64,000 nucleotides of DNA, taken from the IMG/VR virus record IMGVR_UViG_3300025759_000064, positions 46,920 through 110,919 of that record; one strand, written 5' to 3'. Shown here in pieces: positions 1-64,000 of the stretch. The DNA is from a virus. How positions within the stretch are numbered: position 1 is the first letter of the stretch; each line of letters begins with the position of its first letter. Below the pieces are notes generated by a model that saw nothing but the letters and a program-made list of their open reading frames with translations, did no database searches and was not told where the DNA came from. The translations under genes and the position numbers were made by a program.

Positions 1-650
1 CGTCTTGTTGGAATACCTGCTTTTTGTAATCTAATTAGGTCTTCTCTAAAAGGGTCAAATATCTTATGTTCTCCAATTCTACCTTCTCTCCATAATTGAG
101 CGGCCTTGTTATCAAAATATCTATCCGCTTTATTAGCAACTAGAAGAATCATTTTTGGTGCATACTTTTTCCCTTTTCTCCAACTTTTCCAATTTCTATA
201 TCTATAATTTCTTTCTATTATATTATCTACTAAAAATCTAAATCCACCTATTTGGGTTAAAGCATCGTCGCCACCTTTGAAAGCCCTATCATCAAACATA
301 AATATCGCATATTCGCATTGTCTAGCGACCATATCATCTATCCAAAGATTCCAATATCTTTCTTCTCCACCTAAATCAGCAGAGTGAATAACTCTTCTCT
401 CTCCTTCCCAACGCACTCTTTTACGTGTAGGTTTAGGTAAAATATAGCGAGTTATTAATTTGAAATGTTTAGTCCTTTCGTGTTCAGGTATTTCTTCCAT
501 TTCACCGGGCGTAGTCATATATTTGTCTAAAGTAGTTTTACCAACCATAGACGCGCCATATATTCCCACTCTTCTAGATTTCCAATTATTGTAGGCTTGT
601 TTACCGTATAAGGCTACACCCACTAATATACTGCCGCTTGCCGCAACCAT
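1..650 (-). CDS. Ras-superfamily-like small GTPase (partial)
   Basis: This reading frame starts at the ATG at 650 and stays open to the window edge, so the C-terminus is missing; 216 residues are visible. It carries the small-GTPase signature. G1 is GASMVGKTT at residues 32-40, G3 is DLGGEE starting at residue 92, and G4 is NKAD at 173-176. The G3 form (D-x-G-G-E) and the overall length recall Arf/SR-beta/Gtr-type GTPases. Residues 1-15 are hydrophobic and small, so membrane anchoring is possible. It lies 5 nt after the stop of a predicted membrane protein in the leftward virion-type arm. GTP binding is well supported by the motifs. The partner and role are unknown; membrane remodelling or virion assembly would be guesses. 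Confidence 0.8.
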   Translation of the reverse strand, partial: MVAASGSILVGVALYGKQAYNNWKSRRVGIYGASMVGKTTLDKYMTTPGEMEEIPEHERTKHFKLITRYILPKPTRKRVRWEGERRVIHSADLGGEERYWNLWIDDMVARQCEYAIFMFDDRAFKGGDDALTQIGGFRFLVDNIIERNYRYRNWKSWRKGKKYAPKMILLVANKADRYFDNKAAQLWREGRIGEHKIFDPFREDLIRLQKAGIPTR

Positions 651-655
651 ATCAA

Positions 656-943
656 TCAACTAAACTTATTTGTTAACCATGTTCCAAAGTCTGCTACTTT
701 TTGATATACCCATTCAACTGTCATTTCCCATAAGTTCCAATCTGTATTGGCTTCCATTGCAGAAACAGCCATTGCTGCACCGACAGAACATAATATTGTT
801 CTAATCCAACCCAGTCCCCATTCGTAGGTATTATCTACTGTATTTGCTAAATGCATAGCACGCAGTGTTTCTTCAACTGAATCATCACCAACATTGCGAA
901 AAATACGCAATGGAGAAGGAATTAACTGTCCGGGTAGTACCAT
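656..943 (-). CDS. Predicted membrane protein, unknown
   Basis: A 95-residue protein starting at the ATG at 943, with a good ribosome site (GAGGT) upstream inside the preceding gene's end. One hydrophobic segment (about residues 47-63, IRTILCSVGAAMAVSAM) is likely a membrane span. The remainder is amphipathic, with several Trp near the C-terminus (WNLWEMTVEWVYQ). It sits between a second membrane protein and the GTPase, an arrangement that suggests these three act at a membrane or in the virion. No family was recognised. Confidence 0.65.
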   Translation of the reverse strand: MVLPGQLIPSPLRIFRNVGDDSVEETLRAMHLANTVDNTYEWGLGWIRTILCSVGAAMAVSAMEANTDWNLWEMTVEWVYQKVADFGTWLTNKFS

Positions 944-954
944 ACTGCTTTACC

Positions 955-1620
955 TCAGGAGGCTTTGTATCTTAAATCCGGCGTACCGTCTTTCTTTAAT
1001 CGCTGATTTGTTGGTTGCCCATCTCTTGGTGGTATAGGTAATGTTCGTGGAGGTAAGTTAGACTGGCTTGTCATTGCATCTACTGCTCTTTGTGTATTCG
1101 ACAAACCTAGATTCATCGGTGCTTCTTTTTGTGCAGAATGAGTAGGTACTCCAAATGGATTAGCGGTGTTATGATAATCACCAGCGACACCATCGGATAT
1201 ATTACTACCATTAAAGAACTGACTATTTTGCATTATTCTACTAGGGTCTTCTTGCATTAAACGTAATTCATGTTCTAATTGTAATTCCATTTGTCTTAAT
1301 TCTAAGTCTGCTCTACGTTGGTCAAAACCCATTTGTTGCTGTCTATACATGTTTTGTCTATTTCTTTGCATTTCAGCAACTTCTACTTTTTCTTTCATAG
1401 ATTGTTCAAAGAACATTTTGAATAAGTAATAGGCTATTGTTTGTACTGCGAGCGCACCCATAGCATACGTCATTCCATTAATAGTGGAATTAGCATTAGC
1501 CCCTGTTGGTAACCATAACCCTGAACTATACACTCCTACTGCTACTCCTACTAACGCAGATTGGGACAAAATTAGCCCTGTCATTTTCATTTCATTTGTA
1601 TCTCCGATGTCTCTACTCAT
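955..1620 (-). CDS. Two-TM protein with Gln-rich coiled coil
   Basis: 221 residues. Two hydrophobic segments lie near the N-terminus (about 14-36 and 48-70). A long Gln/Glu/Arg-rich helix follows (about 75-125; QRRADLELRQMELQLEHELR), predicted to be a coiled coil. The low-complexity tail ends in KKDGTPDLRYKAS, a Lys-Asp-Gly-rich end of a kind common on phage structural proteins. The start at 1620 has GAGGT upstream. Upstream (1669-1750) lies a large imperfect dyad shared with two other places in the window, which may hold its promoter. The function is unknown; a virion membrane or scaffold role is inference from position. Confidence 0.65.
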   Translation of the reverse strand: MSRDIGDTNEMKMTGLILSQSALVGVAVGVYSSGLWLPTGANANSTINGMTYAMGALAVQTIAYYLFKMFFEQSMKEKVEVAEMQRNRQNMYRQQQMGFDQRRADLELRQMELQLEHELRLMQEDPSRIMQNSQFFNGSNISDGVAGDYHNTANPFGVPTHSAQKEAPMNLGLSNTQRAVDAMTSQSNLPPRTLPIPPRDGQPTNQRLKKDGTPDLRYKAS

Positions 1621-1668
1621 ACTGTGACCTCGCTCTAGCCCACGGTGGGGGTCATCTTAAGCCTTATC

Positions 1669-1750
1669 TGTCCGAATATTCTAATGTCTTGTATATACAT
1701 AAAGAATAATATGTACTATTGTATAGATAGACAATCGGAATCATCGGACA
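1669..1750. repeat. Dispersed dyad element, copy A
   Basis: An AT-rich, imperfect inverted repeat. The left side has TGTCCGAATATTC and GTATATACAT; the right side has ATGTACTATTGTATAGATAG followed by ACAATCGGAATCATCGGACA. The right half (1711-1748) aligns over about 38 bases with 48021-48058, with few mismatches. It lies upstream of the leftward gene that starts at 1620. It may be an operator, a promoter for a virus-specific factor or a recombination site; the sequence alone does not decide. Confidence 0.6.
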
Positions 1751-2217
1751 GGCCATATACCTTCAGGTGCATATTTTTGCCACATAGATTGAGCCTCAGG
1801 TGATTGGTCATTATCAGGGGTTAATGTTTGGTCATAATTAGATAACACTTCTGCCATAGTATCATAGAGATTTTTAGCATATCCTCTTTGTCGATAAGGT
1901 TGTTCTGTTCTCGCATTCATAACACTGGTAGTGTTTCTATCGCCTAAAGTTCTAGCATTCATTCTATTCCTATCACTAATATTCCCAGCGATATTTAATC
2001 TAGGTCGTGTTCTTTTCAAAGGTTTACCAAAATAAGTTCCACCGTTTTCTCGCCTTCTAACATCTATGTCTGTTTGTAATATTTCATTAGTAACAGGGTC
2101 TTGAAAATCAGCAGCCCACGTATCGTGTTCGCCTGATGGTTCAGATGTTACTCTTCTTAATGAATCGGGAATCATAGGCGCTTTGAGCACAATCCACGCT
2201 TGGTCGAAGGCGGTCAT
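1741..2217 (-). CDS. Tagged GNAT-like acetyltransferase-like protein
   Basis: 158 residues. It opens with MTAFDQAWIVLKAP, the short tag shared by many unrelated proteins in this window. The middle has YRQRGYAKNLYDTM (about 107-120), which looks like the acetyl-CoA-binding motif A of GNAT acetyltransferases (R/Q-x-x-G-x-G/A and a following helix). Two other tagged genes (9358-9729 and 9726-10259) carry the same type of motif. The substrate is unknown. The start codon overlaps the stop of the upstream gene (ATGA). The tag is certain; the GNAT assignment is tentative because the rest of the fold is too diverged to judge by eye. Confidence 0.6.
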   Translation of the reverse strand: MTAFDQAWIVLKAPMIPDSLRRVTSEPSGEHDTWAADFQDPVTNEILQTDIDVRRRENGGTYFGKPLKRTRPRLNIAGNISDRNRMNARTLGDRNTTSVMNARTEQPYRQRGYAKNLYDTMAEVLSNYDQTLTPDNDQSPEAQSMWQKYAPEGIWPVR

Positions 2218-2432
2218 TGATTATCACTCCACCAAGTATCTACTTCAGGGTCATTCATCAAATCTTCATTAAAATAATAGAAATGCTTCTTGTAACAATC
2301 ATCACATAACATTCTTGGAAAATCAACGCCATCATCAAGTGTATGATTCTGACTGTTTAACAAAGCACCACAATGTGAACAAGCGCCCACTTCTAATTTT
2401 AGCAAAGCCCACGCTTGGTCGAAGGGGTTCAT
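2214..2432 (-). CDS. Tagged zinc-ribbon protein
   Basis: 72 residues from the ATG at 2432, chosen because it overlaps the upstream stop (TGATG) and restores the tag MNPFDQAWALLK. After the tag comes CSHCG, then CDDC about 28 residues later, which together make a likely Zn2+ site. The tail is acidic with WW. A longer version starting at a non-ATG codon upstream is possible but would put four residues before the tag. The function is unknown. Confidence 0.65.
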   Translation of the reverse strand: MNPFDQAWALLKLEVGACSHCGALLNSQNHTLDDGVDFPRMLCDDCYKKHFYYFNEDLMNDPEVDTWWSDNQ

Positions 2433-2791
2433 CAGCAGTTCCACCGTTTGAGCGCTGCGCCCTTCGGTGTTAGTTTTCCACCTTTACTGGTCGGTCCTTT
2501 GCTCCCACCCATTCTAGCACAGAATGACTTTCTTCTGTTTGCCGCTTTACTACCGGGTTTTAGTGAACTTGGTTTTTTAGTAACAGGTCTTTTCAAGTTT
2601 GCACCTGTCTCTCGCTTGAACTTTGCACGCCCTTTTGCATTTAGACCACCACTTCTGCTATGCCTGTTTGGATTGTAACCGTGAAATGGTTTTGATTTCT
2701 TTTTTGCTTTTTCAAACACAGAATCTAACAGTGCTACTGATGCTTGTTGCATAGGTGTGCAACAGTCACATGTGTCAAATCCCATAGTCAC
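2432..2791 (-). CDS. Small Lys/Arg-rich phage-type protein
   Basis: 119 residues, strongly basic. After a Cys-rich start (CDCC) comes GGLNAKGRAKFKRETGANLK, then KAANRRKSFCARMGG, SKGPTSKGG and a C-terminal ALKRWNC. This block is familiar from small basic proteins of many tailed phages and large viruses (from memory, DUF6321). The function is unknown; nucleic-acid binding or a virion component would fit the charge. The start is GTG 2791 (GTGA overlap with the upstream stop) or ATG 2785. Confidence 0.65.
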   Translation of the reverse strand: MTMGFDTCDCCTPMQQASVALLDSVFEKAKKKSKPFHGYNPNRHSRSGGLNAKGRAKFKRETGANLKRPVTKKPSSLKPGSKAANRRKSFCARMGGSKGPTSKGGKLTPKGAALKRWNC

Positions 2792-3096
2792 CGTAACACA
2801 CCCACCATCTTAACAATTGTTGGCTTTCCGCCCACACCTTGCTTTTTTGCACGTTTTCTTTTTGTTGCTGCTTGCTTCTGACCTGATGACATAGAACCTG
2901 ATGTTTTTGGCGTTTTGCTTGAAACCTTGATTGATGGTCTGCATTTAGGATAACCTTTACTAGATTTATTTGCTTTACTTCTACCACACGGAGGATGCTT
3001 ACCATCTTTAGTACGCGACACATCTACCCATTTTTCTTTGAACCAGCGATTTAGGTTCTTAACTACAAGAGTATCATGGCAAGTACATCGTGTCAT
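2788..3096 (-). CDS. Basic Cys-containing viral protein (DUF5872-like)
   Basis: 102 residues. The N-terminus has CTCHD. The segment LNRWFKEKWVDVSRTKDGKH followed by PPCGR is characteristic of a small viral/phage family that I recall as DUF5872. The tail is Lys/Ser-rich. It overlaps both neighbours by 4 nt and belongs to a run of four small Cys/Lys-rich genes. The function is unknown; position suggests a virion-associated role. Confidence 0.6.
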   Translation of the reverse strand: MTRCTCHDTLVVKNLNRWFKEKWVDVSRTKDGKHPPCGRSKANKSSKGYPKCRPSIKVSSKTPKTSGSMSSGQKQAATKRKRAKKQGVGGKPTIVKMVGVLR

Positions 3097-3254
3097 ACTA
3101 CTCCTACCATTTTCTTAATACTCTTTTGTTTATCCATCAATGCGTAACAAGGACATTTAGGAGCGGATGCTGAACATTGATTACCCTCAATCATACAAAC
3201 GCAAGGCGTTTTACTAGTAGCCCCGCAACAACATTTGTCTTTCTTAAGTTTCAT
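3093..3254 (-). CDS. Cys-rich mini-protein
   Basis: 53 residues (MKLKKDKCCCGATSKTPCVC...), with nine cysteines in the first 41 residues and a basic C-terminus. ATGA overlaps on both sides tie it to its neighbours, which is the main evidence that it is real. The cysteines could bind zinc or form disulphides. No family was recognised. Confidence 0.6.
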   Translation of the reverse strand: MKLKKDKCCCGATSKTPCVCMIEGNQCSASAPKCPCYALMDKQKSIKKMVGVV

Positions 3255-3421
3255 TTTTTCTTTTTCCCCTTAAACTTACCACGACAATATTGAACAGCCC
3301 ACCCGTTTGCATACGCAGATGGGTAAACATCGAACTTTTTCTTTGCGGCTGCTTTTCCAGCAGGGCATAGTTTTTTCCAAACCGCATCCATACCAACACA
3401 ATGACCGCATTCGCAACTCAT
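3251..3421 (-). CDS. Small basic protein, YPSAYAN family
   Basis: 56 residues. CECGHC occurs near the start and CPAGK in the middle. The second half, KKFDVYPSAYANGWAVQYCR, matches a motif repeatedly seen in small phage and giant-virus proteins; it ends KGKFKGKKKK-like. The start (ATG 3421) and stop overlap both neighbours by 4 nt. The function is unknown; DNA or capsid binding is suggested only by charge. Confidence 0.6.
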   Translation of the reverse strand: MSCECGHCVGMDAVWKKLCPAGKAAAKKKFDVYPSAYANGWAVQYCRGKFKGKKKK

Positions 3422-4983
3422 TTTTTCACCTTAACCCTGCGAAGTGTACCTTTATTTTTGAAATGCCTTGCTCTATTTGAGTGTGCACTCTCTAAAGTTA
3501 ATTTTCCACCTTGCGTGTGGCTGACATCTTTACCACCTTTTCCGTATATGCCCCGCTTCCTACGCTCTGTGTTTAATTGCTCACGATACTTTACACGCTT
3601 AGGTGTCTTTTGATATTGCTTGTCATACTCTAATTTGTGAGCAAATGCTGCTGGCGACTTGCGCTCTTTGAGCAACTGATAGGCTATGTCCATTGGTTCG
3701 CTGGCTAGTTTCCGATTTTTCCACTCAAAACGGGTAGTATATTCAGGATGGTCTTCGGGAAGCAACGACATTGGAGGACGTTCTTTACTTGGCTCAAGCC
3801 GTCTATATTCATTTTCAAAATGTCGTCTGTTCTCCCTTTTTTGTTTTTCATAATACCTATTGAACTCCTTTATTGAATCCCAATAGTCTTGTTCATTATA
3901 ATCTTTTATATTTCCATATCCGTATAATCTTTCAGAGCCTTCATCTCGCTCGTATGGTTGGATATTGCTGAAATAATCATATAACATATTTTCATCCATA
4001 TCTTCGTCTTCCTGAATATTTTTAAGCAACTGGAGGGCTATGTCCATTGGACTACCTTTAGTCAATTCGTAGATTTCATCTTTAGTTTTACCATAAAATA
4101 AATTATGTAACTCATCTGCATCCATATCTTCTATCTTTTTTCGTTTAATCGGCTTACCCCAAGGTAAAGGTTTGTCGCTCCATCTACTAATTCGGCCACT
4201 TGGCCTTCTGTCTGTATTACTAATATTACGACCTAAATTGGGAGTGCCCATCTCTAGTGTTTCGTCTTTATAATGTCGTCGCAATGGTACTTCAACTAAA
4301 CTTTCACGTGGAATATTTTCATCATGCTCAATAAACGCTTCTGCTAAATCTTCTTTTGCTTCGTCACTATCTCTTCTGTGCACTTTTCCGTATTTATCAA
4401 GATTTCCACGTACATAAACTAACTTATCGGGGGCATTATGGGTGTATAAATTATTAATATCTCCCATTGTATTATTTGAAACCCAAGTTCCAGCCTTTGC
4501 ATTTTTTAATCCAGCGAAAAGTTTTCGCGCGCGGGGATGATACTTACCATCTCTATGCGCACCTGCCATATAATACGGTACATTTGATATAGGGTCTTTC
4601 CTCCATCTCGAATTAGGGTCTTCCCAAACAGGGTCATTATCATGGGGTATTTCAGGAATCAGTGGTGGAAGTCTTGGGTCACCTTCTTCATAGTTTATAT
4701 TAGAGCCATCTTGCGGTACAGGTTCTCCCGCAGGTCTATGCGCCCCTTGTACACGAACAGCCCTAACGGGGTCCCATCCTTCCCAACCAGTTGTGTAATC
4801 TAATCTAGGGTCATGCATTGGCAACTTTGTTTGATAATTATTTTCAATTGTGTACTCCGGGTGATTTGGAAACAATTGCGCTCTTCTCGCTTGTTCCATC
4901 ATATCCATATATTCTTTCGATTCTTTAATAGCCTCTTCATCTTCTAACGATTTTAGAAAAGCCCAAGATTTGTTAAACACCAT
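3418..4983 (-). CDS. Large tagged protein with internal tag copies
   Basis: 521 residues from the ATG at 4983, chosen because it follows the previous stop by one base and gives the tag MVFNKSWAFLK. Two further tag-like segments occur inside: SPMDIALQLLK and EPMDIAYQLLK. The charged middle contains many D/E/R/Y and PxxxP turns. The C-terminus (KRVKYREQLNTERRKRGIYG, then GKGGKDVSH and SNRARHF) is a compact basic module that looks conserved. The internal tags may separate domains, as in a polyprotein or multi-docking protein. The function is unknown. It sits among tagged genes and small basic virion-type genes. Confidence 0.65.
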   Translation of the reverse strand: MVFNKSWAFLKSLEDEEAIKESKEYMDMMEQARRAQLFPNHPEYTIENNYQTKLPMHDPRLDYTTGWEGWDPVRAVRVQGAHRPAGEPVPQDGSNINYEEGDPRLPPLIPEIPHDNDPVWEDPNSRWRKDPISNVPYYMAGAHRDGKYHPRARKLFAGLKNAKAGTWVSNNTMGDINNLYTHNAPDKLVYVRGNLDKYGKVHRRDSDEAKEDLAEAFIEHDENIPRESLVEVPLRRHYKDETLEMGTPNLGRNISNTDRRPSGRISRWSDKPLPWGKPIKRKKIEDMDADELHNLFYGKTKDEIYELTKGSPMDIALQLLKNIQEDEDMDENMLYDYFSNIQPYERDEGSERLYGYGNIKDYNEQDYWDSIKEFNRYYEKQKRENRRHFENEYRRLEPSKERPPMSLLPEDHPEYTTRFEWKNRKLASEPMDIAYQLLKERKSPAAFAHKLEYDKQYQKTPKRVKYREQLNTERRKRGIYGKGGKDVSHTQGGKLTLESAHSNRARHFKNKGTLRRVKVKK

Positions 4984-4984
4984 T

Positions 4985-5203
4985 CTAAATCCATCCTGAT
5001 GTCCTCTTTGATTGTTGTGTCTTAGGTTGTGACGTAGGTTGAGGCGGATTGGCTTGCATATTTCTTTTAGCATCTGCGTTTTTAGCCATTATCATGTCTT
5101 GTAGAGACATAAAGCGACCTGAGCCGGGAGGATATTCGTGCATATCAATGGGGTCTGCTTTGAGAAATTGCCAAGCCTCATTGAATGCGGTCAACCCAAT
5201 CAC
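4985..5203 (-). CDS. Short tagged protein
   Basis: 72 residues, starting at GTG 5203 (GTGA overlap with the upstream stop). A TTG at 5194 would give the more typical start LTAFNEAWQFLKADP. After the tag there is a Pro/Gln/Asn-rich, probably disordered tail (NPPQPTSQPKTQQ). The tag is almost the only ordered part, which suggests that it is itself the functional element. The function is unknown. Confidence 0.6.
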   Translation of the reverse strand: MIGLTAFNEAWQFLKADPIDMHEYPPGSGRFMSLQDMIMAKNADAKRNMQANPPQPTSQPKTQQSKRTSGWI

Positions 5204-6336
5204 CTATTTGCAAAAACATCTTTTGGCATACGAGGTCTTGGTTTGTTAGGGTCTGCAAATCGTGGGTCACCCGGTCTAGGCGCACCACGTGGTTTTCGCA
5301 TTTCAGGCATACCTTCCGCCATTATTGCAGCCCGTTCCGCTTCATTCATTTCCGCTTGGCGTGCATCTTCATCACCAAACTCAGGTTTACCGTATGGCGG
5401 TCCTAAATCTTCCCCATCATATTCAGGAAAACCTTCATCATCGTATCTACTTGGACCGGGCATACTATCTCTAGTGTAATTATTCGCCCCTTTTCTATGT
5501 AAATCTTCGTCTATAAAACGTTGAGGAGACATATCAGGAAGATTTCGTGCTCTGACGTGTTCGGGTAAATTAGATATTCTAAAGTTTTGCTTCAACATTT
5601 CAAATGCTTTTTGCATAGGTTTACCCCTGCCGGGGATTCGATGTAGCATTTTTGAATTGATAAGTTCTTGTAATTTTGCCTCACTTGCTGCTCTTTTACC
5701 AAGTTTAGTGTTTTTTAACGCTTCTTGCAAAAATGGGGCATAATCATCCTTAAAATCCCGCACCTCTTTATTAGTTGGGTGTGTTTGTTGGTATGAGTAA
5801 GATTGTGGTGCTTTGGTTCTTCTTTGGTTATCTTTGTTAGCATAAGCATTCATTTGGTCCATAGGGTCATCTACACTTCCATATGGCATACTATCGGCGT
5901 AGTACTCAGGGTGCATATCTAACGTTGGGGTTTTACCATCACGGTAATCTAATGCACTTTCATTTGCACGAAGATTCAGATTTGGCAAGTCTGCATTTTC
6001 GTCATTATAACTACCTGATGTCAAATGGGGGTTTTCTTTCATGCGCCTCTGCATCATCCCATATATCGCAGGGTGTATAGTACCCGCACCCTCTTGCCTC
6101 TCTCCGACATCAGGGCCTTCTCCTTGGTAAGTGATTTCTGCTAGATTGGCTCTGTCATAAGCAGGTTCAAACATTTGATGCTCAGGTAGCGCTTTCAAGG
6201 TCTGCCACGATTTCTTCATAGGCATAGAGCCGTATTTCTTCATGTTCGGTGTAGCGGCATCGGTGGGCTTAGTTTTCATTTTTGGCCCAATGCTGATAAT
6301 TACAGCAACGCCCTTTTTCTTTTTCTTGTCTTTCAT
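5200..6336 (-). CDS. Long tagged protein, disordered
   Basis: About 378 residues from the ATG at 6336 (AAGTGAT upstream); GTG 6345 is an alternative. The N-terminus is Lys-rich with a short hydrophobic stretch (GVAVIISIG), followed by the tag variant MKKSWQTLKALPEHQMF. A second tag-like helix, KPMQKAFEMLKQNF, lies at about residue 240. The rest is rich in D, P, Y, N and G, typical of disorder. It ends PRPRMPKDVFANR. The gene lies in the run of tagged genes. The function is unknown. Confidence 0.6.
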   Translation of the reverse strand: MKDKKKKKGVAVIISIGPKMKTKPTDAATPNMKKYGSMPMKKSWQTLKALPEHQMFEPAYDRANLAEITYQGEGPDVGERQEGAGTIHPAIYGMMQRRMKENPHLTSGSYNDENADLPNLNLRANESALDYRDGKTPTLDMHPEYYADSMPYGSVDDPMDQMNAYANKDNQRRTKAPQSYSYQQTHPTNKEVRDFKDDYAPFLQEALKNTKLGKRAASEAKLQELINSKMLHRIPGRGKPMQKAFEMLKQNFRISNLPEHVRARNLPDMSPQRFIDEDLHRKGANNYTRDSMPGPSRYDDEGFPEYDGEDLGPPYGKPEFGDEDARQAEMNEAERAAIMAEGMPEMRKPRGAPRPGDPRFADPNKPRPRMPKDVFANR

Positions 6337-6347
6337 TTTAATCACTT

Positions 6348-6695
6348 TTAATTTTGATATTGTGGATTATTTTGCTGGTACGGTGGCCTTTCATGCTCAA
6401 ATGGGTTTCTTTTAGCCTCAAATGGTTTGGGTTGATGAGGTTGGTAAGGGTTGTAAGGTAGGTTGTTATCATTTGGATTACCTTGTCCGTATGGCGCATT
6501 TTGCTTCATTCTCTCCATGTACTCGTCCAAAGTTCGCTGTTTACCTTCTTTTGATGGAGAGGGGGCGTAAGGGTTAGGTTGAGGATTATTTCGGTAAGGT
6601 TGGTTAGATGGATTGGAAGGCATTGCTCGGTGGTATAAATAATTCGGGTTAGGTGCGCTTTTCAAAAACGTCCACGCTGTTTCAAATGCTGTCAT
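6348..6695 (-). CDS. Short tagged Pro/Asn/Gln-rich protein
   Basis: 115 residues: the tag MTAFETAWTFLKSAP followed by a low-complexity tail (NPNPYAPSPSKEGKQ, PYNPYQPHQPKPF, YQQNNPQYQN). The start overlaps the upstream stop (ATGA). It is another case in which the tag is followed by what looks like a disordered segment. No family was recognised. Confidence 0.6.
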   Translation of the reverse strand: MTAFETAWTFLKSAPNPNYLYHRAMPSNPSNQPYRNNPQPNPYAPSPSKEGKQRTLDEYMERMKQNAPYGQGNPNDNNLPYNPYQPHQPKPFEAKRNPFEHERPPYQQNNPQYQN

Positions 6696-6955
6696 TCTCC
6701 TTGACCCCCTCTAAATGACTCAAACCATTCGGGATGGTTCTGTCTGTAAAAATCAATTATTTTAGCATCTTCTTCGTGGTCATCTATTTTTTCACGTAAT
6801 TTTGAAGCCTTTTGCTTCTTTTTACGGCTATCAGACCTTGTTTTACCAGTTTGATTCAGTGCCTCTTCCATGTAACTTGGCATATCGTGCTGCATAGCAA
6901 CTTGAGAGGAGGGGGACATTTTTAGCACATTTATTGCTGCATCTATTGGATTCAT
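6692..6955 (-). CDS. Short tagged charged protein
   Basis: 87 residues from the ATG at 6955, with GGTGA upstream. The tag variant is MNPIDAAINVLKMSP, with Ile and Ala replacing Phe and Trp. A charged helix (SRKKKQKASKLREKIDDHEE) and a C-terminal WFESF follow. It is the first gene of the leftward run that begins at the divergent gap 6956-7136. The function is unknown. Confidence 0.6.
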   Translation of the reverse strand: MNPIDAAINVLKMSPSSQVAMQHDMPSYMEEALNQTGKTRSDSRKKKQKASKLREKIDDHEEDAKIIDFYRQNHPEWFESFRGGQGE

Positions 6956-7136
6956 TTTATTCACCTTTTACGCATCGGCGTGGTAACTACGTGCACCGCT
7001 AGTAATGCGATATGTCTAATATGTTACGCTCTATCCTGAGGGCGTGGTGGCTTCCATTCCGCAGGGTCAAGTTGTTGTAAGTTCTTCTTCTTTCCACATT
7101 CATTACCTCAAAAAAAATAAGCAGACTGGTGGGAAT
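6956..7136. promoter_or_regulatory. Divergent intergenic region
   Basis: A 181-base non-coding gap between a leftward gene (start 6955) and a rightward cassette (start 7137). It should hold promoters for both. An A-rich stretch at 7111-7120 precedes the rightward gene, but no copy of the 24-bp TATA element of the rightward arm is present. The left part is GC-richer and contains TAATGCG-like words reminiscent of the repeats at 10.3-10.8 kb. Confidence 0.45.
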
Positions 7137-7760
7137 ATGGAAGTCACCGCACCTGTTTTGGTTACTAAAGGCGTAGGAGAAACAGCGCTAAACTTGGGCG
7201 CTCTTGCACTTGCACCATTTACTGGTGGTATGTCGGCAGTTGCCTTAGGAGCAGCAAGAGGCGCACAGGCATTGAGAGCGGTAAAAGCAGCAAAAGGTGC
7301 AAAAACTGCCGTAGGAACTACTCAAGCCGCTAAAACTACTGCTGGTAAAGTTGCAGTTAAAGACCCAATGGCTATGGCAAACGCAAGACATGCAGAGCAA
7401 ATAGCAGAGGCTGGTGAAAGCGGAGGTAGATTAGGTCAATTGCGAAGTAGAGCAGTAACACCAACGGCGGCAGAAGAATTAGAGGCTGCAACTTCAAATC
7501 AAGCAAGAATGAAAGATATAGCAAGCACTACTGATGCAGCAGCAGAAGCGGAAAAAAATCTTGCCGAATTACATGAGCAACAAAAAACTGCAACAGATAC
7601 AGCAGGGGCTGCTGCTGTTGTGGGAGTACAAGGCACAAACGCTGCCGCACAACAAAAACAGGCACAACAAAAAGCCGAAATGGAAAGAATAGAAGGATTA
7701 GCGGAAGATGCTAGGTCAAAAGCCAGCACCGGAACTGGTGGGAAGGTAGCGGTGGCATGA
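7137..7760 (+). CDS. Ala-rich protein with hydrophobic N-terminus
   Basis: 207 residues from the ATG at 7137 (GGTGGG upstream, 5-base spacing). Residues about 8-50 are small and hydrophobic (GETALNLGALALAPFTGGMS), then come Ala/Lys repeats (RAVKAAKGAKTA) and a long Ala/Glu/Gln helix (about 115-195). This is like membrane-interacting or virion internal proteins, but no family was recognised. It is one of only two rightward genes within the leftward arm and overlaps the next by 4 nt. Confidence 0.6.
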   Translation: MEVTAPVLVTKGVGETALNLGALALAPFTGGMSAVALGAARGAQALRAVKAAKGAKTAVGTTQAAKTTAGKVAVKDPMAMANARHAEQIAEAGESGGRLGQLRSRAVTPTAAEELEAATSNQARMKDIASTTDAAAEAEKNLAELHEQQKTATDTAGAAAVVGVQGTNAAAQQKQAQQKAEMERIEGLAEDARSKASTGTGGKVAVA

Positions 7761-7870
7761 TTGCCATGGCTCTAAAAGGCTACATTAAACTGCAATTAGC
7801 CCAAATGATACAGCATTTGATTGTCGGCTTAGGACTTGTAGTTGTAGTTACTGTTATACTTTTATCTTAG
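7757..7870 (+). CDS. Single-span membrane mini-protein
   Basis: 37 residues (MIAMALKGYIKLQLAQ...) with one strong hydrophobic span (about 20-36, LIVGLGLVVVVTVILLS) that runs to the C-terminus. The start overlaps the upstream stop (ATGA), which supports translation. Its last 17 bases overlap the 3' end of the convergent HMG-CoA-lyase-like gene. With the Ala-rich gene before it, this may be a small membrane module such as a holin-type or virion membrane pair; that is inference. Confidence 0.55.
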   Translation: MIAMALKGYIKLQLAQMIQHLIVGLGLVVVVTVILLS

Positions 7871-8702
7871 TATTTACAAACTTGACTAGCGGTTCTAAGT
7901 CTTTAAGCGTAACACCACAATCAAGATTCTCTCTATCAGCCCAGTGTACTAACTGTTCTGTGGCTAAATTGCCCCCTGAGCCGGGTACAAACGGGCAACC
8001 GCCCATTCCTCCAATGCTAGAATCGAACTGTGTGATGCCGCAATCGAAGCCAGCAGACAGATTATCGTACATTCTGCCCTCTCTTACACCGTGATGTAGG
8101 TGCAATGCGATATTTGCATCTATCTTTCTGTCAGTTAAACGCATTACTTTGCGTATCATCGATGGGTTAGCATTACCTATGGTGTCAGACAAAACTATTG
8201 TATCGCCTAAGGTATTTGCCCATTCCATGGTTTTTAGCATGTCTTTTGGCGGTATTTCGCCCATAATCGGGCATCCAAAAGATGTAGAAAGGTAAACTCT
8301 GACGTTTTTGGTCGGTATTCTGTCTAATGCGCCACTGTATTCAGCAAAAATTGTGTTTAGGTTTTTACCTAAGTTATTGACATTGAAGTAGTTTGACGGT
8401 GAGAAAAAAATATTATATTTTTCTACACCAACAGACTTTGCCCTTTCAACACCCACACGGTTTGGCACTAACATACCCAAGTTGTGCGTAGAGGCTAAAT
8501 CTTGCACTTTGAGGAATACTACTTCGCTATCAGCCATATTTGGAACTCTGTCAGGATTGACCATTGAGCCAATTTCAATATTTTTGATACCCGTATTTGC
8601 AATTTTACGTATCAAAGTCACCTTATCGTGCGTAGATGTGATTGTATCTGCGCTCTGCAACCCATCGCGTGGTCCTACTTCGTAGATTGAAAAGTCGCTC
8701 AT
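7854..8702 (-). CDS. HMG-CoA lyase-like enzyme (HMGL TIM barrel)
   Basis: 282 residues from the ATG at 8702 (TAATG overlap with the upstream stop). The family hallmarks are clear: EVGPRDGLQ at residues 8-16 (metal and catalytic Arg12/Asp13), SFGCPIMG at 141-148, HLHHG at 201-205 (metal ligands), and GGMGGCPFVPGSGGN at 231-245 with Cys236, the mobile-loop cysteine of HMG-CoA lyases. Cellular HMG-CoA lyase splits HMG-CoA into acetyl-CoA and acetoacetate in leucine breakdown. All key residues are present, so it is probably active, but related HMGL enzymes use other acyl-CoA or aldol substrates. In a viral genome it would be an auxiliary metabolic gene. It lies between tagged genes. Confidence 0.85.
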   Translation of the reverse strand: MSDFSIYEVGPRDGLQSADTITSTHDKVTLIRKIANTGIKNIEIGSMVNPDRVPNMADSEVVFLKVQDLASTHNLGMLVPNRVGVERAKSVGVEKYNIFFSPSNYFNVNNLGKNLNTIFAEYSGALDRIPTKNVRVYLSTSFGCPIMGEIPPKDMLKTMEWANTLGDTIVLSDTIGNANPSMIRKVMRLTDRKIDANIALHLHHGVREGRMYDNLSAGFDCGITQFDSSIGGMGGCPFVPGSGGNLATEQLVHWADRENLDCGVTLKDLEPLVKFVNTKIKV

Positions 8703-9361
8703 TATTCTGTCTCCCAATCCCACATATCGGGTCTTTCAGTTTCACCAACACCCCCACCGTAAGCCAAATCTTTAATGTCTCTCGGCACATTGCCCCAAGT
8801 AGATTCATCATGCCAATTCATTGGCTGCCCTACGTTTTTACCCTGTCTCATCATAACTAATCGGTGCGGGTCAATCGCCTCATGGATAAGCCCTTCAGGA
8901 AATCCTTCAGGACTTTGTTTTGCGTTCCTCCACTGCGCATCGAGATTTTTCGCGCCCTCAGGTGTCATACGAATCCCAACCATTGAATGTCCCATTCCTT
9001 TTCCACTAGGCGTAGCACCAGCGTATGCGGGTGTAACATTACGAAAATCGGGTTTAGTCACCCAAAATCCTTTACCCCCACCACGTGTAGTATCAAACTT
9101 TTTGTCATTTTTACCAGCCATTACATCTTCCCATTGCGAATTATCTTCTCCATAACCACGGTTTGCGTTTTGCGGCAAAGGCTGCAAACCTCGATTATCA
9201 ATATCTTGCATATATTCGCTCGGTACAACACGCATCATCGACATCGGCCCAGCCCGACTAGGAAAATCTGCATGGTATTGACCCAAGGTAGTTTGGTCAG
9301 GGTGCAATTCAGGATACAAAGGTGACTTTAGAACAGCCCATGCTTGGTCAAAGGGGTTCAT
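8702..9361 (-). CDS. Tagged protein, possible ADP-ribosyltransferase-like fold
   Basis: 219 residues from the ATG at 9361 (ATGA overlap), giving the tag MNPFDQAWAVLKSP. Further on, the pattern IDNRGLQPLP, KGFWVTKPDFRN, TPAYAG, MVGIRMTPEG and LIHEAIDPHRLVMM has the rhythm of ADP-ribosyltransferase/KptA-like proteins (a loop, paired strands, then a strand with I-D-P-x-x-L). I cannot identify the catalytic triad with certainty, so this is weak. It is another unrelated domain placed behind the same tag. Confidence 0.55.
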   Translation of the reverse strand: MNPFDQAWAVLKSPLYPELHPDQTTLGQYHADFPSRAGPMSMMRVVPSEYMQDIDNRGLQPLPQNANRGYGEDNSQWEDVMAGKNDKKFDTTRGGGKGFWVTKPDFRNVTPAYAGATPSGKGMGHSMVGIRMTPEGAKNLDAQWRNAKQSPEGFPEGLIHEAIDPHRLVMMRQGKNVGQPMNWHDESTWGNVPRDIKDLAYGGGVGETERPDMWDWETE

Positions 9362-9729
9362 TGTTGACCCTCCCGATTCGCCCAAAAACCCTCAGCATCC
9401 TCGCTCTGCATGTGATTAGTGTTCTGCACAGTAAGTCCAGTAATTTTCTCAGCGTGGTTGTACATGTCCGTGGCTATACCCCCTCTCCGAAAACTCGGAT
9501 GCGTGTAACTAGCCAAAGGAATCAAGTTACCGTCAGCCACTGAAAACTTTGCATAACCATATTTTATGGGCTTTTGGTCGTATTTATCCAAACCCTGTAT
9601 GGCCGCAACCTGTAAATTACCATGTTTATCGTATTCATGCTGCAACGAGAAATCTTCGGGGTCTCCGTAGTAAGGGAAATCCGGTTTAGGCATTTTGAGT
9701 ACAGCCCACGCTCGGTCGAAGGCAGTCAT
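9358..9729 (-). CDS. Tagged GNAT-like acetyltransferase-like protein
   Basis: 123 residues. The tag is MTAFDRAWAVLKMP. The C-terminal half has ASYTHPSFRRGGIATDMYNH, matching GNAT motif A (a strand, then R-x-x-G-I-A-x-x-M), followed by a strand and FWANREG, a typical end for this fold. It is short for a GNAT (usually about 150). It overlaps both neighbours by 4 nt. The target is unknown. Confidence 0.6.
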   Translation of the reverse strand: MTAFDRAWAVLKMPKPDFPYYGDPEDFSLQHEYDKHGNLQVAAIQGLDKYDQKPIKYGYAKFSVADGNLIPLASYTHPSFRRGGIATDMYNHAEKITGLTVQNTNHMQSEDAEGFWANREGQQ

Positions 9730-10259
9730 TCATGCACCCCATCATACGGCCAACGTAGTCTTATCCCTCTATAATCATCTTGAAACTTAGTGTGAGCAGA
9801 ACGCCTCTCATCTCCCTCATACGGCAATTCCATGTGTTTTGCCCAAAATGGGGCTGAGGATGCGCTTAACTGACTCGGAAATGTCGTTAGCCTAGCATTT
9901 TTCTTCTTCGCCATCTCATTCGCCAAATTATAAACACCCGTCATCAAACCTCTTCTTCTGTAACCCTCTCTAGTTTTTGCATGAGAAGTTTTCCATTCAG
10001 GGCCATAATGCTCGCTAATATGATTAACAGCAAGCGGTTTTCCATCATTATCCATAATTCTTGTATTTAGCCCATACATATCATATTCCGACACCATTGG
10101 ATAGATTTTGTTTGTTTGAGGGTCTTGAAATTGTGCTTCCATCCCACCGTCTTGTACGTCAGCCTCCTTAATGGGGTCCCACCCTTCTATTTCTTTAATT
10201 GAGCCGGGGATTATCGGCATCTTGAGTATAGCCCACGCAATGTCGAATGCGTTTACCAT
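9726..10259 (-). CDS. Tagged GNAT-like acetyltransferase-like protein
   Basis: 177 residues from the ATG at 10259; GTG 10268 is possible but would put extra residues before the tag (MVNAFDIAWAILKMP). The motif REGYRRRGLMTGVYNLANEM at about 110-130 matches the acetyl-CoA-binding loop and helix of GNAT enzymes, and SASSAPFWAKHMEL follows as expected for motif B. It is the first gene of the leftward arm, adjacent to the candidate origin. It could acetylate host or virion proteins; this is inference. Confidence 0.6.
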   Translation of the reverse strand: MVNAFDIAWAILKMPIIPGSIKEIEGWDPIKEADVQDGGMEAQFQDPQTNKIYPMVSEYDMYGLNTRIMDNDGKPLAVNHISEHYGPEWKTSHAKTREGYRRRGLMTGVYNLANEMAKKKNARLTTFPSQLSASSAPFWAKHMELPYEGDERRSAHTKFQDDYRGIRLRWPYDGVHE

Positions 10260-10303
10260 GCGCCTCACACAGCGTTACTCTATATCGAACTACCGCTAAA
10301 TTA

Positions 10304-10754
10304 GCGTAATGTTAAAACCTTGACCCTTAAACATATGAGACCCGAAGGGGTTTTTTTACCAAAAATATTTTTTTTATTCGAGCGCTGTATGCGACTATAA
10401 GAGCGTAATGCTATTGGCGTAATGCTATCTCTCCGGCTAAGGCAGCGTAATGCTTTGGCGTAATGGGGTACTGCAAGCCTGTTTCAGACATTACGCCTTG
10501 GCGTAATGCCCTGTTGTTGTGGCGTAATGCTTTGTAGTGGGCGTTACGCGGTTGCGTAACGCTTGTACATGTGCCTATGTAGCAAAGCACGTAAGTCGCG
10601 GCTTACAAACGCATCACTGCTCTATGCTTTTCGCCTCACACTTAGCGTGATTATAACGCCAGCCCTTGCACCGCTTTGGATTCCCCACCCGTATGGTTGG
10701 TGCATTAACAGTGCATCTTCTTCATACTAGGGCGTATTGCTGTTGAGCGTAATG
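10304..10754. other. Candidate replication origin with GCGTAATG iterons
   Basis: The 600-base gap between divergent arms (10260-10859) holds no gene. It contains eight direct copies of GCGTAATG, at 10304, 10403, 10417, 10445, 10458, 10501, 10522 and 10747. One inverted copy lies at 10489-10496, so CATTACGCC-TT-GGCGTAATG at 10489-10508 forms a 20-base inverted repeat. Near copies (GCGTTACGC, GCGTAACG, GCGTATTG) add to the density. Another dyad, GTAAGTCGCGGCTTAC, lies at 10591-10606, and an AT-rich run at 10351-10378. Iterons plus dyads plus an AT-rich tract at a divergent arm boundary fit an origin or a dense regulator-binding site. Confidence 0.6.
10339..10357 (+). terminator. Short hairpin with T-run
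   Basis: ACCC-GAAG-GGGT followed by seven T residues looks like an intrinsic terminator on the + strand. No known rightward gene precedes it within the gap, so it would end only transcripts started near the candidate origin or read-through. It could also simply be part of the AT-rich tract at 10351-10378. Confidence 0.4.
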
Positions 10755-10813
10755 CTTGTGTGCTGCCTGTATTCTTACTCATCTCATCTCTTTCAGTCTA
10801 ACGTTTATCAGTC

Positions 10814-10837
10814 TTGACTATATAAACCGAGATTGAA
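10814..10837 (+). promoter_or_regulatory. 24-bp TATA element, copy 1
   Basis: First of eleven near-identical elements: TTGA, then CTATATAAACCGAGATTG, then AA. The TATATAAA at 10819-10826 is an archaeal TATA box. The conserved part downstream of it is unusual for archaeal promoters. It drives the monocistronic gene at 10860, which has GGAGG at 10847-10851. Confidence 0.85.
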
Positions 10838-10859
10838 AGGGTAGGTGGAGGAATCTGAA

Positions 10860-11615
10860 ATGGTAAACGATTTGAAAAACGATACCCAAATAACGATGAT
10901 TGAGCGAATTGCTACGCTCTTGCAGTCACTTGTGACTGTAAGCAAAGCAAAAGGTCGAGGTAAGGTCGACATAGGTAGGTGGGATGTATCCAAAGGATAC
11001 CCTGACCCTCTGTATGATGATGAAGCACCTAACACCACATTGACAGCCAAGCAAGCAAGCACTGTACTTGCACGCTTCTGTCAATCTGTGATTGATAGTG
11101 GTTGGAAACCTGCAAGCGAATTGACTGTTAGTCAACATGCACTTGCAGAGACACATACTCTTTCCACAGGAAAGAACAAAGGCAACGAAGTTCCTGTCTT
11201 TGCATACGGCCTGAACAAAGTCCGTGGAAATGCACGTACAGCAATTAGGAAAGCAAAGTTGGCAGCATCACTTGTGACTGCTCAGGAGAATGGTGGTGCA
11301 TGGTTTGCTGTTGGTGTAACCAACAAAGATGGCACAGGTAAGGCGTTCCCAAGTGAGAAGAAAGCGAGAAATGCTTATGCAAACATGACCTATGGTAAGG
11401 ATTGGTACGACCATCCTGACAAAGAGGCTAGGAAAGCGGAGGCATCAATCCACCGTGGCACATACATAGCCTTCGATGAGAATACCATCATCACAAGTGA
11501 CACAGTGTTCACGACTGATGAAGCCTTGATTGCTGCTGCTAAATCATTAGGCAGCAAAGCAAGCACAGCACGCGGTGCTAAGACATTCATGAAGAAGCAC
11601 TTCGCTAAGGCCTGA
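10860..11615 (+). CDS. Unknown protein beside the candidate origin
   Basis: 251 residues from the ATG at 10860, with GGTGGAGG 8 bases upstream; GTG 10845 would place the ribosome site inside the gene. The protein is Lys/Ala-rich with no motif I recognise. It contains KGRGKVDIGRWDVSKGYPDP and a basic C-terminal helix (ARGAKTFMKKHFAKA). It is the only gene of its transcript, flanked by its own promoter and a strong terminator, next to the iteron region. An origin-binding or regulatory role is a reasonable guess but is not shown. Base composition looks richer in GC than its neighbours. Confidence 0.7.
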   Translation: MVNDLKNDTQITMIERIATLLQSLVTVSKAKGRGKVDIGRWDVSKGYPDPLYDDEAPNTTLTAKQASTVLARFCQSVIDSGWKPASELTVSQHALAETHTLSTGKNKGNEVPVFAYGLNKVRGNARTAIRKAKLAASLVTAQENGGAWFAVGVTNKDGTGKAFPSEKKARNAYANMTYGKDWYDHPDKEARKAEASIHRGTYIAFDENTIITSDTVFTTDEALIAAAKSLGSKASTARGAKTFMKKHFAKA

Positions 11616-11646
11616 GTCTGAGACAGACTAGACGGACATACGCAAG

Positions 11647-11672
11647 CCCTCTGCGGGGATACTCGCAGGGGG
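11647..11672 (+). terminator. Post-gene hairpin
   Basis: CCCTCTGCG and CGCAGGGGG form a 9-bp stem (one T-G pair) around an 8-base loop, 31 bases after the stop at 11615. There is no T-run directly after it. It may stabilise the mRNA 3' end or act with the terminator at 11726-11757. Confidence 0.5.
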
Positions 11673-11725
11673 TAGCCCTCATACTCTTGGGGGTGCAGGT
11701 TTTTCATTCATCCCTGTACCCCCAC

Positions 11726-11757
11726 CCCCCCCGCCGCGAGGCAGGGGGTTTTTTTTT
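11726..11757 (+). terminator. Strong intrinsic-type terminator
   Basis: A C-run, then GCC-GCGA-GGC (GNRA-type tetraloop), then a G-run and nine T residues at 11749-11757. This is a classical hairpin plus poly-T arrangement and would end the transcript of the gene at 10860-11615. Confidence 0.75.
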
Positions 11758-12051
11758 GGCCTAGCCTCACGCATTACGCGGGCTTGGATTCTGATTCTCT
11801 TACGCTCGTCTACGCTATGCGTATCCTTCGCAGAATCCTCTCCAACCATACGGGTGGTAGTCACGCCCGTATCTTGAAAAATAATCTCATCTTCTGCGAG
11901 AGCGAGACACACCCTGTTGACGCTATCTTAAACTCGCACCCTCATTTCGGTGTGTCCTCAGCACACCCGTTAATCTGCACAGTTTGTATGGATTCTGCTC
12001 ATGTGCACATACGCACGTGAGGACAGAGCGGATTCACATAGAAAGAGGGTA
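11758..12051. other. Non-coding region with hairpins
   Basis: About 300 bases without a convincing gene. Contents: CATTACGC (an inverted iteron copy) at 11772-11779; a 9-bp stem ATACGGGTG/CGCCCGTAT at 11848-11872; GGTGTG/CACACC around 11950-11968. It is GC-richer than the coding arm. It may hold a small RNA or belong to the origin region. Confidence 0.4.
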
Positions 12052-12168
12052 ATATTCCGACTTGTCTAATGTACTATCTAAACATTATACAGTAATATAT
12101 AGAAGAGAGACTACAAGAATAATACAATTGTCAATCATACAAATGAATAATCGGAAACCTCGGACAAT
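12052..12168. repeat. Dispersed dyad element, copy C
   Basis: The left side reads TATTCCGACTTGTCTAATG, then ACTATCTAAACATTATAC. The right side has AATAATCGGAAACCTCGGAC. These words match parts of the dyads at 1669-1750 and 47987-48059 but with a longer, AT-rich centre. It ends 55 bases before a 24-bp TATA element. It is the most diverged of the three. Confidence 0.45.
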
Positions 12169-12222
12169 TATCTTTAACACACTAGCATATCTATGCTCGA
12201 AGTTGACATCAGTTTAGTAGCC

Positions 12223-12246
12223 TTGACTATATAAACCGAGATTGAA
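12223..12246 (+). promoter_or_regulatory. 24-bp TATA element, copy 2
   Basis: Identical core CTATATAAACCGAGATTG. The ATG at 12256 is only 10 bases after the element, so the transcript for this operon (12256-13655) may be leaderless or nearly so. Confidence 0.85.
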
Positions 12247-12255
12247 ACTAATGCC

Positions 12256-12489
12256 ATGAAAGAGTTGATTACCTCTGACTTTGCTTTGACAACGAATGAC
12301 ATCTTGAGTAGTGTGAGTATACACTGCTTGACTTGCTGTGTCCCAATACAAGTGGACATGGATGCTTTTCTTTACAGAGAGTGTGTGGATGGGGAGATGA
12401 CTGAGAACTACAACATACAATGTGACTGTGATGCTGACGAACAACCTTGCCTTGTGCTACGCACTCATGTACTAGAGGTGGAAGAATGA
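12256..12489 (+). CDS. Small Cys-containing protein
   Basis: 77 residues with LTCC, a lone C, and CDCD further on, possibly one metal site. It is first in its operon directly after TATA element 2. No family was recognised. It overlaps the next start (ATGA). Confidence 0.6.
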   Translation: MKELITSDFALTTNDILSSVSIHCLTCCVPIQVDMDAFLYRECVDGEMTENYNIQCDCDADEQPCLVLRTHVLEVEE

Positions 12490-12629
12490 GTTTAACTTAC
12501 TGCCCTAACTGTGGTTTGAATCCAAATCACCATCAGCCCGACGAACAACAAATATGGGAGAGCGACTATGTGAAAGAACATGGTCTGTGCCACTATTGCG
12601 TTAATGTAGGAACAGGTGATGATGAATGA
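12486..12629 (+). CDS. Zinc-ribbon mini-protein
   Basis: 47 residues from the ATG at 12486 (ATGA overlap). CPNC at 6-9 and CHYC at about 35-38 make a four-Cys zinc ribbon. It is one of more than ten such small proteins in the rightward arm. The role is unknown; nucleic-acid or protein binding is typical of the fold. Confidence 0.65.
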   Translation: MSLTYCPNCGLNPNHHQPDEQQIWESDYVKEHGLCHYCVNVGTGDDE

Positions 12630-12772
12630 GTAGTACACACACTAGTAATACTCTTGGCTACATGCGTGGGTACTTTAGATTGAAGAGAGAGAATGCTGAG
12701 TTACTCAAACAGGTTACACAACTACAAGTTTTATGTCGTACACTTGCAGATGAAATAGAAGGTGATTGTTAA
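12626..12772 (+). CDS. Coiled-coil mini-protein
   Basis: 48 residues (MSSTHTSNTLGYMRGYFRLK...), with a heptad-like C-terminal helix ENAELLKQVTQLQVLCRTLA. The ATGA overlap upstream and TAATG overlap downstream support it. The function is unknown. Confidence 0.55.
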   Translation: MSSTHTSNTLGYMRGYFRLKRENAELLKQVTQLQVLCRTLADEIEGDC

Positions 12773-13347
12773 TGGGTACACGCTGTAACATACGTGTTGT
12801 TCAAGACACAGGTGATGAGTTGTGGTTCTATCGTCACAATGATGGTTACCCACAGGAAGTTATACCTAGCCTCACACCCTTGATGGAGAGATTGATAGAC
12901 GGTACTGTTAGACCTAACGTGAGTCAGTTTTCAGGTTGGTTAATTGTATTAGGACATGAACAACGCACACCTTCATCACACTATGGCGGTGGTAATGCTG
13001 AACTTGATTGGAAGGTAGGACACTACGAGCCTACCACATGTATGCATGGTGATATAGCATACCTATACACCATTGACCTAGATTCAAAGTCAATACGTGT
13101 CACATGTGCGTTTGGTAATATGCCGGATGAGGATATAGATTACATTGAACGCACAAAGACAGAGATATGGCAGAAGTACAGGCAAGCGGGACTAACAGGC
13201 GATGACCTCCTAGATTCTAATTGGATACACTATGACACATATGAATGGTATCTAGGAGAATACGAAGTGGAGAGGTTTTTCTCATTGAAACAAGTAATCA
13301 ACTTTATGCAAGATTGCGACATACCTGAGTTAGGTGATGATGAATGA
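12772..13347 (+). CDS. Conserved phage/plasmid protein (MGTRCNI family)
   Basis: 191 residues from the ATG at 12772 (TAATG overlap). The start MGTRCNIRVVQ followed by LWFYRHNDGYP is a recognisable signature of a protein family found in many phages, plasmids and bacteria with no assigned function. The later part has DIAYLYTIDL and a C-terminal EVERFFSLKQVINFM. Family membership is fairly sure; the role is not known. Confidence 0.7.
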   Translation: MGTRCNIRVVQDTGDELWFYRHNDGYPQEVIPSLTPLMERLIDGTVRPNVSQFSGWLIVLGHEQRTPSSHYGGGNAELDWKVGHYEPTTCMHGDIAYLYTIDLDSKSIRVTCAFGNMPDEDIDYIERTKTEIWQKYRQAGLTGDDLLDSNWIHYDTYEWYLGEYEVERFFSLKQVINFMQDCDIPELGDDE

Positions 13348-13655
13348 GTTACGAGTTTGTGATGATAACTTACGTTGTGCGTGATGGAGACAAGGAACAC
13401 ATAAACCACTACATAATGACGAAGAACAATGCAGAGAAGCACGATGTTGATTTGATACACATGATGTATTACTTGGATGGTTTTGATACAGATGAGGATG
13501 ATGAGGTCAATGCAGAGCACATACTGTTACACATGTTAGAACATGAGGAAACACGTGGTTGGGTGACTACGGACTGGGGCATGGTAAAGGTTGTTAGAAA
13601 AGAACCAATGAGCCGTGAGACTAAGGAACTGTTCAACAGTTACGGGGTGTACTGA
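13344..13655 (+). CDS. Hypothetical acidic protein
   Basis: 103 residues, starting with ATGA overlap. It has an alternating strand-like start (YEFVMITYVVRDGD) and an acidic centre (DGFDTDEDDE). No family was recognised. Confidence 0.6.
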   Translation: MSYEFVMITYVVRDGDKEHINHYIMTKNNAEKHDVDLIHMMYYLDGFDTDEDDEVNAEHILLHMLEHEETRGWVTTDWGMVKVVRKEPMSRETKELFNSYGVY

Positions 13656-13742
13656 ATGAGTATACACAACGAGATAATGATGTGGAGAAAACACATAGCA
13701 AAATGCAGAGAGCAAGATGCTGACTATATAAACCGAGATTGA
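13656..13742 (+). CDS. Possible micro-ORF ending in the promoter repeat
   Basis: 28 codons (MSIHNEIMMWRKHIAKCREQ...) starting one base after the previous stop and ending with DYINRD and a stop, encoded by TATA element 3 itself. Its position directly after an operon suggests coupled translation; otherwise there is no evidence that it is a functional peptide. Confidence 0.3.
   Translation: MSIHNEIMMWRKHIAKCREQDADYINRD
13720..13742 (+). promoter_or_regulatory. 24-bp TATA element, copy 3
   Basis: Variant copy: CTGACTATATAAACCGAGAT, then TGA and T instead of A at the end. It serves the operon 13764-17751 (ArdC-like, acidic protein, SNF2 ATPase). Confidence 0.8.
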
Positions 13743-13763
13743 TAAGATAAGGGAGAGATTAAG

Positions 13764-14711
13764 ATGGCTATGAATAAAGAACAGAAAAGAGCATACGGTG
13801 AAATGAAACAGAAAGAGAATAGTGAGCGTTGGTTCGATAACCTTAGTGCTGCTATCATTGACAACAAGATACCATGGCGTAAACCATGGAGAGGAGGCAC
13901 TGCAAGTATGCCGCGTAATTTAGTAAGTAAGAAAGCATATCGTGGTGGTAATGTGATACAATTATGGGTAGCAGGTATGACTAATGGTTGGTCTGACTTA
14001 CGATTTGCTACACGCAAACAGTTGTTAGCAAAGGGTTACTCAATAGAAGGATTGACTAATGACAACGCGGTAAACATACAGTTCTTCAAGCGTAGTAAGT
14101 TCACTGTTGAGAACGAAGATACAGGAGAGGAAGAGACACGCAGCAGATGGTTAGTACGTTGGTACTCTGTATTCTGTGTTGAACAGTGTGTAGATTACGT
14201 AGCACCTGAGACTGATGAAGAAGTGGTAGTAGTGCCTGAGTCTGAGATGATGGTTCACTTCCAAGAGTATATTGATTCACAAGATACACTAGACTTACAC
14301 CGTAAAGGTGTACGTGCATACTACAACCTAAGTAAAGATGAGATTGTTATGCCTCCACATGAGTCATTCATATCACCTATTGGTGAAGTGATGACTGCAT
14401 TCCATGAGGCTATTCATAGTACGGGTCATGTCAAGAGAGTTGAACGACCACTCAAGTCTAAGTTTGGTTCACCTGAGTATGCCTTTGAAGAATTGATTGC
14501 TGAAATGGGGCAGTTAATCGTGACACTCACACTAGGTGGTGAGTTCAAACCTGATTCAGTGGTTGAAGATAATGCTAACAGTCAGGCTTACCTTAAGTCA
14601 TGGTTGGCTGCGTGTAAAGATAAAGATAAGGCTCTCAGTCAAGCGTTTAGCAGTGCTCAAAATGCGGCTGACTATATAATAAACAGTATACAAAAGGAGG
14701 AAGAAGAATGA
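13764..14711 (+). CDS. ardC: ArdC-like anti-restriction protein
   Basis: 315 residues. It has the two-part layout of ArdC/TraC-type proteins: an N-terminal ssDNA-binding domain (about 15-150, with IPWRKPWRGG and RNLVSKKAYRGGN) and a C-terminal zincin-like metallopeptidase domain. Zinc ligands are visible in AFHEAIHSTGH (His214, Glu215, His218), with the downstream YAFEELIAEMG (Glu243/Glu247) as third ligand. The family shields incoming DNA from host restriction. Its position soon after the candidate origin and behind its own promoter suits early expression. It ends in EEEE, encoded by the next gene's ribosome site. Confidence 0.85.
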   Translation: MAMNKEQKRAYGEMKQKENSERWFDNLSAAIIDNKIPWRKPWRGGTASMPRNLVSKKAYRGGNVIQLWVAGMTNGWSDLRFATRKQLLAKGYSIEGLTNDNAVNIQFFKRSKFTVENEDTGEEETRSRWLVRWYSVFCVEQCVDYVAPETDEEVVVVPESEMMVHFQEYIDSQDTLDLHRKGVRAYYNLSKDEIVMPPHESFISPIGEVMTAFHEAIHSTGHVKRVERPLKSKFGSPEYAFEELIAEMGQLIVTLTLGGEFKPDSVVEDNANSQAYLKSWLAACKDKDKALSQAFSSAQNAADYIINSIQKEEEE

Positions 14712-14752
14712 ATGATGAAACAATGAATGATGAAACAATGAATGTTGAAATA
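14708..14752 (+). repeat. 15-bp tandem repeat, three units
   Basis: ATGAATGATGAAACA occurs twice and is followed by the variant ATGAATGTTGAAATA. Each unit begins with an in-frame ATG, so three alternative start codons are available for the same protein. Confidence 0.8.
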
Positions 14753-15058
14753 TATGGGATGGGTGATGAACCACCTAGAGTGATTGATAAAGAACCTGAG
14801 TCAAAGATAGAAAACTTGAATGTGCATGATAATCCTATGGAAACAGCACAGCATATCATTAGAGCGATTGCTGATTATGATGAGGACTTGTATGAATTAG
14901 TCATGTGCAAACCCGCATCATATCCTGATGAAGAGGATGACAAGTACCACGATGGTACTGCTGACTACGATAACGATGTGGATTGGGCTGAGTTACACTC
15001 ACTGATTGGGGCGTTACAATATATGTCAGAAAGATATTACAAGGAGGAAGAAGAATGA
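14708..15058 (+). CDS. Acidic protein with N-terminal repeat
   Basis: 116 residues. The N-terminus MNDETMNDETMNVE comes from a 15-bp tandem repeat. The protein is strongly acidic (DEEDDKYHDG, DYDNDVDW), so a DNA-mimic or chaperone role is imaginable. No family was recognised. It sits between the ArdC-like gene and the SNF2 ATPase with 4-nt overlaps; the company of ArdC is the only hint of a counter-defence role. Confidence 0.6.
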   Translation: MNDETMNDETMNVEIYGMGDEPPRVIDKEPESKIENLNVHDNPMETAQHIIRAIADYDEDLYELVMCKPASYPDEEDDKYHDGTADYDNDVDWAELHSLIGALQYMSERYYKEEEE

Positions 15059-17751
15059 TTGATACAACTAGATTTATACCGAGCAACGAAGATATGCACA
15101 AACTAATCAAAGCCTTTGCGTCAGTTCACGTAGAGAATGAGAAAGATGACATCGGGCCTAACAGACCTGACGCACCATTCTTTGAGAGAGTAGCACGCAT
15201 GGATAGTATTGATGAAGAAGATTACATCGAGATGGCTGATAGATTCTATAAATACATTAACACACAACTACCAACTATTCAACACATCGCTGGCTACCCA
15301 CCTGAAACAGATTGGTCTCAAGCACTTATTGTATTGAAAGAGAAAGGTGAGAAGGCTAGGGCTGCTAGACTAGAACGTGAAAAGATACTTGCACAATTTG
15401 AAAGAGATAGAGGAGATATACGCCGTTTGTTTATGGATGCGGTGAAGAAGTTACAATGTGAATCAAGCATTAATGCTTTTAATGTATCTTTTGTTAGAGT
15501 ATTACCTGAAACAAACATGATTAGTTTTGCTACGCAGTTGGAGGAAATAGGTATGACATCAGCCGAGGCTCTAGCCGAAGTTGCTACATGGATGCGTAAG
15601 TATGCACAGATGATAGTCTCCAATAATCAGTCAAAAATAGTCCAAATTGAGGAATATGAAGAGGTTTGGTACAGCAGAAACGACCCTCACCAACGTTATC
15701 CGCGTAAAAGTAAGAGGTTAGCATTGGATTGGGGTACACGTGACTCAGACCTGTATAGGACTCTAAAGAACAAGATACCCTTCCCCTCATTCAAATGGGA
15801 TGGGGAGAAAATGTCAGTAGCACTTGATGTTATGGTGATTAATACTGCTGTTAAAATACTACAAGAAATGGGCTATTTTACCCATGTAATAGAAGTTTTT
15901 GCATCAAAACTTGAAGCAAGTCAACCCACACCTACTAACAGTAGTGGTTATAGTGCCACCTTAAAATCAGATGCTATAATACTCAAAGTTCCATTCGATG
16001 ATACTAATTCAAGGGCTGTAATTAAAAATGTAAATGGTAGGAAATGGTTAGCAGACATCAAAGCATGGTCTGTTCCTCTATCGGAAGCAAATGTGTTGAT
16101 TAAAAAACTAGGTGAGAAAGATGTGTTTGGTGAACAATCAAGTCAGAAACAGAAACTACTCGCTGAGGTAAATAAGATAGAAGAAGTCAAAACATACCTC
16201 ATGGGTAAGGCTGAGAGAATAGCAATCAGTGATGCTACCGCTTTACATGACGATGATTTAGTCAAGGACATGAAAGACAGACTAGCAGCAATGTTTCCCG
16301 CAGGTCGCGAGTTATATCCTTTCCAATACGCTGGTGTTAGGTTTGCTGAGTTAGCAGATGGGAGATGTCTCATTGGTGATGACATGGGTGTAGGTAAGAC
16401 CATCCAAGCAATTGCATACTCAGCCTTACATCAGGAACATTGGCCTGTAATTGTGGTATGCCCTGCTAATCTAAAGTATAATTGGGGCAGAGAAATTAGC
16501 ACTTGGCTACCTAACTCAACTGTTCAAGTGGTAAAGAATGGGAAGGTGGATTTAGAAGGCTGTGACTTTACCGTTATCAACTACGACTTAGCAACTAGAC
16601 AGAAGGATAACTTAGATGCTTTAGGTGCTAATCTAATCATCTTCGATGAATCACATTACTTGAAGAATAGTAAAGCCAAGAGAACTATTGCTTGTGTATC
16701 CGTAGCAGAGAATGCTAACTCAGTTATATGTCTCAGTGGTACACCGATTACTAACAGACCAATTGAACTATTCACTACGCTTGAGATGATTAAACCTGCT
16801 GAATACAAGGGCAACTTCTTCCCTTATGCTAAAAGATATTGTAATGCTCATAACAATGGTTGGGGTTGGGACTTCAACGGTTCATCCAATGTTGAAGAGT
16901 TGCATGAGAAACTAAGAGATATTATGATACGCAGAATGAAGAACGATGTGCTTGAAGAGTTGCCTGATAAGATTAGACAGTTCATTCCAATAGTACCTAG
17001 TACAAAGTATCTAGCAGATTATAGAAGGCTTGCTAGACAATGGCTCAGTGAGTATGACTACTACAAGACAGCAGGTGGTATGCCAGCAGGGTTTGTATTG
17101 AATATGCTTACTGCACTTAGACATGCTGCTGGGCAAATGAAAGTACCTGCTGCTGCTGATTGGATAGCAGAGTACCACGACCAAAACCCTGACAAACCTA
17201 TCATAGTATTCCACCATCACAAAGATGTAGGAGAAGAATTGATTAAACTATTACGCACTGATAAAAGATTCAGTGGTAGGAGATGGAGTACAATCAACGG
17301 TAGTACCCCTGCTGAAAAGAGAGATGCTAGAGTTCAGGCTTTCCAAGCAGGTGAATTAAGTGGGCTTATCTGTTCAACGATTGCTGCTAAAGAAGGATTG
17401 ACTCTTACAGAAGCAGACACAGTAGTGTTCATAGAAAGAGAATGGGTATCAGGTTGGGAAGAACAAGCAGAAGATAGAGTCAATCGTATAGGACAAGATG
17501 CTGATACAGTACACGCAGTATATCTATCAGTTGTTGGTACTATTGATGAGAAGTTTGATAGAATCGTAGAAGATAAGAGAGAGGTTGTAAGTGCAATCTT
17601 AGATGGTACTACACATGAAGAAGGTACTAAGTCAGGGGTAGCAAAAGCATTACTGCAAGCAATGGTTGATGCGGGAGACATACCAGCAGGTATGATGAAA
17701 GACATAGGTGTTGCTAAACCTAAGTCACACACAGGAGAGGAAGAAGAATGA
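15055..17751 (+). CDS. SNF2-family DNA-dependent ATPase
   Basis: 898 residues. The C-terminal half is a full SNF2/SF2 motor: motif I GDDMGVGKT (Lys448), motif II DESH at 531-534, motif III LSGTP, and motif VI AEDRVNRIGQ at about 805-814. The N-terminal 400 residues are not recognisable by eye. The last domain resembles SMARCAL1/RadD-type enzymes that anneal or remodel DNA forks. Likely substrates are replication or recombination intermediates of viral DNA, or host DNA-bound proteins. It is the last gene of the ArdC operon and ends with EEE. Confidence 0.85.
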   Translation: MIDTTRFIPSNEDMHKLIKAFASVHVENEKDDIGPNRPDAPFFERVARMDSIDEEDYIEMADRFYKYINTQLPTIQHIAGYPPETDWSQALIVLKEKGEKARAARLEREKILAQFERDRGDIRRLFMDAVKKLQCESSINAFNVSFVRVLPETNMISFATQLEEIGMTSAEALAEVATWMRKYAQMIVSNNQSKIVQIEEYEEVWYSRNDPHQRYPRKSKRLALDWGTRDSDLYRTLKNKIPFPSFKWDGEKMSVALDVMVINTAVKILQEMGYFTHVIEVFASKLEASQPTPTNSSGYSATLKSDAIILKVPFDDTNSRAVIKNVNGRKWLADIKAWSVPLSEANVLIKKLGEKDVFGEQSSQKQKLLAEVNKIEEVKTYLMGKAERIAISDATALHDDDLVKDMKDRLAAMFPAGRELYPFQYAGVRFAELADGRCLIGDDMGVGKTIQAIAYSALHQEHWPVIVVCPANLKYNWGREISTWLPNSTVQVVKNGKVDLEGCDFTVINYDLATRQKDNLDALGANLIIFDESHYLKNSKAKRTIACVSVAENANSVICLSGTPITNRPIELFTTLEMIKPAEYKGNFFPYAKRYCNAHNNGWGWDFNGSSNVEELHEKLRDIMIRRMKNDVLEELPDKIRQFIPIVPSTKYLADYRRLARQWLSEYDYYKTAGGMPAGFVLNMLTALRHAAGQMKVPAAADWIAEYHDQNPDKPIIVFHHHKDVGEELIKLLRTDKRFSGRRWSTINGSTPAEKRDARVQAFQAGELSGLICSTIAAKEGLTLTEADTVVFIEREWVSGWEEQAEDRVNRIGQDADTVHAVYLSVVGTIDEKFDRIVEDKREVVSAILDGTTHEEGTKSGVAKALLQAMVDAGDIPAGMMKDIGVAKPKSHTGEEEE

Positions 17752-17754
17752 ACC

Positions 17755-17778
17755 TTGGCTATATAAACCGAGATTGAA
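17755..17778 (+). promoter_or_regulatory. 24-bp TATA element, copy 4
   Basis: Variant with G instead of A before the CTATATAAA block (TTGGCTATATAAACCGAG). It serves the operon beginning at 17795. A nine-codon frame (MNLGYINRD) from 17749 ends inside it. Confidence 0.8.
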
Positions 17779-17794
17779 TTAAGTGGTGATTAAG

Positions 17795-18067
17795 ATGTTG
17801 TTTGATTGTGAGTTTTGTAATGAAAAAGGAATGGAATTAAGTCTAGGGACATACTTAGCACCCTCAGTATTCTATGGTGGTGAGCCTAAGGAAACAGACA
17901 TTATCGTAATGAAATGTATTGAGTGTGGTGTGCATGAGCCTTGTGATGATGATGATTTAATAGGCTTCATCATGCAGATATTAGGTGAGACTAACTACCA
18001 AAAAGCGATGATAAAAACACTACAAATATTGTGGAAAGAAACATACATGAAGGAGATGATTGAATGA
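17795..18067 (+). CDS. Zinc-ribbon-like small protein
   Basis: 90 residues from the ATG at 17795 (GGTGAT upstream); GTG 17783 is less likely. CEFC at 5-8 and CIEC in the middle form a likely zinc site. An acidic CDDDDL and a helical C-terminus follow. The function is unknown. Confidence 0.6.
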   Translation: MLFDCEFCNEKGMELSLGTYLAPSVFYGGEPKETDIIVMKCIECGVHEPCDDDDLIGFIMQILGETNYQKAMIKTLQILWKETYMKEMIE

Positions 18068-18336
18068 AGATAGACTTAAGCGAAACAAAACCTGTGTATG
18101 AAATACACATTTGGTATGAAATATCAGAGTGTAAAACCTGCGACCATATGTCGTTAGGTGAGTTTGATGACTTTGAAAAGTTCGACAATAAAGATGAGGC
18201 GATAGAAGCGTATAACAAATTAGATTGTGCATACAAAATACTCATGGAATATGCTGGTGATGATGGTGATTGGTTAATGCAATGTGCACCCAAAAGGCGG
18301 AACATGCTACAAGATAGTGGAGGTGATGATGAATGA
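18064..18336 (+). CDS. Hypothetical acidic protein
   Basis: 90 residues, with CKTC near residue 24 and a late C; DDFEKFDNKDEAIEAYNKL looks like a small alpha/beta domain of the kind often seen in phage accessory proteins. ATGA overlaps on both sides. No family was recognised. Confidence 0.55.
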   Translation: MKIDLSETKPVYEIHIWYEISECKTCDHMSLGEFDDFEKFDNKDEAIEAYNKLDCAYKILMEYAGDDGDWLMQCAPKRRNMLQDSGGDDE

Positions 18337-18539
18337 TTGACACAGACATGGCTGAACAAATACTGCAAGGTGATGACACACACCCTGACATCCCATGTCA
18401 TAACAGCAGGTTACAGGCGTTGGGACTAGAGATGCTCGCAGAAGTCAAGCGGTTGCGATACCACCTTGACTTGATGATAGAAAAGTTCGGTGAAGCATAC
18501 CTTATTGAAACATTGATTGAAAGAGGTGAAGAAGAATGA
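18333..18539 (+). CDS. MIDTD paralogue 1
   Basis: 68 residues. It is the first of five proteins beginning MIDTD. It has LAEVKRLRYHLDLM in the middle, the same E-V-K-R-L segment as its neighbours, probably a short coiled coil. The E-V-K-R-L word recalls the phage Ea22-like accessory proteins. It ends GEEE from the next ribosome site. The function is unknown. Confidence 0.6.
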   Translation: MIDTDMAEQILQGDDTHPDIPCHNSRLQALGLEMLAEVKRLRYHLDLMIEKFGEAYLIETLIERGEEE

Positions 18540-18835
18540 TTGACACAGACACAATTGAAAAATACATACTTGGTGGTGAATGGGAGAACCAATACCCACA
18601 AGTAATAGAATATCTGCTCGCAGAAGTCAAGAGGTTGAAAAAAGAACTAGCGTTTTACACAGACAACTGCACTGTTGTGTGGATGCTCGATGATGTCTTG
18701 TCCGTTGATAACACATTGTCAGATGAACAAGCATCGTGGGTTCTTGAAAGAATGGAACACAAGCACGACGCTTGCTTAGGTATCAGTTGGGACACGATTG
18801 AGTTTTGGATTAGCGAGGTGAAGAAGAATGATTGA
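18536..18835 (+). CDS. MIDTD paralogue 2
   Basis: 99 residues: MIDTDTIEKYILGG, then LLAEVKRLKKELAFY (coiled coil), then a C-terminal domain with WVLERMEHKH. It overlaps the next gene by 8 nt in a different frame, so the usual Glu tail is lost and the protein ends VKKND. The function is unknown. Confidence 0.6.
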   Translation: MIDTDTIEKYILGGEWENQYPQVIEYLLAEVKRLKKELAFYTDNCTVVWMLDDVLSVDNTLSDEQASWVLERMEHKHDACLGISWDTIEFWISEVKKND

Positions 18836-19277
18836 CACAGACAAATACGAAGGACATACAGTAAATCGTAGGGATAAATTGGGAACTTTTGCTGGTACTG
18901 ATATATATGTATGGACTTACTTTGCTCAAGAACTTCCGAGTTGGACGAGTAAAGCGGATTTCCTATTGGTAGAAGACGCACCACTTCTCCTAGCAGAATA
19001 CAAAAAACTACGTCAGTTTGCTAGGCTTAGTAATTACAGTTTTTCTGAATCATTACCTGAATTGATGCAAGCACTTGTAGATGAGCGAGCAGAAGTCAAG
19101 CGGTTGCGTGAAGAACTTGACGAGGTTTATCAAGAGAGAGATAAATACGAAGGTGCTTTGAACATAGCACTTGAACACTTAGGCTATCAAGGTGCAGACC
19201 ACGAATGGTTTTGCAGAGAGAAGTATCAATGCAATGTGTATGGTGATGAACTACTAACAAAGGAGGAAGAAGAATGA
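18828..19277 (+). CDS. MIDTD paralogue 3
   Basis: 149 residues, the longest of the set. MIDTDKYEGHT is followed by a strand-rich part (DIYVWTYFAQELPSW), DAPLLLAEYKKLRQF, then RAEVKRLREELDEVYQERDK, a clear coiled coil. The first EVKRL-like segment follows a D-A-P-x-L-L motif as in Ea22-like phage proteins. It ends KEEEE. Confidence 0.6.
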   Translation: MIDTDKYEGHTVNRRDKLGTFAGTDIYVWTYFAQELPSWTSKADFLLVEDAPLLLAEYKKLRQFARLSNYSFSESLPELMQALVDERAEVKRLREELDEVYQERDKYEGALNIALEHLGYQGADHEWFCREKYQCNVYGDELLTKEEEE

Positions 19278-19609
19278 TTGACACAGACAAATACGAAAAA
19301 CATACACCTATGTGGTATTTAGATGGTGACTCAGATGGATGGTGGATTCTATCTGACTTCACTACACATAATGATTGCGTAGTAGCGGAAGTGCGGTCAG
19401 AAAACGAAGCCGATGCACAACTCATGGCAGACGCACCTGACTTACTCATAGAAGTCAAGCGGTTGCGTCGTCTATGTAATACATTATTCACCTATGCACA
19501 TAGCATTGAAACCGGACAATCCACCATCGAGAAATCCAATGGAGAGCCTCTAAGCACAATAGATTTTGAGAAAGATATGACTTGGGTGAATTGGGGTGAA
19601 GAAGAATGA
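19274..19609 (+). CDS. MIDTD paralogue 4
   Basis: 111 residues: MIDTDKYEKHTPMWYL, a strand-rich part, then LMADAPDLLIEVKRLRRL, the best match to the A-D-A-P-x-L-L-x-E-V-x-R-L-R block common in phage accessory proteins. It shares its first eight residues with paralogue 3, as a duplication would produce. Confidence 0.6.
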   Translation: MIDTDKYEKHTPMWYLDGDSDGWWILSDFTTHNDCVVAEVRSENEADAQLMADAPDLLIEVKRLRRLCNTLFTYAHSIETGQSTIEKSNGEPLSTIDFEKDMTWVNWGEEE

Positions 19610-19716
19610 ATCTAGTTAATGTAATACCTGCTGTATTAGTATTTGGGATATTTATTACTTTGATAGGTCACCTGTTATTTGAATCATTCATATACTCTCG
19701 CACCCGTATGAATTGA
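19606..19716 (+). CDS. Single-span membrane mini-protein
   Basis: 36 residues with a hydrophobic span at about 4-27 (VNVIPAVLVFGIFITLIGHL). ATGA overlap with the previous gene. A further 17-codon frame from 19716 runs into TATA element 5. The function is unknown. Confidence 0.5.
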   Translation: MNLVNVIPAVLVFGIFITLIGHLLFESFIYSRTRMN

Positions 19717-19757
19717 TGATAGTCGTTGTTTGCGATTATATGAGAGTGATTAGAACA

Positions 19758-19781
19758 TTGACTATATAAACCGAGATTGAA
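19758..19781 (+). promoter_or_regulatory. 24-bp TATA element, copy 5
   Basis: Perfect copy with the core CTATATAAACCGAGATTG. It serves the operon 19798-21321. Confidence 0.85.
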
Positions 19782-19797
19782 TGAAAGAGTGGTAACT

Positions 19798-19986
19798 ATG
19801 ACAAATAAGAATTGGATTAACTTTGCTAGATACAGTTCCCCACCAATAGGTAAGGGTAGGATGTATCAGTGTGAACTGAATGAACAAGAGGGTGAATTGA
19901 TATTGAGTATAGACCTTGATGGGACTAGATTTGAAGGTAAACTATACGATATAAGTATGATATTAACGAAGGAGGAAGAAGAATGA
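19798..19986 (+). CDS. Small hypothetical protein
   Basis: 62 residues from the ATG at 19798 (GAGTGG upstream). A short strand-rich protein (MYQCELNEQEGELILSIDL) that looks like a small beta barrel or sheet. It ends TKEEEE. No family was recognised. Confidence 0.55.
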   Translation: MTNKNWINFARYSSPPIGKGRMYQCELNEQEGELILSIDLDGTRFEGKLYDISMILTKEEEE

Positions 19987-20261
19987 GTTACGGATATGAA
20001 CCTAGTCCTAAACCTACATGGTGGAAGGGACTAACTGAGAAAGAGCAGATAGAGTGGTATAATGGTTACATTAAAGCACTAAAGGATGTAATTACTTACG
20101 GTAATAGTAACATAAACGGTGACCTTGAAGATGCGAGGCGAGAGTTATTTTTACTAACAGGAAAATACGAAAGAAACACCGATAAAGAACCCACAATGTT
20201 AGATGTGATTATGAAAATGAGTAGTAACATTGTGAGATATGAAAAGGGGGAAGAAGAATGA
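19983..20261 (+). CDS. Small hypothetical helical protein
   Basis: 92 residues, starting with ATGA overlap; WWKGLTEKEQIEWYNGYIKA suggests helices. It ends GEEE. No family was recognised. Confidence 0.55.
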   Translation: MSYGYEPSPKPTWWKGLTEKEQIEWYNGYIKALKDVITYGNSNINGDLEDARRELFLLTGKYERNTDKEPTMLDVIMKMSSNIVRYEKGEEE

Positions 20262-21097
20262 GTATGAAGGGTAAGGCAAAAAGAGGGCGAAATTGGGATA
20301 ATTTACAAGAAGAGTTCGTTTATGAACTAGCAGAAACTAGAATGGCAAACGGTGAATTGATGGGTTTACCTGCCATAACAATGTTCTATAATCAAGAGTT
20401 TAATGGTAAATATGATGATTGGATTGAGCGACCAGTTAGTGCTATCGCTTCTAGGTTAAACAAAATACGTGCTAGAAAGAAAGATGAGATGTTAAGAGAA
20501 AAACGTAGACAAGCGTTAGCAAATCAAAGAGAAAATTATCAGCGTGAAATAAATGAGACGATTGAAGAAATAACTCCTAAAAATAAACACATGACACTAG
20601 ATGCACATAAAAGATTACTAAAATCTGAACGTCATGTAAAGGGTGCAGAAACTAAAAGAGAGTTAGCAAAGACTCATCTAAACTTAGGTAAAACTTGGTC
20701 GATGGATGACAAGATATACTTGTATGAAAATTGGGATATTGATGGTATATTTGGTGCAAGTACTATTTCTGACCATGCACAAGAGGTAGCGGATACTCTC
20801 AGTAGGACTCTTGATTCTTGTCGCACTAAACATTACGTTTTATCGAGAGATAAAAAGTTCTTGAAGAGGTACGAGGAAATGTATGGTATTCGTAAGGATG
20901 GTGTATTTAAGAAATACATGGAAGAGAAAAATGAAGTAAAAACTCTTGAAGATATTGTTGAATACCGAGGCTTCACCTCACTCTTCTTCCGTCTGTATAC
21001 ATGGTCTAAGAATAGGAAAGACCGTAAGAGGATGAAGAAAGAACTAAAGAGACAGGCTCAAGAAAAATACAGAAGATATGTGGAGGACTTAGAATGA
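20258..21097 (+). CDS. Basic protein with two SANT/Myb-like segments
   Basis: 279 residues, highly basic. An N-terminal segment (RNWDNLQEEFVYELAETRM ... VSAIASRLNKIRA) and a second one (TWSMDDKIYLYENWDIDG ... VADTLSRTLDSCRTKHYVL) each have the W-x(n)-three-helix pattern of SANT/Myb or related DNA-binding domains. The C-terminus is Lys/Arg-rich (RKRMKKELKRQAQEKYRR). A sequence-specific DNA-binding factor is likely; it could act on the repeated promoters, but nothing links them directly. Confidence 0.55.
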   Translation: MSMKGKAKRGRNWDNLQEEFVYELAETRMANGELMGLPAITMFYNQEFNGKYDDWIERPVSAIASRLNKIRARKKDEMLREKRRQALANQRENYQREINETIEEITPKNKHMTLDAHKRLLKSERHVKGAETKRELAKTHLNLGKTWSMDDKIYLYENWDIDGIFGASTISDHAQEVADTLSRTLDSCRTKHYVLSRDKKFLKRYEEMYGIRKDGVFKKYMEEKNEVKTLEDIVEYRGFTSLFFRLYTWSKNRKDRKRMKKELKRQAQEKYRRYVEDLE

Positions 21098-21321
21098 TTG
21101 ACACAGACACACTCATTCAAGCATTCAAACGCGGTGTAGAAGATGGTCTTATAGAACAAGGATTGGTTCATGCTCATGAATATTCACAGTTTGCTTTAAT
21201 AGCGGATGAATTAGGTGATGGGAGTGAGTATCTTTGGAAAAACTACCAAGATGGCTATGAGTTTGGTGCGTATCTTCACCACGTTATGTCTGTTGCGGAT
21301 GTAGAGGTGATGAGAGAATGA
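21094..21321 (+). CDS. MIDTD paralogue 5
   Basis: 75 residues: MIDTDTLIQAFKRGVEDGLI followed by a charged helical domain. It shares the MIDTD start and the DNA around it with 18333-19609 but lacks the EVKRLR segment, so it may be a case of 5'-end exchange rather than full paralogy. Confidence 0.55.
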   Translation: MIDTDTLIQAFKRGVEDGLIEQGLVHAHEYSQFALIADELGDGSEYLWKNYQDGYEFGAYLHHVMSVADVEVMRE

Positions 21322-21401
21322 AGATGCCTGAGATGTATTACAATCAGGGAAGTATATACTATCCCCGCAATAGAACTGTTGACTATATAAACCGAGATTG
21401 A
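21318..21401 (+). CDS. Possible micro-ORF ending in the promoter repeat
   Basis: 27 codons (MKMPEMYYNQGSIYYPRNRT...) starting with ATGA overlap and ending VDYINRD-stop inside TATA element 6. It is the same arrangement as at 13656-13742. Translation is plausible; function as a peptide is unproven. Confidence 0.3.
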   Translation: MKMPEMYYNQGSIYYPRNRTVDYINRD

Positions 21402-21402
21402 A
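21379..21402 (+). promoter_or_regulatory. 24-bp TATA element, copy 6
   Basis: Perfect copy. It serves the operon 21421-26268 (phosphohistidine-domain protein, PTP-like phosphatase and three unknowns). Confidence 0.85.
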
Positions 21403-21420
21403 TAAAGGAGAGAACTGAAA

Positions 21421-23847
21421 ATGACGATGACGAAAGATGATGATACCAAAGGTATGAGTGTAGAAGAACTGTTCGCAGACTTCTTCAATTCAGCCAAAGA
21501 AACAGATGCAAAGAAAGTGAAAACCAGTAGCGTACAGTTTAGTACAGTTAGCAAAGAGAGAAGAATACTATGTAACTCTCAGAAAGCAAGTGATATGGTA
21601 AAGTATGGGATACACTATAATTCAGGTGAGGTTAGATGGAAGCCACCTAAGACAGAACTAATATTACTTACAGATACATACGAGGTAGTTCAGTCTGCTT
21701 TCGATAGACTACTACCTGAGTGTGAGGATGGTAAGACTGCTTTCCTTCGCACATGTCCTCAGGAGGCTAGACATGGTGTCTTAGAATCCTTGAGTGTTAC
21801 ACAAGAGACACTAGAAGATTCTTGGAAAAAGTTAGTTGAAACCATGGATGAGCATGACCCTAATGGTAGCCTAATCCTACAACCATTCATCAATGCCACA
21901 TCTAGTTGTGTGCTTGCACCTCAACAGTTCGCTGCTGTTGCTGAGGGTCACGATGGTATCACGGCAGGTATCAATGAAGAGACTGGAAGAATGTTATACT
22001 TCGCACTGAATCCTGAACAAACATATCTATCAAACGACATACACATGGTCAATCCTAATTGTAAGTTTGATTCATCCACTAAGACAACTAACTATGAGTT
22101 AGAGTTCGTCTATCAAAGAGATGAGGACTTTAAGAGAAAAATGGGTGGTGGTACTGAACCTTTCATTACACAGATACGTGGCTCACCCCCTAATCCACCT
22201 AGAGAATTACCTTTTACCTACATAGATGAAAACGGTGTTGAGCGTGTTGCTAACATAGATGGTAGTGCTGGCTCAACTGGGAGATGCGAAGCCAAAGAAG
22301 TATGGACTGCATCAGGTTTGGAAGAAGTGGCGTGGTTAGAAGCCAACATCACAAGAGACTTATGCCCTGATGGGTTTGTTATATCTCATCCAACTGGCTC
22401 TCTTATGTCACACATTTGTGCTCATGCAAGACAGCATGGTATACCATACATAGTAGGTGAAGTAAACGTGGGTGATAGGTTTACAGAAGGTTCACAAACA
22501 TGGCTTGCACTTGACCCTAATTGGGATATCGTACCTCAACCTTACAACCCATGTGTACCTGAATACATTGAAGCATTCAAGGCTGGACTACTACGTTCAC
22601 AGACACACTGGCAAAGACAACAGGGTTGGTTTGCTCACTTCTTCCACCAATGGGTTGGTCTAAACTACAATGGTATAGAGACTGCTTACTTAGCAGGTGG
22701 CTTCGTTGGTTGGATGGTTAAGGCTATCCTTGCCCTCTCACTAGGTGAGATGAGATATTCTCAAGGTAACAAAAAGAATATTTGTGTAGACCTTTGGCCT
22801 ACCTTAACAGCAATTATGGGTGAAACTGAATGGGAAGAGTTGTCAGGAGAGAAGCACGCTGGTACTACAAGACAGCATTACTATGCTTTACTTGAGCAAC
22901 TAAACTTAGATACAGTTGAAATGGAAATGGCTTTGAGATGGTGTAAGAAACACTTCTCCACTGGTTGGGGCACACACACAAGTTTTGGTGGTGCTAACTG
23001 GGGTGCATGTGCATCAAGAGGGGCTGATGTTTGTAAGAGCGTGAATGCATTCTTAGCAGAGCCAAATCAAGAAACACTTAACGATTTGATAGGTGAAGTG
23101 AATCTAGCAAAGAACCTAGAACACAATGGAGGCTTCTTGTATAATAAGTTCCTAAGTAGAAAAGCCTTTGATTATAGTACAATGCATACAGATAGTGCAG
23201 GTAATCAGAAGGGACTATTCTCTCATTCACCTGAGGCTTTATCATACATGTTTAGAACCTATGAGTTAGCAAGAGAGTTCCTTGATGGTGACGCAAACAA
23301 AGGTAACAAAGCACCCACTAATGATTGGGTAGAAATATTTGGTTTCCTAAACGGTAAAGGTGCATCCTACTTCCGTCAACATTTCATCGCTAGTGACTTA
23401 GATGTACCTGAGTCATTGAGAAATGCAGCAATAGCGTGTGGACCTAAACTACTACACTACAATAACAAATACTCAACTGAGGAAAGTTATGTTCCATGTG
23501 GTATCAGTACATGTGAATTATGTATCAAGAATGATGTGTTGGTTGTCAATCTAAAGTATGGTAATGTAGGCTCTCAGTTATTGTCTACTACTTACCCTGA
23601 GGTGTTCATGGCTGGTGGTAAAGAAGTATCATCAGTCGATAGTTATGCAGTTGCATCTTTACTTAGAGAGAAGAAGTATACGGATGTTACACCAAAGATG
23701 TGGATAGATGGGTGGAATGGTTTGAATAAACTAGATGCCGCTTATGCCCTGTTGTCTGACCTGATGAGTAAGTTCCTGAGTAACCAAATGGCTGACAACA
23801 ACCAGTGGACTGAGGAAGTATTAAAATTATTGAAGGAGGAAAAGTGA
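21421..23847 (+). CDS. Protein with PEP-utiliser-like phosphohistidine domain
   Basis: 808 residues. Residues about 300-365 look like the swivelling phosphohistidine domain of PEP-utilising enzymes: DGFVISHPTGSLMSH, then ICAHARQHGIPYIVG, with His331 at the place of the phosphorylated histidine (family pattern T-G-G-x-x-S-H-x-A-x-x-A-R-x-x-G-I-P). Before it, GSLILQPFINATSSCVL (149-165) resembles the end of the ATP-grasp domain of PPDK/PEP synthase or rifampicin phosphotransferase. The C-terminal 400 residues are unrecognised and contain CGISTCELC. It would be a phosphotransferase of unknown substrate. The next gene is a PTP-like phosphatase. Confidence 0.6.
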   Translation: MTMTKDDDTKGMSVEELFADFFNSAKETDAKKVKTSSVQFSTVSKERRILCNSQKASDMVKYGIHYNSGEVRWKPPKTELILLTDTYEVVQSAFDRLLPECEDGKTAFLRTCPQEARHGVLESLSVTQETLEDSWKKLVETMDEHDPNGSLILQPFINATSSCVLAPQQFAAVAEGHDGITAGINEETGRMLYFALNPEQTYLSNDIHMVNPNCKFDSSTKTTNYELEFVYQRDEDFKRKMGGGTEPFITQIRGSPPNPPRELPFTYIDENGVERVANIDGSAGSTGRCEAKEVWTASGLEEVAWLEANITRDLCPDGFVISHPTGSLMSHICAHARQHGIPYIVGEVNVGDRFTEGSQTWLALDPNWDIVPQPYNPCVPEYIEAFKAGLLRSQTHWQRQQGWFAHFFHQWVGLNYNGIETAYLAGGFVGWMVKAILALSLGEMRYSQGNKKNICVDLWPTLTAIMGETEWEELSGEKHAGTTRQHYYALLEQLNLDTVEMEMALRWCKKHFSTGWGTHTSFGGANWGACASRGADVCKSVNAFLAEPNQETLNDLIGEVNLAKNLEHNGGFLYNKFLSRKAFDYSTMHTDSAGNQKGLFSHSPEALSYMFRTYELAREFLDGDANKGNKAPTNDWVEIFGFLNGKGASYFRQHFIASDLDVPESLRNAAIACGPKLLHYNNKYSTEESYVPCGISTCELCIKNDVLVVNLKYGNVGSQLLSTTYPEVFMAGGKEVSSVDSYAVASLLREKKYTDVTPKMWIDGWNGLNKLDAAYALLSDLMSKFLSNQMADNNQWTEEVLKLLKEEK

Positions 23848-25092
23848 ATGGGTAGTAAAGATGGATGTCATACAGGTAATCCCCTTGTCTTTGAGGCAAA
23901 GGGTGTCAAAGTATATGCTGGTGGAACAAATAGAAATGGTGGCTGGCACAAGATGTCACCTGTACCTGACTTGGCTCTAGGGCCAATCGGTGTAATACAC
24001 AGTGCAAGAACTATTGATGTATTACCGGAAGGTTGGAAGTCATCGTCTACATTAGTGGGTGGTGATACACCTATTGTAATGGAGATTGATTGGCCTGATT
24101 ACAGTATTCCTAGTAACTTAGGCCCATCGTGGTGGAGAGCATTGGTTGAGGATATCGAGACTAAAAACATCAAATCAATATCTACTCAGTGTATGGGTGG
24201 TCATGGTAGAACTGGTGTACAGTTGGCTATTCTTGCACACTTGATGATACCAAAAGCAAAGCATGAATGGAAGAACGCATACGACCTTATAAAGTGGGTT
24301 CGTGGTAACTTTTGTGAACATGCGGTAGAAGCAAAATCACAGCAAACATACATCGCAGATGTGTGTGGTATACCTGAGGGTGACTCTGCAATTGTAGTCA
24401 CGCAGCCACAATGGAGTAACTTCGATTACACTGCTGATAATCTTCTAACAGAAGATGAGTTGAGAGCAGAGCAAGTAAAGATTGAGAGAGAAGAAAAGAA
24501 AGCAAAGGCTGCTGCTAAGAAAGCGAAGGCTGCTAAGAAAGGTAAGAAAGGTAAGGGCAATAATCCTAAGAAACATACCCTTGAAGATTTCCTTGCTGAT
24601 GATGATGAGCGTGTACCTTTTGGTAGTGATAACAAAGTGAGTTCTCCTATTGAAAAGGGTTGGACTATCGTTGAGTGTTGTGATTGCCACCATAACGAAT
24701 GGCGCAAAGCAGATAGAAATACGTTTACTACACCTTGTAGTTCATGTGGTTTTGACGGAGGCTTTGTACAAGTTGATAGAGAGTTCCTCGATGGTAATAA
24801 GACTAGACTTTGCTTAGTTACTGATGAAATGTATCACCAAATAGAAATGTACGATGAACAAGTTTCATACGTAGGAGAAGCAATACGTAGAGGTATGAGT
24901 GTTAGAAGAAATCACGGAGGTATTGCTACTATTAGAATAGGTAACAAATACATACCTATCCACTTATTAAAAAGAGACGGAGATGACATCGTTTCTATGA
25001 AAAAGACCACACAAAAAATAGTCGAATCCCGTAGTGCCATACAAGGTATGGAGTTTATGGGAAGGCAAGAAAGAGAAATACTGGAGGAATAA
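23848..25092 (+). CDS. PTP/DSP-like cysteine phosphatase with zinc ribbon
   Basis: 414 residues. The active-site loop of Cys-based phosphatases is seen as CMGGHGRTG (Cys115, Arg121; C-x5-R-T/S). A possible general acid lies in DWPDY (81-85). Residues about 210-242 are a Lys/Ala linker (KKAKAAKKGKKGKG), and Cys278/Cys280 with Cys297/Cys300 form a zinc ribbon. The rest is unrecognised. It starts right at the stop of the phosphohistidine-domain gene, so the two are surely co-translated. The pair could add and remove phosphate on the same target. Phosphatase class: fairly sure; substrate unknown. Confidence 0.7.
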   Translation: MGSKDGCHTGNPLVFEAKGVKVYAGGTNRNGGWHKMSPVPDLALGPIGVIHSARTIDVLPEGWKSSSTLVGGDTPIVMEIDWPDYSIPSNLGPSWWRALVEDIETKNIKSISTQCMGGHGRTGVQLAILAHLMIPKAKHEWKNAYDLIKWVRGNFCEHAVEAKSQQTYIADVCGIPEGDSAIVVTQPQWSNFDYTADNLLTEDELRAEQVKIEREEKKAKAAAKKAKAAKKGKKGKGNNPKKHTLEDFLADDDERVPFGSDNKVSSPIEKGWTIVECCDCHHNEWRKADRNTFTTPCSSCGFDGGFVQVDREFLDGNKTRLCLVTDEMYHQIEMYDEQVSYVGEAIRRGMSVRRNHGGIATIRIGNKYIPIHLLKRDGDDIVSMKKTTQKIVESRSAIQGMEFMGRQEREILEE

Positions 25093-25094
25093 AT

Positions 25095-25490
25095 ATGGAA
25101 GAAAGATTACAGGTAAAATGCAATTATGATAATGGTTTGATACACGTTCAAGGTGTATCGAAAACGGTGAATCAAGGAAGAGAGTATGGTTTTGCGACCA
25201 AGATGCGTACAACAACTGAGGTTAGTATGTGGTTAAAAGAACAACCGCCAGTGCTTAAGTCAGCCGCTTCTAACACTCTTGCTTACACACCGTTTCAAAT
25301 CATCAGATACAGTAACAAAGTACCGCAGTTATTCATACCCGGCACGCCCGCTAATCACCCAAACGGTGCTGTATTAAACTTACACCCGCTATCTAACGGT
25401 GTTAAACAACTGCTTTCTTTTGCGGAAAAAGCAGGTTTTATTGTAGATTCAGATGAGTTACCATTCACAACAGACGAGGTGAAAGAATGA
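25095..25490 (+). CDS. Hypothetical protein
   Basis: 131 residues, mixed alpha/beta, with FIPGTPANHPNGAVLNLHPL in the middle. It follows the phosphatase after 2 bases and overlaps the next gene by 4. No family was recognised. Confidence 0.6.
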   Translation: MEERLQVKCNYDNGLIHVQGVSKTVNQGREYGFATKMRTTTEVSMWLKEQPPVLKSAASNTLAYTPFQIIRYSNKVPQLFIPGTPANHPNGAVLNLHPLSNGVKQLLSFAEKAGFIVDSDELPFTTDEVKE

Positions 25491-25693
25491 GTATCATAGA
25501 ATTATCTGTGCTTACTGGAACAGCATCTATTGACTTGAGAAATGTAACTGCTATTGTTCGTTCAGACGACTTTGAAGAAACATGGAATCTTAATGTACAC
25601 ATGAAAAGTGGTACTATCTTTATGTGTGCTGAATATACTGTTGAGGATTATGAAAACTTAGTTAGACTATGGACTGGGGTTGTGTCATCGTGA
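25487..25693 (+). CDS. Small strand-rich hypothetical protein
   Basis: 68 residues, alternating pattern (IELSVLTGTASIDLRNVTAI) like a small beta sheet. ATGA overlap upstream. The function is unknown. Confidence 0.55.
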   Translation: MSIIELSVLTGTASIDLRNVTAIVRSDDFEETWNLNVHMKSGTIFMCAEYTVEDYENLVRLWTGVVSS

Positions 25694-26268
25694 GTAAAAC
25701 ACCATTCCCTAAAGGTCACGTACTGAATGATATTTGGGCATCTCTTAGATTAGTAGCCCAAGAATTGAACATAGAACACCCTAATACTATGTTTGCTATA
25801 CCTGAGCGTACCGCTAAGATGATTGCTGATAGAAGAGAGATACAGGCATCTTTACGCATACAAAATGATGATAGTCTCGCTCACCATGTAGGTTGGGGGT
25901 TACAAACTAATGTCGTAGATTCTATATGTATGGTGTCTCTTTGGAATGAATTAGCAGAAATATACGGAATACCTGCTGGCTTCTTCTCAGCATTAGAGTA
26001 TTCAATTAGAGATGACCCCGCTTTCATGGATGTGAGAATAGTAGGTTTAAGTCCATTTTTAATAGATGCAAACGGTTCACCTACTATTGATTTGGAGAAA
26101 GCGACACATTCTACACCCGCACTTATGCGTTTAGCATGGGATGGTGCATTATCAGGTGATTACTGGGATGTGGAGAGTATAATGCACTTACCTAAGACAG
26201 TGTATCATAATGACGACAGGGCGCTAGAAGCAGCAGAAAGAGTAGGGGTAGAGGTCGAGTTCGCTTAG
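25690..26268 (+). CDS. Hypothetical protein, GTG start
   Basis: 192 residues from GTG 25690 (GTGA overlap with the previous stop). It contains WASLRLVAQELNIEHPNTMF, ERTAKMIADRREIQ and a C-terminal helix. No family was recognised. It is the last gene of the operon; TATA element 7 follows directly. Confidence 0.6.
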   Translation: MSKTPFPKGHVLNDIWASLRLVAQELNIEHPNTMFAIPERTAKMIADRREIQASLRIQNDDSLAHHVGWGLQTNVVDSICMVSLWNELAEIYGIPAGFFSALEYSIRDDPAFMDVRIVGLSPFLIDANGSPTIDLEKATHSTPALMRLAWDGALSGDYWDVESIMHLPKTVYHNDDRALEAAERVGVEVEFA

Positions 26269-26275
26269 AAGAACA

Positions 26276-26299
26276 TTGACTATATAAACCGAGATTGAA
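26276..26299 (+). promoter_or_regulatory. 24-bp TATA element, copy 7
   Basis: Perfect copy. It serves the operon 26317-31798, which also contains the structured-RNA candidate at 28808-28986. Confidence 0.85.
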
Positions 26300-26316
26300 A
26301 AAGGAAGTGAGACAAA

Positions 26317-26913
26317 ATGAAAATGAAAGTATTTGGAAAAGAAAGAGAAGTGGATGGATATGAAAGAAGTCCTATAAATATGAAGAGTAATTACTTTTTA
26401 GGTAGTTCGGGAAGTAATGCCCCATTACTGCTCAGTGATGGTACTAGCCTAAATCGAGATGGTAAATATGGCTTTTTAGCCTTAAAAGACAGAGAATCAG
26501 GAGACATATTCCTCTTAGATATGTATGGGTATGATGGTTATAATCACACTTATGAATTACAATCACAAGTTCAACACGTAGATACGTCAACTAGGAAAAG
26601 AAGTACAAGCGTGGTACTCAAAGCATATGGTATGAATGATGCGTTTAAGTGTCTAAAAGAAGTTTATAGAAAAGACCCTAAAGACTATTCATTGGTTATA
26701 TTAGAGGCAAAAAGTTATGATAGCCAATGGCTGTATTATGGTGGTAAGATAGGAAATACTAGAGCGAATTATGTGGGTAAAGGTCCGTTGGAACGCAACG
26801 ACATGGCAAAGATAAAACATGTTCATGTGCTTATAGATTCGTTAGATAAATCGATAGTATCAGGTAAAGCATCAATGATGAAATTAAAAGAATTAGTAGT
26901 GGAGGAAATATAA
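26317..26913 (+). CDS. Hypothetical protein
   Basis: 198 residues, strand-rich N-terminal half (YGFLALKDRESGDIFLLDMYG) and helical C-terminal half (KASMMKLKELVVEEI). First gene after TATA element 7, with GGAAGTGAG upstream. It abuts the next gene. No family was recognised. Confidence 0.6.
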   Translation: MKMKVFGKEREVDGYERSPINMKSNYFLGSSGSNAPLLLSDGTSLNRDGKYGFLALKDRESGDIFLLDMYGYDGYNHTYELQSQVQHVDTSTRKRSTSVVLKAYGMNDAFKCLKEVYRKDPKDYSLVILEAKSYDSQWLYYGGKIGNTRANYVGKGPLERNDMAKIKHVHVLIDSLDKSIVSGKASMMKLKELVVEEI

Positions 26914-28551
26914 ATGGCAAAAGCAGAGAGACAAGGTTGGCAAACATGGGAACGATACAAAGCAGCAGGTATAGTCAGTGATGATATTACATTTACAGAC
27001 GAGAAGATAATAATAGACCACGCTATTGGTAAAACTAAAGAAACAATAGGTAAGTGTTACCCAATAGATGCAGCAGTGGCTTATTCATTAGCATCTGCTG
27101 GGCCTGAGGCTAAACTAACATCTAAACAATTAGTAAATCAATACACTAGAATGGCTACTGCTATGATGACTCAAACAGTTGGATATGGTAGAGTACCTAA
27201 CCCTGATACCGTTTCATGTGGTCACGATGAAATCAACGGATTTAATATTTCATTCCCATACCCATACTTGAAAGGAGAATGTATTGCTAGTAAGTATACT
27301 CATTCTTCCACTCTAGAAAGTTGGTTGAAAACTAATGAATTAGACCATCTTTTACCTTATGCTAAAATACGAACCAATTCTAAAGGTATGAATGCACTCA
27401 CTACTCAAGTAGGATATGTCCGTTTATTGATGAGTAAGAAATACACACCACTTAGATTAGCCATTGAGGAAAAGTTAGGCACTACCATTTGGTTAATTGG
27501 AGATGGTAATAGTAACGTAAAGGTTACTGCCACAAAAGGTGAGTGTAAATGGAAAGATGACCCAAGTAAGAAATGTGGGCATCACGATGGTGATTACATT
27601 ACAGATTGGGTTATGATAAGAGATGGTGGAGGCGGTCTACATGAATTATGGAGTAGAGAAAGAGGTGAAGCAGTGGTATCTAGTGGCTGGAATCACGACC
27701 AAATTGAAAGCACATTTGGATATAACCATCACAAGGCCCTAGCCCCATCAGACATCATCCTATGGTCTAAAAAATCTAGGACACTAGGTAATATCATAGC
27801 AGAGAAAGAAGTCATTAAAGAGATTAACAAGGCACTAAGACGTATGACTGCAAGAAACTTCAACGTTGTACGCAAAGAAGGTTTGAGGAATACTGCAACT
27901 TACACTTGGAAGAACTGGAATTGGTTATACAGTCTGAGAGACTTAGTTAAACAAACAAGTAAGAAAAACAGAAAAGAACACGATTTGGTTAACGGTTGGT
28001 TGTACAAAAAATACGATTCTAGGATGTCTTACGGTCATGAACTTGCTAAGTTCAAGTGGATACCCGGAAAGAAAGCGGAAGAAGGTGCTAGTGTACCTGC
28101 TGTAAAGGATGAAGAATCCATTAAAACCTTTATAGTATACATGAATGCAACTGGTGGTAGTTATTACAACAGTGGTAAAGGTATACTACCGTTTAGATTC
28201 GCTAGTATTCAAGATGCTAAAACTTTCGTTAATATGTCTGCCCAATTAGCACAGAAACTTGGTGCAGTAGATTCAAGCGGTAGGAAATGGGATGCTCAAA
28301 CTATAACAGACTCTACACCTAATGTCGATAAACTAAAGATAATGGCTAAGGTACACAGGTTAGAGATGGACTCAACTGTTGAGCCTGAGGTCACACCTTC
28401 ACCTAGTGAGATGATTAATGCATTCTTTTGGGGGTCACCGCAAGAGTTCGACAAACACATTTCATATCTAAACGAAGAATCACAAGGCCGATTCACTAGA
28501 CCAAAGATTGTAAACAAGCAAGAGGAGATTGTGGAAGTTGCTACCGAATGA
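26914..28551 (+). CDS. Large hypothetical protein
   Basis: 545 residues, starting at ATG right after the previous stop with GGAGG upstream. No Walker or nuclease motif is visible. There is a possible metal site in CKWKDDPSKKCGHHDGDY (about 211-228) and a helical C-terminus. With its neighbour 26317-26913 it forms a tight pair. No family was recognised. Confidence 0.6.
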   Translation: MAKAERQGWQTWERYKAAGIVSDDITFTDEKIIIDHAIGKTKETIGKCYPIDAAVAYSLASAGPEAKLTSKQLVNQYTRMATAMMTQTVGYGRVPNPDTVSCGHDEINGFNISFPYPYLKGECIASKYTHSSTLESWLKTNELDHLLPYAKIRTNSKGMNALTTQVGYVRLLMSKKYTPLRLAIEEKLGTTIWLIGDGNSNVKVTATKGECKWKDDPSKKCGHHDGDYITDWVMIRDGGGGLHELWSRERGEAVVSSGWNHDQIESTFGYNHHKALAPSDIILWSKKSRTLGNIIAEKEVIKEINKALRRMTARNFNVVRKEGLRNTATYTWKNWNWLYSLRDLVKQTSKKNRKEHDLVNGWLYKKYDSRMSYGHELAKFKWIPGKKAEEGASVPAVKDEESIKTFIVYMNATGGSYYNSGKGILPFRFASIQDAKTFVNMSAQLAQKLGAVDSSGRKWDAQTITDSTPNVDKLKIMAKVHRLEMDSTVEPEVTPSPSEMINAFFWGSPQEFDKHISYLNEESQGRFTRPKIVNKQEEIVEVATE

Positions 28552-28804
28552 AGTCGCATTAAGTCCTAAGTTATTATCAGACATAGCAGATACAAACACA
28601 GCAAAGATAGGTGGTAGAAAGTTTACATTTTCGTGGGGTGATGCAACAGTTTTGATGTGGGCTAAGGGTACAACTATACCTTGTCCCCTATGTAAGAAAG
28701 AGTGTAGTAGTTGTCTTGTATTAAAGACAGATATAGGTGATGTTTACGCTTGTATTCACTGTGAAAAGTACATTATGTATAGCGATAAAATGGAGGAAGA
28801 ATAA
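28529..28804 (+). CDS. Zinc-ribbon protein
   Basis: Up to 91 residues. CPLC-KKEC and CIHC in the C-terminal half make a treble-clef or ribbon zinc site. The start is uncertain: TTG 28529 lies too close to AGAGGAG, and TTG 28538 fits better. It overlaps the end of the previous gene. It ends MEEE, although no gene starts there, so here the GGAGGAAGAATAA end is a relic or serves the RNA region that follows. Confidence 0.55.
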   Translation: MWKLLPNEVALSPKLLSDIADTNTAKIGGRKFTFSWGDATVLMWAKGTTIPCPLCKKECSSCLVLKTDIGDVYACIHCEKYIMYSDKMEEE

Positions 28805-29021
28805 GAATACGATTACAAGTTGGCGAGGCTACATGAATAGGTGGTAGCCCAAAACCGTAACCAGTATGCACAGAACGGGATAAAGAACCGGAGGAGAAGG
28901 GTCGGAGAGAGATTAGATTGCAACGCCCAAACTGTTCTGATAAATGAAATAGAGCATTAAGAAGTCGGATAAGCCAACATATCGTAAACTATTACTGAAT
29001 CAAAACAAGGAGAAAGAAAAA
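28805..29021 (+). ncRNA. Candidate structured RNA
   Basis: A 217-base gap with no ORF in an arm where genes otherwise overlap. Nested complementary blocks are present: TACGAT 28808-28813 with ATCGTA 28981-28986, and directly inside GTTGGC 28819-28824 with GCCAAC 28973-28978. Within these lie a hairpin GGCTAC 28827-28832/GTAGCC 28844-28849 and a stem CAGAAC 28871-28876/GTTCTG 28934-28939, the latter enclosing CCG/CGG. Together they give a multi-branched fold of about 180 nt. It does not match RNase P, SRP, tRNA or C/D-box RNA by eye. It could be a stand-alone RNA or a leader of the gene at 29022 (GGAG at 29010-29013). Confidence 0.5.
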
Positions 29022-29765
29022 ATGAGTAAAGAAAATAATTGGAAACCTGATAGAAAATTGAAAGAGTGGGCGCTGAAACATTTTGCAGAGATGCAAGTTG
29101 GTGGCGTATGGATGCCTGACGGAAGCGGCCTAACGTTTGTAAAAATAGACGAAAACACTTGGAGTCTGAAATCGATAGTAGAATCTATTGAAGCGGAAGA
29201 GAATCTTCAACGTATGAAAGTGTTGATGTTTGACGTAGGGTATACTCTCTTAGAGGGCGACACAGAAGTGATGCCTGAACCCACTAGTGCAGAAGAAGCA
29301 AGGATGTTAGAGATACACATGAAGCGAGATATAGCACAGAACTGGGCTGGTAGTGACGGCACATTACTCAAAGATATGGGACTAGAAAATGTATGGCCTA
29401 GTTACATAGAAGATAGAGAGATACTACTTGACAACGGTGACACGACTACTATACAAGTGTGGGCATATCTAGTAACTAATCCTAACACTGGAGAAGAGAT
29501 ACAGTTAGACCCTGACGATTACCACTTACTTATGGGTGACAAATACTTCATGCGATTTAGAACATCTGAGTTTGAATATTCCGCATTAAGCCGTGAAGAG
29601 ATGATTGAGGATATAGACATGCATAAAGGGCACACAAGTAGTGTTGGAGTAGGTAGTATACACATTGGAGGAAACCAAACTCATAGTGAAAGAGTCGTAA
29701 AAATACCACCTTGGATGTGGGGCACATATTGTCAACAGTTAAGTTGGGATGAAGAAGAGGAATGA
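29022..29765 (+). CDS. Hypothetical acidic protein
   Basis: 247 residues. It contains VLMFDVGYTLLEGD, which superficially recalls the D-x-G-x-T-L motif I of HAD phosphatases (DVGYTL), but the other HAD motifs are not evident. It ends WDEEEE from the next ribosome site. It is the first gene after the RNA candidate. Confidence 0.55.
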   Translation: MSKENNWKPDRKLKEWALKHFAEMQVGGVWMPDGSGLTFVKIDENTWSLKSIVESIEAEENLQRMKVLMFDVGYTLLEGDTEVMPEPTSAEEARMLEIHMKRDIAQNWAGSDGTLLKDMGLENVWPSYIEDREILLDNGDTTTIQVWAYLVTNPNTGEEIQLDPDDYHLLMGDKYFMRFRTSEFEYSALSREEMIEDIDMHKGHTSSVGVGSIHIGGNQTHSERVVKIPPWMWGTYCQQLSWDEEEE

Positions 29766-30508
29766 TTGAAATGTTGACTAATGAAGAGTGGCGTTTAATA
29801 GACGTTATAGGGCAAAGCCCAAAGATTATCCATGACGGTGGACTCCGTTCTACTCTTCCTCTTTGGACTCTATGGCCTTCTCTTAACGAGAAGGGTAAGA
29901 CCAACGGATACTACAAAAACGCTCTTACAGTTGGAGGAAAAATCAATCTTGGATTGCCATTGTTTAATGAAGTTACTCCAGCAGAAAATGATGTAGTACG
30001 GTTAAATGTAGAAGTTAAATTACCATTCTTTACTAGCCAAGAAGATTGCTTAAAGTATACTCTAATGTTACCTATGCTTGCAGAAAATTGCGGGGGTGTA
30101 GTATTAACTCAACGAGATTTAGATTATACAATAGATACGGCAGTCAATGATTTGGTACTCGAAGATGGAACAATAACTAGCATAAGTGCATTTGATAAAA
30201 GAGGTGAATATTCTGAATTAAAAATGTATGACTATGAGAGACTTTGGGATAGCGAACAGGCTAGATTTACTTTGAAAGGTTTAGAACCAGCCTATACACC
30301 AACAGCGATGCATGTTTTACCCTACATCTTAGATAAATTAGGTGAGGATGACGAAAGAATAGATATTTACGATATGTATAGAAAACTGTCGAAGGAAGCG
30401 TTAGTAATGAAGGCTACACTTGATGCACTTATTGAAATAGGGAAGACTAGACACTTTCACCAACACTACGATAATTTGTTACAGCCGTTTATGGATGAAG
30501 AAGAATGA
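29762..30508 (+). CDS. Hypothetical protein
   Basis: 248 residues, mixed alpha/beta, with ATGA overlap. No motif stands out. It ends MDEEE. It pairs by position with the previous gene of nearly equal size; no family was recognised. Confidence 0.55.
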   Translation: MIEMLTNEEWRLIDVIGQSPKIIHDGGLRSTLPLWTLWPSLNEKGKTNGYYKNALTVGGKINLGLPLFNEVTPAENDVVRLNVEVKLPFFTSQEDCLKYTLMLPMLAENCGGVVLTQRDLDYTIDTAVNDLVLEDGTITSISAFDKRGEYSELKMYDYERLWDSEQARFTLKGLEPAYTPTAMHVLPYILDKLGEDDERIDIYDMYRKLSKEALVMKATLDALIEIGKTRHFHQHYDNLLQPFMDEEE

Positions 30509-30600
30509 AGTGTAAAATATGTCCGAGAGTTTCAGGAGAGAGTTGTTGTAGAGTTTGTGGGCATACATACTACGGTACGAGAAGGGAGGAAGAAGAATGA
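30505..30600 (+). CDS. Zinc-ribbon micro-protein
   Basis: 31 residues: MKCKICPRVSGESCCRVCGH and then TYYGTRREEEE. CxxC and CxxC form a minimal zinc ribbon. ATGA overlaps on both sides support translation. The function is unknown. Confidence 0.55.
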   Translation: MKCKICPRVSGESCCRVCGHTYYGTRREEEE

Positions 30601-31091
30601 ACTTTGAAGAAGCGAAGAGACTAATGGAAACAATAAAAGGTGATACAGACATAATAGGTCGGCCAATAGATTCGCGCGGTAGAAGGGTTGGCAGGTCGAT
30701 AGGAAAATATACTCGTCTTTACTACGGTATGTATGAATACAAATATACTCCATATTATAGTATACGTTATCGTGGTGAAAGTATAATTCAGATATTACCT
30801 GAGCGTATATGGTTTCCATGTAAGCCTAATCATCATACCCATTCGGATGAAGCGTGCGAGAAATTAAACGGCTATCTACCAGTAGGTATGCATGTCTATA
30901 AGGAGGGTACTGACGAGTATGGCGTTTCAAAATGGTACTTACGAGATATGAATGTAACTAATCCCGATAACCCTGATGAAGATGTGGTGTTTCACTTTGA
31001 CATTGTACGACATATTTCCAATGATGGAAAGGTGATGTTGTATAGTACAGAGCCTAAGTATCCTAGAGTTTATGAGGAGGAAGAAGAATGA
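30597..31091 (+). CDS. Hypothetical protein
   Basis: 164 residues from the ATG at 30597 (ATGA overlap and GGAGGAAG upstream). There are many Tyr/Arg in the first half (YTRLYYGMYEYKYTPYYSIR) and a beta-rich second half. It ends EEEEE. No family was recognised. Confidence 0.6.
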   Translation: MNFEEAKRLMETIKGDTDIIGRPIDSRGRRVGRSIGKYTRLYYGMYEYKYTPYYSIRYRGESIIQILPERIWFPCKPNHHTHSDEACEKLNGYLPVGMHVYKEGTDEYGVSKWYLRDMNVTNPDNPDEDVVFHFDIVRHISNDGKVMLYSTEPKYPRVYEEEEE

Positions 31092-31354
31092 GTGATGAAA
31101 TCAAGTGGCAATCACCTAGCATGGAAGGTAAGTGGAAAGATAACAAAGGTATACTACATCTAAGGATGATAGAATATTATGGTAAAGACTGGGTAGATAT
31201 ACGGATAATGAATATGTCTAATACCCCGCCTAATTTTACTAGACATGGGGTCAGATTAAACGAGCAGCAGTTGGAAGAGTTGTTACCTATACTAAGGGAC
31301 ATGTTAGTGGATATGAAGAACAAGAGGGAAGAAGATGAAAGGAAGAGCAGTTAG
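31088..31354 (+). CDS. PC4-like ssDNA-binding protein (tentative)
   Basis: 88 residues. The order GKWKDNKGILHLRM, KDWVDIRIMN, FTRHGVRLNEQQLEELLPIL is like the PC4/Sub1 fold (strand, K-x-x-V-D-I-R strand, G-x-x-L-x-x-x-x-W/L helix). If right, it would bind ssDNA and affect transcription or replication. The match is short and made by eye. Confidence 0.45.
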   Translation: MSDEIKWQSPSMEGKWKDNKGILHLRMIEYYGKDWVDIRIMNMSNTPPNFTRHGVRLNEQQLEELLPILRDMLVDMKNKREEDERKSS

Positions 31355-31562
31355 TGTAGTTCATGTAGAGTATGAAGTGTTACAACATCTACTGGAAGAG
31401 ATAGAACTATCAGCCTTGAAAGAAAGGATGATTAACGATGACGTTACAAAGAAGAGATTCGATTCAGGGGCTAACAATGTGGCTGAATTAGTACAGAACA
31501 TGATGGATAGAAGGAAGCATAAGTTACCTAAAGACCATGTAGATTACGAGGTGAAGAAATGA
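31335..31562 (+). CDS. Small hypothetical protein
   Basis: 75 residues, starting 20 bases inside the previous gene in another frame (AGGGAAG upstream). Helical and basic C-terminus. No family was recognised. Confidence 0.5.
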   Translation: MKGRAVSVVHVEYEVLQHLLEEIELSALKERMINDDVTKKRFDSGANNVAELVQNMMDRRKHKLPKDHVDYEVKK

Positions 31563-31798
31563 GTAAATGGTATCCCGAAGTTATGCACCATAGTTTTGGT
31601 ACTGATGGGACTGTTTGTGGCGCTAAGAACCACACATGGCCTGAGCATTATATGGATGATAAAGTAGCGAGGAAGATACCTCGTTGTAACGATTGTATGG
31701 AGATTATAAACCAATTAAAGGCGAATAATAAAACGCCAGTAAAGAGAGAGAAAACACAAGTAATGCGAGTCTACTTGAAAGATTACTTGACTATATAA
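31559..31798 (+). CDS. Possible zinc-binding small protein
   Basis: 79 residues, with VCGAKNHTW and CNDC as possible ligands (C, H, C, C). The last codons (LTI-stop) are encoded by TATA element 8, whose TATATAA supplies the stop. The function is unknown. Confidence 0.55.
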   Translation: MSKWYPEVMHHSFGTDGTVCGAKNHTWPEHYMDDKVARKIPRCNDCMEIINQLKANNKTPVKREKTQVMRVYLKDYLTI

Positions 31799-31810
31799 AC
31801 CGAGATTGAA
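31787..31810 (+). promoter_or_regulatory. 24-bp TATA element, copy 8
   Basis: Perfect copy, overlapping the end of the previous gene. It serves the operon 31827-34903. Confidence 0.85.
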
Positions 31811-31826
31811 AGAAGGGGAGAGAAAG

Positions 31827-32120
31827 ATGACAACAAAATATGAGACTGAGATAGAAGAGATAACTGCACAAAGGGCAGCCTTAGCAGCAAGAATGAATGA
31901 ATTAGTAAAGATGAAGGATATGGAAAAGACATTGAAATCGTGTGAGAAAGATGGACACGTGTGGACTTTAACTACCGTAGGTTCTGACCTATGGAACGTT
32001 TGGAACATTGGTCTTGTTTGTACTAGATGCAACGGTGCGGTGAATGTTCAAGTAGACCCTAATAGTCAAATTACTTGGGATTCACATGAGACAGAAACGT
32101 TGAAAGAAATGTTGGAGTGA
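31827..32120 (+). CDS. Coiled-coil plus zinc-site small protein
   Basis: 97 residues from the ATG at 31827. A helical N-terminus (ITAQRAALAARMNELVKM) is followed by CEKDGHVW and CTRC, probably a zinc site. The role is unknown. Confidence 0.55.
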   Translation: MTTKYETEIEEITAQRAALAARMNELVKMKDMEKTLKSCEKDGHVWTLTTVGSDLWNVWNIGLVCTRCNGAVNVQVDPNSQITWDSHETETLKEMLE

Positions 32121-32125
32121 TTACA

Positions 32126-32635
32126 ATGAATATATTTGTATTAGATAATAACCCTATAAAAGCAGCAGCAGCAATGGACTGCGTGAGAGTGCCTAAAATG
32201 GTCACTGAATCAGCGCAGATGATGGCATCGGCCTTGCGTAGACATGGCGCTACTGATGATATGATGCCTCTCACAAAAGCAGGTAAGCCATACAAAGGGG
32301 GCTATCATCATCACCCATGCACAGTATGGGCGGGAGATACACGTGCCAACTTCAAGTGGTTGGCCCACCATGCCGAGGCGCTGTTGGATGAGTATTACCA
32401 TAGATTCGGTAAAGTTCATGCTTGTCACAACCCAATCTATCAGATGTCAAGTATGAGTAAGATGATACCCGAAGGCGACCTTACACCGTTTGCCTTAGCC
32501 ATGCCTGATGAACACAAAGATGATGATGTAGTCAAAGCATACCGAGCCTACTACCACAGTAAAGCAGATAGTAAAGGTGGTGTGCATTACAGACACACAA
32601 GCCCGCCTGACTGGTGGATGGGGGTGACATCATGA
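32126..32635 (+). CDS. Conserved phage protein (MNIFVLD family)
   Basis: 169 residues. The start MNIFVLDNNPIKAA, then VPKMVTESAQMMASALR, HHHPCTVWAGDTRANFKWL and LAMPDEHKDDDVVKAYRAYY follow the pattern of a widespread phage family of unknown function, usually about 160-200 residues and rich in conserved His/Trp. Start ATG 32126; GTG 32117 is possible through a GTGA overlap. Family membership is fairly sure from memory; activity is unknown, though the conserved His/Asp/Glu suggest an enzyme. Confidence 0.65.
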   Translation: MNIFVLDNNPIKAAAAMDCVRVPKMVTESAQMMASALRRHGATDDMMPLTKAGKPYKGGYHHHPCTVWAGDTRANFKWLAHHAEALLDEYYHRFGKVHACHNPIYQMSSMSKMIPEGDLTPFALAMPDEHKDDDVVKAYRAYYHSKADSKGGVHYRHTSPPDWWMGVTS

Positions 32636-32832
32636 GTGATGGAAGAGGGCAAGAATATTTAGACGAGAATCTATGCTTGCATGATTGGGTGTCCATAGTC
32701 GATTTTGAGGTAATTAATAGTAGTGAAGATGTGCTTGTAACTCTTAGTTGTAATAGATGTGGTGAAACACAACAACATACTTTGTGTATTGAATCAATAC
32801 TAGATGACTTAAAGTTGGAGTGGAATGAATGA
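32632..32832 (+). CDS. Zinc-ribbon-like small protein
   Basis: 66 residues from the ATG at 32632 (ATGA overlap). CLHDW, then CNRC and a final C give a possible zinc site. Acidic C-terminus. The function is unknown. Confidence 0.55.
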   Translation: MSDGRGQEYLDENLCLHDWVSIVDFEVINSSEDVLVTLSCNRCGETQQHTLCIESILDDLKLEWNE

Positions 32833-32936
32833 ACTTGTATGAGTTATTATGCGGCGCTTGCGGAGTAATAACTACATTTATAGCATTCTGTGGACTAGTA
32901 ATACTATTTGAAATGAGAAAATATTTGGTGATATAA
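32829..32936 (+). CDS. Single-span membrane mini-protein
   Basis: 35 residues, with a hydrophobic span at about 8-27 (CGACGVITTFIAFCGLVILF). ATGA overlap upstream and TAATG overlap downstream. The function is unknown. Confidence 0.5.
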   Translation: MNLYELLCGACGVITTFIAFCGLVILFEMRKYLVI

Positions 32937-33640
32937 TGAGTGACGATGCAGCAATAGAATTAGCAAAAATGCTAGGATTGAAAATTGAAGTAAAGAAAGA
33001 AAAAGTTACGCATAAGAAGTCTATTTGTAGAGTGTGTAAAGAAGAGTTTACTTACAAAGTAAAGAAAGGAAAAGCGCCAACTCTCTGCCAATCAGAAGAA
33101 TGTAGAAGGATACATAGGCGTAACATAAGAAAGCCTAAACCTAAAGTCGTTCGTAAGAATGTATGTGTCGTAGAAGGCTGTGAGACAGTCATCATACAAA
33201 CTGGTAAGGGTAGAACGATTACTCATTGTGACAGTTGTAAGACTGAACTAAGAGCAGAACAAAATGCTGCATACAGGGCTAAAACTTTCATACCGTTACA
33301 GAGAGTAGGTGTTTGTATAGACTGCGGTTGTCAACTAGAAACTATGACTGGTAGAGGTAAGATGAAACTACGTTGTGCTGAATGTCAGAAAAAGAATCAC
33401 GCTAAGATTGCTAGAGAATCTGCTAAGAAAAACTACAAGACAGTGGTAAGAACTTACTTTTGTGCTGGTTGCAATAAGAACTTTGAGCAAATAGGTAGAG
33501 GTAAGTTAAGAAAAACTTGTCCTGATTGTAAGACTGTACCCGCTAAAGTAGAGAAGAAAAGTGCGGCAGAAGAACTATTCGATGCACTGAATGAAGAACA
33601 ACAAGAAGCCATTAAACTATGGGAATCTATGAGGAAGTGA
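32936..33640 (+). CDS. Protein with four tandem zinc ribbons
   Basis: 234 residues, very basic. Four Cys4 units in a row: CRVC...C (about 31-52), CVVEGC...CDSC, CIDCGC...CAEC, and CAGC...CPDC, each followed by a G-[KR]-G-[KR] turn (KKGKA, TGKGR, TGRGK, IGRGK). Repeats of this kind come from internal duplication. Multi-ribbon proteins usually bind DNA or RNA. It could be a virus-specific transcription factor, though this is inference. Confidence 0.65.
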   Translation: MSDDAAIELAKMLGLKIEVKKEKVTHKKSICRVCKEEFTYKVKKGKAPTLCQSEECRRIHRRNIRKPKPKVVRKNVCVVEGCETVIIQTGKGRTITHCDSCKTELRAEQNAAYRAKTFIPLQRVGVCIDCGCQLETMTGRGKMKLRCAECQKKNHAKIARESAKKNYKTVVRTYFCAGCNKNFEQIGRGKLRKTCPDCKTVPAKVEKKSAAEELFDALNEEQQEAIKLWESMRK

Positions 33641-33644
33641 AAGC

Positions 33645-34238
33645 ATGAGTAATATAGCAGTCTGCCAAAAATGCGGTAAAAACTTTAGAAAGAAGAACAA
33701 TAGAACAGTGCGCAGTTATTGCGATGAGTGTAGTACAAATTATACTAAAACGCTAAACAAAAGAAACGTCTACAATAGAAGTAAATCTTCCATTGAAAAA
33801 GAGACCAAAGAAGAGTACAGGATACGTTTACTAGAAGAAGAAATAAAAGAATTAAAATCTGTTTTTGAAAGTATTAGCGATAGCACAAAAAGACAGATTG
33901 CGAAAGAAGTAGGGGTAGCCATTCAAGAAACAATGAAAATAGCCTCAAAAAACCTAGAAGAAGATTTCAATAATCATAAACTTCTTGTCGAGAGCGTAGT
34001 ATCAGATGAGTTCAAAAAACAAAACACAAAGTTTCAGAATCAATTAGCCATATTGAATACGCGAATGAAAAAGTTAGATGAAAGTTTTACAGATTTAGAT
34101 ACAAAGATGGCGGAACATTTACATTATTACACCACTAAACTAAGTTTACATAAGAACCGTAAAGGCGGTAGAGTACAAAAGAATCGAACTATTACTGGTA
34201 AAAAGAGGGATGAAGTTGAAAAGGGGGATGAGATATGA
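33645..34238 (+). CDS. Zinc ribbon plus long coiled coil
   Basis: 197 residues. An N-terminal ribbon (CQKCGK ... YCDEC) resembles the units of the previous protein, suggesting a shared origin. Residues about 50-150 form a long coiled coil (YRIRLLEEEIKELKSVFESI), followed by a basic tail. It may bridge nucleic acid and another protein. The function is unknown. Confidence 0.6.
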   Translation: MSNIAVCQKCGKNFRKKNNRTVRSYCDECSTNYTKTLNKRNVYNRSKSSIEKETKEEYRIRLLEEEIKELKSVFESISDSTKRQIAKEVGVAIQETMKIASKNLEEDFNNHKLLVESVVSDEFKKQNTKFQNQLAILNTRMKKLDESFTDLDTKMAEHLHYYTTKLSLHKNRKGGRVQKNRTITGKKRDEVEKGDEI

Positions 34239-34903
34239 CAATACATGACGCATGGGCGTTACTCAAGGAGGAAGTCAGATTGAGAGGCTCTACTGGGGCT
34301 GCATTGCGCATTTTACCTAGTGGTAAAAAAGTGGTAGTAAAAAGAGGCGGTCACGCTGGAGGTAACCCTCAGGCTCACATTAACAACGAGTATGACATGA
34401 ATCGTTATCTGAATGAATTAGGTGTTGGTGTTCCTAATGCTCGAATGGTAGAAGAAAGAAGTAGACCTACTATGCTTACTGATTATGAAGAAGGGGCTAG
34501 ACCTGTGAATTATGGAGACAAGCAAAAATTAAGACAAGACTTCGTTCCACAGGCGCTCATAGCCAATTGGGATGTTCTAGGTATGGATATGGATAATGTT
34601 CTGATGAGGCCCGATGGCAACCTTACCTACGTAGACGTAGGAGGGGCTGGACCGTATAGAGCGCAAGGTGCGCCTAAAGGAAATGCTTGGGGTTCTAGGG
34701 TATCTGAATTACAATCAATGCAATATAAGCCACCACATACAGAAGAAGTATATGGGGGAATAACCCCTCAAGAACTAGGTCAGTCTTACGATAAATATGG
34801 CGGTAGCGATGCGATGGAGGCTGCTCTATCCTCGCTTAGAAACAGTCAGACAAGAAACGTACTACAACAAAGAATAGGCGATATAGCAAGACAAGTTGCA
34901 TAA
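34235..34903 (+). CDS. Tagged kinase-like protein (HipA/PIPK-like)
   Basis: 222 residues. It starts MTIHDAWALLKEE, a form of the tag otherwise clustered at 1.7-10.3 kb. It then has kinase-like motifs: VVVKRGG (Lys36), a helix with NNEYDMNRYL (Glu52), and NWDVLGMDMDNVLM, TYVDVGGAG, YRAQG (Asn111, Asp120/Asn121, Asp134). This order is typical of small HipA/phosphoinositide-kinase-like proteins of phages. It probably transfers phosphate from ATP to an unknown target. It overlaps the previous gene by 4 nt and ends its operon. Confidence 0.65.
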   Translation: MTIHDAWALLKEEVRLRGSTGAALRILPSGKKVVVKRGGHAGGNPQAHINNEYDMNRYLNELGVGVPNARMVEERSRPTMLTDYEEGARPVNYGDKQKLRQDFVPQALIANWDVLGMDMDNVLMRPDGNLTYVDVGGAGPYRAQGAPKGNAWGSRVSELQSMQYKPPHTEEVYGGITPQELGQSYDKYGGSDAMEAALSSLRNSQTRNVLQQRIGDIARQVA

Positions 34904-34909
34904 GTAACT

Positions 34910-34933
34910 TTGACTATATAAACCGAGATTGAA
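34910..34933 (+). promoter_or_regulatory. 24-bp TATA element, copy 9
   Basis: Perfect copy. It serves the operon 34959-37258. Confidence 0.85.
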
Positions 34934-34958
34934 TGAAAAGAATGGAAAGGGATTGAAG

Positions 34959-35273
34959 ATGTGGATAGCATTTAACGACGCATGGTTGAGCATAGTAGAG
35001 AATAGAAATGATGAGGAAACGCTGTTAGTGAGGGCTAGGTCAAAGCAGCACTTACTAAACATATTTCCTAAGTGTGAACTGTTTAAGGATGAGACAGCAG
35101 ACTATCCTTATCGGGCTTACATAGATAGAGAACATGTGGCTAACGTAGTATCCGATAGGTTAATGAAAATTAATTATCCTAATTTCAAAGCATCGGTAAA
35201 AGACGATAAACTAGGCACTGCTTACTCTAATATATGGAGTGAGATTTACTTCTTCTATCACGATGAGAGATAA
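34959..35273 (+). CDS. Small protein with tag-like start
   Basis: 104 residues from the ATG at 34959 (GGAAAGG upstream). The start MWIAFNDAWLSIVEN keeps the A-F-x-x-A-W core of the tag but loses the L-K. The rest is a mixed alpha/beta domain. The function is unknown. Confidence 0.55.
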   Translation: MWIAFNDAWLSIVENRNDEETLLVRARSKQHLLNIFPKCELFKDETADYPYRAYIDREHVANVVSDRLMKINYPNFKASVKDDKLGTAYSNIWSEIYFFYHDER

Positions 35274-35275
35274 AC

Positions 35276-35560
35276 ATGAGAGAAAAAGACATCTATGCTT
35301 TAGGTATAGCATTCGGTATGAAGCCGTTACAGATTAACAAAGCGATTCTATCGTATACGAAAATAAGATTAGATTCAAATTGGTCTAATCAAAGAAGTAA
35401 TAAGAATCTAATAATCGACTGTCTTTACTTGTATGCTAAGGAATACAAAAGCGGTATCACTGTAAAGAAAGTGGAAAGTATAACATTGGATATGTTAGGA
35501 ACGGGTACGAAACCAAAGCCAAATAAGTGGCTCGCTACTCACAAGCATCTACTGGTTTAA
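35276..35560 (+). CDS. Small hypothetical helical protein
   Basis: 94 residues, basic, predicted helical. The layout (NLIIDCLYLYAKEYKSGITV ... KWLATHKHLLV) faintly recalls a cyclin-fold or HTH domain but is too short to assign. TAATG overlap with the next gene. Confidence 0.5.
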   Translation: MREKDIYALGIAFGMKPLQINKAILSYTKIRLDSNWSNQRSNKNLIIDCLYLYAKEYKSGITVKKVESITLDMLGTGTKPKPNKWLATHKHLLV

Positions 35561-36828
35561 TGTTATTTACAGATTTGGCGAATGCTTGGGAAAGAAGTCG
35601 CTTAGGAGATAGGAGTCTATCTTCTTTAGACTTCAATGAAGAATCGACTGCGCTTTATGCTTACGAGATTCTGTTTTCTAATGAAACCTTGACTGAAAGA
35701 AAAGTCCTTTCTAAAGTGGCTAACGAATTAGAAGTACCGTATGAAATTGTTTTAGAATTACTTGACAAAAGAGTATCGACCTTACTCGCATCAGAGAGCA
35801 GTGCATCGAATCCTTGCGATTGGAGCATAGAAGATATGCTGAAAATAAGAAATGCTGTTATTGAAGGCGAGTATTCGTTTTTAGAATTAAGTAAACAGAT
35901 GAATGAGATAGACGCTAGATTATTTTGGTCGTCCGTAATAGGCGAGCAACAGCCTATTTCCGCTCTCAGATTTTTGAGAAGATTGAACACTGCTGTATCC
36001 CCTGACATCATATCGTCTAGTAGGGATTTTCTTACCGATAAAGAAATAATTCATGCGGTATACAATGATGTAAATTATTTATACGACCCTAAGTTATGGT
36101 ATCAGAAACCCACTGCTGCGCTAAGAAAGCGTAGATGGATTCCGTGGAGCAAGTACAAATCTGTGGATATAGATGTATACCAATCTATACCTAACAATGG
36201 TATAGTGAGCGTTGAATACAACGAGGAAGAAGACGTTATCATAGAGAAAGCAGGTGATGTAATCACCGATGTTGCATACCCCAAGCATCCTAAATTATCA
36301 TTAAAAGAAAGGTTGCTAAAGTATTCTGAATCACACGATGAGGAAATCGCTTGGCCTACTCCTACACCTTCTTGGGATTCAATAATTAAACATGAGAACA
36401 CGGTACGGTTTCCTAACACTGGGGCATTCTCTCCTACTGAATATGGAGGCTATGTCTTAGTGAAGCAATCTCACATTCATAATTTAAGATTAGCAGCATA
36501 CAAACATGGTGATGTAATGGAAATAAAATTACAGGCAATCGATGGGATAGACGAGTTTTTGGATGTAGGATTTTGCGGAGTTTATATAGAGTCAGAAAAA
36601 AGTTCTATCGCATTCGATATTGAAAGAATACTTGGTGCTAATACGGAAGAAGTAAACAGGTGGAAGGTAATACCTGATGATGTTTGCATAGTGATACGTG
36701 TGTCGTCGCCCTTTGTTGATAGAAGGTCAGGCGCTTTGAGTAAACCTTCGTTTGTAGAAATAGATAATGAAATGGGAATATCCGATGTGGCTCAGTACGT
36801 CGATTTAGTGGGTGTAGAAAATGAATAG
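35560..36828 (+). CDS. Unknown protein, distant DNA-ligase N-domain resemblance
   Basis: 422 residues from the ATG at 35560. The start MLFTDLANAWERSRLGDRSL is reminiscent of archaeal ATP-dependent DNA ligases (M-L-F/Y-x-x-L-A-x-x-x-E-R), and WSIEDMLKIRNAVIEGEYSF then LFWSSVIGEQ parallels their DNA-binding domain. However, no K-x-D-G motif (the adenylated lysine) is present, so it cannot be a normal ligase. It may be an inactive relative or the resemblance may be chance. It lies just upstream of the replication operon. Confidence 0.5.
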   Translation: MLFTDLANAWERSRLGDRSLSSLDFNEESTALYAYEILFSNETLTERKVLSKVANELEVPYEIVLELLDKRVSTLLASESSASNPCDWSIEDMLKIRNAVIEGEYSFLELSKQMNEIDARLFWSSVIGEQQPISALRFLRRLNTAVSPDIISSSRDFLTDKEIIHAVYNDVNYLYDPKLWYQKPTAALRKRRWIPWSKYKSVDIDVYQSIPNNGIVSVEYNEEEDVIIEKAGDVITDVAYPKHPKLSLKERLLKYSESHDEEIAWPTPTPSWDSIIKHENTVRFPNTGAFSPTEYGGYVLVKQSHIHNLRLAAYKHGDVMEIKLQAIDGIDEFLDVGFCGVYIESEKSSIAFDIERILGANTEEVNRWKVIPDDVCIVIRVSSPFVDRRSGALSKPSFVEIDNEMGISDVAQYVDLVGVENE

Positions 36829-37258
36829 TGAAATAGATAGAAGAGAAGAGTGGATGGGTTTAGGTATCATATTAACCGAACTACGTATGAAAACTTGGGT
36901 AGAGAATAGAAGTGATTCCAAATTAGGTATGAGAGTAAAGAAACAAATAAGTTGGCGCTCTCTATTTACTAGTGGTACTTACATTCAGCAGACCTGTGTA
37001 AGCAAGTTCCTAAGTCCCTTCGGTATGGAGTTAAAAGAAAAATACCATAGCAAGGGTGACATTTTCAAGTGGTTGGTCTTATTAGATAAGTTAGAGAACA
37101 TGTATGGAATACGCTCTGCTTTATCCGATAGTGCTGGCTGGCACATGTTATCTTGGGTTGTTGATAATCCTGTCCCAAAGACATGGGATGATTTTCTTGT
37201 TTGGGTAGAAGCACACGATACAGAATTAGATATGCTCTCATACGATGAAATTGGTTGA
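36821..37258 (+). CDS. Hypothetical protein
   Basis: 145 residues, helical, with several Trp (WSWRSLF-like and MLSWVVDNP regions). It overlaps the previous gene by 8 nt. Its stop is formed by the TTGAC of TATA element 10. No family was recognised. Confidence 0.55.
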   Translation: MNSEIDRREEWMGLGIILTELRMKTWVENRSDSKLGMRVKKQISWRSLFTSGTYIQQTCVSKFLSPFGMELKEKYHSKGDIFKWLVLLDKLENMYGIRSALSDSAGWHMLSWVVDNPVPKTWDDFLVWVEAHDTELDMLSYDEIG

Positions 37259-37278
37259 CTATATAAACCGAGATTGAA
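37255..37278 (+). promoter_or_regulatory. 24-bp TATA element, copy 10
   Basis: Perfect copy. It serves the long replication operon 37290-47954. Confidence 0.85.
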
Positions 37279-37289
37279 TAAACAGGGTG

Positions 37290-38300
37290 ATGAAAACTCC
37301 AAGTATTTTCAATTACTCAGTAATCAGTGAAATGGCAGGTTTAGATGCTCTCAAGCAAGATGTACAATCTTGGTACGGGCAAGAGTATGAAACTGGTCAA
37401 TCGGTATTACCACAGGCATTGTTGTTCTACGGTCCTCCGGGCACAGGTAAGACTAGTGCCGCTCACTGTATAGCAAGAAGTTTTCTAGGCGACAACTTCA
37501 ACAGCATGAACTTCATTGAATCTAATGCAAGTGATGATAGAGGTATTGATTTCATTAGAGGCTCATTCAAAACTGCTATGAGAACAAAAGGTATAGGTGT
37601 ACAAAGAAAGATAATCCTACTAGATGAAGCAGACGGGCTTACCCCAGCAGCACAAGATGCTATGCGCCAGTTGATAGAGAAGTATGCTCACAATGCAATG
37701 GTTATACTCACGTGTAATGAGATTGAAAAGATACGACCTGCTATACGTTCAAGGTGTAAAGCATACGCTTTCTCACCAGTAGATGAAACAGTAGGCGCGT
37801 CTTGGATTTATGATAGATGCGTCGCGCACCAATTGATAAATCCAACCGAAGTTTATACGGATATGATGGATGAGTTAAAAAGACTTGTAAAACATATGAA
37901 CGGAGATATGAGAGCGACTATCATGTTTATGAAATCCATGAACACACAAGATGATTTCAATTCTGTAAGAATCGGTATACGTATAGACCAACTTGTATCA
38001 TCCGGCGCAGAAGATTCGGTAGCATACGCAATTAACAATGAATGGTATAACCTAAGGCGAAACCTTCATGCACAAATCAAATCCGGCAGAACACTCCCAG
38101 CCGTACTCAATGGTTTCTACGGAGACATATATTCCCACTTTGAAGATGAGGATACATTGGATATGATATGGGACATAATGGCGGTATATGGTGATACTAT
38201 GACACATAGATACACATGGCCCGGCGACGACTATTCCTTCCTTGACTGGATGGTATCAAAAATGAGAAAACAAGTAAACAGAGGTAACAAAAATGAATAA
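37290..38300 (+). CDS. rfcS: Clamp loader small subunit (RFC-like AAA+)
   Basis: 336 residues from the ATG at 37290. Walker A is GPPGTGKT (48-55), Walker B is ILLDEADG (109-116), sensor 1 is TCN (141-143), and the SRC arginine-finger motif is at 154-156. All are hallmarks of archaeal RFC small subunits and T4 gp44. It would load the sliding clamp (40889-41656) at primer ends using ATP. No large subunit is visible in the window, so it may use a host large subunit or work alone. First gene of the replication operon. Confidence 0.9.
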   Translation: MKTPSIFNYSVISEMAGLDALKQDVQSWYGQEYETGQSVLPQALLFYGPPGTGKTSAAHCIARSFLGDNFNSMNFIESNASDDRGIDFIRGSFKTAMRTKGIGVQRKIILLDEADGLTPAAQDAMRQLIEKYAHNAMVILTCNEIEKIRPAIRSRCKAYAFSPVDETVGASWIYDRCVAHQLINPTEVYTDMMDELKRLVKHMNGDMRATIMFMKSMNTQDDFNSVRIGIRIDQLVSSGAEDSVAYAINNEWYNLRRNLHAQIKSGRTLPAVLNGFYGDIYSHFEDEDTLDMIWDIMAVYGDTMTHRYTWPGDDYSFLDWMVSKMRKQVNRGNKNE

Positions 38301-39624
38301 TGCAAGTGAGAATAACCCGTTCAAACAACGGGAAGAAAAGAAAGACGAATGGCCCGAAGAGGTGATGCTGCGTTTCAAGATGCAAGCGGAAAGAACTGGT
38401 GAAAGTGTGGAGAAAGTTATCGAAGCATACATCAAACATATCGCTGACACATGGAACTGCACCGATTGGACTGCCGAAGATGCAGACTTATTGGTAGATT
38501 GGGCAGAAGGAATGTACATCGAAGATAGAAGCAGCAACATAAGCGGTGGCGGTGGAGACACAGTTACTTTCGTAGGACACTGGATGGGTGTAGAAGAGAA
38601 ATCAGCAGATAGAAACGGTTGGTCTGTAAGAAATGCTAGACAGAAATGGCAAGAAGACCCTAATGCGGCTATGTCAGACGGTGTTGTAGGACACTACTAT
38701 GAAGAAGATGGTGTGTGGGCTATTAACACCGCTAACGGTGCTCTAGTAACCACAGACCCAGCAAACGTAGACCCTACTATGGGATTCAAACAAGGTGATG
38801 ATTGGATTTGCCTACTTAGCAAAGCGGGTAGACCGTATCCATACGAAAGAATGGGTAGGTATTACAGATTCTTCGGTAATGAGCCAAAGAAGTTCTTAGA
38901 TGGCGACTTACAATTTTGGAGAGTAGACCTAACTAACGAAAACAGAAACATGAAGATAGACGTAGGTTCTCCTGTATCTATCCAAGTTAGACTACCTAAT
39001 ACTAAAAGTGAAGCATTCCAAGACGTTCTAAGCACCAATTACAACTTTAGCGAAACTATGCAATACACCGATGAATGGTGTCCTGAGCATATCAGACATC
39101 ATCTACAACCTTTCAAGATGTGGACTAACGATGACTACATGGGAGATGCATACGTAAACCTAACAGAACTAGAAGATGCATACAACGCTGGTAAAAGACA
39201 CTTTACTGGTAGAGATGGTAACGATGGTACGGTTGGACCTGATGTAATCGTAAGAGGTAGTGTAATGAGAATGTCTACCGAAGGTAAACCTAGTGATTGG
39301 GATGAGACAGGGCGTAACTTTAGCCTATCTGTATCTTCCTTGAATCTACAAAATCAACACGGTAAAGGTAGAATGAGCGAAATCCCTTGTTGGGTTAGTG
39401 GTTCATGCAACGATATTGCAAGCCCATTCCACTTTAGAGACATAGACGATGAACTATGGGGCTTTGGAGAAAAGAGTTCTGTACTAGTCTATGGTAGACT
39501 AAAGATGAAAGTACAAGACGGACAAAGTATGCCACAACTAGCAGTGTTTGGTGTATATACAAATCCATCAAGAGCAATTAGAAGAGTCGGTGGTGGGGAC
39601 ACCGATTCTTCACAATTTGAGTGA
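38293..39624 (+). CDS. Putative ssDNA-binding (RPA-like) protein
   Basis: 443 residues. A helical N-terminus (MLRFKMQAERTGESVEKVIE) is followed by strand-rich segments that look like OB folds (DTVTFVGHWMGVEEK, SPVSIQVRLPN, PDVIVRGSVMRM, SSVLVYGRLKM). An acidic end, GGDTDSSQFE, is typical of ssDNA-binding proteins that recruit partners. Position between clamp loader and clamp/polymerase supports a replisome role. No zinc motif is seen. The assignment is inference from fold pattern and neighbours. Confidence 0.5.
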   Translation: MNNASENNPFKQREEKKDEWPEEVMLRFKMQAERTGESVEKVIEAYIKHIADTWNCTDWTAEDADLLVDWAEGMYIEDRSSNISGGGGDTVTFVGHWMGVEEKSADRNGWSVRNARQKWQEDPNAAMSDGVVGHYYEEDGVWAINTANGALVTTDPANVDPTMGFKQGDDWICLLSKAGRPYPYERMGRYYRFFGNEPKKFLDGDLQFWRVDLTNENRNMKIDVGSPVSIQVRLPNTKSEAFQDVLSTNYNFSETMQYTDEWCPEHIRHHLQPFKMWTNDDYMGDAYVNLTELEDAYNAGKRHFTGRDGNDGTVGPDVIVRGSVMRMSTEGKPSDWDETGRNFSLSVSSLNLQNQHGKGRMSEIPCWVSGSCNDIASPFHFRDIDDELWGFGEKSSVLVYGRLKMKVQDGQSMPQLAVFGVYTNPSRAIRRVGGGDTDSSQFE

Positions 39625-39633
39625 GGTGAGAAA

Positions 39634-39906
39634 GTGACAGATAAGAAAAGAACGAAAAAAGAATTGGAAGAAGAATTGGAGACAGCCGTATCAAACAATG
39701 CGAGCCTAGTAGAGCAATACAACACGCTTTACACAGATGCTATGCAGGTACAGAAAGTTGCAGGTGACAGACTGGTTAGCATTAGGTTGCTAGAAGCGTT
39801 TGCTAATGAAGTGAATGCAGCGTTAAACAAACTACGTAATGACATAGCAGAAGTTAGCAGGGCTAATCAAGCAGAAGCACAGGCAGCAGAAGAGGAGCAG
39901 AATTAA
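39634..39906 (+). CDS. Coiled-coil protein, GTG start
   Basis: 90 residues from GTG 39634 (GAGGTGAG upstream). Nearly all of it is helix with heptads (KELEEELETAVSNNASLVEQ; RNDIAEVSRANQAEAQAAEE). It could be a bridging subunit in the replisome. The function is unknown. Confidence 0.6.
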   Translation: MTDKKRTKKELEEELETAVSNNASLVEQYNTLYTDAMQVQKVAGDRLVSIRLLEAFANEVNAALNKLRNDIAEVSRANQAEAQAAEEEQN

Positions 39907-39907
39907 G

Positions 39908-40162
39908 ATGGCGGGTTTTGGAGAGAGTAAGAAAGTGCAACAAAAGGCAAGCGAAGAACCTGCTGACCCTTTTGCAGACTTGAGAACCGAATTAGCAGAT
40001 GTAAATGCTAACAGACCTAAGACACACATTTTCATGGCTTTAGTTGGTCAAGAAAATACAGGTAAAAGTGCTATAATATTTGACTTCTTTCAGAGGTATT
40101 GCGATTCGTTTGATACAGGCAGACAGACTAACTTAGTAGAGTTTACAGAGGTGAATAAATGA
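39908..40162 (+). CDS. RecA-fold ATPase, part 1 (Walker A)
   Basis: 84 residues. After a disordered 35 residues comes HIFMALVGQENTGKSAIIFD, a strand, P-loop (GQENTGKS, 47-54) and first helix of a RecA/KaiC-like ATPase. The frame then stops at 40162, and the expected second strand is found at the start of the next gene. ATGA overlap links the two. The complete ATPase needs both chains, or a frameshift that fuses them. Confidence 0.65.
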   Translation: MAGFGESKKVQQKASEEPADPFADLRTELADVNANRPKTHIFMALVGQENTGKSAIIFDFFQRYCDSFDTGRQTNLVEFTEVNK

Positions 40163-40884
40163 GCGATAAACCTAAGCAATTTTGGGTAATTGACTTTGAC
40201 AACGGTGGCTCTGCTACTAAGTCTGCGTTCTATGCCAACAATGACAACATCAAGTGCTGGGAGCCGTGGGTGATGAACAAGAACGATAGGACAGCCTATG
40301 ACTATCCAGCAACACACGATAGGACAGTTAAGATAATGCAGTTCGCATTAGATTCACATGAGGATTTGTGGGGTGTCTTGGTCACTGGTATAGATTTGTG
40401 GGATTCTGTCGCGACCAACTGTATGAGAATACAGGATTTGGGATTATCCAAAGACGGTATCGAAGCGGCTGATAACAGAGGTCAAGGAGAGAACAAGAGA
40501 GTGCAGTCACAATGGGACTGGTCTATTCGTTCTACAAGATTCCATCAACTTACTGCTTTATCACGTGCACTTGTAAAGAGAGGGGTGAATGTATTTTGGG
40601 AAACACACTTGAAAGATGTCTACAACAAGCAAGGTGAGATTACTGCTAAAGAAGGACAACCTGCATGGGAGAAAACAACAGCAGGTTACATGTACCAAAT
40701 TATACATTGCAGACGTAAAGATTCCTACGATGACGATGGTGAGGTTACACGTTCTGAGTTTACCGCCACCTTTGAGAAATCAAAGACCGATGCGACACTA
40801 CAAGGACAACGTAGTACTATACTGATAACTGAGCAGGGTAAACAACCTTCGTGGTTAGGCTTACCTGAATTACAAAGGCTGTGA
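40159..40884 (+). CDS. RecA-fold ATPase, part 2 (Walker B)
   Basis: 241 residues. It begins with KQFWVIDFDNGGSA, the strand that normally follows the P-loop helix in RecA/KaiC-like and phage AAA_24-type ATPases. LWGVLVTGIDLWDSV serves as Walker B. The C-terminal half has TTAGYMYQIIHCRRK and RSTILITEQG, like the end of such folds. With part 1 it would form one ATP-binding domain, split after the first helix. The likely role is recombination or DNA-pairing support in replication (inference). Confidence 0.6.
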   Translation: MSDKPKQFWVIDFDNGGSATKSAFYANNDNIKCWEPWVMNKNDRTAYDYPATHDRTVKIMQFALDSHEDLWGVLVTGIDLWDSVATNCMRIQDLGLSKDGIEAADNRGQGENKRVQSQWDWSIRSTRFHQLTALSRALVKRGVNVFWETHLKDVYNKQGEITAKEGQPAWEKTTAGYMYQIIHCRRKDSYDDDGEVTRSEFTATFEKSKTDATLQGQRSTILITEQGKQPSWLGLPELQRL

Positions 40885-40888
40885 ATCA

Positions 40889-41656
40889 ATGGCTCAGATG
40901 ACACTTGACAAGAAAGAATGGTTAAGCCATTTAGGTCAATTTGATAGCAACATGAATGATTTGAATGTAAACGTCATGGTCAATCCTACTTGTTTAGGAT
41001 ATAGTGCCGCTTATCAAACGCATTTCTTGAAAGTGTACTACCACTACCCCGACGCACCTGCTAATGAAGGCACTCTGAATATATCAGACTTGGGTAAAAC
41101 TTGTGCTTTTATTAGCAAGTGCGCTGGACCTGTTACGATTAAACAAATTAAAGGTGGTAAAACTGTCTACATTACAAGCGGTAAGATGAAAATGAATATA
41201 CCTGTAACCGATATGAAGAGTAGTCAGTTAGTACCTACGTTTGAGAAGTTAGTAGCGAAGGCGGAGAAGGCTGAATGGGCATCCTTCGGTCAGGACACTT
41301 ACACTTTGAAAGGTAAAACTCAGATGACCGACATACTCAAATTAGCGACATTGAAATCGATAGTTAACAAGGATTCTGACTACAAATTGACTGCCGATGC
41401 AGATTCGTCTGAACTTACAATATCTGTGGGTAAAGCCCACGATGTCAAATTATTTGCTACAAGTGAACTGAGAGAGGCAGAAGGACCAAAGCATTCAGTG
41501 TCCTCTAGTTTCGGTCCTTGGCTTCTTCCATGTTTAGGTTTAGTTAATCCTAAGATGGTGTCAAGGATACACTTTGGTGATTCTGTGGGTTTAGTGGTAA
41601 GACAATCTGATAATATGGTAAAGCGCTTATTGATAATTATAGACCAACAGGAATGA
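40889..41656 (+). CDS. PCNA-like sliding clamp (tentative)
   Basis: 255 residues, the size of archaeal PCNA and other trimeric clamps. Strand-rich with two similar halves, lysine-rich surfaces, and a late LLIIIDQQ strand. The sequence is too diverged for a clear PCNA motif by eye, but the gene lies between the ATPase and PolB in an operon that starts with a clamp loader, where a clamp is expected. A structure prediction would settle it. Confidence 0.55.
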   Translation: MAQMTLDKKEWLSHLGQFDSNMNDLNVNVMVNPTCLGYSAAYQTHFLKVYYHYPDAPANEGTLNISDLGKTCAFISKCAGPVTIKQIKGGKTVYITSGKMKMNIPVTDMKSSQLVPTFEKLVAKAEKAEWASFGQDTYTLKGKTQMTDILKLATLKSIVNKDSDYKLTADADSSELTISVGKAHDVKLFATSELREAEGPKHSVSSSFGPWLLPCLGLVNPKMVSRIHFGDSVGLVVRQSDNMVKRLLIIIDQQE

Positions 41657-41661
41657 GATGA

Positions 41662-44097
41662 ATGATAATTGATTATTACTATCCCGAAGATGAATGGGAA
41701 GGTGTAGGTTACCCTCACGTTTACATGAGGCATAGAGGGGCTAGTGGTGAGTTGGTTGAATTAACCATAGACCCTAACGATACGGATATTGATTTTAGCA
41801 CATATGTGCCGTGTCATTGCTGGATTGCGGCTAACACACATGCTAGGAGAATAAGTAGAGTAGTGGCTAGGTATCCGGGCACTAGAGTCAGGTACGACAT
41901 TACTGCTACTGGTTTAGACGGCGTTCCTCTAATGAGATTCGATGTTCCTAATCCAGCGCATCTATATGATATTAGGAATGAAATACGAACTTATGAAGCC
42001 GATATTAATTACAATGATATGTTAATCAAACATATGTATCCTAAGGCAAAGGATATACCTGACTTTCAACCTAGAATATGGTATTTCGATATGGAATGGC
42101 AACCGGAAGGATGTCCTAATGAGGGTGCTACTACAATGATTGCTATTGATGATACACACGCAGAATATCCGGTTGTATTCGCTTGGAAGAGTGACGGGTC
42201 TGCGTTAGTAGGAGATGCATACGTAAAGTATGTGAGAAACAATCCTAAGATTGAGACACCGACTATTGATTTTATCGATAGAGAAAGCGGTTATATGTTG
42301 TATATGTGTAAAGATGAAGGTGCTATGCATGAAGCATTCTTAGAACATTTAGAAGAGTGTGACCCTGACATGCTTGTGGCTCACTCAATACTATGGGCTG
42401 ATTTACCCCAGTTAGTTAGAAGATTGGGTAATGAATCTGAGAGGCTTAGTCCTGTTAGACAAGTGATAAGACCTCACAAGAAAAATGGATACAGAGAGAA
42501 CAGTCAACCTATACTTGGTAGACTATGTTACGATACCGCACTGTCTTGGGAGAAAGGTAGTGGTCTTGAGGCTATGTGGCAGAAGAGCGGCAACGGTCAA
42601 TTTAGAAATAAGAAGTTGGCTACTATTGCAGAAGATTTAGAATTAGACAAAGAGTTTGGTGAAGAAGGCGCTAAGATGGATGCGGATGTATTCACATGGT
42701 GGATAGATAACTTTGATGAGTTTGTCGATTATTGCGTGCGTGATACTACACTTCTTAGGAAATGCACTGAGAAGGTGAAGGCTATACCATATCATCTTGC
42801 TATGCAAAAACACTGCGGCGTATCTTTCAGAAGCACGTGTAATGTATCCAATTATATCAGAGGATTAATCTCACGTGAAACTGATTTGAAGGCTTTAACG
42901 ACATACAACAGGCAAAGAGAAGAGTATGCTGCTGCTAACGTACCTGACACTGTTGGGGGTAGACATAGAGGAGTTGCTTGTATTGATTTCAAGGCTATGT
43001 ATCCTATACTGATAGTAGACGCAAATCTCTGTGTCACTACTAAGATGAGACATGGTGGGGATGGTATACGTAGTGTTCCTAATGGTACTTACTGGTCTAA
43101 TGAGAAGGGTGTAATACCAACTATTATCGCTAGTATGTTAGAACTGCGTGGAGAATATAAGGCTCTGTTGAAAGCGGCAAAAACTGACGAAGAGCGACTA
43201 CAATACAACATGATGCAGACGGCTGTCAAAGTGGCTACAAATGCCGTGTATGGTTATGTATCTCAGAAGGCCGTTGGTGGCGGGTGGATAGACCCTGACA
43301 TCGGTGCTACGATTACATATTACGGTAGGCAATGTATCAATACTTTACTCTTAGAAAGTGAGAAAGCGGGATATAGAGCGCTTGCTGGGCACACAGACTC
43401 AGGTTACATACAGATACCATTCGATGAAATAGATACTCATGTAAATGATTTGAATAAGATAATACGAGAAAGGTTTGATTTGCCTTCTATGGAAATTGAA
43501 CTAGAAGCGTATTTCGATTACTGGTTAACTGCCGATGTGAAGAATCAGAACTTCGGTATCTTTGTATGGCCTGAGGAAAAGAAGGGTCAGTTGAAAGTTA
43601 CCGGATTCTCATACAAAGCATCTAGCGTATCTCCTATCACCAAACAGATACAAGGGCGAATCTTCAATATGATAGGCACTGGTGCTGAGGAAGATGAGGT
43701 TACAAACTTCATTAGACCAATTGCTCTATCTGTAATTAAGGGCGAGAAAGGTGCGGAAGAACTTGCACCGTATGGTCGTATAGGTAAAGAAAAATATGCG
43801 CGTGTGCCCCCTATGCCAGTAAGAGGCGCTTACTACTATAACGAGCATATCAACCCTAGAGAGCCTTTCAAAGTGGGAGATAGCCTACAATGGGTTTACA
43901 CAAAAGCATCTCCTGATGGTATGGTACATACTAACGTAGTGGGCTTTAGGTCAGTGGATGAGATTGATAATTTTGTTATCGACTACAATACCTGTGTTGA
44001 AAAGTTCATCACAAGGAAAATTAAGAATATTTACAGTGTATTAGATTGGGATTTAGATGCGGCTGTTGGGGCTAAAAGGCCGAAGAAACATTGGTGA
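41662..44097 (+). CDS. polB: Family B DNA polymerase
   Basis: 811 residues. The exonuclease motifs are Exo I YFDMEW (Asp143, Glu145), Exo II around HSILWADLPQL, and Exo III DYCVRDTTLL. The polymerase motifs are A, CIDFKAMYP (Asp442); B, KVATNAVYG (Lys523, Asn527, Tyr530, Gly531); and C, AGHTDSG (Asp579). In motif C the first Asp of the usual D-T-D-S is His577, while the essential second Asp is kept. It is the replicative polymerase of the virus, with proofreading, likely tethered by the clamp upstream. The start at 41662 follows GAGATGA closely. Confidence 0.95.
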   Translation: MIIDYYYPEDEWEGVGYPHVYMRHRGASGELVELTIDPNDTDIDFSTYVPCHCWIAANTHARRISRVVARYPGTRVRYDITATGLDGVPLMRFDVPNPAHLYDIRNEIRTYEADINYNDMLIKHMYPKAKDIPDFQPRIWYFDMEWQPEGCPNEGATTMIAIDDTHAEYPVVFAWKSDGSALVGDAYVKYVRNNPKIETPTIDFIDRESGYMLYMCKDEGAMHEAFLEHLEECDPDMLVAHSILWADLPQLVRRLGNESERLSPVRQVIRPHKKNGYRENSQPILGRLCYDTALSWEKGSGLEAMWQKSGNGQFRNKKLATIAEDLELDKEFGEEGAKMDADVFTWWIDNFDEFVDYCVRDTTLLRKCTEKVKAIPYHLAMQKHCGVSFRSTCNVSNYIRGLISRETDLKALTTYNRQREEYAAANVPDTVGGRHRGVACIDFKAMYPILIVDANLCVTTKMRHGGDGIRSVPNGTYWSNEKGVIPTIIASMLELRGEYKALLKAAKTDEERLQYNMMQTAVKVATNAVYGYVSQKAVGGGWIDPDIGATITYYGRQCINTLLLESEKAGYRALAGHTDSGYIQIPFDEIDTHVNDLNKIIRERFDLPSMEIELEAYFDYWLTADVKNQNFGIFVWPEEKKGQLKVTGFSYKASSVSPITKQIQGRIFNMIGTGAEEDEVTNFIRPIALSVIKGEKGAEELAPYGRIGKEKYARVPPMPVRGAYYYNEHINPREPFKVGDSLQWVYTKASPDGMVHTNVVGFRSVDEIDNFVIDYNTCVEKFITRKIKNIYSVLDWDLDAAVGAKRPKKHW

Positions 44098-44101
44098 TTG
44101 T

Positions 44102-44287
44102 ATGAGTAAGATAGAAGATATAGTAATAGAAAAAATAACTGCAAGAGCAGAATTGGGTCAGCGTAAATATAACACTACGATGGAGAGAAGCGATTTAACT
44201 CGTAAAGCGTGGTTAATTCACGCTCAAGAAGAAGCGCTAGACCTAGCAGTTTATTTGCAGAAATTGATAATGTTGGAGGAAGAGTAG
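44102..44287 (+). CDS. MazG-like small protein
   Basis: 61 residues from the ATG at 44102. The pattern ITARAELGQRKYNTTM then AWLIHAQEEALDLAVYLQ is the one-helix-pair version of the all-alpha MazG/HisE superfamily found in phages (R-x-x-G-x-x-K-Y and E-E-x-L-D-x-x-x-Y-L). It may hydrolyse nucleotide triphosphates or be an inactive relative. It ends LEEE. Confidence 0.6.
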   Translation: MSKIEDIVIEKITARAELGQRKYNTTMERSDLTRKAWLIHAQEEALDLAVYLQKLIMLEEE

Positions 44288-44476
44288 ATGCCAAAACGTA
44301 GTGTTCACATACGAAATGAAAATCTAAAGAAGTGGGAGGCTATTTCTGAAAAAAGCGTATGGATTAACAATATTTTATCATCATGGTCTATAAAAGACCT
44401 TGAGAGACTAAAAACGGAAAACCCTTATTCAAAACTTGAAAGAAGAGTGGCTAAGTTAGAGGGGATGATGAAATGA
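44288..44476 (+). CDS. Ribbon-helix-helix-like regulator
   Basis: 62 residues: KRSVHIRNENLKKWEAI (strand then helix) and KSVWINNILSS (second helix), the layout of Arc/CopG-type DNA-binding dimers, then a coiled-coil tail. It probably represses or modulates a viral promoter. The assignment is by pattern. Confidence 0.55.
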   Translation: MPKRSVHIRNENLKKWEAISEKSVWINNILSSWSIKDLERLKTENPYSKLERRVAKLEGMMK

Positions 44477-44610
44477 CTAGGTTTCAGATAGTAAAATGCT
44501 TTTGTGGATGGCAAGGTGAGAAGGGTATCTATATGGTAAAAGGTGTACCTACTTGCCCTAACTGCCGAAGAGCACTTTCAGCGTTAAAATGTGAGGGGTG
44601 TTCCGAATGA
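44473..44610 (+). CDS. Zinc-ribbon mini-protein
   Basis: 45 residues: CFCGW then CPNCRR and a C-terminal CEGC. Four or more Cys fit a rubredoxin-like zinc ribbon. ATGA overlaps on both sides support it. The function is unknown. Confidence 0.6.
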   Translation: MTRFQIVKCFCGWQGEKGIYMVKGVPTCPNCRRALSALKCEGCSE

Positions 44611-45620
44611 GTGAGTTTATGAAGTTCAATCCTAACAAGGAGAGTCTAGGTGATAGAGGCGCTGAGGCTCATACTCTTGAGTTGTTAGAATCTTACAACA
44701 ACAGTGCGTATGCTTGGCAACCGGGTATGGTTAAACATTTGAGAGTTAGTAAATCATCTCTTAATGCACATGGTTGGTGTGGCTATTCTTACAAGATGAA
44801 ATACATCTATCGTTTATCTGAGGCAGAGACAGAAGACATGGTAAGGGGTACTAACGTACACAATATTGTAGAATACTTTTGGGACTATGCGCCTGACAAG
44901 ATAGATGAAACCTTGAGTCTTATCGACGATGGTAAAGAATTGTTAGCCAAAGACTTGATGTACAGTGTAATTCCTAAACCTCCTAAACCATATTTGTTAG
45001 GAGAAGAAGAAATTATACAGCAATGGTTCGATTGGCAATGGGATAGGTTTCTTGTAACTAGAGGTGTTAACTGGGCAGCCAAAGGTAACGAGGTATCTGC
45101 ACACGCTCTAATTCATGTAGAAGTAGACGGTGAAGAATACCCAGTACATCTACGCGGATTCATTGATACTATCTTCTCTGATGGAGAAGGAGGCTTTGTA
45201 TTGATGGAATTAAAAACTGGTAAATGGAAGCAGAAAAAGACCGCAAAGAAGATGCGAGAAGAAATGCAATTTTACAGGCTGATGCTGGATGAAGGGGAGT
45301 TCTCAGATTGGTTGCCAGTAACGCATTGGGCTTGGGAGTTCCCTAGAGGATGGGCTAACGGTGGAGATAAAGCCAATTGGGAAATAGAAGAGGTTGGCTC
45401 AAAGATAACTAGGTATGCACCTAGAACAGTACAAAACAAACTAAAGAAATTAGTAAAAGCGCACATAACAGACTCATTTGAGCCTGAACCATTTAACTAT
45501 ACAGATTGGAAAGGAAACGTAGTTTCTAGTTGCCAATTTTGTAGTTTCATGGAATTATGCCCTGCGTGGGGCAACAACTTAGACAGTCAAACAGAAATAG
45601 ACATGGAGGACATAGAATGA
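44607..45620 (+). CDS. RecB/Cas4-like PD-(D/E)xK nuclease with Cys cluster
   Basis: 337 residues from the ATG at 44607. Motif I is GTNVHNIVEYFW (His85), motif II GFIDTIF (Asp187), motif III FVLMELKTGKW (Glu201, Lys203), and QFYRLML follows as motif IV (Q-x-x-x-Y-like). Cys58 plus CQFCSFMELC (309, 312, 318) make the four-Cys Fe-S cluster typical of Cas4/AddB/Dna2 nucleases. It is likely a 5'- or 3'-ssDNA exonuclease processing ends or flaps during viral replication and recombination. Confidence 0.8.
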   Translation: MSEFMKFNPNKESLGDRGAEAHTLELLESYNNSAYAWQPGMVKHLRVSKSSLNAHGWCGYSYKMKYIYRLSEAETEDMVRGTNVHNIVEYFWDYAPDKIDETLSLIDDGKELLAKDLMYSVIPKPPKPYLLGEEEIIQQWFDWQWDRFLVTRGVNWAAKGNEVSAHALIHVEVDGEEYPVHLRGFIDTIFSDGEGGFVLMELKTGKWKQKKTAKKMREEMQFYRLMLDEGEFSDWLPVTHWAWEFPRGWANGGDKANWEIEEVGSKITRYAPRTVQNKLKKLVKAHITDSFEPEPFNYTDWKGNVVSSCQFCSFMELCPAWGNNLDSQTEIDMEDIE

Positions 45621-45958
45621 AAGTATATAGAGAGACAGATGAGATAACAGCAATAAGAAGAACAATCAAAACAGAATTAACCAAATTGATTGATAGACCT
45701 GAAACGGAACTAACCGTAGTAGACGGTATGATAAAAGATGATTTATACAGAGTTGATATAGGTGAACAGATGACGTTACGAGCATTTACAGAAGAGGATG
45801 GAGTAGCCTCTTTTCCCGTAATAATAGTGACGTTAGATAAGCGAATATACAGGTCTTCATTTTGTCGTGACCAAGAGAATATAGAAATGCTTGCTACTTT
45901 GATATATGGAACGATAAACAATAAAATCAAAAGTCAAGGTCTAAACAAATACTGGTGA
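45617..45958 (+). CDS. Hypothetical protein
   Basis: 113 residues from the ATG at 45617 (ATGA overlap, GGAGG upstream). Strand-rich centre (ASFPVIIVTLDKRIYRSS). It sits between nuclease and primase, so a replisome accessory role is likely but unspecified. Confidence 0.55.
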   Translation: MKVYRETDEITAIRRTIKTELTKLIDRPETELTVVDGMIKDDLYRVDIGEQMTLRAFTEEDGVASFPVIIVTLDKRIYRSSFCRDQENIEMLATLIYGTINNKIKSQGLNKYW

Positions 45959-45962
45959 TTGT

Positions 45963-47060
45963 GTGCCATTCATACCACTTGACTTTCCGAGGGAAGTCTT
46001 GGAATTAAGCGCTCATGGTGGTCATGGCGGGCGTTACCTTGTAAGGAACTGGGAAGAACTAGAAAGATACTGGAAAGGTAAAAATGGAAGCGGAAACGCT
46101 TACTTTACTGCTTACGGGTACAGACGAACTCAAGCGCCTAGACACCATAGAGCGGAATACAACACAGCCATAGTTAGACACTTTGTCATGGACTTCGACT
46201 GTAAAGACTTCAAACAGAAAGGTAAGAGCGTAGAGTTTTCTTTCATGCATGAGCAGGTAAAGAGACTACATCAGCATTTATTAGATAACGACTATCATCA
46301 TTTTATTTATTTCTCAGGCGGAGGATTCCATATTTGGATTCCTTTTGAAGAGGCATTCCTCCCTACTGATGGATTAGAAGTTACTAGATTGAAAAGTGCA
46401 GGTAAGATGCTTATGATGAATTGGCACGATGCGTTAGACCTTTCTTGTAATGACCCGACAGTGGCATTTGATTTAGCGGGTATGATAAGGATACCCAACT
46501 CATACAATATGAAACGTGGATGTTGGTCTACACCTCTTACCTCAGAAGAAGTATTGACTCTTGAACATGAAGATTTGTTAGATTTAGCACAAGAGCCTAG
46601 AGGTGGGTATATACTTCTGGGAGAAAAACCGATTAAACTCGCACTACCTGAGAAAAAGACGGGCGTATTCGCTGTGAATAAAAAGAAAGTGGGTGATTTA
46701 CCCACTATCTCATTAGGTAAGATACAGGTACTACCATGTCTAGCACAAGCGGCTTTAGGTGAGGGTAATCCTATCCATAGGGCTAGGTATCATCTAGCCT
46801 CATATCTAGCCCATAGACTAAGGTGGTTCTTTCCAATAGATAGAGTAGAGGAAAAAGAATTAGATAGCCATGTGGAACAGATAATTGAGATTTGTTCTGA
46901 ACAAGGTTGGGCTGATTACAACGAAGATACTACTAGAATGCAAACAGAGAGTATAGTTTACAAAGGATACCCCCACGCCAAATGTAGCACTTTGATGGAA
47001 GAGGGCTTCTGCACAGGTAAGTGTAGATTCTACGATGGAACAGGAGAAGGATTAACATGA
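45963..47060 (+). CDS. Archaeo-eukaryotic primase, PriS-PriL-like fusion
   Basis: 365 residues, GTG start. AEP catalytic motifs: VMDFDC (Asp77, Asp79), YFSGGGFHIW (118-125 region, His123) and a later FDLAGMIRIPNSYN. The C-terminal part looks like the PriL Fe-S domain: VLPCLAQAALGEG (Cys259), HRARYHLASYLAHRL, then KCSTLMEEGFCTGKC (Cys341, Cys350, Cys354), giving four cysteines. So catalytic and Fe-S parts are on one short chain. It would make primers for PolB. Confidence 0.8.
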   Translation: MPFIPLDFPREVLELSAHGGHGGRYLVRNWEELERYWKGKNGSGNAYFTAYGYRRTQAPRHHRAEYNTAIVRHFVMDFDCKDFKQKGKSVEFSFMHEQVKRLHQHLLDNDYHHFIYFSGGGFHIWIPFEEAFLPTDGLEVTRLKSAGKMLMMNWHDALDLSCNDPTVAFDLAGMIRIPNSYNMKRGCWSTPLTSEEVLTLEHEDLLDLAQEPRGGYILLGEKPIKLALPEKKTGVFAVNKKKVGDLPTISLGKIQVLPCLAQAALGEGNPIHRARYHLASYLAHRLRWFFPIDRVEEKELDSHVEQIIEICSEQGWADYNEDTTRMQTESIVYKGYPHAKCSTLMEEGFCTGKCRFYDGTGEGLT

Positions 47061-47284
47061 AACATATATTCAATTGCTTGCAATGTGGTGCTAAGTTAGG
47101 TACTAGAAACTACACTTCAAGAGGAAAAAGCATAACACATTTCTGTCAACGTTGTTTTAGTAAACCTACCGATGAACATAGATGTCACGGTGTAACAGCA
47201 AAGAAAGAAAGATGCAAATGTAGAAAAATAAACGGTAGTGATTATTGTAAAGTTCATAAAAAGAGGGGTATAATAGATGGTTGA
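47057..47284 (+). CDS. Cys/His-rich zinc protein
   Basis: 75 residues: CLQCGAK ... FCQRC (ribbon), then HRCHGVTAKKERCKC ... YCKVH, like the small Cys/His module found on several phage proteins. ATGA overlap with the primase gene. The function is unknown. Confidence 0.6.
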   Translation: MKHIFNCLQCGAKLGTRNYTSRGKSITHFCQRCFSKPTDEHRCHGVTAKKERCKCRKINGSDYCKVHKKRGIIDG

Positions 47285-47954
47285 TTTAATTATAGATAGT
47301 AATGAAAGAGGAAAACTCTGCGAATCTATTATTCGCAAGGCTGAGAAAATAGGCTTGAGGATTGAAAGAAAGCCGTTAATAGTCGGTGATTATTTACTAG
47401 GCGCAGCGTGTGTAGAAGCCAAGTCTGTCAGCGATTTCTTACAATCATGTGATAGCGGCCATCTTTGGAAGCAATTAGACAATATGGATGCTAATTATGA
47501 ACGATTCTTTTTACTAGTACACGGAAGTATATCGCAGTACGTGAAAATGACAAAGACATCGTACAGCAAAACGCAGAATAAGTTCTTAGGTCTATTAGCC
47601 CGCATAATGGCCGATTTCGACTGTCAGGTGATATTCACCCCTAACGTAAGTGAAGCGGCTCTATTTGTCGTTAAACTACACAATAAACTACACAAACCAG
47701 CGTCAGCACATGGCGCTCAAGCAATTCGTAGAGTAAGTACTAATGATGTGCGTAAAGATGTGCTACTCACAATACCCGGTGTGGGTAGTATAATGGCAGA
47801 CAGGTTATTGAAAACTTGCGGCTGTATAGAAGAGATGATGTATGAAGATTCCCTAAAGAAAGTGAAAGGTTTGGGTACAAAAACTGCGAGAAAGATTGCA
47901 GAAGTACTCACTAGCGAACAACCTGTTCATGTGGAAAGGACGGTGTTTCGCTGA
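47277..47954 (+). CDS. XPF/ERCC4-family nuclease with HhH
   Basis: 225 residues. The nuclease domain has DSNER (7-11), GDYLLG (Asp38) and VEAKSVSDF (Glu47, Lys49), which correspond to the G-D-x(n)-V-E-R-K-x-x-x-D motif with Arg replaced by Ala. Then come strands with QVIFTPN. The C-terminus has two HhH motifs (LLTIPGVGSIMADRLL, LKKVKGLGTKTARKI). Archaeal XPF/Hef enzymes cut flaps and branched DNA. It likely resolves replication or recombination intermediates. Last gene of the replication operon. Confidence 0.85.
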   Translation: MVDLIIDSNERGKLCESIIRKAEKIGLRIERKPLIVGDYLLGAACVEAKSVSDFLQSCDSGHLWKQLDNMDANYERFFLLVHGSISQYVKMTKTSYSKTQNKFLGLLARIMADFDCQVIFTPNVSEAALFVVKLHNKLHKPASAHGAQAIRRVSTNDVRKDVLLTIPGVGSIMADRLLKTCGCIEEMMYEDSLKKVKGLGTKTARKIAEVLTSEQPVHVERTVFR

Positions 47955-47978
47955 TTGACTATATAAACCGAGATTGAA
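47955..47978 (+). promoter_or_regulatory. 24-bp TATA element, copy 11
   Basis: Perfect copy, directly after the stop of the XPF-like gene. The next start is 108 bases away at 48086, unlike other copies (10-40 bases), because a dyad element lies in between. It serves the helicase-chaperonin operon. Confidence 0.8.
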
Positions 47979-47986
47979 TAGTCAGA

Positions 47987-48059
47987 TATTCCGATGTATT
48001 ATCTATACATAGTTACAATTATGTACTCTAGTATAGACGGACAATAGGAATATTCGGAA
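47987..48059. repeat. Dispersed dyad element, copy B
   Basis: Imperfect inverted repeat. The left side reads TATTCCGATGTATTATCTAT, ACATAG. The right side reads ATGTACTCTAGTATAGACGG, ACAATAGGAATATTCGGA. The right half matches copy A over about 38 bases. It lies between TATA element 11 and the gene at 48086, so a protein bound here could block or direct this promoter. Confidence 0.65.
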
Positions 48060-48085
48060 GGGTATGAAAAGGAGAGAAGAAGAAG

Positions 48086-49492
48086 ATGAAGCAAGCAATT
48101 GAATATGAAGCAGTAAAGAAATACAAGATTTTTGATGGGTATATCAAACATTTTGGTAATGTATCGATAGATAACGACATCCCAGCGATGTTATCGTTTT
48201 TCTTCATACAGGGACAGTTAGCAGTCCCTTATGTGAGATTACCGTGGGGTGCAAGTCACCTAGACCCTAGAGTGCATTCTTTTTGGATACAGTCGAGTAG
48301 AACAGGGAAGAGCATAGCATGGGAGTTTGTAGGAGACATACTAGAGGACATAGGTGTCCCATCTGATATGTACACCTCAGGTACAGATGCTGGTCTACTA
48401 GGCTCTTTTCACGTAGAGAAGGACGATAACGGACAAGAGAACTACATACACAAAGAAGGACTACTATCAGGGCGTAAGGCGCTTAATTTTGACGAAGGCT
48501 CTATCATACTGAATCCAAGTACCCACAGTCAGCAAACCGTATTGTATCTGCAATCGGCGTGTAATCCGGTGGGAAGCAATAACAACAAGTTAGTTCTACA
48601 ACAGAGAGGCGGAAGAGCAGAAATTGAATCGCTTGTTTCTCTATGGATTACAACTTATCCACCTGCTGGCGTGAAAGAGTATGTGTTGACGAAGGGTATC
48701 TTTCAGAGAGTACTTTTGTATTGGTCACACTGGGACATGAATAGAAGGAAGAACGTGAGTTTAGTGCGTTCAGAATCAGCATTGAAAGTGAAGCCTAAAA
48801 TGAAAATTACATACGAGGATATAGTCAATTATTTCAAGGACTTGGAAAAGAGAATGAGAAATAAGGTATTGGAAGTTACTGAGACTTCTTTCGTAGAATG
48901 GGATGCTATGGATAGAGAAGAGCAAGAAACACTATTACAGGATAGCATGACATCTATATTTACAGCAGACGATAATACATTCTATTCAGCCTTTGCTCAA
49001 TCTATTGATGAGTATTACGAACTTATGAACGGGCTAGGGCCGGGTATCAGTGACGTAGTGGCTTCGTTCATACCTGCTATGGAGAATTACACTCTGATAT
49101 TCTCTGCGCATCTTGCTATGCTTGATGAAAAGTGGGTTATTACAGGAGAGCACGTATCTATGGCGACAGAGATATTATTCGATTTATTCCGTAACTTAAT
49201 CTCATGGTTAGAAGGTGAGGTAGAGATTGGACCGAAGATTGCCGAGAGAGTGACACAGAGAAATAGATGGATTGTATCTACTCAGGCTTGTGAGACATTT
49301 GAATTGGGTAACAAGGGCGACAAGTGGATTAAGAAACAAGACCTAATGAAAGTATACACAAAACAGACTGGAGTTACTAGAGGCACTGCTTATGCTCACT
49401 TTGGTAAATGGGCGGCTAAGATGTATGAGAATACGAAAGATGGTACTATTGCGTATCTAAGGCTAAAGGAGGAAGTAAAAGATGCCAAATGA
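48086..49492 (+). CDS. P-loop ATPase, candidate replicative helicase
   Basis: 468 residues. FWIQSSRTGKSIAW (67-79) is a Walker A (S-x-R-T-G-K-S), ALNFDEGSII (132-141) a Walker B, and SLWITTYPPAG may be sensor 1. The C-terminus (RTAYAHFGKW-like, WIKKQDLMKVYTKQTG) looks like a winged helix. The order fits DUF3987-type or MCM-like AAA+ helicases. No other replicative helicase was found, so this is the best candidate. Upstream GGAGAGAAG; it is under TATA element 11 and dyad copy B. Confidence 0.55.
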   Translation: MKQAIEYEAVKKYKIFDGYIKHFGNVSIDNDIPAMLSFFFIQGQLAVPYVRLPWGASHLDPRVHSFWIQSSRTGKSIAWEFVGDILEDIGVPSDMYTSGTDAGLLGSFHVEKDDNGQENYIHKEGLLSGRKALNFDEGSIILNPSTHSQQTVLYLQSACNPVGSNNNKLVLQQRGGRAEIESLVSLWITTYPPAGVKEYVLTKGIFQRVLLYWSHWDMNRRKNVSLVRSESALKVKPKMKITYEDIVNYFKDLEKRMRNKVLEVTETSFVEWDAMDREEQETLLQDSMTSIFTADDNTFYSAFAQSIDEYYELMNGLGPGISDVVASFIPAMENYTLIFSAHLAMLDEKWVITGEHVSMATEILFDLFRNLISWLEGEVEIGPKIAERVTQRNRWIVSTQACETFELGNKGDKWIKKQDLMKVYTKQTGVTRGTAYAHFGKWAAKMYENTKDGTIAYLRLKEEVKDAK

Positions 49493-49664
49493 AATAAAAG
49501 TATGTAAAGAGTGTAGAGGGGTTGGCTCAGTTTTCTTTCAGAACGCTAGTGGTGAATATGATTGCGAACATTGTATGAGTTGTCTTGAGCAAGAGATAGA
49601 GGATATGCAAAAGGAATACGAATATGATATTGAAGTAAAAGATGAAGGAGTTGATGTATATTGA
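49482..49664 (+). CDS. DnaJ-type zinc-ribbon small protein
   Basis: 60 residues: CKECRGVGSV and CEHCMSC form a zinc site of the C-x-x-C-x-G-x-G kind found in DnaJ. It overlaps the helicase-like gene by 11 nt. The tail is acidic. The function is unknown. Confidence 0.6.
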   Translation: MPNEIKVCKECRGVGSVFFQNASGEYDCEHCMSCLEQEIEDMQKEYEYDIEVKDEGVDVY

Positions 49665-49984
49665 TAAATAAAGAAGAATGGAAATGTGAAAGAGAAGGAA
49701 GCGGGTCATCAGGTATACCGTTGAAACACTCAGGTTTGAGTGAATTACAATTGATGGAACTAATCGCTCATCTAAGGGGCACATTAGAGGGCGCTATCTA
49801 TGTGGAAGATGGTATACCACATTGGAAACTAGAACGAATCAATTGGGAACATGATAAAACCGACAAGGCATGGAATGTATTATTGAAGTTTCACGAAAAA
49901 GAATTGGAATGGCAAGCGATAGATGACGGGCAGATAGATTGTGATGTAGAAGCGGGTACGGTAGGCGTAGAAGGTGAAGAATAA
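49661..49984 (+). CDS. Hypothetical protein, TTG start
   Basis: 107 residues from TTG 49661 (TTGA overlap with the previous stop). Helix LSELQLMELIAHLRGTLEGA, then a Trp-rich middle and acidic end. The unusual start is chosen because no ATG or GTG lies nearby. No family was recognised. Confidence 0.5.
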   Translation: MINKEEWKCEREGSGSSGIPLKHSGLSELQLMELIAHLRGTLEGAIYVEDGIPHWKLERINWEHDKTDKAWNVLLKFHEKELEWQAIDDGQIDCDVEAGTVGVEGEE

Positions 49985-50103
49985 TGCTGAAATCGAATGT
50001 AAAGATACCATGCCCTTCATGTAAGGGCTATGCATCAGCCAATCTAAATAGAGGCACATGGAAATGTTCATGTGGTGATTTCGGGACGTGTGGTGTGAAA
50101 TGA
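49984..50103 (+). CDS. Zinc-ribbon micro-protein
   Basis: 39 residues: CPSCKG and KCSCGDFGTCG. TAATG overlap upstream and ATGA overlap downstream. A minimal ribbon; the function is unknown. Confidence 0.55.
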   Translation: MLKSNVKIPCPSCKGYASANLNRGTWKCSCGDFGTCGVK

Positions 50104-50708
50104 GCGACATAATGGCACTAGATATAGAAACGAGTAATTACTCATGGGAAATAGGCGGTTGGGATAATAAGGCATTGTTCGATGTATCGGTAGTCGCTAC
50201 ATGGGATGGCAAGGATGCACATATATTCACTAAAGAAGATGTGTTGCTAGATGGAGCGACCACACACAAGTTACACCCACGTGAACTTGGAGACCATATT
50301 ACAGCACATGTGCAGAAAGGTGGTAAGATATTAGGTCACAACATAATAGGTTTTGATTTTCCTGTACTAAAGCAATCTTTGGATTGTTACGCAATCGGAG
50401 ATGTAATGAAAAAGGCCGATAATGTAATTGATACTAAACTTCTTTTTCAAAAAGCGTCATTACCTTATGGTAAATTAGAAACAAACTTACAGTCTTTAGT
50501 TTCTCATACGCTAGGTAAGAGTAAGAGCATGAAAAGCGAAGATGCTCCTAAAGGATGGAGAGCAGGTAAATACACAGAAGTGTGTGATTATTGCGTAAAA
50601 GATGCGCAGTTAACGTATGACATATACCAATACGGTAAAAAGAATGGTATGTTAAAGTCGAGGTCTTTTGAGACTGGTGACATAATGGAGGTAGAAGTAG
50701 AATGGTAG
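50100..50708 (+). CDS. 3'-5' exonuclease (DnaQ-like, DEDDy)
   Basis: 202 residues. Exo I is ALDIETS (Asp8, Glu10), Exo II is GHNIIGFDFPVL, and Exo III is YCVKDAQLTYDIY (Y-x-x-x-D). This is the DEDDy exonuclease fold without a polymerase. PolB already has its own proofreading domain, so this enzyme may trim ends, degrade host DNA or act in repair. ATGA overlap upstream. Confidence 0.85.
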   Translation: MSDIMALDIETSNYSWEIGGWDNKALFDVSVVATWDGKDAHIFTKEDVLLDGATTHKLHPRELGDHITAHVQKGGKILGHNIIGFDFPVLKQSLDCYAIGDVMKKADNVIDTKLLFQKASLPYGKLETNLQSLVSHTLGKSKSMKSEDAPKGWRAGKYTEVCDYCVKDAQLTYDIYQYGKKNGMLKSRSFETGDIMEVEVEW

Positions 50709-50908
50709 AATATGACCCAAGAGAAGGTGAATTGAAAGTGGACGACACGACAGAAGAAGAGATATGGAAATTGAAAAAAGCGTTAGATATACTCTTTGGT
50801 ATGTTGCAAAGAGGTAACAACTTAGCAGATATACAAAGAGTAGCAAATAAATTATCGAAGCAGGTACAATACCCTTTCGTATCTAAGGTGACGGAGGAAG
50901 AAGAATGA
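50702..50908 (+). CDS. Small helical protein
   Basis: 68 residues, mostly one helix pair (EEEIWKLKKALDILFGMLQR). It ends TEEEE from the next ribosome site. The function is unknown. Confidence 0.55.
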   Translation: MVEYDPREGELKVDDTTEEEIWKLKKALDILFGMLQRGNNLADIQRVANKLSKQVQYPFVSKVTEEEE

Positions 50909-51000
50909 GAGATGTAGTGAGAGAGTTTGAAAGTGGTATGGCTAGATATAATGAAATGCTACTACGTGAACATCTTAGAGAGAAGGAGGAAGAAGAATGA
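50905..51000 (+). CDS. Micro-protein before the thermosome gene
   Basis: 31 residues (MRDVVREFESGMARYNEMLL...), one amphipathic helix ending KEEEE. ATGA overlaps on both sides place it as a translational bridge to the thermosome gene. The function is unknown. Confidence 0.45.
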   Translation: MRDVVREFESGMARYNEMLLREHLREKEEEE

Positions 51001-52496
51001 GTGAAAGAGATAGTGAGACAACATTGAGAAATAACATAGACGCAGTAAAGACGATAGTAAGAACAGTCAAGACCACACTAGGTCCACTAGGCCGTGATAA
51101 GTTAATGGTTGATGGTGGTGGAAACACCATAGTAACCAATGATGGGGCTACTATACTGAGAGAACTAGACGTCGCTCACCCTGCTGGTAAAATGGTAATC
51201 GAGTGCGCTCAAACACAAGAGAGTCTATGTTACGATGGAACAACAACGTCTGTCGTACTCGCTGGTGAACTATTGTCTAACAGTGAAGGCTTGATGAATA
51301 AAGGGCTGCACCCTAATATAGTCTGTAAAGGTTATACTGAGGCAGCGAATATGGCGATAGACCGCCTAACTTATTTAAGCGCCTCGCAGCCCGATAATGA
51401 TGAGTTCCTTATCCAAGTCGCAAAAACCGCTATGACTGGTAAAACACTAGATGCTGCGATTGATGATGTAGCGTCACTATGTGTACAAGCGGTAAAGAAA
51501 GCGGGTAATGCAGAGAAAGTGCGTGTGTTGAGTCTACCCGGTGGTGGGCTAAGAGATTCATATTTATTCAATGGCGCAATAGTGAATAAAGACTTGACTA
51601 TTGAAAAAGAGATAGATGGTGAACATAATATAATTCTGTTGAATAGCGGCTTAGAGCCACAGAAAACAGATGAGAATATACAAGTGCAGTTAGACATGCA
51701 GGGATACACACAGTTCAAATCGTCAGCAAACGATGATTTACTTGAGCAAGCAAAATTAATTTTAGAGCAAATGCCCGAAGAAGGTGGAATGGTTTTTGTC
51801 AGAGATGGCGCTCTCGACCACGTGTGTACTTATCTACACAAACATAACGTTACCGTAGTTAGAAGATTACCTGAGAGCACTATGAGAGCGCTCTCATCGA
51901 CACTAGGCATACCGATAGCCCAATCACCTTCTGATATTGAGTGTGGTGCTATGGGTAAAGTGAGTAGGCAAAGACATTACGATGTGAACTATTTGTTCGT
52001 AGAGGGAATGATTAATTCAGACCAATCTACGTTAGTTCTTAGAGGCGCTACTACAACTACTTTAGATGAGATAGAAAGAGGATTTGACGATGCGTTAGGC
52101 GTTGTCTCTCTTGTCTTAAATGGAGATGATATAGTGCATGGTGGTGGTAGCGCTTTCGCTAGTATGGCATCGTATTTACGTTCAGAAGCAGCGTCTGCTC
52201 AGGGTAGAAGTCAAATGGCAATCGAAGCGTTTGCAGACTCTTTAGAGATAATACCAGCCACTATTGCAGAAAATGGAGGACATGACCCTCTTGATTGTAT
52301 ACTTGCGTTACGACACAAAAACCAAGACGGCGCGTTTGATTACGGTCCTGATTTAGAAAATGGCGGAATCACCTCTATGTATGAATTAGGAGTATGTGAA
52401 CCTATGAGTTTAGTCAGACAAGCAGTATTGAGTGCAACCGAAGTTACCACTGCAATCCTAAAGATTGACGATATGATAGCAAAGAAGGGCGCTTAA
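50997..52496 (+). CDS. Group II chaperonin (thermosome)
   Basis: 499 residues, shorter than cellular thermosomes (about 540-550). Family motifs: TTLGPLGRDKL (26-36), TNDGATIL (47-54), CYDGTTTS (78-85), and a C-terminal LEIIPATIAENGGHD. In the nucleotide loop the usual G-D-G-T-T is Y-D-G-T-T, with Asp80 kept. It would form a ring that folds viral or host proteins using ATP. The source is probably an archaeal host. It may help fold the long fibre or replication proteins. The missing 40-50 residues probably come from loops and the C-terminus. Confidence 0.9.
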   Translation: MSERDSETTLRNNIDAVKTIVRTVKTTLGPLGRDKLMVDGGGNTIVTNDGATILRELDVAHPAGKMVIECAQTQESLCYDGTTTSVVLAGELLSNSEGLMNKGLHPNIVCKGYTEAANMAIDRLTYLSASQPDNDEFLIQVAKTAMTGKTLDAAIDDVASLCVQAVKKAGNAEKVRVLSLPGGGLRDSYLFNGAIVNKDLTIEKEIDGEHNIILLNSGLEPQKTDENIQVQLDMQGYTQFKSSANDDLLEQAKLILEQMPEEGGMVFVRDGALDHVCTYLHKHNVTVVRRLPESTMRALSSTLGIPIAQSPSDIECGAMGKVSRQRHYDVNYLFVEGMINSDQSTLVLRGATTTTLDEIERGFDDALGVVSLVLNGDDIVHGGGSAFASMASYLRSEAASAQGRSQMAIEAFADSLEIIPATIAENGGHDPLDCILALRHKNQDGAFDYGPDLENGGITSMYELGVCEPMSLVRQAVLSATEVTTAILKIDDMIAKKGA

Positions 52497-52497
52497 G

Positions 52498-52662
52498 ATG
52501 GGTCGGTTGATGGATAGGCTAATTGTAGAGTGTCGTAACTGTAAACACAAGCATATCCCTCACCGCTTATCTGCTCGTTTTCATAACGAAGAGGCTAAGA
52601 GAATCCAACTGTGGAAGTGTAAAGAATGCGGTCATTTTTGGGAAGATTCTGTTTTTAAGTAG
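52498..52662 (+). CDS. Zinc-ribbon mini-protein
   Basis: 54 residues: CRNCKHKH ... CKECGHFW, a four-Cys ribbon. It starts one base after the thermosome stop. The function is unknown. Confidence 0.6.
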   Translation: MGRLMDRLIVECRNCKHKHIPHRLSARFHNEEAKRIQLWKCKECGHFWEDSVFK

Positions 52663-52697
52663 GAACATCAATATAGAAGCGCTTTACTTTTTACACT

Positions 52698-52844
52698 ATG
52701 TTAGAAATGGTGATGCTAGAAAGTATTACCTCACAACCCATTGAAATAAAAACTGCTATTGTTCAAGTTAAGATTTTCTTTGCAATTGTTACTACGCAAT
52801 TTATACATTTATTCTACACTCTAAAAACTGAGGTGAGAATATAA
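52698..52844 (+). CDS. Possible hydrophobic mini-protein
   Basis: 48 residues (MLEMVMLESITSQPIEIKTA...) with a hydrophobic stretch VQVKIFFAIVTTQFIHLFYT, likely a membrane span. There is no strong ribosome site. Low-to-moderate support. Confidence 0.35.
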   Translation: MLEMVMLESITSQPIEIKTAIVQVKIFFAIVTTQFIHLFYTLKTEVRI

Positions 52845-52917
52845 ACAGAATAGATAAATGGTTTTGGTCTGTTTCTAATGACTTTTGGTTTTGGGTAGCG
52901 AAAAAAGGGGGGTTACA
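52845..52917 (+). other. Short region with possible ATA-start frame
   Basis: A Trp-rich frame (NRIDKWFWSVSNDFWFWVAK) runs here to a stop at 52919-52921 and overlaps the next ATG (CAATGA), but it has no ATG, GTG or TTG start; ATA would be needed. It could be the remains of a gene. Confidence 0.25.
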
Positions 52918-52998
52918 ATGAAAAATAGAAAACACCACAATGGTGCTTGTAAAATGTGGCAAGCATTTATAGCAGAATCATTTGAAGATTGGGATTAA
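52918..52998 (+). CDS. Possible micro-protein at the convergence point
   Basis: 26 residues (MKNRKHHNGACKMWQAFIAE...) with GGGGGG 4-9 bases before the ATG. It ends exactly at the base before the 3' end of the leftward methyltransferase gene. Last rightward gene of the arm. Function unknown. Confidence 0.4.
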   Translation: MKNRKHHNGACKMWQAFIAESFEDWD

Positions 52999-53571
52999 TT
53001 ATTGAGGTTGAGGTATAGACTCCCAATTGCCCATTGTAGTAACGTAATCTCCATATTTTTCGTACATTAATTCTTTGTATTGTCTCATGTTCATCGGATT
53101 ATCTACTAACCAAGTATCAAACCAACCATAATCCCAATGACTATCTTCGGGTATTTCCCACGTTTCTATATCTGCTGTAATTAAAGTAAAGGTTTCATCT
53201 TTAGCACAATGTTCCCAAACTAAATCTATTACATCTTGACTGTTTTCTATTATAGTTACAGATGTTACATTAGGATTATCAATTAACTTTTGATGTACCA
53301 TTCCTATACCTAATCCACCTATCAATACATCTCCTGTTGCATTATCCCAAAGTTGTTGATGTTCTCTATATTCAGCATAAGAATCTTGCATTATAGGCCA
53401 AGGACAACTTTCTTTAGTCAATACAGTATATTCTTCTGCTGTTTCATTCTTCATCATCAAATATCTTTCCCAATTATAATCAGTAGTTTGACCGTTAAAA
53501 TGTCTAATTGCAAAGTCTCCCGAAGTTCCTTCCGGTATTATTACACGCTGTCTTATTGCCATTTTAATCAT
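52999..53571 (-). CDS. SAM-dependent methyltransferase-like protein
   Basis: 190 residues from the ATG at 53571 (ATGA overlap); ATG 53577 is also possible. DVLIGGLGIGMVHQKL is a motif I-like glycine loop, followed by VTSVTIIENSQDVIDLV with the acidic residue that binds the SAM ribose, as in spermidine-synthase-like methyltransferases. SHWDYGWFDTW may be motif IV. The target is unknown. It lies after the tail fibre genes at the convergence with the rightward arm. Confidence 0.65.
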   Translation of the reverse strand: MIKMAIRQRVIIPEGTSGDFAIRHFNGQTTDYNWERYLMMKNETAEEYTVLTKESCPWPIMQDSYAEYREHQQLWDNATGDVLIGGLGIGMVHQKLIDNPNVTSVTIIENSQDVIDLVWEHCAKDETFTLITADIETWEIPEDSHWDYGWFDTWLVDNPMNMRQYKELMYEKYGDYVTTMGNWESIPQPQ

Positions 53572-54167
53572 ATCCATTCAAACAGTATACTAAGAGTATT
53601 TGCTACTGTACTACCTGCTGAATTAGTAGCAGTACCCGCTAAATTAACTATTATTTCATCACCCGATTCGGGATAAGTTATACCACCTCTACCCCCGCCA
53701 AAGGATATTACCATCGCTCTACCTAAGTTTGTGCTTGGTGGATTATATATTGCGTTTTGGTTGGTTGTTATTGTTCCCGTTAATGCTACGCTTGAACCTG
53801 TTAAAGATTGAGAACCAATTGATAATTGCCATGCAAATGAAGTAGCACCTGTGGCTCTAAGATACGCGCCAAAATGAGTAGTATATGCTGAATCACATCC
53901 TTCAAAAGCGGCAGGGTAAGCATTATTAGATGTATCAATTTGAACTGTAACTCTATCATTTATACTATCGCTATTAGTATCAGTAGTAAATGCACCACTA
54001 AATGTACCCTCTGCAAAACCGCAATTGTCTACATGAGATGAAAAAGAATTGTTAAAATTACCTGAAGAAGAAGTAGCAATAGAAACATTAGAAGGTACAG
54101 AAACAGGGGCAGCATAATACCCTTGATTAACTACACCAACAGCACCAATAAAACTCAATTTAATCAC
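53568..54167 (-). CDS. Structural (fibre/tail-type) protein
   Basis: 199 residues from GTG 54167 (GTGA overlap). Ser/Thr/Gly/Asn-rich and strand-rich (NVSIATSSSGNFNNSFSS; GAYLRATGATSFAWQLSI), as in phage receptor-binding or fibre tips. It follows the 509-residue fibre-like gene directly and may be its tip or chaperone. No family recognised. Confidence 0.6.
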   Translation of the reverse strand: MIKLSFIGAVGVVNQGYYAAPVSVPSNVSIATSSSGNFNNSFSSHVDNCGFAEGTFSGAFTTDTNSDSINDRVTVQIDTSNNAYPAAFEGCDSAYTTHFGAYLRATGATSFAWQLSIGSQSLTGSSVALTGTITTNQNAIYNPPSTNLGRAMVISFGGGRGGITYPESGDEIIVNLAGTATNSAGSTVANTLSILFEWI

Positions 54168-55693
54168 CCGATTTGTATCCAATTATTAGCAGTAACACAA
54201 ACGAATGTAACCGCTTCATGGTCGCCTGTTGCAGTAACACTAGGCCAACCTGAAACAATAGAACAGTTAGAAGCATTTAATTGAACTGTTGCTGAACCAC
54301 CTGTATTGTTAAAGATAGTATATTGAGTTCCTACTGTTCCACTTGCAGGTAGTGTTAATGAACCGTTAGTCCAAAAAACGTATGAACCTGTTTGTGCTAG
54401 TGTTAATGTTGTGCCACTTGATACTGCTACAACATTTGCTCTGCTTGTCATTTGACCGGGAATTGTTACTTCACCACTACTACCTATGGTTAATCTCGCT
54501 GTTCCACCTGTTGAGAATCCTAGTGTATCTGCCCCACCTCGATACATTCCTGTATTTTCATCTACCTCAAAAGTATATGTTGGATATGAAGCACTTCCGT
54601 TAGCCGAAGAAAGCAAAGTATTGTAAGATGTTCCGGCAAAATAAGCACTTCCAAACTTTTTACTTGATGAACCTAAAGTGTAAGTATTATTGGTATCGGG
54701 AATAATATTAGCATCTACTTCATCTCCCCAAGAATCACCACCGCCACCTGCGGCTTCTAAACCAATAGTACCTGCTGAATGGTTGTAAGTCATTACATAG
54801 TTATCTTGACCTGAACCTACGCTTTGGTCTGCATCAAGAGTAAAGTTTCCTAATGCAAGATTACCTGTTCCTTGCGGGGTTATGAACATATCAAAATTAG
54901 CATTACCTGTATCTTTCATCTTTGCCCCAATCACACCTGCAAGAAAACCTGAATAGTTCAATTCTCCTAATCTAAACTCTATTTGAGTTCCAAACCCTGT
55001 CGTTCTTGAACCGCTATTTAATCCATTTATGAATTGTCCTGAAGTTAAAACTTGATTAGTGCCACTGCTTTCTAATGTTGATGAAAATGGGTTAGCATTA
55101 ACACTTTGACTGCTAACCATGAGAGAATTATTATTATTTGTTGTATCATAATTTATTCTTAATGAACCGCTTCCATTTGTGTTTATGTCTATATCTCCAT
55201 CAGCCCCGTCTACCATTTTAATTTCAGAAGAGTTTGTTCCATTATTGGTTCGTAAAATTAAATCTTGAGTTCCTTTAGCATTAACATAACCTGCTGAGTT
55301 TCCATCTCCAACAGTTATTCCATATGGGTCTACTGTTAATTTTAATTGACCCGATGAAGTAATTCCTGTTGAACCATTTCCGATTCTATATATTCCTTGA
55401 TTTGTTTGTGCGCTAAAACTTAATGCAGGTGCAGAAACACTACCGTTTGATAATTTAGCAACTGCACTAAATGTATTAACGCCACTAAATGTTTGTGTTG
55501 CTGAAAGGACAGCATCACCGCTACCTGCATTTGCGTCAACATAAGCCTTAATCGCACCGGATGACATTATATGGTCGTCAGCATCAACATGCTCACTTCC
55601 TATGTCAATATCATTGAAAGTATGCCCTCCGAGGGTTATACCTTCCGCTACTTTCAATCCTTTCTTTACTACAAAGTCTCTTTCTGTTCCCAT
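54164..55693 (-). CDS. Tail-fibre-like protein
   Basis: 509 residues. The start MGTERDFVVKKGLKVAEG parallels that of the 1193-residue fibre (MGTARNFTVKTGLDIDDG), so the two share an N-terminal attachment segment. The middle resembles T4-like marine phage fibres (NTNGSGSLRINYDTTNNNN; YTLGSSSKKFGSAYF), with repeated strand-turn units. It probably contributes to host binding. Start ATG 55693 with GGTGA upstream. Confidence 0.75.
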   Translation of the reverse strand: MGTERDFVVKKGLKVAEGITLGGHTFNDIDIGSEHVDADDHIMSSGAIKAYVDANAGSGDAVLSATQTFSGVNTFSAVAKLSNGSVSAPALSFSAQTNQGIYRIGNGSTGITSSGQLKLTVDPYGITVGDGNSAGYVNAKGTQDLILRTNNGTNSSEIKMVDGADGDIDINTNGSGSLRINYDTTNNNNSLMVSSQSVNANPFSSTLESSGTNQVLTSGQFINGLNSGSRTTGFGTQIEFRLGELNYSGFLAGVIGAKMKDTGNANFDMFITPQGTGNLALGNFTLDADQSVGSGQDNYVMTYNHSAGTIGLEAAGGGGDSWGDEVDANIIPDTNNTYTLGSSSKKFGSAYFAGTSYNTLLSSANGSASYPTYTFEVDENTGMYRGGADTLGFSTGGTARLTIGSSGEVTIPGQMTSRANVVAVSSGTTLTLAQTGSYVFWTNGSLTLPASGTVGTQYTIFNNTGGSATVQLNASNCSIVSGWPSVTATGDHEAVTFVCVTANNWIQIG

Positions 55694-55727
55694 TTATTCA
55701 TCACCATAATTTCACTATCCATCATGC

Positions 55728-58700
55728 TCAAGGTTCTACTATCAACTGGGTTGCCACTAAACAATATGAATGTGCCCCGTCTGCGGTAGGTGTAAATCTA
55801 ACTTCTATATTTGCGCTGTTGACAGTACAATCCCATGTACCTACAACTGCGGTTGTGTCTGTGTTTACTTGACCGTAATGTGTAAGGAAAGCGTTAGTAC
55901 CATCGTGTGTAACTAATATCTCTCCAGCATCTGTACGGTTGTTATCGTCTTTCTTTATGTGGTATAGTATTTTAGCGGCCTTGTAAGTCGCTTTTGGTAT
56001 AGAGAACAAGTTAGTCTCTCCTGTTATAGTTGCGCTGTCTCCTGACGCTGTATCTAAGATAGCAACTGCATCAACGCTGAGTTTAGCGCCTTGCAAAGCA
56101 CCTGTTGACGTTACATTGTTTATGTTAGTGAGATTTCTACTAGCGTCTACAACAAGAGCCTCGCTTGCTGTAACTGTTCCTATTGAGGCAGTTAAGTCAA
56201 GATAGTTTAGTTCTGCGGCTGTCGATGTTACATTAGTACCATCAATGTCGAGCGTAGTTACTGAGATTTCACCAGCGACTGTTACTAGACCATTTGCTAA
56301 TGTGATTAGGTCTGTATCGTTTGTATGACCGATTGTACTACCGTCGATTAACACATCGTCTATGTCTAACGACCCACCTGAGATTAATCCGGTAGTAGTA
56401 ATCGTCGATGAACCAGTGTCTATTGTACCGAAGCCTGATGTTATAGAGCCTGAGTTTAGAGCGCCAACGGTTGTAAGGCTTGATGTGACAACTGCACCAC
56501 CAAGTGTAGTAGCGTTTAGTACCTCAGTGCCGTTGATTTTGTATGTGTTACCTGTACCTGATGTATCTATGTCTACGTTAGATTGCCAAGCAGTAGTAGC
56601 GTGATTATATATCCATGCGATGTTAGTTCCAGCACCAGCACCATCTGTGTCTACATCTATTTCTACACCACTAGCATTTGCATTTGCGGTGCTATCATTA
56701 CCCTTAGAAATAGTAATTAAATCATCTTCAACAGTTAATTGCGCTGTTGATATTGTTGTCGTCGAGCCGTTTACTACTAAGTCTCCCACAATTGTAGTCG
56801 TGGATGCAGCACCAGCACCGATTGTAACGTCTACTTGACCATCAGTAGCGTGCTCTCCTTCAAGAATCAAGGCTGCTGTTTGCGCTGTATTAGTGCCGTC
56901 GCTTTCTGCGATAAAGAAAGTTAGTTTACCCGCTTCATCTGTATCTGCTGATTCTGAAACTTCTGCCACTATACTTGCAAACGCTGTTTGATTTTGTCCT
57001 GAATCATCAGCATAGAATGAGATAGTACCTATATCATCTCCATCAGCGCCAGCAGCACCGTCGTCTGACTTAAATCTTAATTCTCCACCAGTAGTACCAT
57101 CGTGTGTGTTTTGAATCGTAAGAGTCGGCTTTGCTGATGTGGCGCTTGAGATAACTACTTCGGGCGTAGTCATAGCAACTGCTGTTGTTGCAGTCATGTT
57201 TACCGCCTGAGCAGTTAAATCAATTATAGCATTTGAACGTAAATTAAGTTGTGATGCATCCCCATATATATTTTGATTTGCATTCCTAAATTGAAGTTGC
57301 ATACCTGCGTTCAATCTAATCCCAGTGTCCGGTATATGTGTGAGAGTTACATCCGTGTCTGCACCAAAACCAAGAATTGCATCGTCTGAAAGTAGCGTCA
57401 TGTCATCGCCAACGGCAACATCGTCTGTGGTCGTCAATGTATCAACAAAAGCGTCTTTCCACCTAATACTTGTTGTACCGAAATCTACATCACTATCTGT
57501 TTCGGGTCTAAACACCCCATCTGCAAGAGTAAGTTGAACAGCGTTTGCTGCCTTGAAATCTATCTCGTCAGGAGTACCGAAGTCGATAGCCGTTTGTGCA
57601 TCTTCTCCGATAATTAAATCAGTAGCGTGAATAGATGTAATTGTAGTTTGAGCAGCCTCTACTGCGATAGTAAAGTCGCCTGTCGAGCCGCCATTAGCAC
57701 CGCTAATACCGCCACCAGTTGTCAGAGTTTGGTTTGCATCTCCGCCCGCAGCACCCGTTACCCAAGAAAGCACACCTGCGCTTGTTGATTGTAGAACTTT
57801 ATCAGCGTTAGGTGCGGCAACTGGTAAAGTGTAGGTAGCACTTGCTGATGCACTTGGACTACCTTTGAAAGCAGTAGTCTTGTCAGTATTACTAGTAAAT
57901 ACCAATTGACCATTGTTTTTGTGTATGGTTACAACACCATTTGGTTGCACATTAAAAATAGAGTTAGCGAGTATCATTGGATTTTCTGGGTGTTGGTCAT
58001 TATTACTAGCATTTGCATATCCTATTTGGTCATAATTATCTGCAAAGTAACCTATCGTAAATATATCAGCAGTTCCTGACATCCTACCAGCAGCAAAAGT
58101 GCTACCAGTATCAGCACCTGTACCAACAGAAAAAACGACTGCTTGGCCGCTTATGGTTACGTCTTCAGCATTTTCTAGTATCACTGAATTACTCATACCG
58201 TAATAACCGTTCCATGAACCAGCAAGGTCATCATTTGCAATGTCGGAATATAATCTTAATTCAGAATACTGATTACCAGTATCGCTATTTGCTGTCCCGG
58301 TTCTCGAACTACCATTAATTTGCACATGACTAGTAGCCTCTTTTGCACTACCGTTGATTTTTGCGTGTCCGGTGGTCTCAAGCGTACTGACTTTGGCAGT
58401 ACCCTGTGCAGTTACCCCTATGTTTGTACCATCTATGTTCCCTCCATTTATATCGGCGGTAGGTATAGTGGCTACACCTGCCCCAGTTAATGTAAGCGCA
58501 GTAGTGAGAGTAGTGGCTGTTGTACCTGAACTTCCTCCACCACCTCCTACTTTGAAAACCATTTCTCCGCCGAGAACGTTACCTGTGGAAGTACCTGCTT
58601 CAAAGATGAGGTCTCTACCAGTTTGGTTAGTCCCTGAGGTTGGCGCTATTGATATTTTATGATTAGAGGTTTTCTCAAATTGTAAATCTTTACCTAATGC

Positions 58701-59309
58701 AATTAATTCTCCATTGTTAGTGGTTGTAAACTTCATGTATGAGTTAGAGCCTTCGGTGATGTTCAACGCATCAGCAAGGTCGTCTCCAAGAGTCAATTTC
58801 GATGTGCCTGTGTCAGCACCACTAAAATCTATATTGAGACCAGTCCCTGCTGCATCGACGCTTATGCTGTCTGCGTTCAAGTCTCCTACGTTGGTGATGT
58901 TGTTGTCACCGAGACTTAATGCCCCAGCGAGTGCTGTAATTGTAATTGAGCCAATTGTGCCACCGTTAATCGCATCGCCGCTAATTTGGTCGGCTGCAAG
59001 AGTCAAAGTTCCACCCGATACGTCGAGTGTTTTACCGCTACCTACTGTAATGTCAGCAGCATCAACTGTACCGCCATTAATGTCAACCTTAGAAATAACT
59101 ACTGAGCCATCACCGTGAGGCGTGATGTTAATATCGTGGTCGCCTGATAAAGTTGAAATTGTAGAGCCGTTAATTTTTAACGGATTACCTGACGCTGGTG
59201 TACTCTGTAAAAATCCAGCCGTTAATAAGATGTCTCCATCGGTTAACGTCAAATCTCCGTCGTCTATATCTAGTCCTGTTTTTACTGTAAAATTACGTGC
59301 TGTGCCCAT
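55728..59309 (-). CDS. Long tail-fibre-like protein
   Basis: 1193 residues, the largest in the window. Repeats of strand-turn units rich in G, T, D, N and S (GGTVDAADITVGSGKTLDVS; VVNGSTTTISTAQLTVEDDL) are typical of long beta-structured fibres of T4-like marine phages. DAFVDTLTTTDDVAVGDD-type units recur. The C-terminal domain (KATYKAAKILYHIKKDDNNR ... EILVTHDGT) is shared with the 819-residue protein next to it. Start ATG 59309 with GGAGGTGA upstream. Probably adsorption to the host. Confidence 0.8.
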   Translation of the reverse strand: MGTARNFTVKTGLDIDDGDLTLTDGDILLTAGFLQSTPASGNPLKINGSTISTLSGDHDINITPHGDGSVVISKVDINGGTVDAADITVGSGKTLDVSGGTLTLAADQISGDAINGGTIGSITITALAGALSLGDNNITNVGDLNADSISVDAAGTGLNIDFSGADTGTSKLTLGDDLADALNITEGSNSYMKFTTTNNGELIALGKDLQFEKTSNHKISIAPTSGTNQTGRDLIFEAGTSTGNVLGGEMVFKVGGGGGSSGTTATTLTTALTLTGAGVATIPTADINGGNIDGTNIGVTAQGTAKVSTLETTGHAKINGSAKEATSHVQINGSSRTGTANSDTGNQYSELRLYSDIANDDLAGSWNGYYGMSNSVILENAEDVTISGQAVVFSVGTGADTGSTFAAGRMSGTADIFTIGYFADNYDQIGYANASNNDQHPENPMILANSIFNVQPNGVVTIHKNNGQLVFTSNTDKTTAFKGSPSASASATYTLPVAAPNADKVLQSTSAGVLSWVTGAAGGDANQTLTTGGGISGANGGSTGDFTIAVEAAQTTITSIHATDLIIGEDAQTAIDFGTPDEIDFKAANAVQLTLADGVFRPETDSDVDFGTTSIRWKDAFVDTLTTTDDVAVGDDMTLLSDDAILGFGADTDVTLTHIPDTGIRLNAGMQLQFRNANQNIYGDASQLNLRSNAIIDLTAQAVNMTATTAVAMTTPEVVISSATSAKPTLTIQNTHDGTTGGELRFKSDDGAAGADGDDIGTISFYADDSGQNQTAFASIVAEVSESADTDEAGKLTFFIAESDGTNTAQTAALILEGEHATDGQVDVTIGAGAASTTTIVGDLVVNGSTTTISTAQLTVEDDLITISKGNDSTANANASGVEIDVDTDGAGAGTNIAWIYNHATTAWQSNVDIDTSGTGNTYKINGTEVLNATTLGGAVVTSSLTTVGALNSGSITSGFGTIDTGSSTITTTGLISGGSLDIDDVLIDGSTIGHTNDTDLITLANGLVTVAGEISVTTLDIDGTNVTSTAAELNYLDLTASIGTVTASEALVVDASRNLTNINNVTSTGALQGAKLSVDAVAILDTASGDSATITGETNLFSIPKATYKAAKILYHIKKDDNNRTDAGEILVTHDGTNAFLTHYGQVNTDTTAVVGTWDCTVNSANIEVRFTPTADGAHSYCLVATQLIVEP

Positions 59310-59324
59310 ACTTTTTCACCTCCA

Positions 59325-61784
59325 TTATATTGTTAATGCTTGCCACGATACGCGCACCGTAACATCTTTGTTGGCTACCGTAGGGGTGACCACCAATTGA
59401 ATGTATTGGCTATCTCCAGCCCCCGTAACGCCTGTTTCATACGCCCCTTGTTGTGTGGCGCTACTCGTTACTATCCCATATACGGATAGATATACGTCAC
59501 CCGTAACAATGTTAGTTCCTGTGTTTGTAGTACCGGAATGCGTAACAACCATCTCAGCCGTTTCAAAGACAGAATCTGTGGTGTTCTCAACTGACACAAG
59601 TAATTTTGCAGCCTTGAACTTAGTTCTCTGATACAGGTTTACCGTAACAGCAGATAAGCCGCTACCTGTACGACTACCTGTGCCATAACCGAAACCTAAC
59701 TCGCTTACTTGGAATGGAGCATCGGGTGTGCCTTGTAGTACTCCTACTCTATTGTTAGTAGAGTCTGTCTTTAGTAGATTTGCAGACGATTTTACAACCA
59801 AATCAGTAGTATCTAAATTATCAGCATACACATTAGCCCATCTGAGAGGAGTAGAAGCATGAGTTGCTCCTAGATTTAGTGCACTGTCACTACTAGGTAA
59901 CCAATGTTGATTGACTTTGAATCCTTCTAAAGTAGCATCTGAGGCGTGATTACTAAAGAGAATACTTTTGTCGCTGTCAGATGACTTGACGATTATACCC
60001 GCACCGTCTACTGAGGCATCATCTCCTTCTGAGCCACTAGGCGAATGTGCTAATTCTATTAGTTTGTCATCGACTTGTAGTGTTGTAGAATTAATTACTG
60101 TGTTAGTACCATTTACAGTTAAATTACCTGTTACAATCAGGTTCTGTCCTACTGTAAGCGCCGCATCACTTGGACCTATTGCAGTTATAGTAGGTTGTGA
60201 AACGTTAATACCAATTACCGCATTAGATGCAGTTAATCCTGTACCTGCAAACAATGTCGCTACATCGTCTATTGATTCTTTTCTTGTTGGGTCTCCGGTT
60301 TCTCCTTCATCAGAGATTGCGATGTAATCGCCCGACGCTATTTGTACTTCTGTAAGCCCGTTAATGTCTATTGTTGATGCACCACCTACCATTTGTACAG
60401 CAGTTGCACCGAACTTGAGTACATCGTTAGTATCGTCATACCACAAGGTTCGTGCATCCGGTCCTGAACCAGCAGGGTTGCTTGTCACACTGGCTTTGAG
60501 TGCTATACCACTAGCATCGGTAAGAAGTCCAGCCATTGTAAGATGTACGGTGTTGAGTGTGTCGCCTCCTGTAAAAGTAAGGTCTGAATCGTTGGAGAAT
60601 GAACTACCGTCACTTATCTGTATAGCACCTGCTGAACCACTTGCACCTACTGCTGATGATGTTGCGAATACTTTCACCCACGCTGAACCATTGTAAACGA
60701 ATATGGCAGAGGATGCCGCATTAACATTACCGTCAGTATCAGAGCCATTACTCAAACCATTAGGGTCAAATACAACTATGTTACTATTTCCTGTTGCAGC
60801 ATTGTTAACTATAATCATATGACTTGGAGGAAATGTACCAGTGGGTGTTAAATTAATAGTACCGCTAGGTGTTGTATTGAAAATATTTGGACCATCAAAT
60901 CTAACATCCTGTGCTGTATTTATTATACTAATTTTGTTTGGACCGATTCTGTGTGTTCTTCTCGTACCACCTTGTTTACCGCTAAAGTACAACACGTGGT
61001 CTCCATCTGTACCGTCTGTACCGTAACTGTATGACATCCACATGCCACCAAAGTTAGATGATGATAGTCCCCCGACTTCATCTCCACCACCATGCATACC
61101 GTCAAGGTCTGCCGTTGAGTCAATTCTACCTGTTTGGTTACCAAGAGAACCAGTAGTCATTGGGCTGAAATAAATAGGGCTAGGTTTTACGAATGTACGT
61201 ACATCGTATACTTCGGTTACTTCCATATCTAAATCTCCAGCACTCGCATTGAAAGTACATTTCACAACTGCAAGGGCTGTGCTTTGTTTAGATGCAAGGT
61301 TCAGGCTACCATTTAGACCACTTGTATCACTTAGGAAAGCCTCAGGTGTTACTGGAAAACCGCTAGATACGGGAGAACCCTGTTCTATGTGGATACCATA
61401 TCTTGGAGATTCCGTGTCACTACAAGCATAAACAACTAACAGACAAGTTTGACCGCTAGTTAACGCAGATGTACTACCTTCGATAGTACTCTGTTGTAGT
61501 GTAATGGTGTGCGTTGCACCTGCGGCTATGTTACCAAAAGGTATGATTAACCCGTCTAATACAGCATATCCGCCTCTTACTACGATAGAGTTAGTACCGT
61601 TATCAGAAACAAATCCGGGGCTTGTAGCCTTAGCGTTTCTATTGCTATCGCCTGTTGCTGTATCTTCATACATCAAGATTCCATTACCGTGTATGCCTTC
61701 AAATAAATTAGTTAAAGATGGAGAGAGAATATAATCTCCATCAGTCAATGTTGTTGTGTGCCCTGAAATGACGTTTTCTACCAT
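59325..61784 (-). CDS. Tail fibre/baseplate wedge-like protein
   Basis: 819 residues. The N-terminal third (DGDYILSPSLTNLFEGIHGN ... VRGGYAVLDGLIIPFG) resembles baseplate-attached fibre proteins. The middle has VNGTNTVINSTTLQVDDKLI, the same unit as in the 1193-residue protein. The C-terminus (TKFKAAKLLVSVENTTDSVF ... EMVVTHSGT ... VTPT) is the shared terminal domain. It probably joins fibre and baseplate. Start ATG 61784 with AGGTAAAGTGAT upstream. Confidence 0.7.
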   Translation of the reverse strand: MVENVISGHTTTLTDGDYILSPSLTNLFEGIHGNGILMYEDTATGDSNRNAKATSPGFVSDNGTNSIVVRGGYAVLDGLIIPFGNIAAGATHTITLQQSTIEGSTSALTSGQTCLLVVYACSDTESPRYGIHIEQGSPVSSGFPVTPEAFLSDTSGLNGSLNLASKQSTALAVVKCTFNASAGDLDMEVTEVYDVRTFVKPSPIYFSPMTTGSLGNQTGRIDSTADLDGMHGGGDEVGGLSSSNFGGMWMSYSYGTDGTDGDHVLYFSGKQGGTRRTHRIGPNKISIINTAQDVRFDGPNIFNTTPSGTINLTPTGTFPPSHMIIVNNAATGNSNIVVFDPNGLSNGSDTDGNVNAASSAIFVYNGSAWVKVFATSSAVGASGSAGAIQISDGSSFSNDSDLTFTGGDTLNTVHLTMAGLLTDASGIALKASVTSNPAGSGPDARTLWYDDTNDVLKFGATAVQMVGGASTIDINGLTEVQIASGDYIAISDEGETGDPTRKESIDDVATLFAGTGLTASNAVIGINVSQPTITAIGPSDAALTVGQNLIVTGNLTVNGTNTVINSTTLQVDDKLIELAHSPSGSEGDDASVDGAGIIVKSSDSDKSILFSNHASDATLEGFKVNQHWLPSSDSALNLGATHASTPLRWANVYADNLDTTDLVVKSSANLLKTDSTNNRVGVLQGTPDAPFQVSELGFGYGTGSRTGSGLSAVTVNLYQRTKFKAAKLLVSVENTTDSVFETAEMVVTHSGTTNTGTNIVTGDVYLSVYGIVTSSATQQGAYETGVTGAGDSQYIQLVVTPTVANKDVTVRVSWQALTI

Positions 61785-61788
61785 AATA

Positions 61789-62133
61789 TCACTTTACCTC
61801 TATCATTAATTGGATTACTACTTCGTTTGTCGATGTCTTCTTTATCGGATTGAAAACATGTCTTGTAATAGGGGTGAATCCGCTTGAACCCCTTAATTGC
61901 ACGAACACTTCTTTGAGCGTTTCGTCGAATGCGTTTGCTGTTGTTAAATTACCTTCTACAAGTAATGTTGAATTATCCATAATGCGTACAGTAGGCGTTA
62001 TTGTTATCGCTGGTCTACCAGCACTACCATCGCTACTTGTAGCGGGTGTACTATCAAAACCAATAACCATTTCATTGATGTTATCTGCTATTGTTTCTAT
62101 CACTAATCGTTTCAAATGGTCGTTTGCTGGCAT
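61789..62133 (-). CDS. Small tail/baseplate-type protein
   Basis: 114 residues, strand-rich (AITITPTVRIMDNSTLLVEG; VFNPIKKTSTNEVVIQLMIE). Start ATG 62133 overlaps the upstream stop by one base (TAATG). Position between two tail-type genes suggests a baseplate component. No family recognised. Confidence 0.6.
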   Translation of the reverse strand: MPANDHLKRLVIETIADNINEMVIGFDSTPATSSDGSAGRPAITITPTVRIMDNSTLLVEGNLTTANAFDETLKEVFVQLRGSSGFTPITRHVFNPIKKTSTNEVVIQLMIEVK

Positions 62134-63545
62134 TATGATTCCCCCTCTATTGTTGTAGATTCTTTTTCGATGAGTCCGATAGTTTCATTGTTCCCACCTA
62201 ATACCCCTCTTTCGCTATTTCGGCCAATTAAGAAGCCAGCGTGCGATAGTTCAGTAACTGTAATTGTCGGTGTTACTATTATTTCTAGGCTATCAAAGAA
62301 TGAAAAGTTCTCGTCTGTAATTTGGTTTGTCTTATCCGGCCTTCTCTTAGATGATGATGACACACTTCCACTTTCTATACCCTGTAAGACTCCTTCTAAT
62401 CCCGATTCAACGCTGAGGAAAGTAAAATCACTCAAAGCGCTACCTGCTCTATGTTGTGCTTCCAGTATAGTCAATCTTTTACCATCATATTCTATTATAT
62501 CGCCCGGTCTCGCATCCCATAAATTAGGATGTCCTCTAGATTGTAGTGAGCCTGTTGTAGACGCATTTGCTTTCAATATCTGCCTTGCAACTGTTTTTGC
62601 ACGCGATATGCTTGTAATAGATTCATCAAATATAGGAGTTACACTTTCTAGTACATCTGTATTGTATTTACTTTGTTGTCTACTTCTATCGTCCATTGTA
62701 AGAATCAAGTCTTCATTTAACGCTATTTGTTTACCTTGCACTGTAACGCGATTTTCTATATTTTCAATAGGGTTAGTTTTCTTCTGACCAAAGCGTATGT
62801 TACCTGCTATTTTTCTACTCACGTCTGCATGATTAAAAGGTACATAATTTAACACACCGTATCTATTCATCATAGTCACACGATTGTCATGTCTAGAAAC
62901 AAAGCGTAAGGCTGTAATTAGATTAATGCCATAGAAATCAGACGCTAAGAATGTATTACTTACCTTACGTCTATTATTGCTACCTCTAGTGGTTGTAATG
63001 TGTGAACCAGTCGTTACCGCAGTAATTGCATCAGGCACATTTTGTGCTAATCTAACCGCTAAATCAGTAGTTCTAAATCCAATATCTATACCTTGTGCAA
63101 GATGTACTCTTTCATCTCTGAAACCTATATCTTTCAAAGTCCGACCTTTCATGTTGCGTAAATCTAATTGTAGACCATTGCTGGTAGAAGTAACTGTACT
63201 CTTCATAATTCGGTCTACTGGGTTATCTTCGCTGTACAATAAATCTGTAACCGTGTTTTTACCATTACTAGACCATACATCGCTTTTCAGCGAATGCCCG
63301 TCAGTTTCAGTATGCGTGATGATAATACTAGATTCAGATTCAACTAAAGAATATGTACGCTCTGTTGCTAAATCGTAATTATCAGCGTTTATCGCTTCAA
63401 TAGTAACTCTAGTCTTACCTGCACTTCTTGGCTCTACTTTTGCGTAATGTACAGCGTTATCTACAAACACTGGTTGTCTAATATCGTTCATTACATTTGT
63501 CAAGGTTTCATCAAACCTACCTTTTGACGATTGAATAAGACCCAT
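62133..63545 (-). CDS. Baseplate/tail-hub-type protein
   Basis: 470 residues from the ATG at 63545 (TGATG overlap); GTG 63548 possible. The middle (SDFYGINLITALRFVSRHDN, RYGVLNYVPFNHADVSRK, AKTVARQILKAN, PGDIIEYDGKRLTILEAQHR) has the order found in phage tail-hub or late-control (gpD-like) proteins: a domain with D-x-x-x-G-x-x-L-x-x-P, helix, then P-G-D-x-I strand. Likely part of the tail baseplate. Assignment by pattern. Confidence 0.55.
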   Translation of the reverse strand: MGLIQSSKGRFDETLTNVMNDIRQPVFVDNAVHYAKVEPRSAGKTRVTIEAINADNYDLATERTYSLVESESSIIITHTETDGHSLKSDVWSSNGKNTVTDLLYSEDNPVDRIMKSTVTSTSNGLQLDLRNMKGRTLKDIGFRDERVHLAQGIDIGFRTTDLAVRLAQNVPDAITAVTTGSHITTTRGSNNRRKVSNTFLASDFYGINLITALRFVSRHDNRVTMMNRYGVLNYVPFNHADVSRKIAGNIRFGQKKTNPIENIENRVTVQGKQIALNEDLILTMDDRSRQQSKYNTDVLESVTPIFDESITSISRAKTVARQILKANASTTGSLQSRGHPNLWDARPGDIIEYDGKRLTILEAQHRAGSALSDFTFLSVESGLEGVLQGIESGSVSSSSKRRPDKTNQITDENFSFFDSLEIIVTPTITVTELSHAGFLIGRNSERGVLGGNNETIGLIEKESTTIEGES

Positions 63546-64000
63546 CACGCACCATCTCCGCTATGGTCTGTGACATTAAAGTCCACATCACCTTTGTGCC
63601 CTTTATTGTGTAATGACTGGCTAAATCTAGGTTTTACAGCAAAGTCACTTCTCTTGAGTTCATCGTCTGTATCTTTTTCTTGTCTTCTTCTTGCTGCATC
63701 CGAGCGATGATGTTGTAGTGTGTTTTCACTTATGATAATTCTAGATACGCTAGTTTTCAAACTTGTATTATCAAACCCACTTACGCCCGTACCTAACAAT
63801 TTAGGACCAAAACTAGTAGGCGTGGTGAATGCACCAGCGTGGTCGAATACGAATATAGGGATGTATGGACCATTACCATCAGGTATGCTTCTACCAGTTG
63901 GTAGATTTGCAGTAGGTGCTCTGCCGTTTTCTACTTCGTATGTGAATATACCATATTTACCACCCGATGTTGCGTGTAGATAATTTTGAGTGTATTGAGG
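63545..64000 (-). CDS. Tail-type protein (partial)
   Basis: Open through the window end in one frame; 151 residues visible, N-terminus missing. YGIFTYEVENGRAPTANLPT, then PYIPIFVFDHAGAFTTPTSF, then a basic end (HHRSDAARRRQEKDTDDELK) and HKGDVDFNVTDHSG. Likely a tail or baseplate protein from its neighbours; no family recognised. Confidence 0.6.
   Translation of the reverse strand, partial: PQYTQNYLHATSGGKYGIFTYEVENGRAPTANLPTGRSIPDGNGPYIPIFVFDHAGAFTTPTSFGPKLLGTGVSGFDNTSLKTSVSRIIISENTLQHHRSDAARRRQEKDTDDELKRSDFAVKPRFSQSLHNKGHKGDVDFNVTDHSGDGA

Follow-up and report, generated by a model that had tools for sequence, protein, structure and literature searches.

The window, a 64,000-nucleotide stretch of viral DNA, contains between 1.7 and 10.3 kb a block of leftward genes, ten of which open with the motif M-x-[AP]-F-D-x-A-W-x-[LVI]-L-K or with an evident variation on it. 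This shared peptide is called the tag below and the remainder of each protein its body. The genes of the block and one gene at 34 kb are as follows.

1741..2217, minus strand: GNAT-like gene, tagged (MTAFDQAWIVLK, 2182-2217); aligns with the GNAT family
2214..2432, minus strand: small Cys-rich (zinc-ribbon-like, from sequence) protein, tagged (MNPFDQAWALLK, 2397-2432); no Pfam match
2432..2791, minus strand: basic DUF6321 protein (Pfam, E 1e-16), no clear tag
3418..4983, minus strand: 521-aa multi-tag protein; MVFNKSWAFLK at the start (4951-4983), internal tags at 4021-4047 and 3667-3693
4985..5194, minus strand: small tagged gene with TTG start (MTAFNEAWQFLK, 5159-5194); relatives in 6 other contigs
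5200..6345, minus strand: long protein; variant tag PMKKSWQTLK (core 6193-6219) and internal MQKAFEMLK (5590-5616)
6348..6695, minus strand: tagged gene (MTAFETAWTFLK, 6660-6695); Pro/Asn-rich body, by composition probably disordered
6692..6955, minus strand: variant-tag gene (MNPIDAAINVLK, 6920-6955); relatives have AFESAWSVLK at that position
7854..8723, minus strand: HMG-CoA-lyase-like gene within the block, untagged (Pfam HMGL-like, E 8e-27)
8702..9361, minus strand: tagged gene (MNPFDQAWAVLK, 9326-9361); body possibly ART-like, from sequence and alignment with YHGTT proteins
9358..9729, minus strand: GNAT-like gene, tagged (MTAFDRAWAVLK, 9694-9729); weak Pfam Acetyltransf_7/_1 match, E 0.005, below the cut-off
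9726..10259, minus strand: GNAT-fold acetyltransferase-like gene, tagged (MVNAFDIAWAILK, 10221-10259)
34235..34903, plus strand: replication-strand gene with tag-like start MTIHDAWALLKEE, F-D absent, status uncertain; no Pfam family

The first-pass annotation had reported a common N-terminal tag on ten leftward genes. When all ten were re-read, seven were found to carry a clear copy (genes starting at 2217, 2432, 5194, 6695, 9361, 9729 and 10259) and three a weaker variant (6955; 4983, MVFNKSWAFLK; 6219, MPMKKSWQTLK). The variants described inside two long proteins were recovered as well (PMDIALQLLK at 4047, PMDIAYQLLK at 3693 and PMQKAFEMLK at 5616), and beyond the window a 631-aa protein of the same genome holds two further internal copies, EPMEIAFQLLK and NPIEIAFQLLK. 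Two carriers had additionally been proposed near 34 kb. Gene 34929/34959 was rejected, since its MWIAFNDAWLSIVEN lacks the L-K end. The 34235 gene is an uncertain case: its start is tag-like and a relative in G009 keeps the motif, but F-D is missing, the gene lies on the replication strand and the relative in G013 has MMDPLAKAWEHLQ.

The suggested amphipathic character was borne out by a moment of 0.48, compared with 0.30 for shuffled sequences. In the AlphaFold model of the 9726..10259 protein (pLDDT 76.5, core about 90), the tag helix spans residues 4-13 and is followed by a low-confidence linker and then a well-modelled domain, for which the best 50 PDB fold matches were GNAT proteins or complexes that include one (E from 1e-3 to 1e-2). 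For the 8702..9361 protein the model reached a pLDDT of only 36 and a profile search revealed no PDB relative; with neither a confident fold nor a PDB match, its assignment as ART-like is based on similarity to other families of tagged proteins. The 5200..6345 protein is related to FDIAWSVLKALPEQQ proteins.

The stretch belongs to a genome of 110.9 kb that is magrovirus-like in its gene content, a virus type of marine Poseidoniales archaea, with formal taxonomy not assigned. These hosts rank among the most abundant archaea in the surface waters of the ocean. The Magrovirales are recognized by a family B polymerase, a clamp loader, a chaperonin and an HMG-CoA lyase, with structural and replication genes in opposed orientation (PMC10768690); the aoguangvirids, the magrovirus family described by the ICTV, are uncultured (PMC10768690). 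Pfam searches, compared with that description, returned PolB, an AAA/RFC clamp loader, Cpn60_TCP1 (the virus-encoded thermosome, E 9e-120) and HMGL in two opposed gene sets, and the sliding-clamp candidate of this genome had no Pfam match. A prohead protease is also encoded (Peptidase_S78, E 2.8e-9; head maturation protease by PHROG), and it lies together with the large terminase subunit, portal and major capsid protein (MCP) on the tag-bearing strand.

Whether the tag is confined to viruses of this type, and is found there on diverse domains, had been put forward as a check, and a survey by regular expression and DNA pattern answered it positively. At least 118 stretches of IMG/VR matched the DNA pattern, whereas a codon-swapped control pattern matched 5 there, and the reversed-order pattern gave 0 matches in 97 genomes or contigs. 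Among 84,980 cellular genomes 37 matches were obtained, with about 30 estimated by chance, and none was a convincing tagged gene; these 37 cellular contigs and the matches in L018, L023, L066 and L101 were judged chance hits and not true tags. All 20 tagged contigs longer than 80 kb encode the MCP of the window, on the tag strand, and virtually all real copies occur in viruses with this MCP. Shuffling residues 1 to 30 of each gene in 7 genomes gave on average 0.005 N-terminal matches, and never more than 1, against 55 observed. As tagged genes were collected by a fixed regular expression, the six positions on which it selects are necessarily conserved. PADLOC matched only two poorly defined models among the tagged proteins.

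The bodies are highly diverse. BLASTP sorted the 340 collected tagged proteins into 169 body groups, and an alignment of tagged proteins has a consensus in the tag only. GNAT, ART-like, Nudix, HD_4, DUF6321, GP88, HTH, zinc ribbons and others were represented, and few tagged proteins match any known family. To the extent that the data allow a test, full-length homology among the tagged proteins, which would have refuted the original claim that unrelated sequences follow the tag, was not seen. Nor is the tag an integral first helix of each fold: its conservation ends at Lys12 (the Lys codon), directly behind which known domains start, with Nudix and HD_4 profiles starting at residue 17 of the tagged proteins, similarity to HYE-type ART at profile position 15, the first residues past the tag, and a phrog_6437 match two residues behind an internal tag. 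One and the same body can carry the tag at its N-terminus, carry it internally or lack it. The phrog_6437 cassette was found tagged, untagged and behind internal tags, in the 3418..4983 protein after the last of them, and the DUF6321 body, without a clear tag in the window, is tagged in relatives from other viruses (L006, L026, L098, L116). The tag was shown to be a 12-residue amphipathic helix that is separable from the body, accompanies more than 100 unrelated bodies, is encoded on the capsid-gene strand and is confined to this virus group.

The best-supported reading is that of a short separable amphipathic helix by which many different cargoes dock; virion loading and a common partner are inferences. 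In the absence of a virion proteome we consider it probable, with substantial room for error, that the tag is a magrovirus sorting signal by which tagged proteins are packaged into the virion and delivered to the next host. During procapsid formation the helix face F4-A7/W8-L11 would bind a common partner inside the procapsid; none has been identified, and the likeliest would be the prohead protease through its scaffold part, the MCP or the portal. Because of this binding the tagged proteins would, as we propose, be taken up into the virion and reach the next host cell together with the DNA. The putative cargo would comprise acetyltransferase-like, ADP-ribosyltransferase-like, Nudix, HD and small basic proteins that may target the host or help to condense DNA, and long proteins with two or three tags may serve as multivalent components of the core or represent fusions of cargoes.

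Alternatively, the tag could dock late proteins on a partner that is not part of the virion, such as a host enzyme, the virus thermosome as a possible client-binding partner, or a replication or assembly focus; the proteins would then act at that place in the infected cell and would not be packaged. No data here locate the tagged proteins, and one tag-like gene, 34235, is on the replication strand. Nevertheless, in 7 genomes 55 of 445 genes on the capsid-gene strand were tagged as against none of the 444 on the opposite one (p 9e-18), whereas an intracellular signal should be carried by early genes too; a multi-tag protein furthermore adjoins the terminase gene. In an MCP-selected set 30 of 31 tags were on the MCP strand. 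Strand bias could stem from late expression and not from virion location. Docking outside the virion is kept as an unlikely but live explanation.

The similarity between the DNA of the copies, also reported in the first-pass annotation, was confirmed at the codon level. Leu-11 is encoded by CTC in 43% of tags and in 8% of the bodies (p ~1e-45; one gene per body group), the codons of Asp-5, Thr-6 and Ala-7 are biased as well, and a G-rich stretch 5' of the start codon is conserved. The conserved stretch might therefore be mainly a DNA or RNA element, i.e. a translation start, a late-expression leader or a recombination hot spot, with the peptide as a passenger. Against this, Lys and Gln codons are used in the tag as in the bodies, substitutions within the tag are conservative and retain amphipathicity, and the peptide recurs deep within proteins, where W is often replaced by F or Y. 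Such copies far from start codons point to protein-level selection on the tag, and there is little to recommend the passenger explanation. Since synonymous codons are common to the copies, the tag has spread as DNA, and as a DNA-conserved cassette beside the start codon it allows recombination to join new bodies to it.

Equally improbable is a generic N-terminal helix that stabilises, dimerises or solubilises without a specific partner: the tag is indeed short and amphipathic and no partner was identified, but F-D-x-A-W-x-x-L-K spacing across 169 body groups, in one virus type and on one strand, exceeds any generic need. A common origin of the tagged proteins as diverged paralogues, with the tag as last recognisable remnant of a single family, has in its favour the largest BLASTP group, of 50 members joined by single linkage, but can practically be dismissed: the unrelated folds and domain profiles and the finding of the same body with and without tag contradict it.

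The claim that this signature is absent from all described systems holds for the sequence as far as the literature searched goes: no description of the tag was found in work on N-terminal motifs in such viruses or in a magrovirus paper. It does not hold for the kind of signal, which is already known from the T4 capsid-targeting sequence (CTS) and P1 DarB. The T4 CTS is not known to contain F-D-x-A-W, and no homology to the tag is claimed. The CTS, of 10 residues, is found on diverse basic internal proteins and the ADP-ribosyltransferase Alt (PMC9026906). Like the CTS of IPI-III and Alt, the tag is a short N-terminal peptide on diverse, often basic and unrelated proteins of one virus that also encodes a prohead protease; the T4 cargo likewise includes an ADP-ribosyltransferase, Alt, in a set highly variable among related viruses (PMC3012670, PMC9026906). 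The magrovirus tag differs in sequence, in its archaeal host, in far more body families and in tandem internal copies, and neither packaging nor cleavage has been demonstrated for it. In bacteriophage P1 the first 30 residues of DarB are enough to direct a heterologous protein to the capsid interior (PMC9024508), an N-terminal packaging signal as inferred for the tag, but described for one large protein and not shared. In the phiKZ-like giant phage SPN3US, internal head proteins bear N-terminal propeptides, which the prohead protease cleaves off and which are thought to direct proteins to the prohead (PMC5694885); unlike the tag these propeptides are mostly longer than 100 residues, with no common 12-residue helix. 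Encapsulins use a short peptide to load cargo into an HK97-fold shell (PMC8346489, PMC10960027). A peptide of this type was ruled out, the tag being N-terminal or internal, of the form F-D-x-A-W-x-x-L-K and found in tailed viruses that encode a terminase and a portal. Encapsulin cargo-loading peptides are mostly C-terminal and Gly/Leu-rich and serve one or few cargoes in cellular compartments.

The closest cultured relative found was the haloarchaeal HVTV-1 (Druskaviridae), with an MCP homologue of 33.6% identity. No FDxAWxxLK tag was found in the right half of its genome, the only part searched. Its gp115 and gp116, whose virion presence is not established here, have a common prefix, VYVDSPxxAPEGVQVQQG, and gp115 contains internal xDxAxxhLKD repeats followed by an ART-like domain.

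If the tag is a packaging signal, sequence alone would mark which unknown proteins reach the host, yielding a catalogue of more than 100 candidate effector families; capsid targeting, shown for T4 and P1, would extend to archaeal viruses at much larger scale, and a short peptide for loading HK97-type shells would be available. A bolder version, possible but more doubtful than packaging as such, is that a universal exchangeable cassette was recombined onto more than 100 effector and DNA-binding domains and duplicated in core proteins, so that one dock loads a large strain-specific arsenal, with S78 removing the tag and related haloarchaeal viruses using a different prefix. Speculatively, the S78 protease might cut behind the conserved L-K, as gp21 removes the targeting peptide in T4, where cleavage sites end in Glu. 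L-K-like sites occur in the MCP (SELLKAD) and the protease (FxILKED), their residues are conserved among MCP and protease relatives, and the HVTV-1 counterpart at both sites is SKAD. This is a weak hint only, since the surrounding MCP region is also conserved and the protease site is the usual end of the S78 domain. Behind the L-K of the tag, a weak preference for Ala, Ser or Asn was observed.

Re-reading the genes confirmed ten leftward genes starting with the motif or a variant, as the first-pass annotation had claimed, in a single block (1741-10259). Judged from sequence, the true start of the 551-aa ORF is most likely at 4983 (MVFNKSWAFLK) and that of the 72-aa ORF most likely a TTG at 5194 (MTAFNEAWQFLK); both were corrected. 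Untagged genes of the block are those for HMG-CoA lyase and DUF6321, plus three small, mostly basic ones with Cys residues. A rightward Ala-rich 238-aa ORF (7044-7760) breaks the leftward tagged series.

The window, bases 46,920-110,919 of an IMG/VR virus record of 110,919 bases, encodes a DNA polymerase of family B together with an RFC-like clamp loader, a group II chaperonin and a protein resembling HMG-CoA lyase; terminase, portal, S78 prohead protease and HK97-type major capsid protein (MCP) lie on the strand opposite to the polymerase, clamp loader and chaperonin. This content agrees with how ICTV describes Magrovirales, viruses that infect marine Poseidoniales archaea (PMC10768690). Seven genomes together had 55 genes with the N-terminal tag (0.005 expected from shuffling), 55 of 445 on the capsid-gene strand versus 0 of 444 on the opposite strand (p 9e-18). 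A DNA pattern for MxxFDxAWxxLK matched at least 118 IMG/VR stretches versus 5 for a control with identical codons in swapped order. Cellular genomes totalling 257 Gb yielded 37 matches versus a chance estimate of about 30, with no convincing tagged gene among them.

About 115 strict tags were found in 48 tag-selected contigs, within each contig all on one strand, and a reversed-pattern control gave 0 matches there. MCP was present in 37 of the 48, including 20 of 20 contigs >80 kb, and always on the tag strand. Nine of the 11 contigs without MCP had homologues of magrovirus proteins; two of the 11, L018 and L023, were rejected as chance matches. Of 48 contigs sampled by their MCP, 21 contained strict tags, a lower bound because the pattern skips E, N and M variants and because fragmentary contigs are common; 30 of 31 tags were on the MCP strand. 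The sole exception (G079, contig of L281, 168-194) lies at a contig end. The survey suggested in the first-pass annotation found strict tags in viruses with the window's MCP and only near-chance cellular matches. The tag, its scale, its virus specificity and its strand restriction are established.

The 340 distinct tagged proteins formed 169 BLASTP groups, 117 of them singletons; the number is approximate because single linkage merges some unrelated proteins and divergent homologues end up in separate groups, and a few chance matches are included. That the bodies are unrelated was likewise borne out by several distinct domain families: Nudix, HD_4, GP88, DUF6321, HTH_38, TFIIB-type and other zinc ribbons, a weakly matched ASCH, and the PHROG families ParB and phosphohydrolase. 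For one family, a GNAT assignment has support from an AlphaFold model: its best PDB matches are GNAT proteins. The YHGT family resembled HYE-type ADP-ribosyltransferases (Tpt1/KptA, DarT1 and exotoxin A catalytic domains), with weak E-values but a single class.

Nucleotide information content climbed at the G-rich stretch upstream of the start codon and was near background directly after the Lys codon, where amino-acid relative entropy dropped too. Profiles started behind the tag, Nudix and HD_4 at residue 17 and ART-like similarity at position 15. The phrog_6437 cassette followed an internal PMDIAYQLLK in a window protein, N-terminal MTAFDIAWRMLK in stretch L040 and N-terminal PIDPAFQLLK in stretch L063, and occurred without tag in other viruses. 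DUF6321 was preceded by FDEAWSLLK, FEDAWEILK or an unrelated CDCC start, depending on the copy, and stretch L053 contained two complete tags about 100 residues apart. At the sequence level the tag is demonstrably separable from its bodies, as a portable signal would appear. Untagged small basic cassettes (2432-2791, 3251-3421 and relatives) frequently had a CxCC or CGHC start and then a helix like that of the tag (GMNGAWDVLEKKL, PMENALALMK); this may represent another, zinc-knuckle version of the tag.

DNA likeness between copies, also claimed earlier, was established by codon bias. With one gene per body group, tags versus bodies used CTC for Leu-11 in 43% versus 8%, ACC for Thr-6 in 57% versus 17% and GAC for Asp-5 in 62% versus 39%, and avoided GCC for Ala-7. 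Many tags therefore probably go back to copying of related DNA and not to peptide convergence; recombination that supplies new bodies at gene starts would fit this. Internal copies and the kept amphipathicity (moment 0.48 versus 0.30 when shuffled) argue that the peptide itself is under selection.

Of the earlier docking-signal reading, the portable tag on diverse bodies stood, and virion loading remains an inference, drawn from the structural-strand location, a multi-tag protein near the terminase, the lack of tags on the replication strand, the kinds of cargo and known precedents. Tagged proteins would be loaded into the virion by the tag; no docking partner was identified. In T4, short N-terminal peptides load a varied set of basic internal proteins as well as the ADP-ribosyltransferase Alt, and gp21 cuts these peptides off (PMC9026906; PMC5694885); in P1, the first 30 residues of DarB load DarB (PMC9024508). 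The likeness to T4 is a short N-terminal peptide on diverse proteins, in T4 including Alt. The tag would work like a capsid-targeting sequence; we do not claim membership of the T4 kind, packaging being inferred and tag cleavage, like delivery and effector roles, speculative.

The closest MCPs in an annotated phage collection were those of haloarchaeal viruses, e.g. HVTV-1 (33.6% identity), two genes of which are relevant here:
16303-20244, gp115 of HVTV-1 (L311, KC117377), annotated as zeta toxin, with a C-terminal domain that looks ART-like by eye
20237-20698, gp116 of HVTV-1 (L311, KC117377), sharing a prefix with gp115
HVTV-1 has its own prefix, VYVDSPxxAPEGVQVQQG, common to both proteins, and gp115 contains two internal xDxAxxhLKD repeats with the same EWVSDPTEQAPNRWT-type module after them.

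As no more than a weak hint that the tag may be cut, L-K also occurred at the magrovirus MCP N-terminus (SELLKAD) and the end of the protease domain (FxILKED), both in regions conserved anyway; HVTV-1 has SKAD at both corresponding places. A second common motif (MSWDEVHNLA, MSWDDIHEMA or MDADELHNLF) was seen at the C-termini of the prohead protease (L003 10086-11465), where relatives keep it, and of a small protein (L004 1472-1819), and inside the 521-aa multi-tag protein (window 3418-4983, minus strand). It could be a scaffold-to-shell contact. Between the portal and protease genes (27511-32973 of the L003-L004 genome) lies a protein of about 1,820 aa, part of which by eye resembles a nucleotidyltransferase or DNA-ligase fold.
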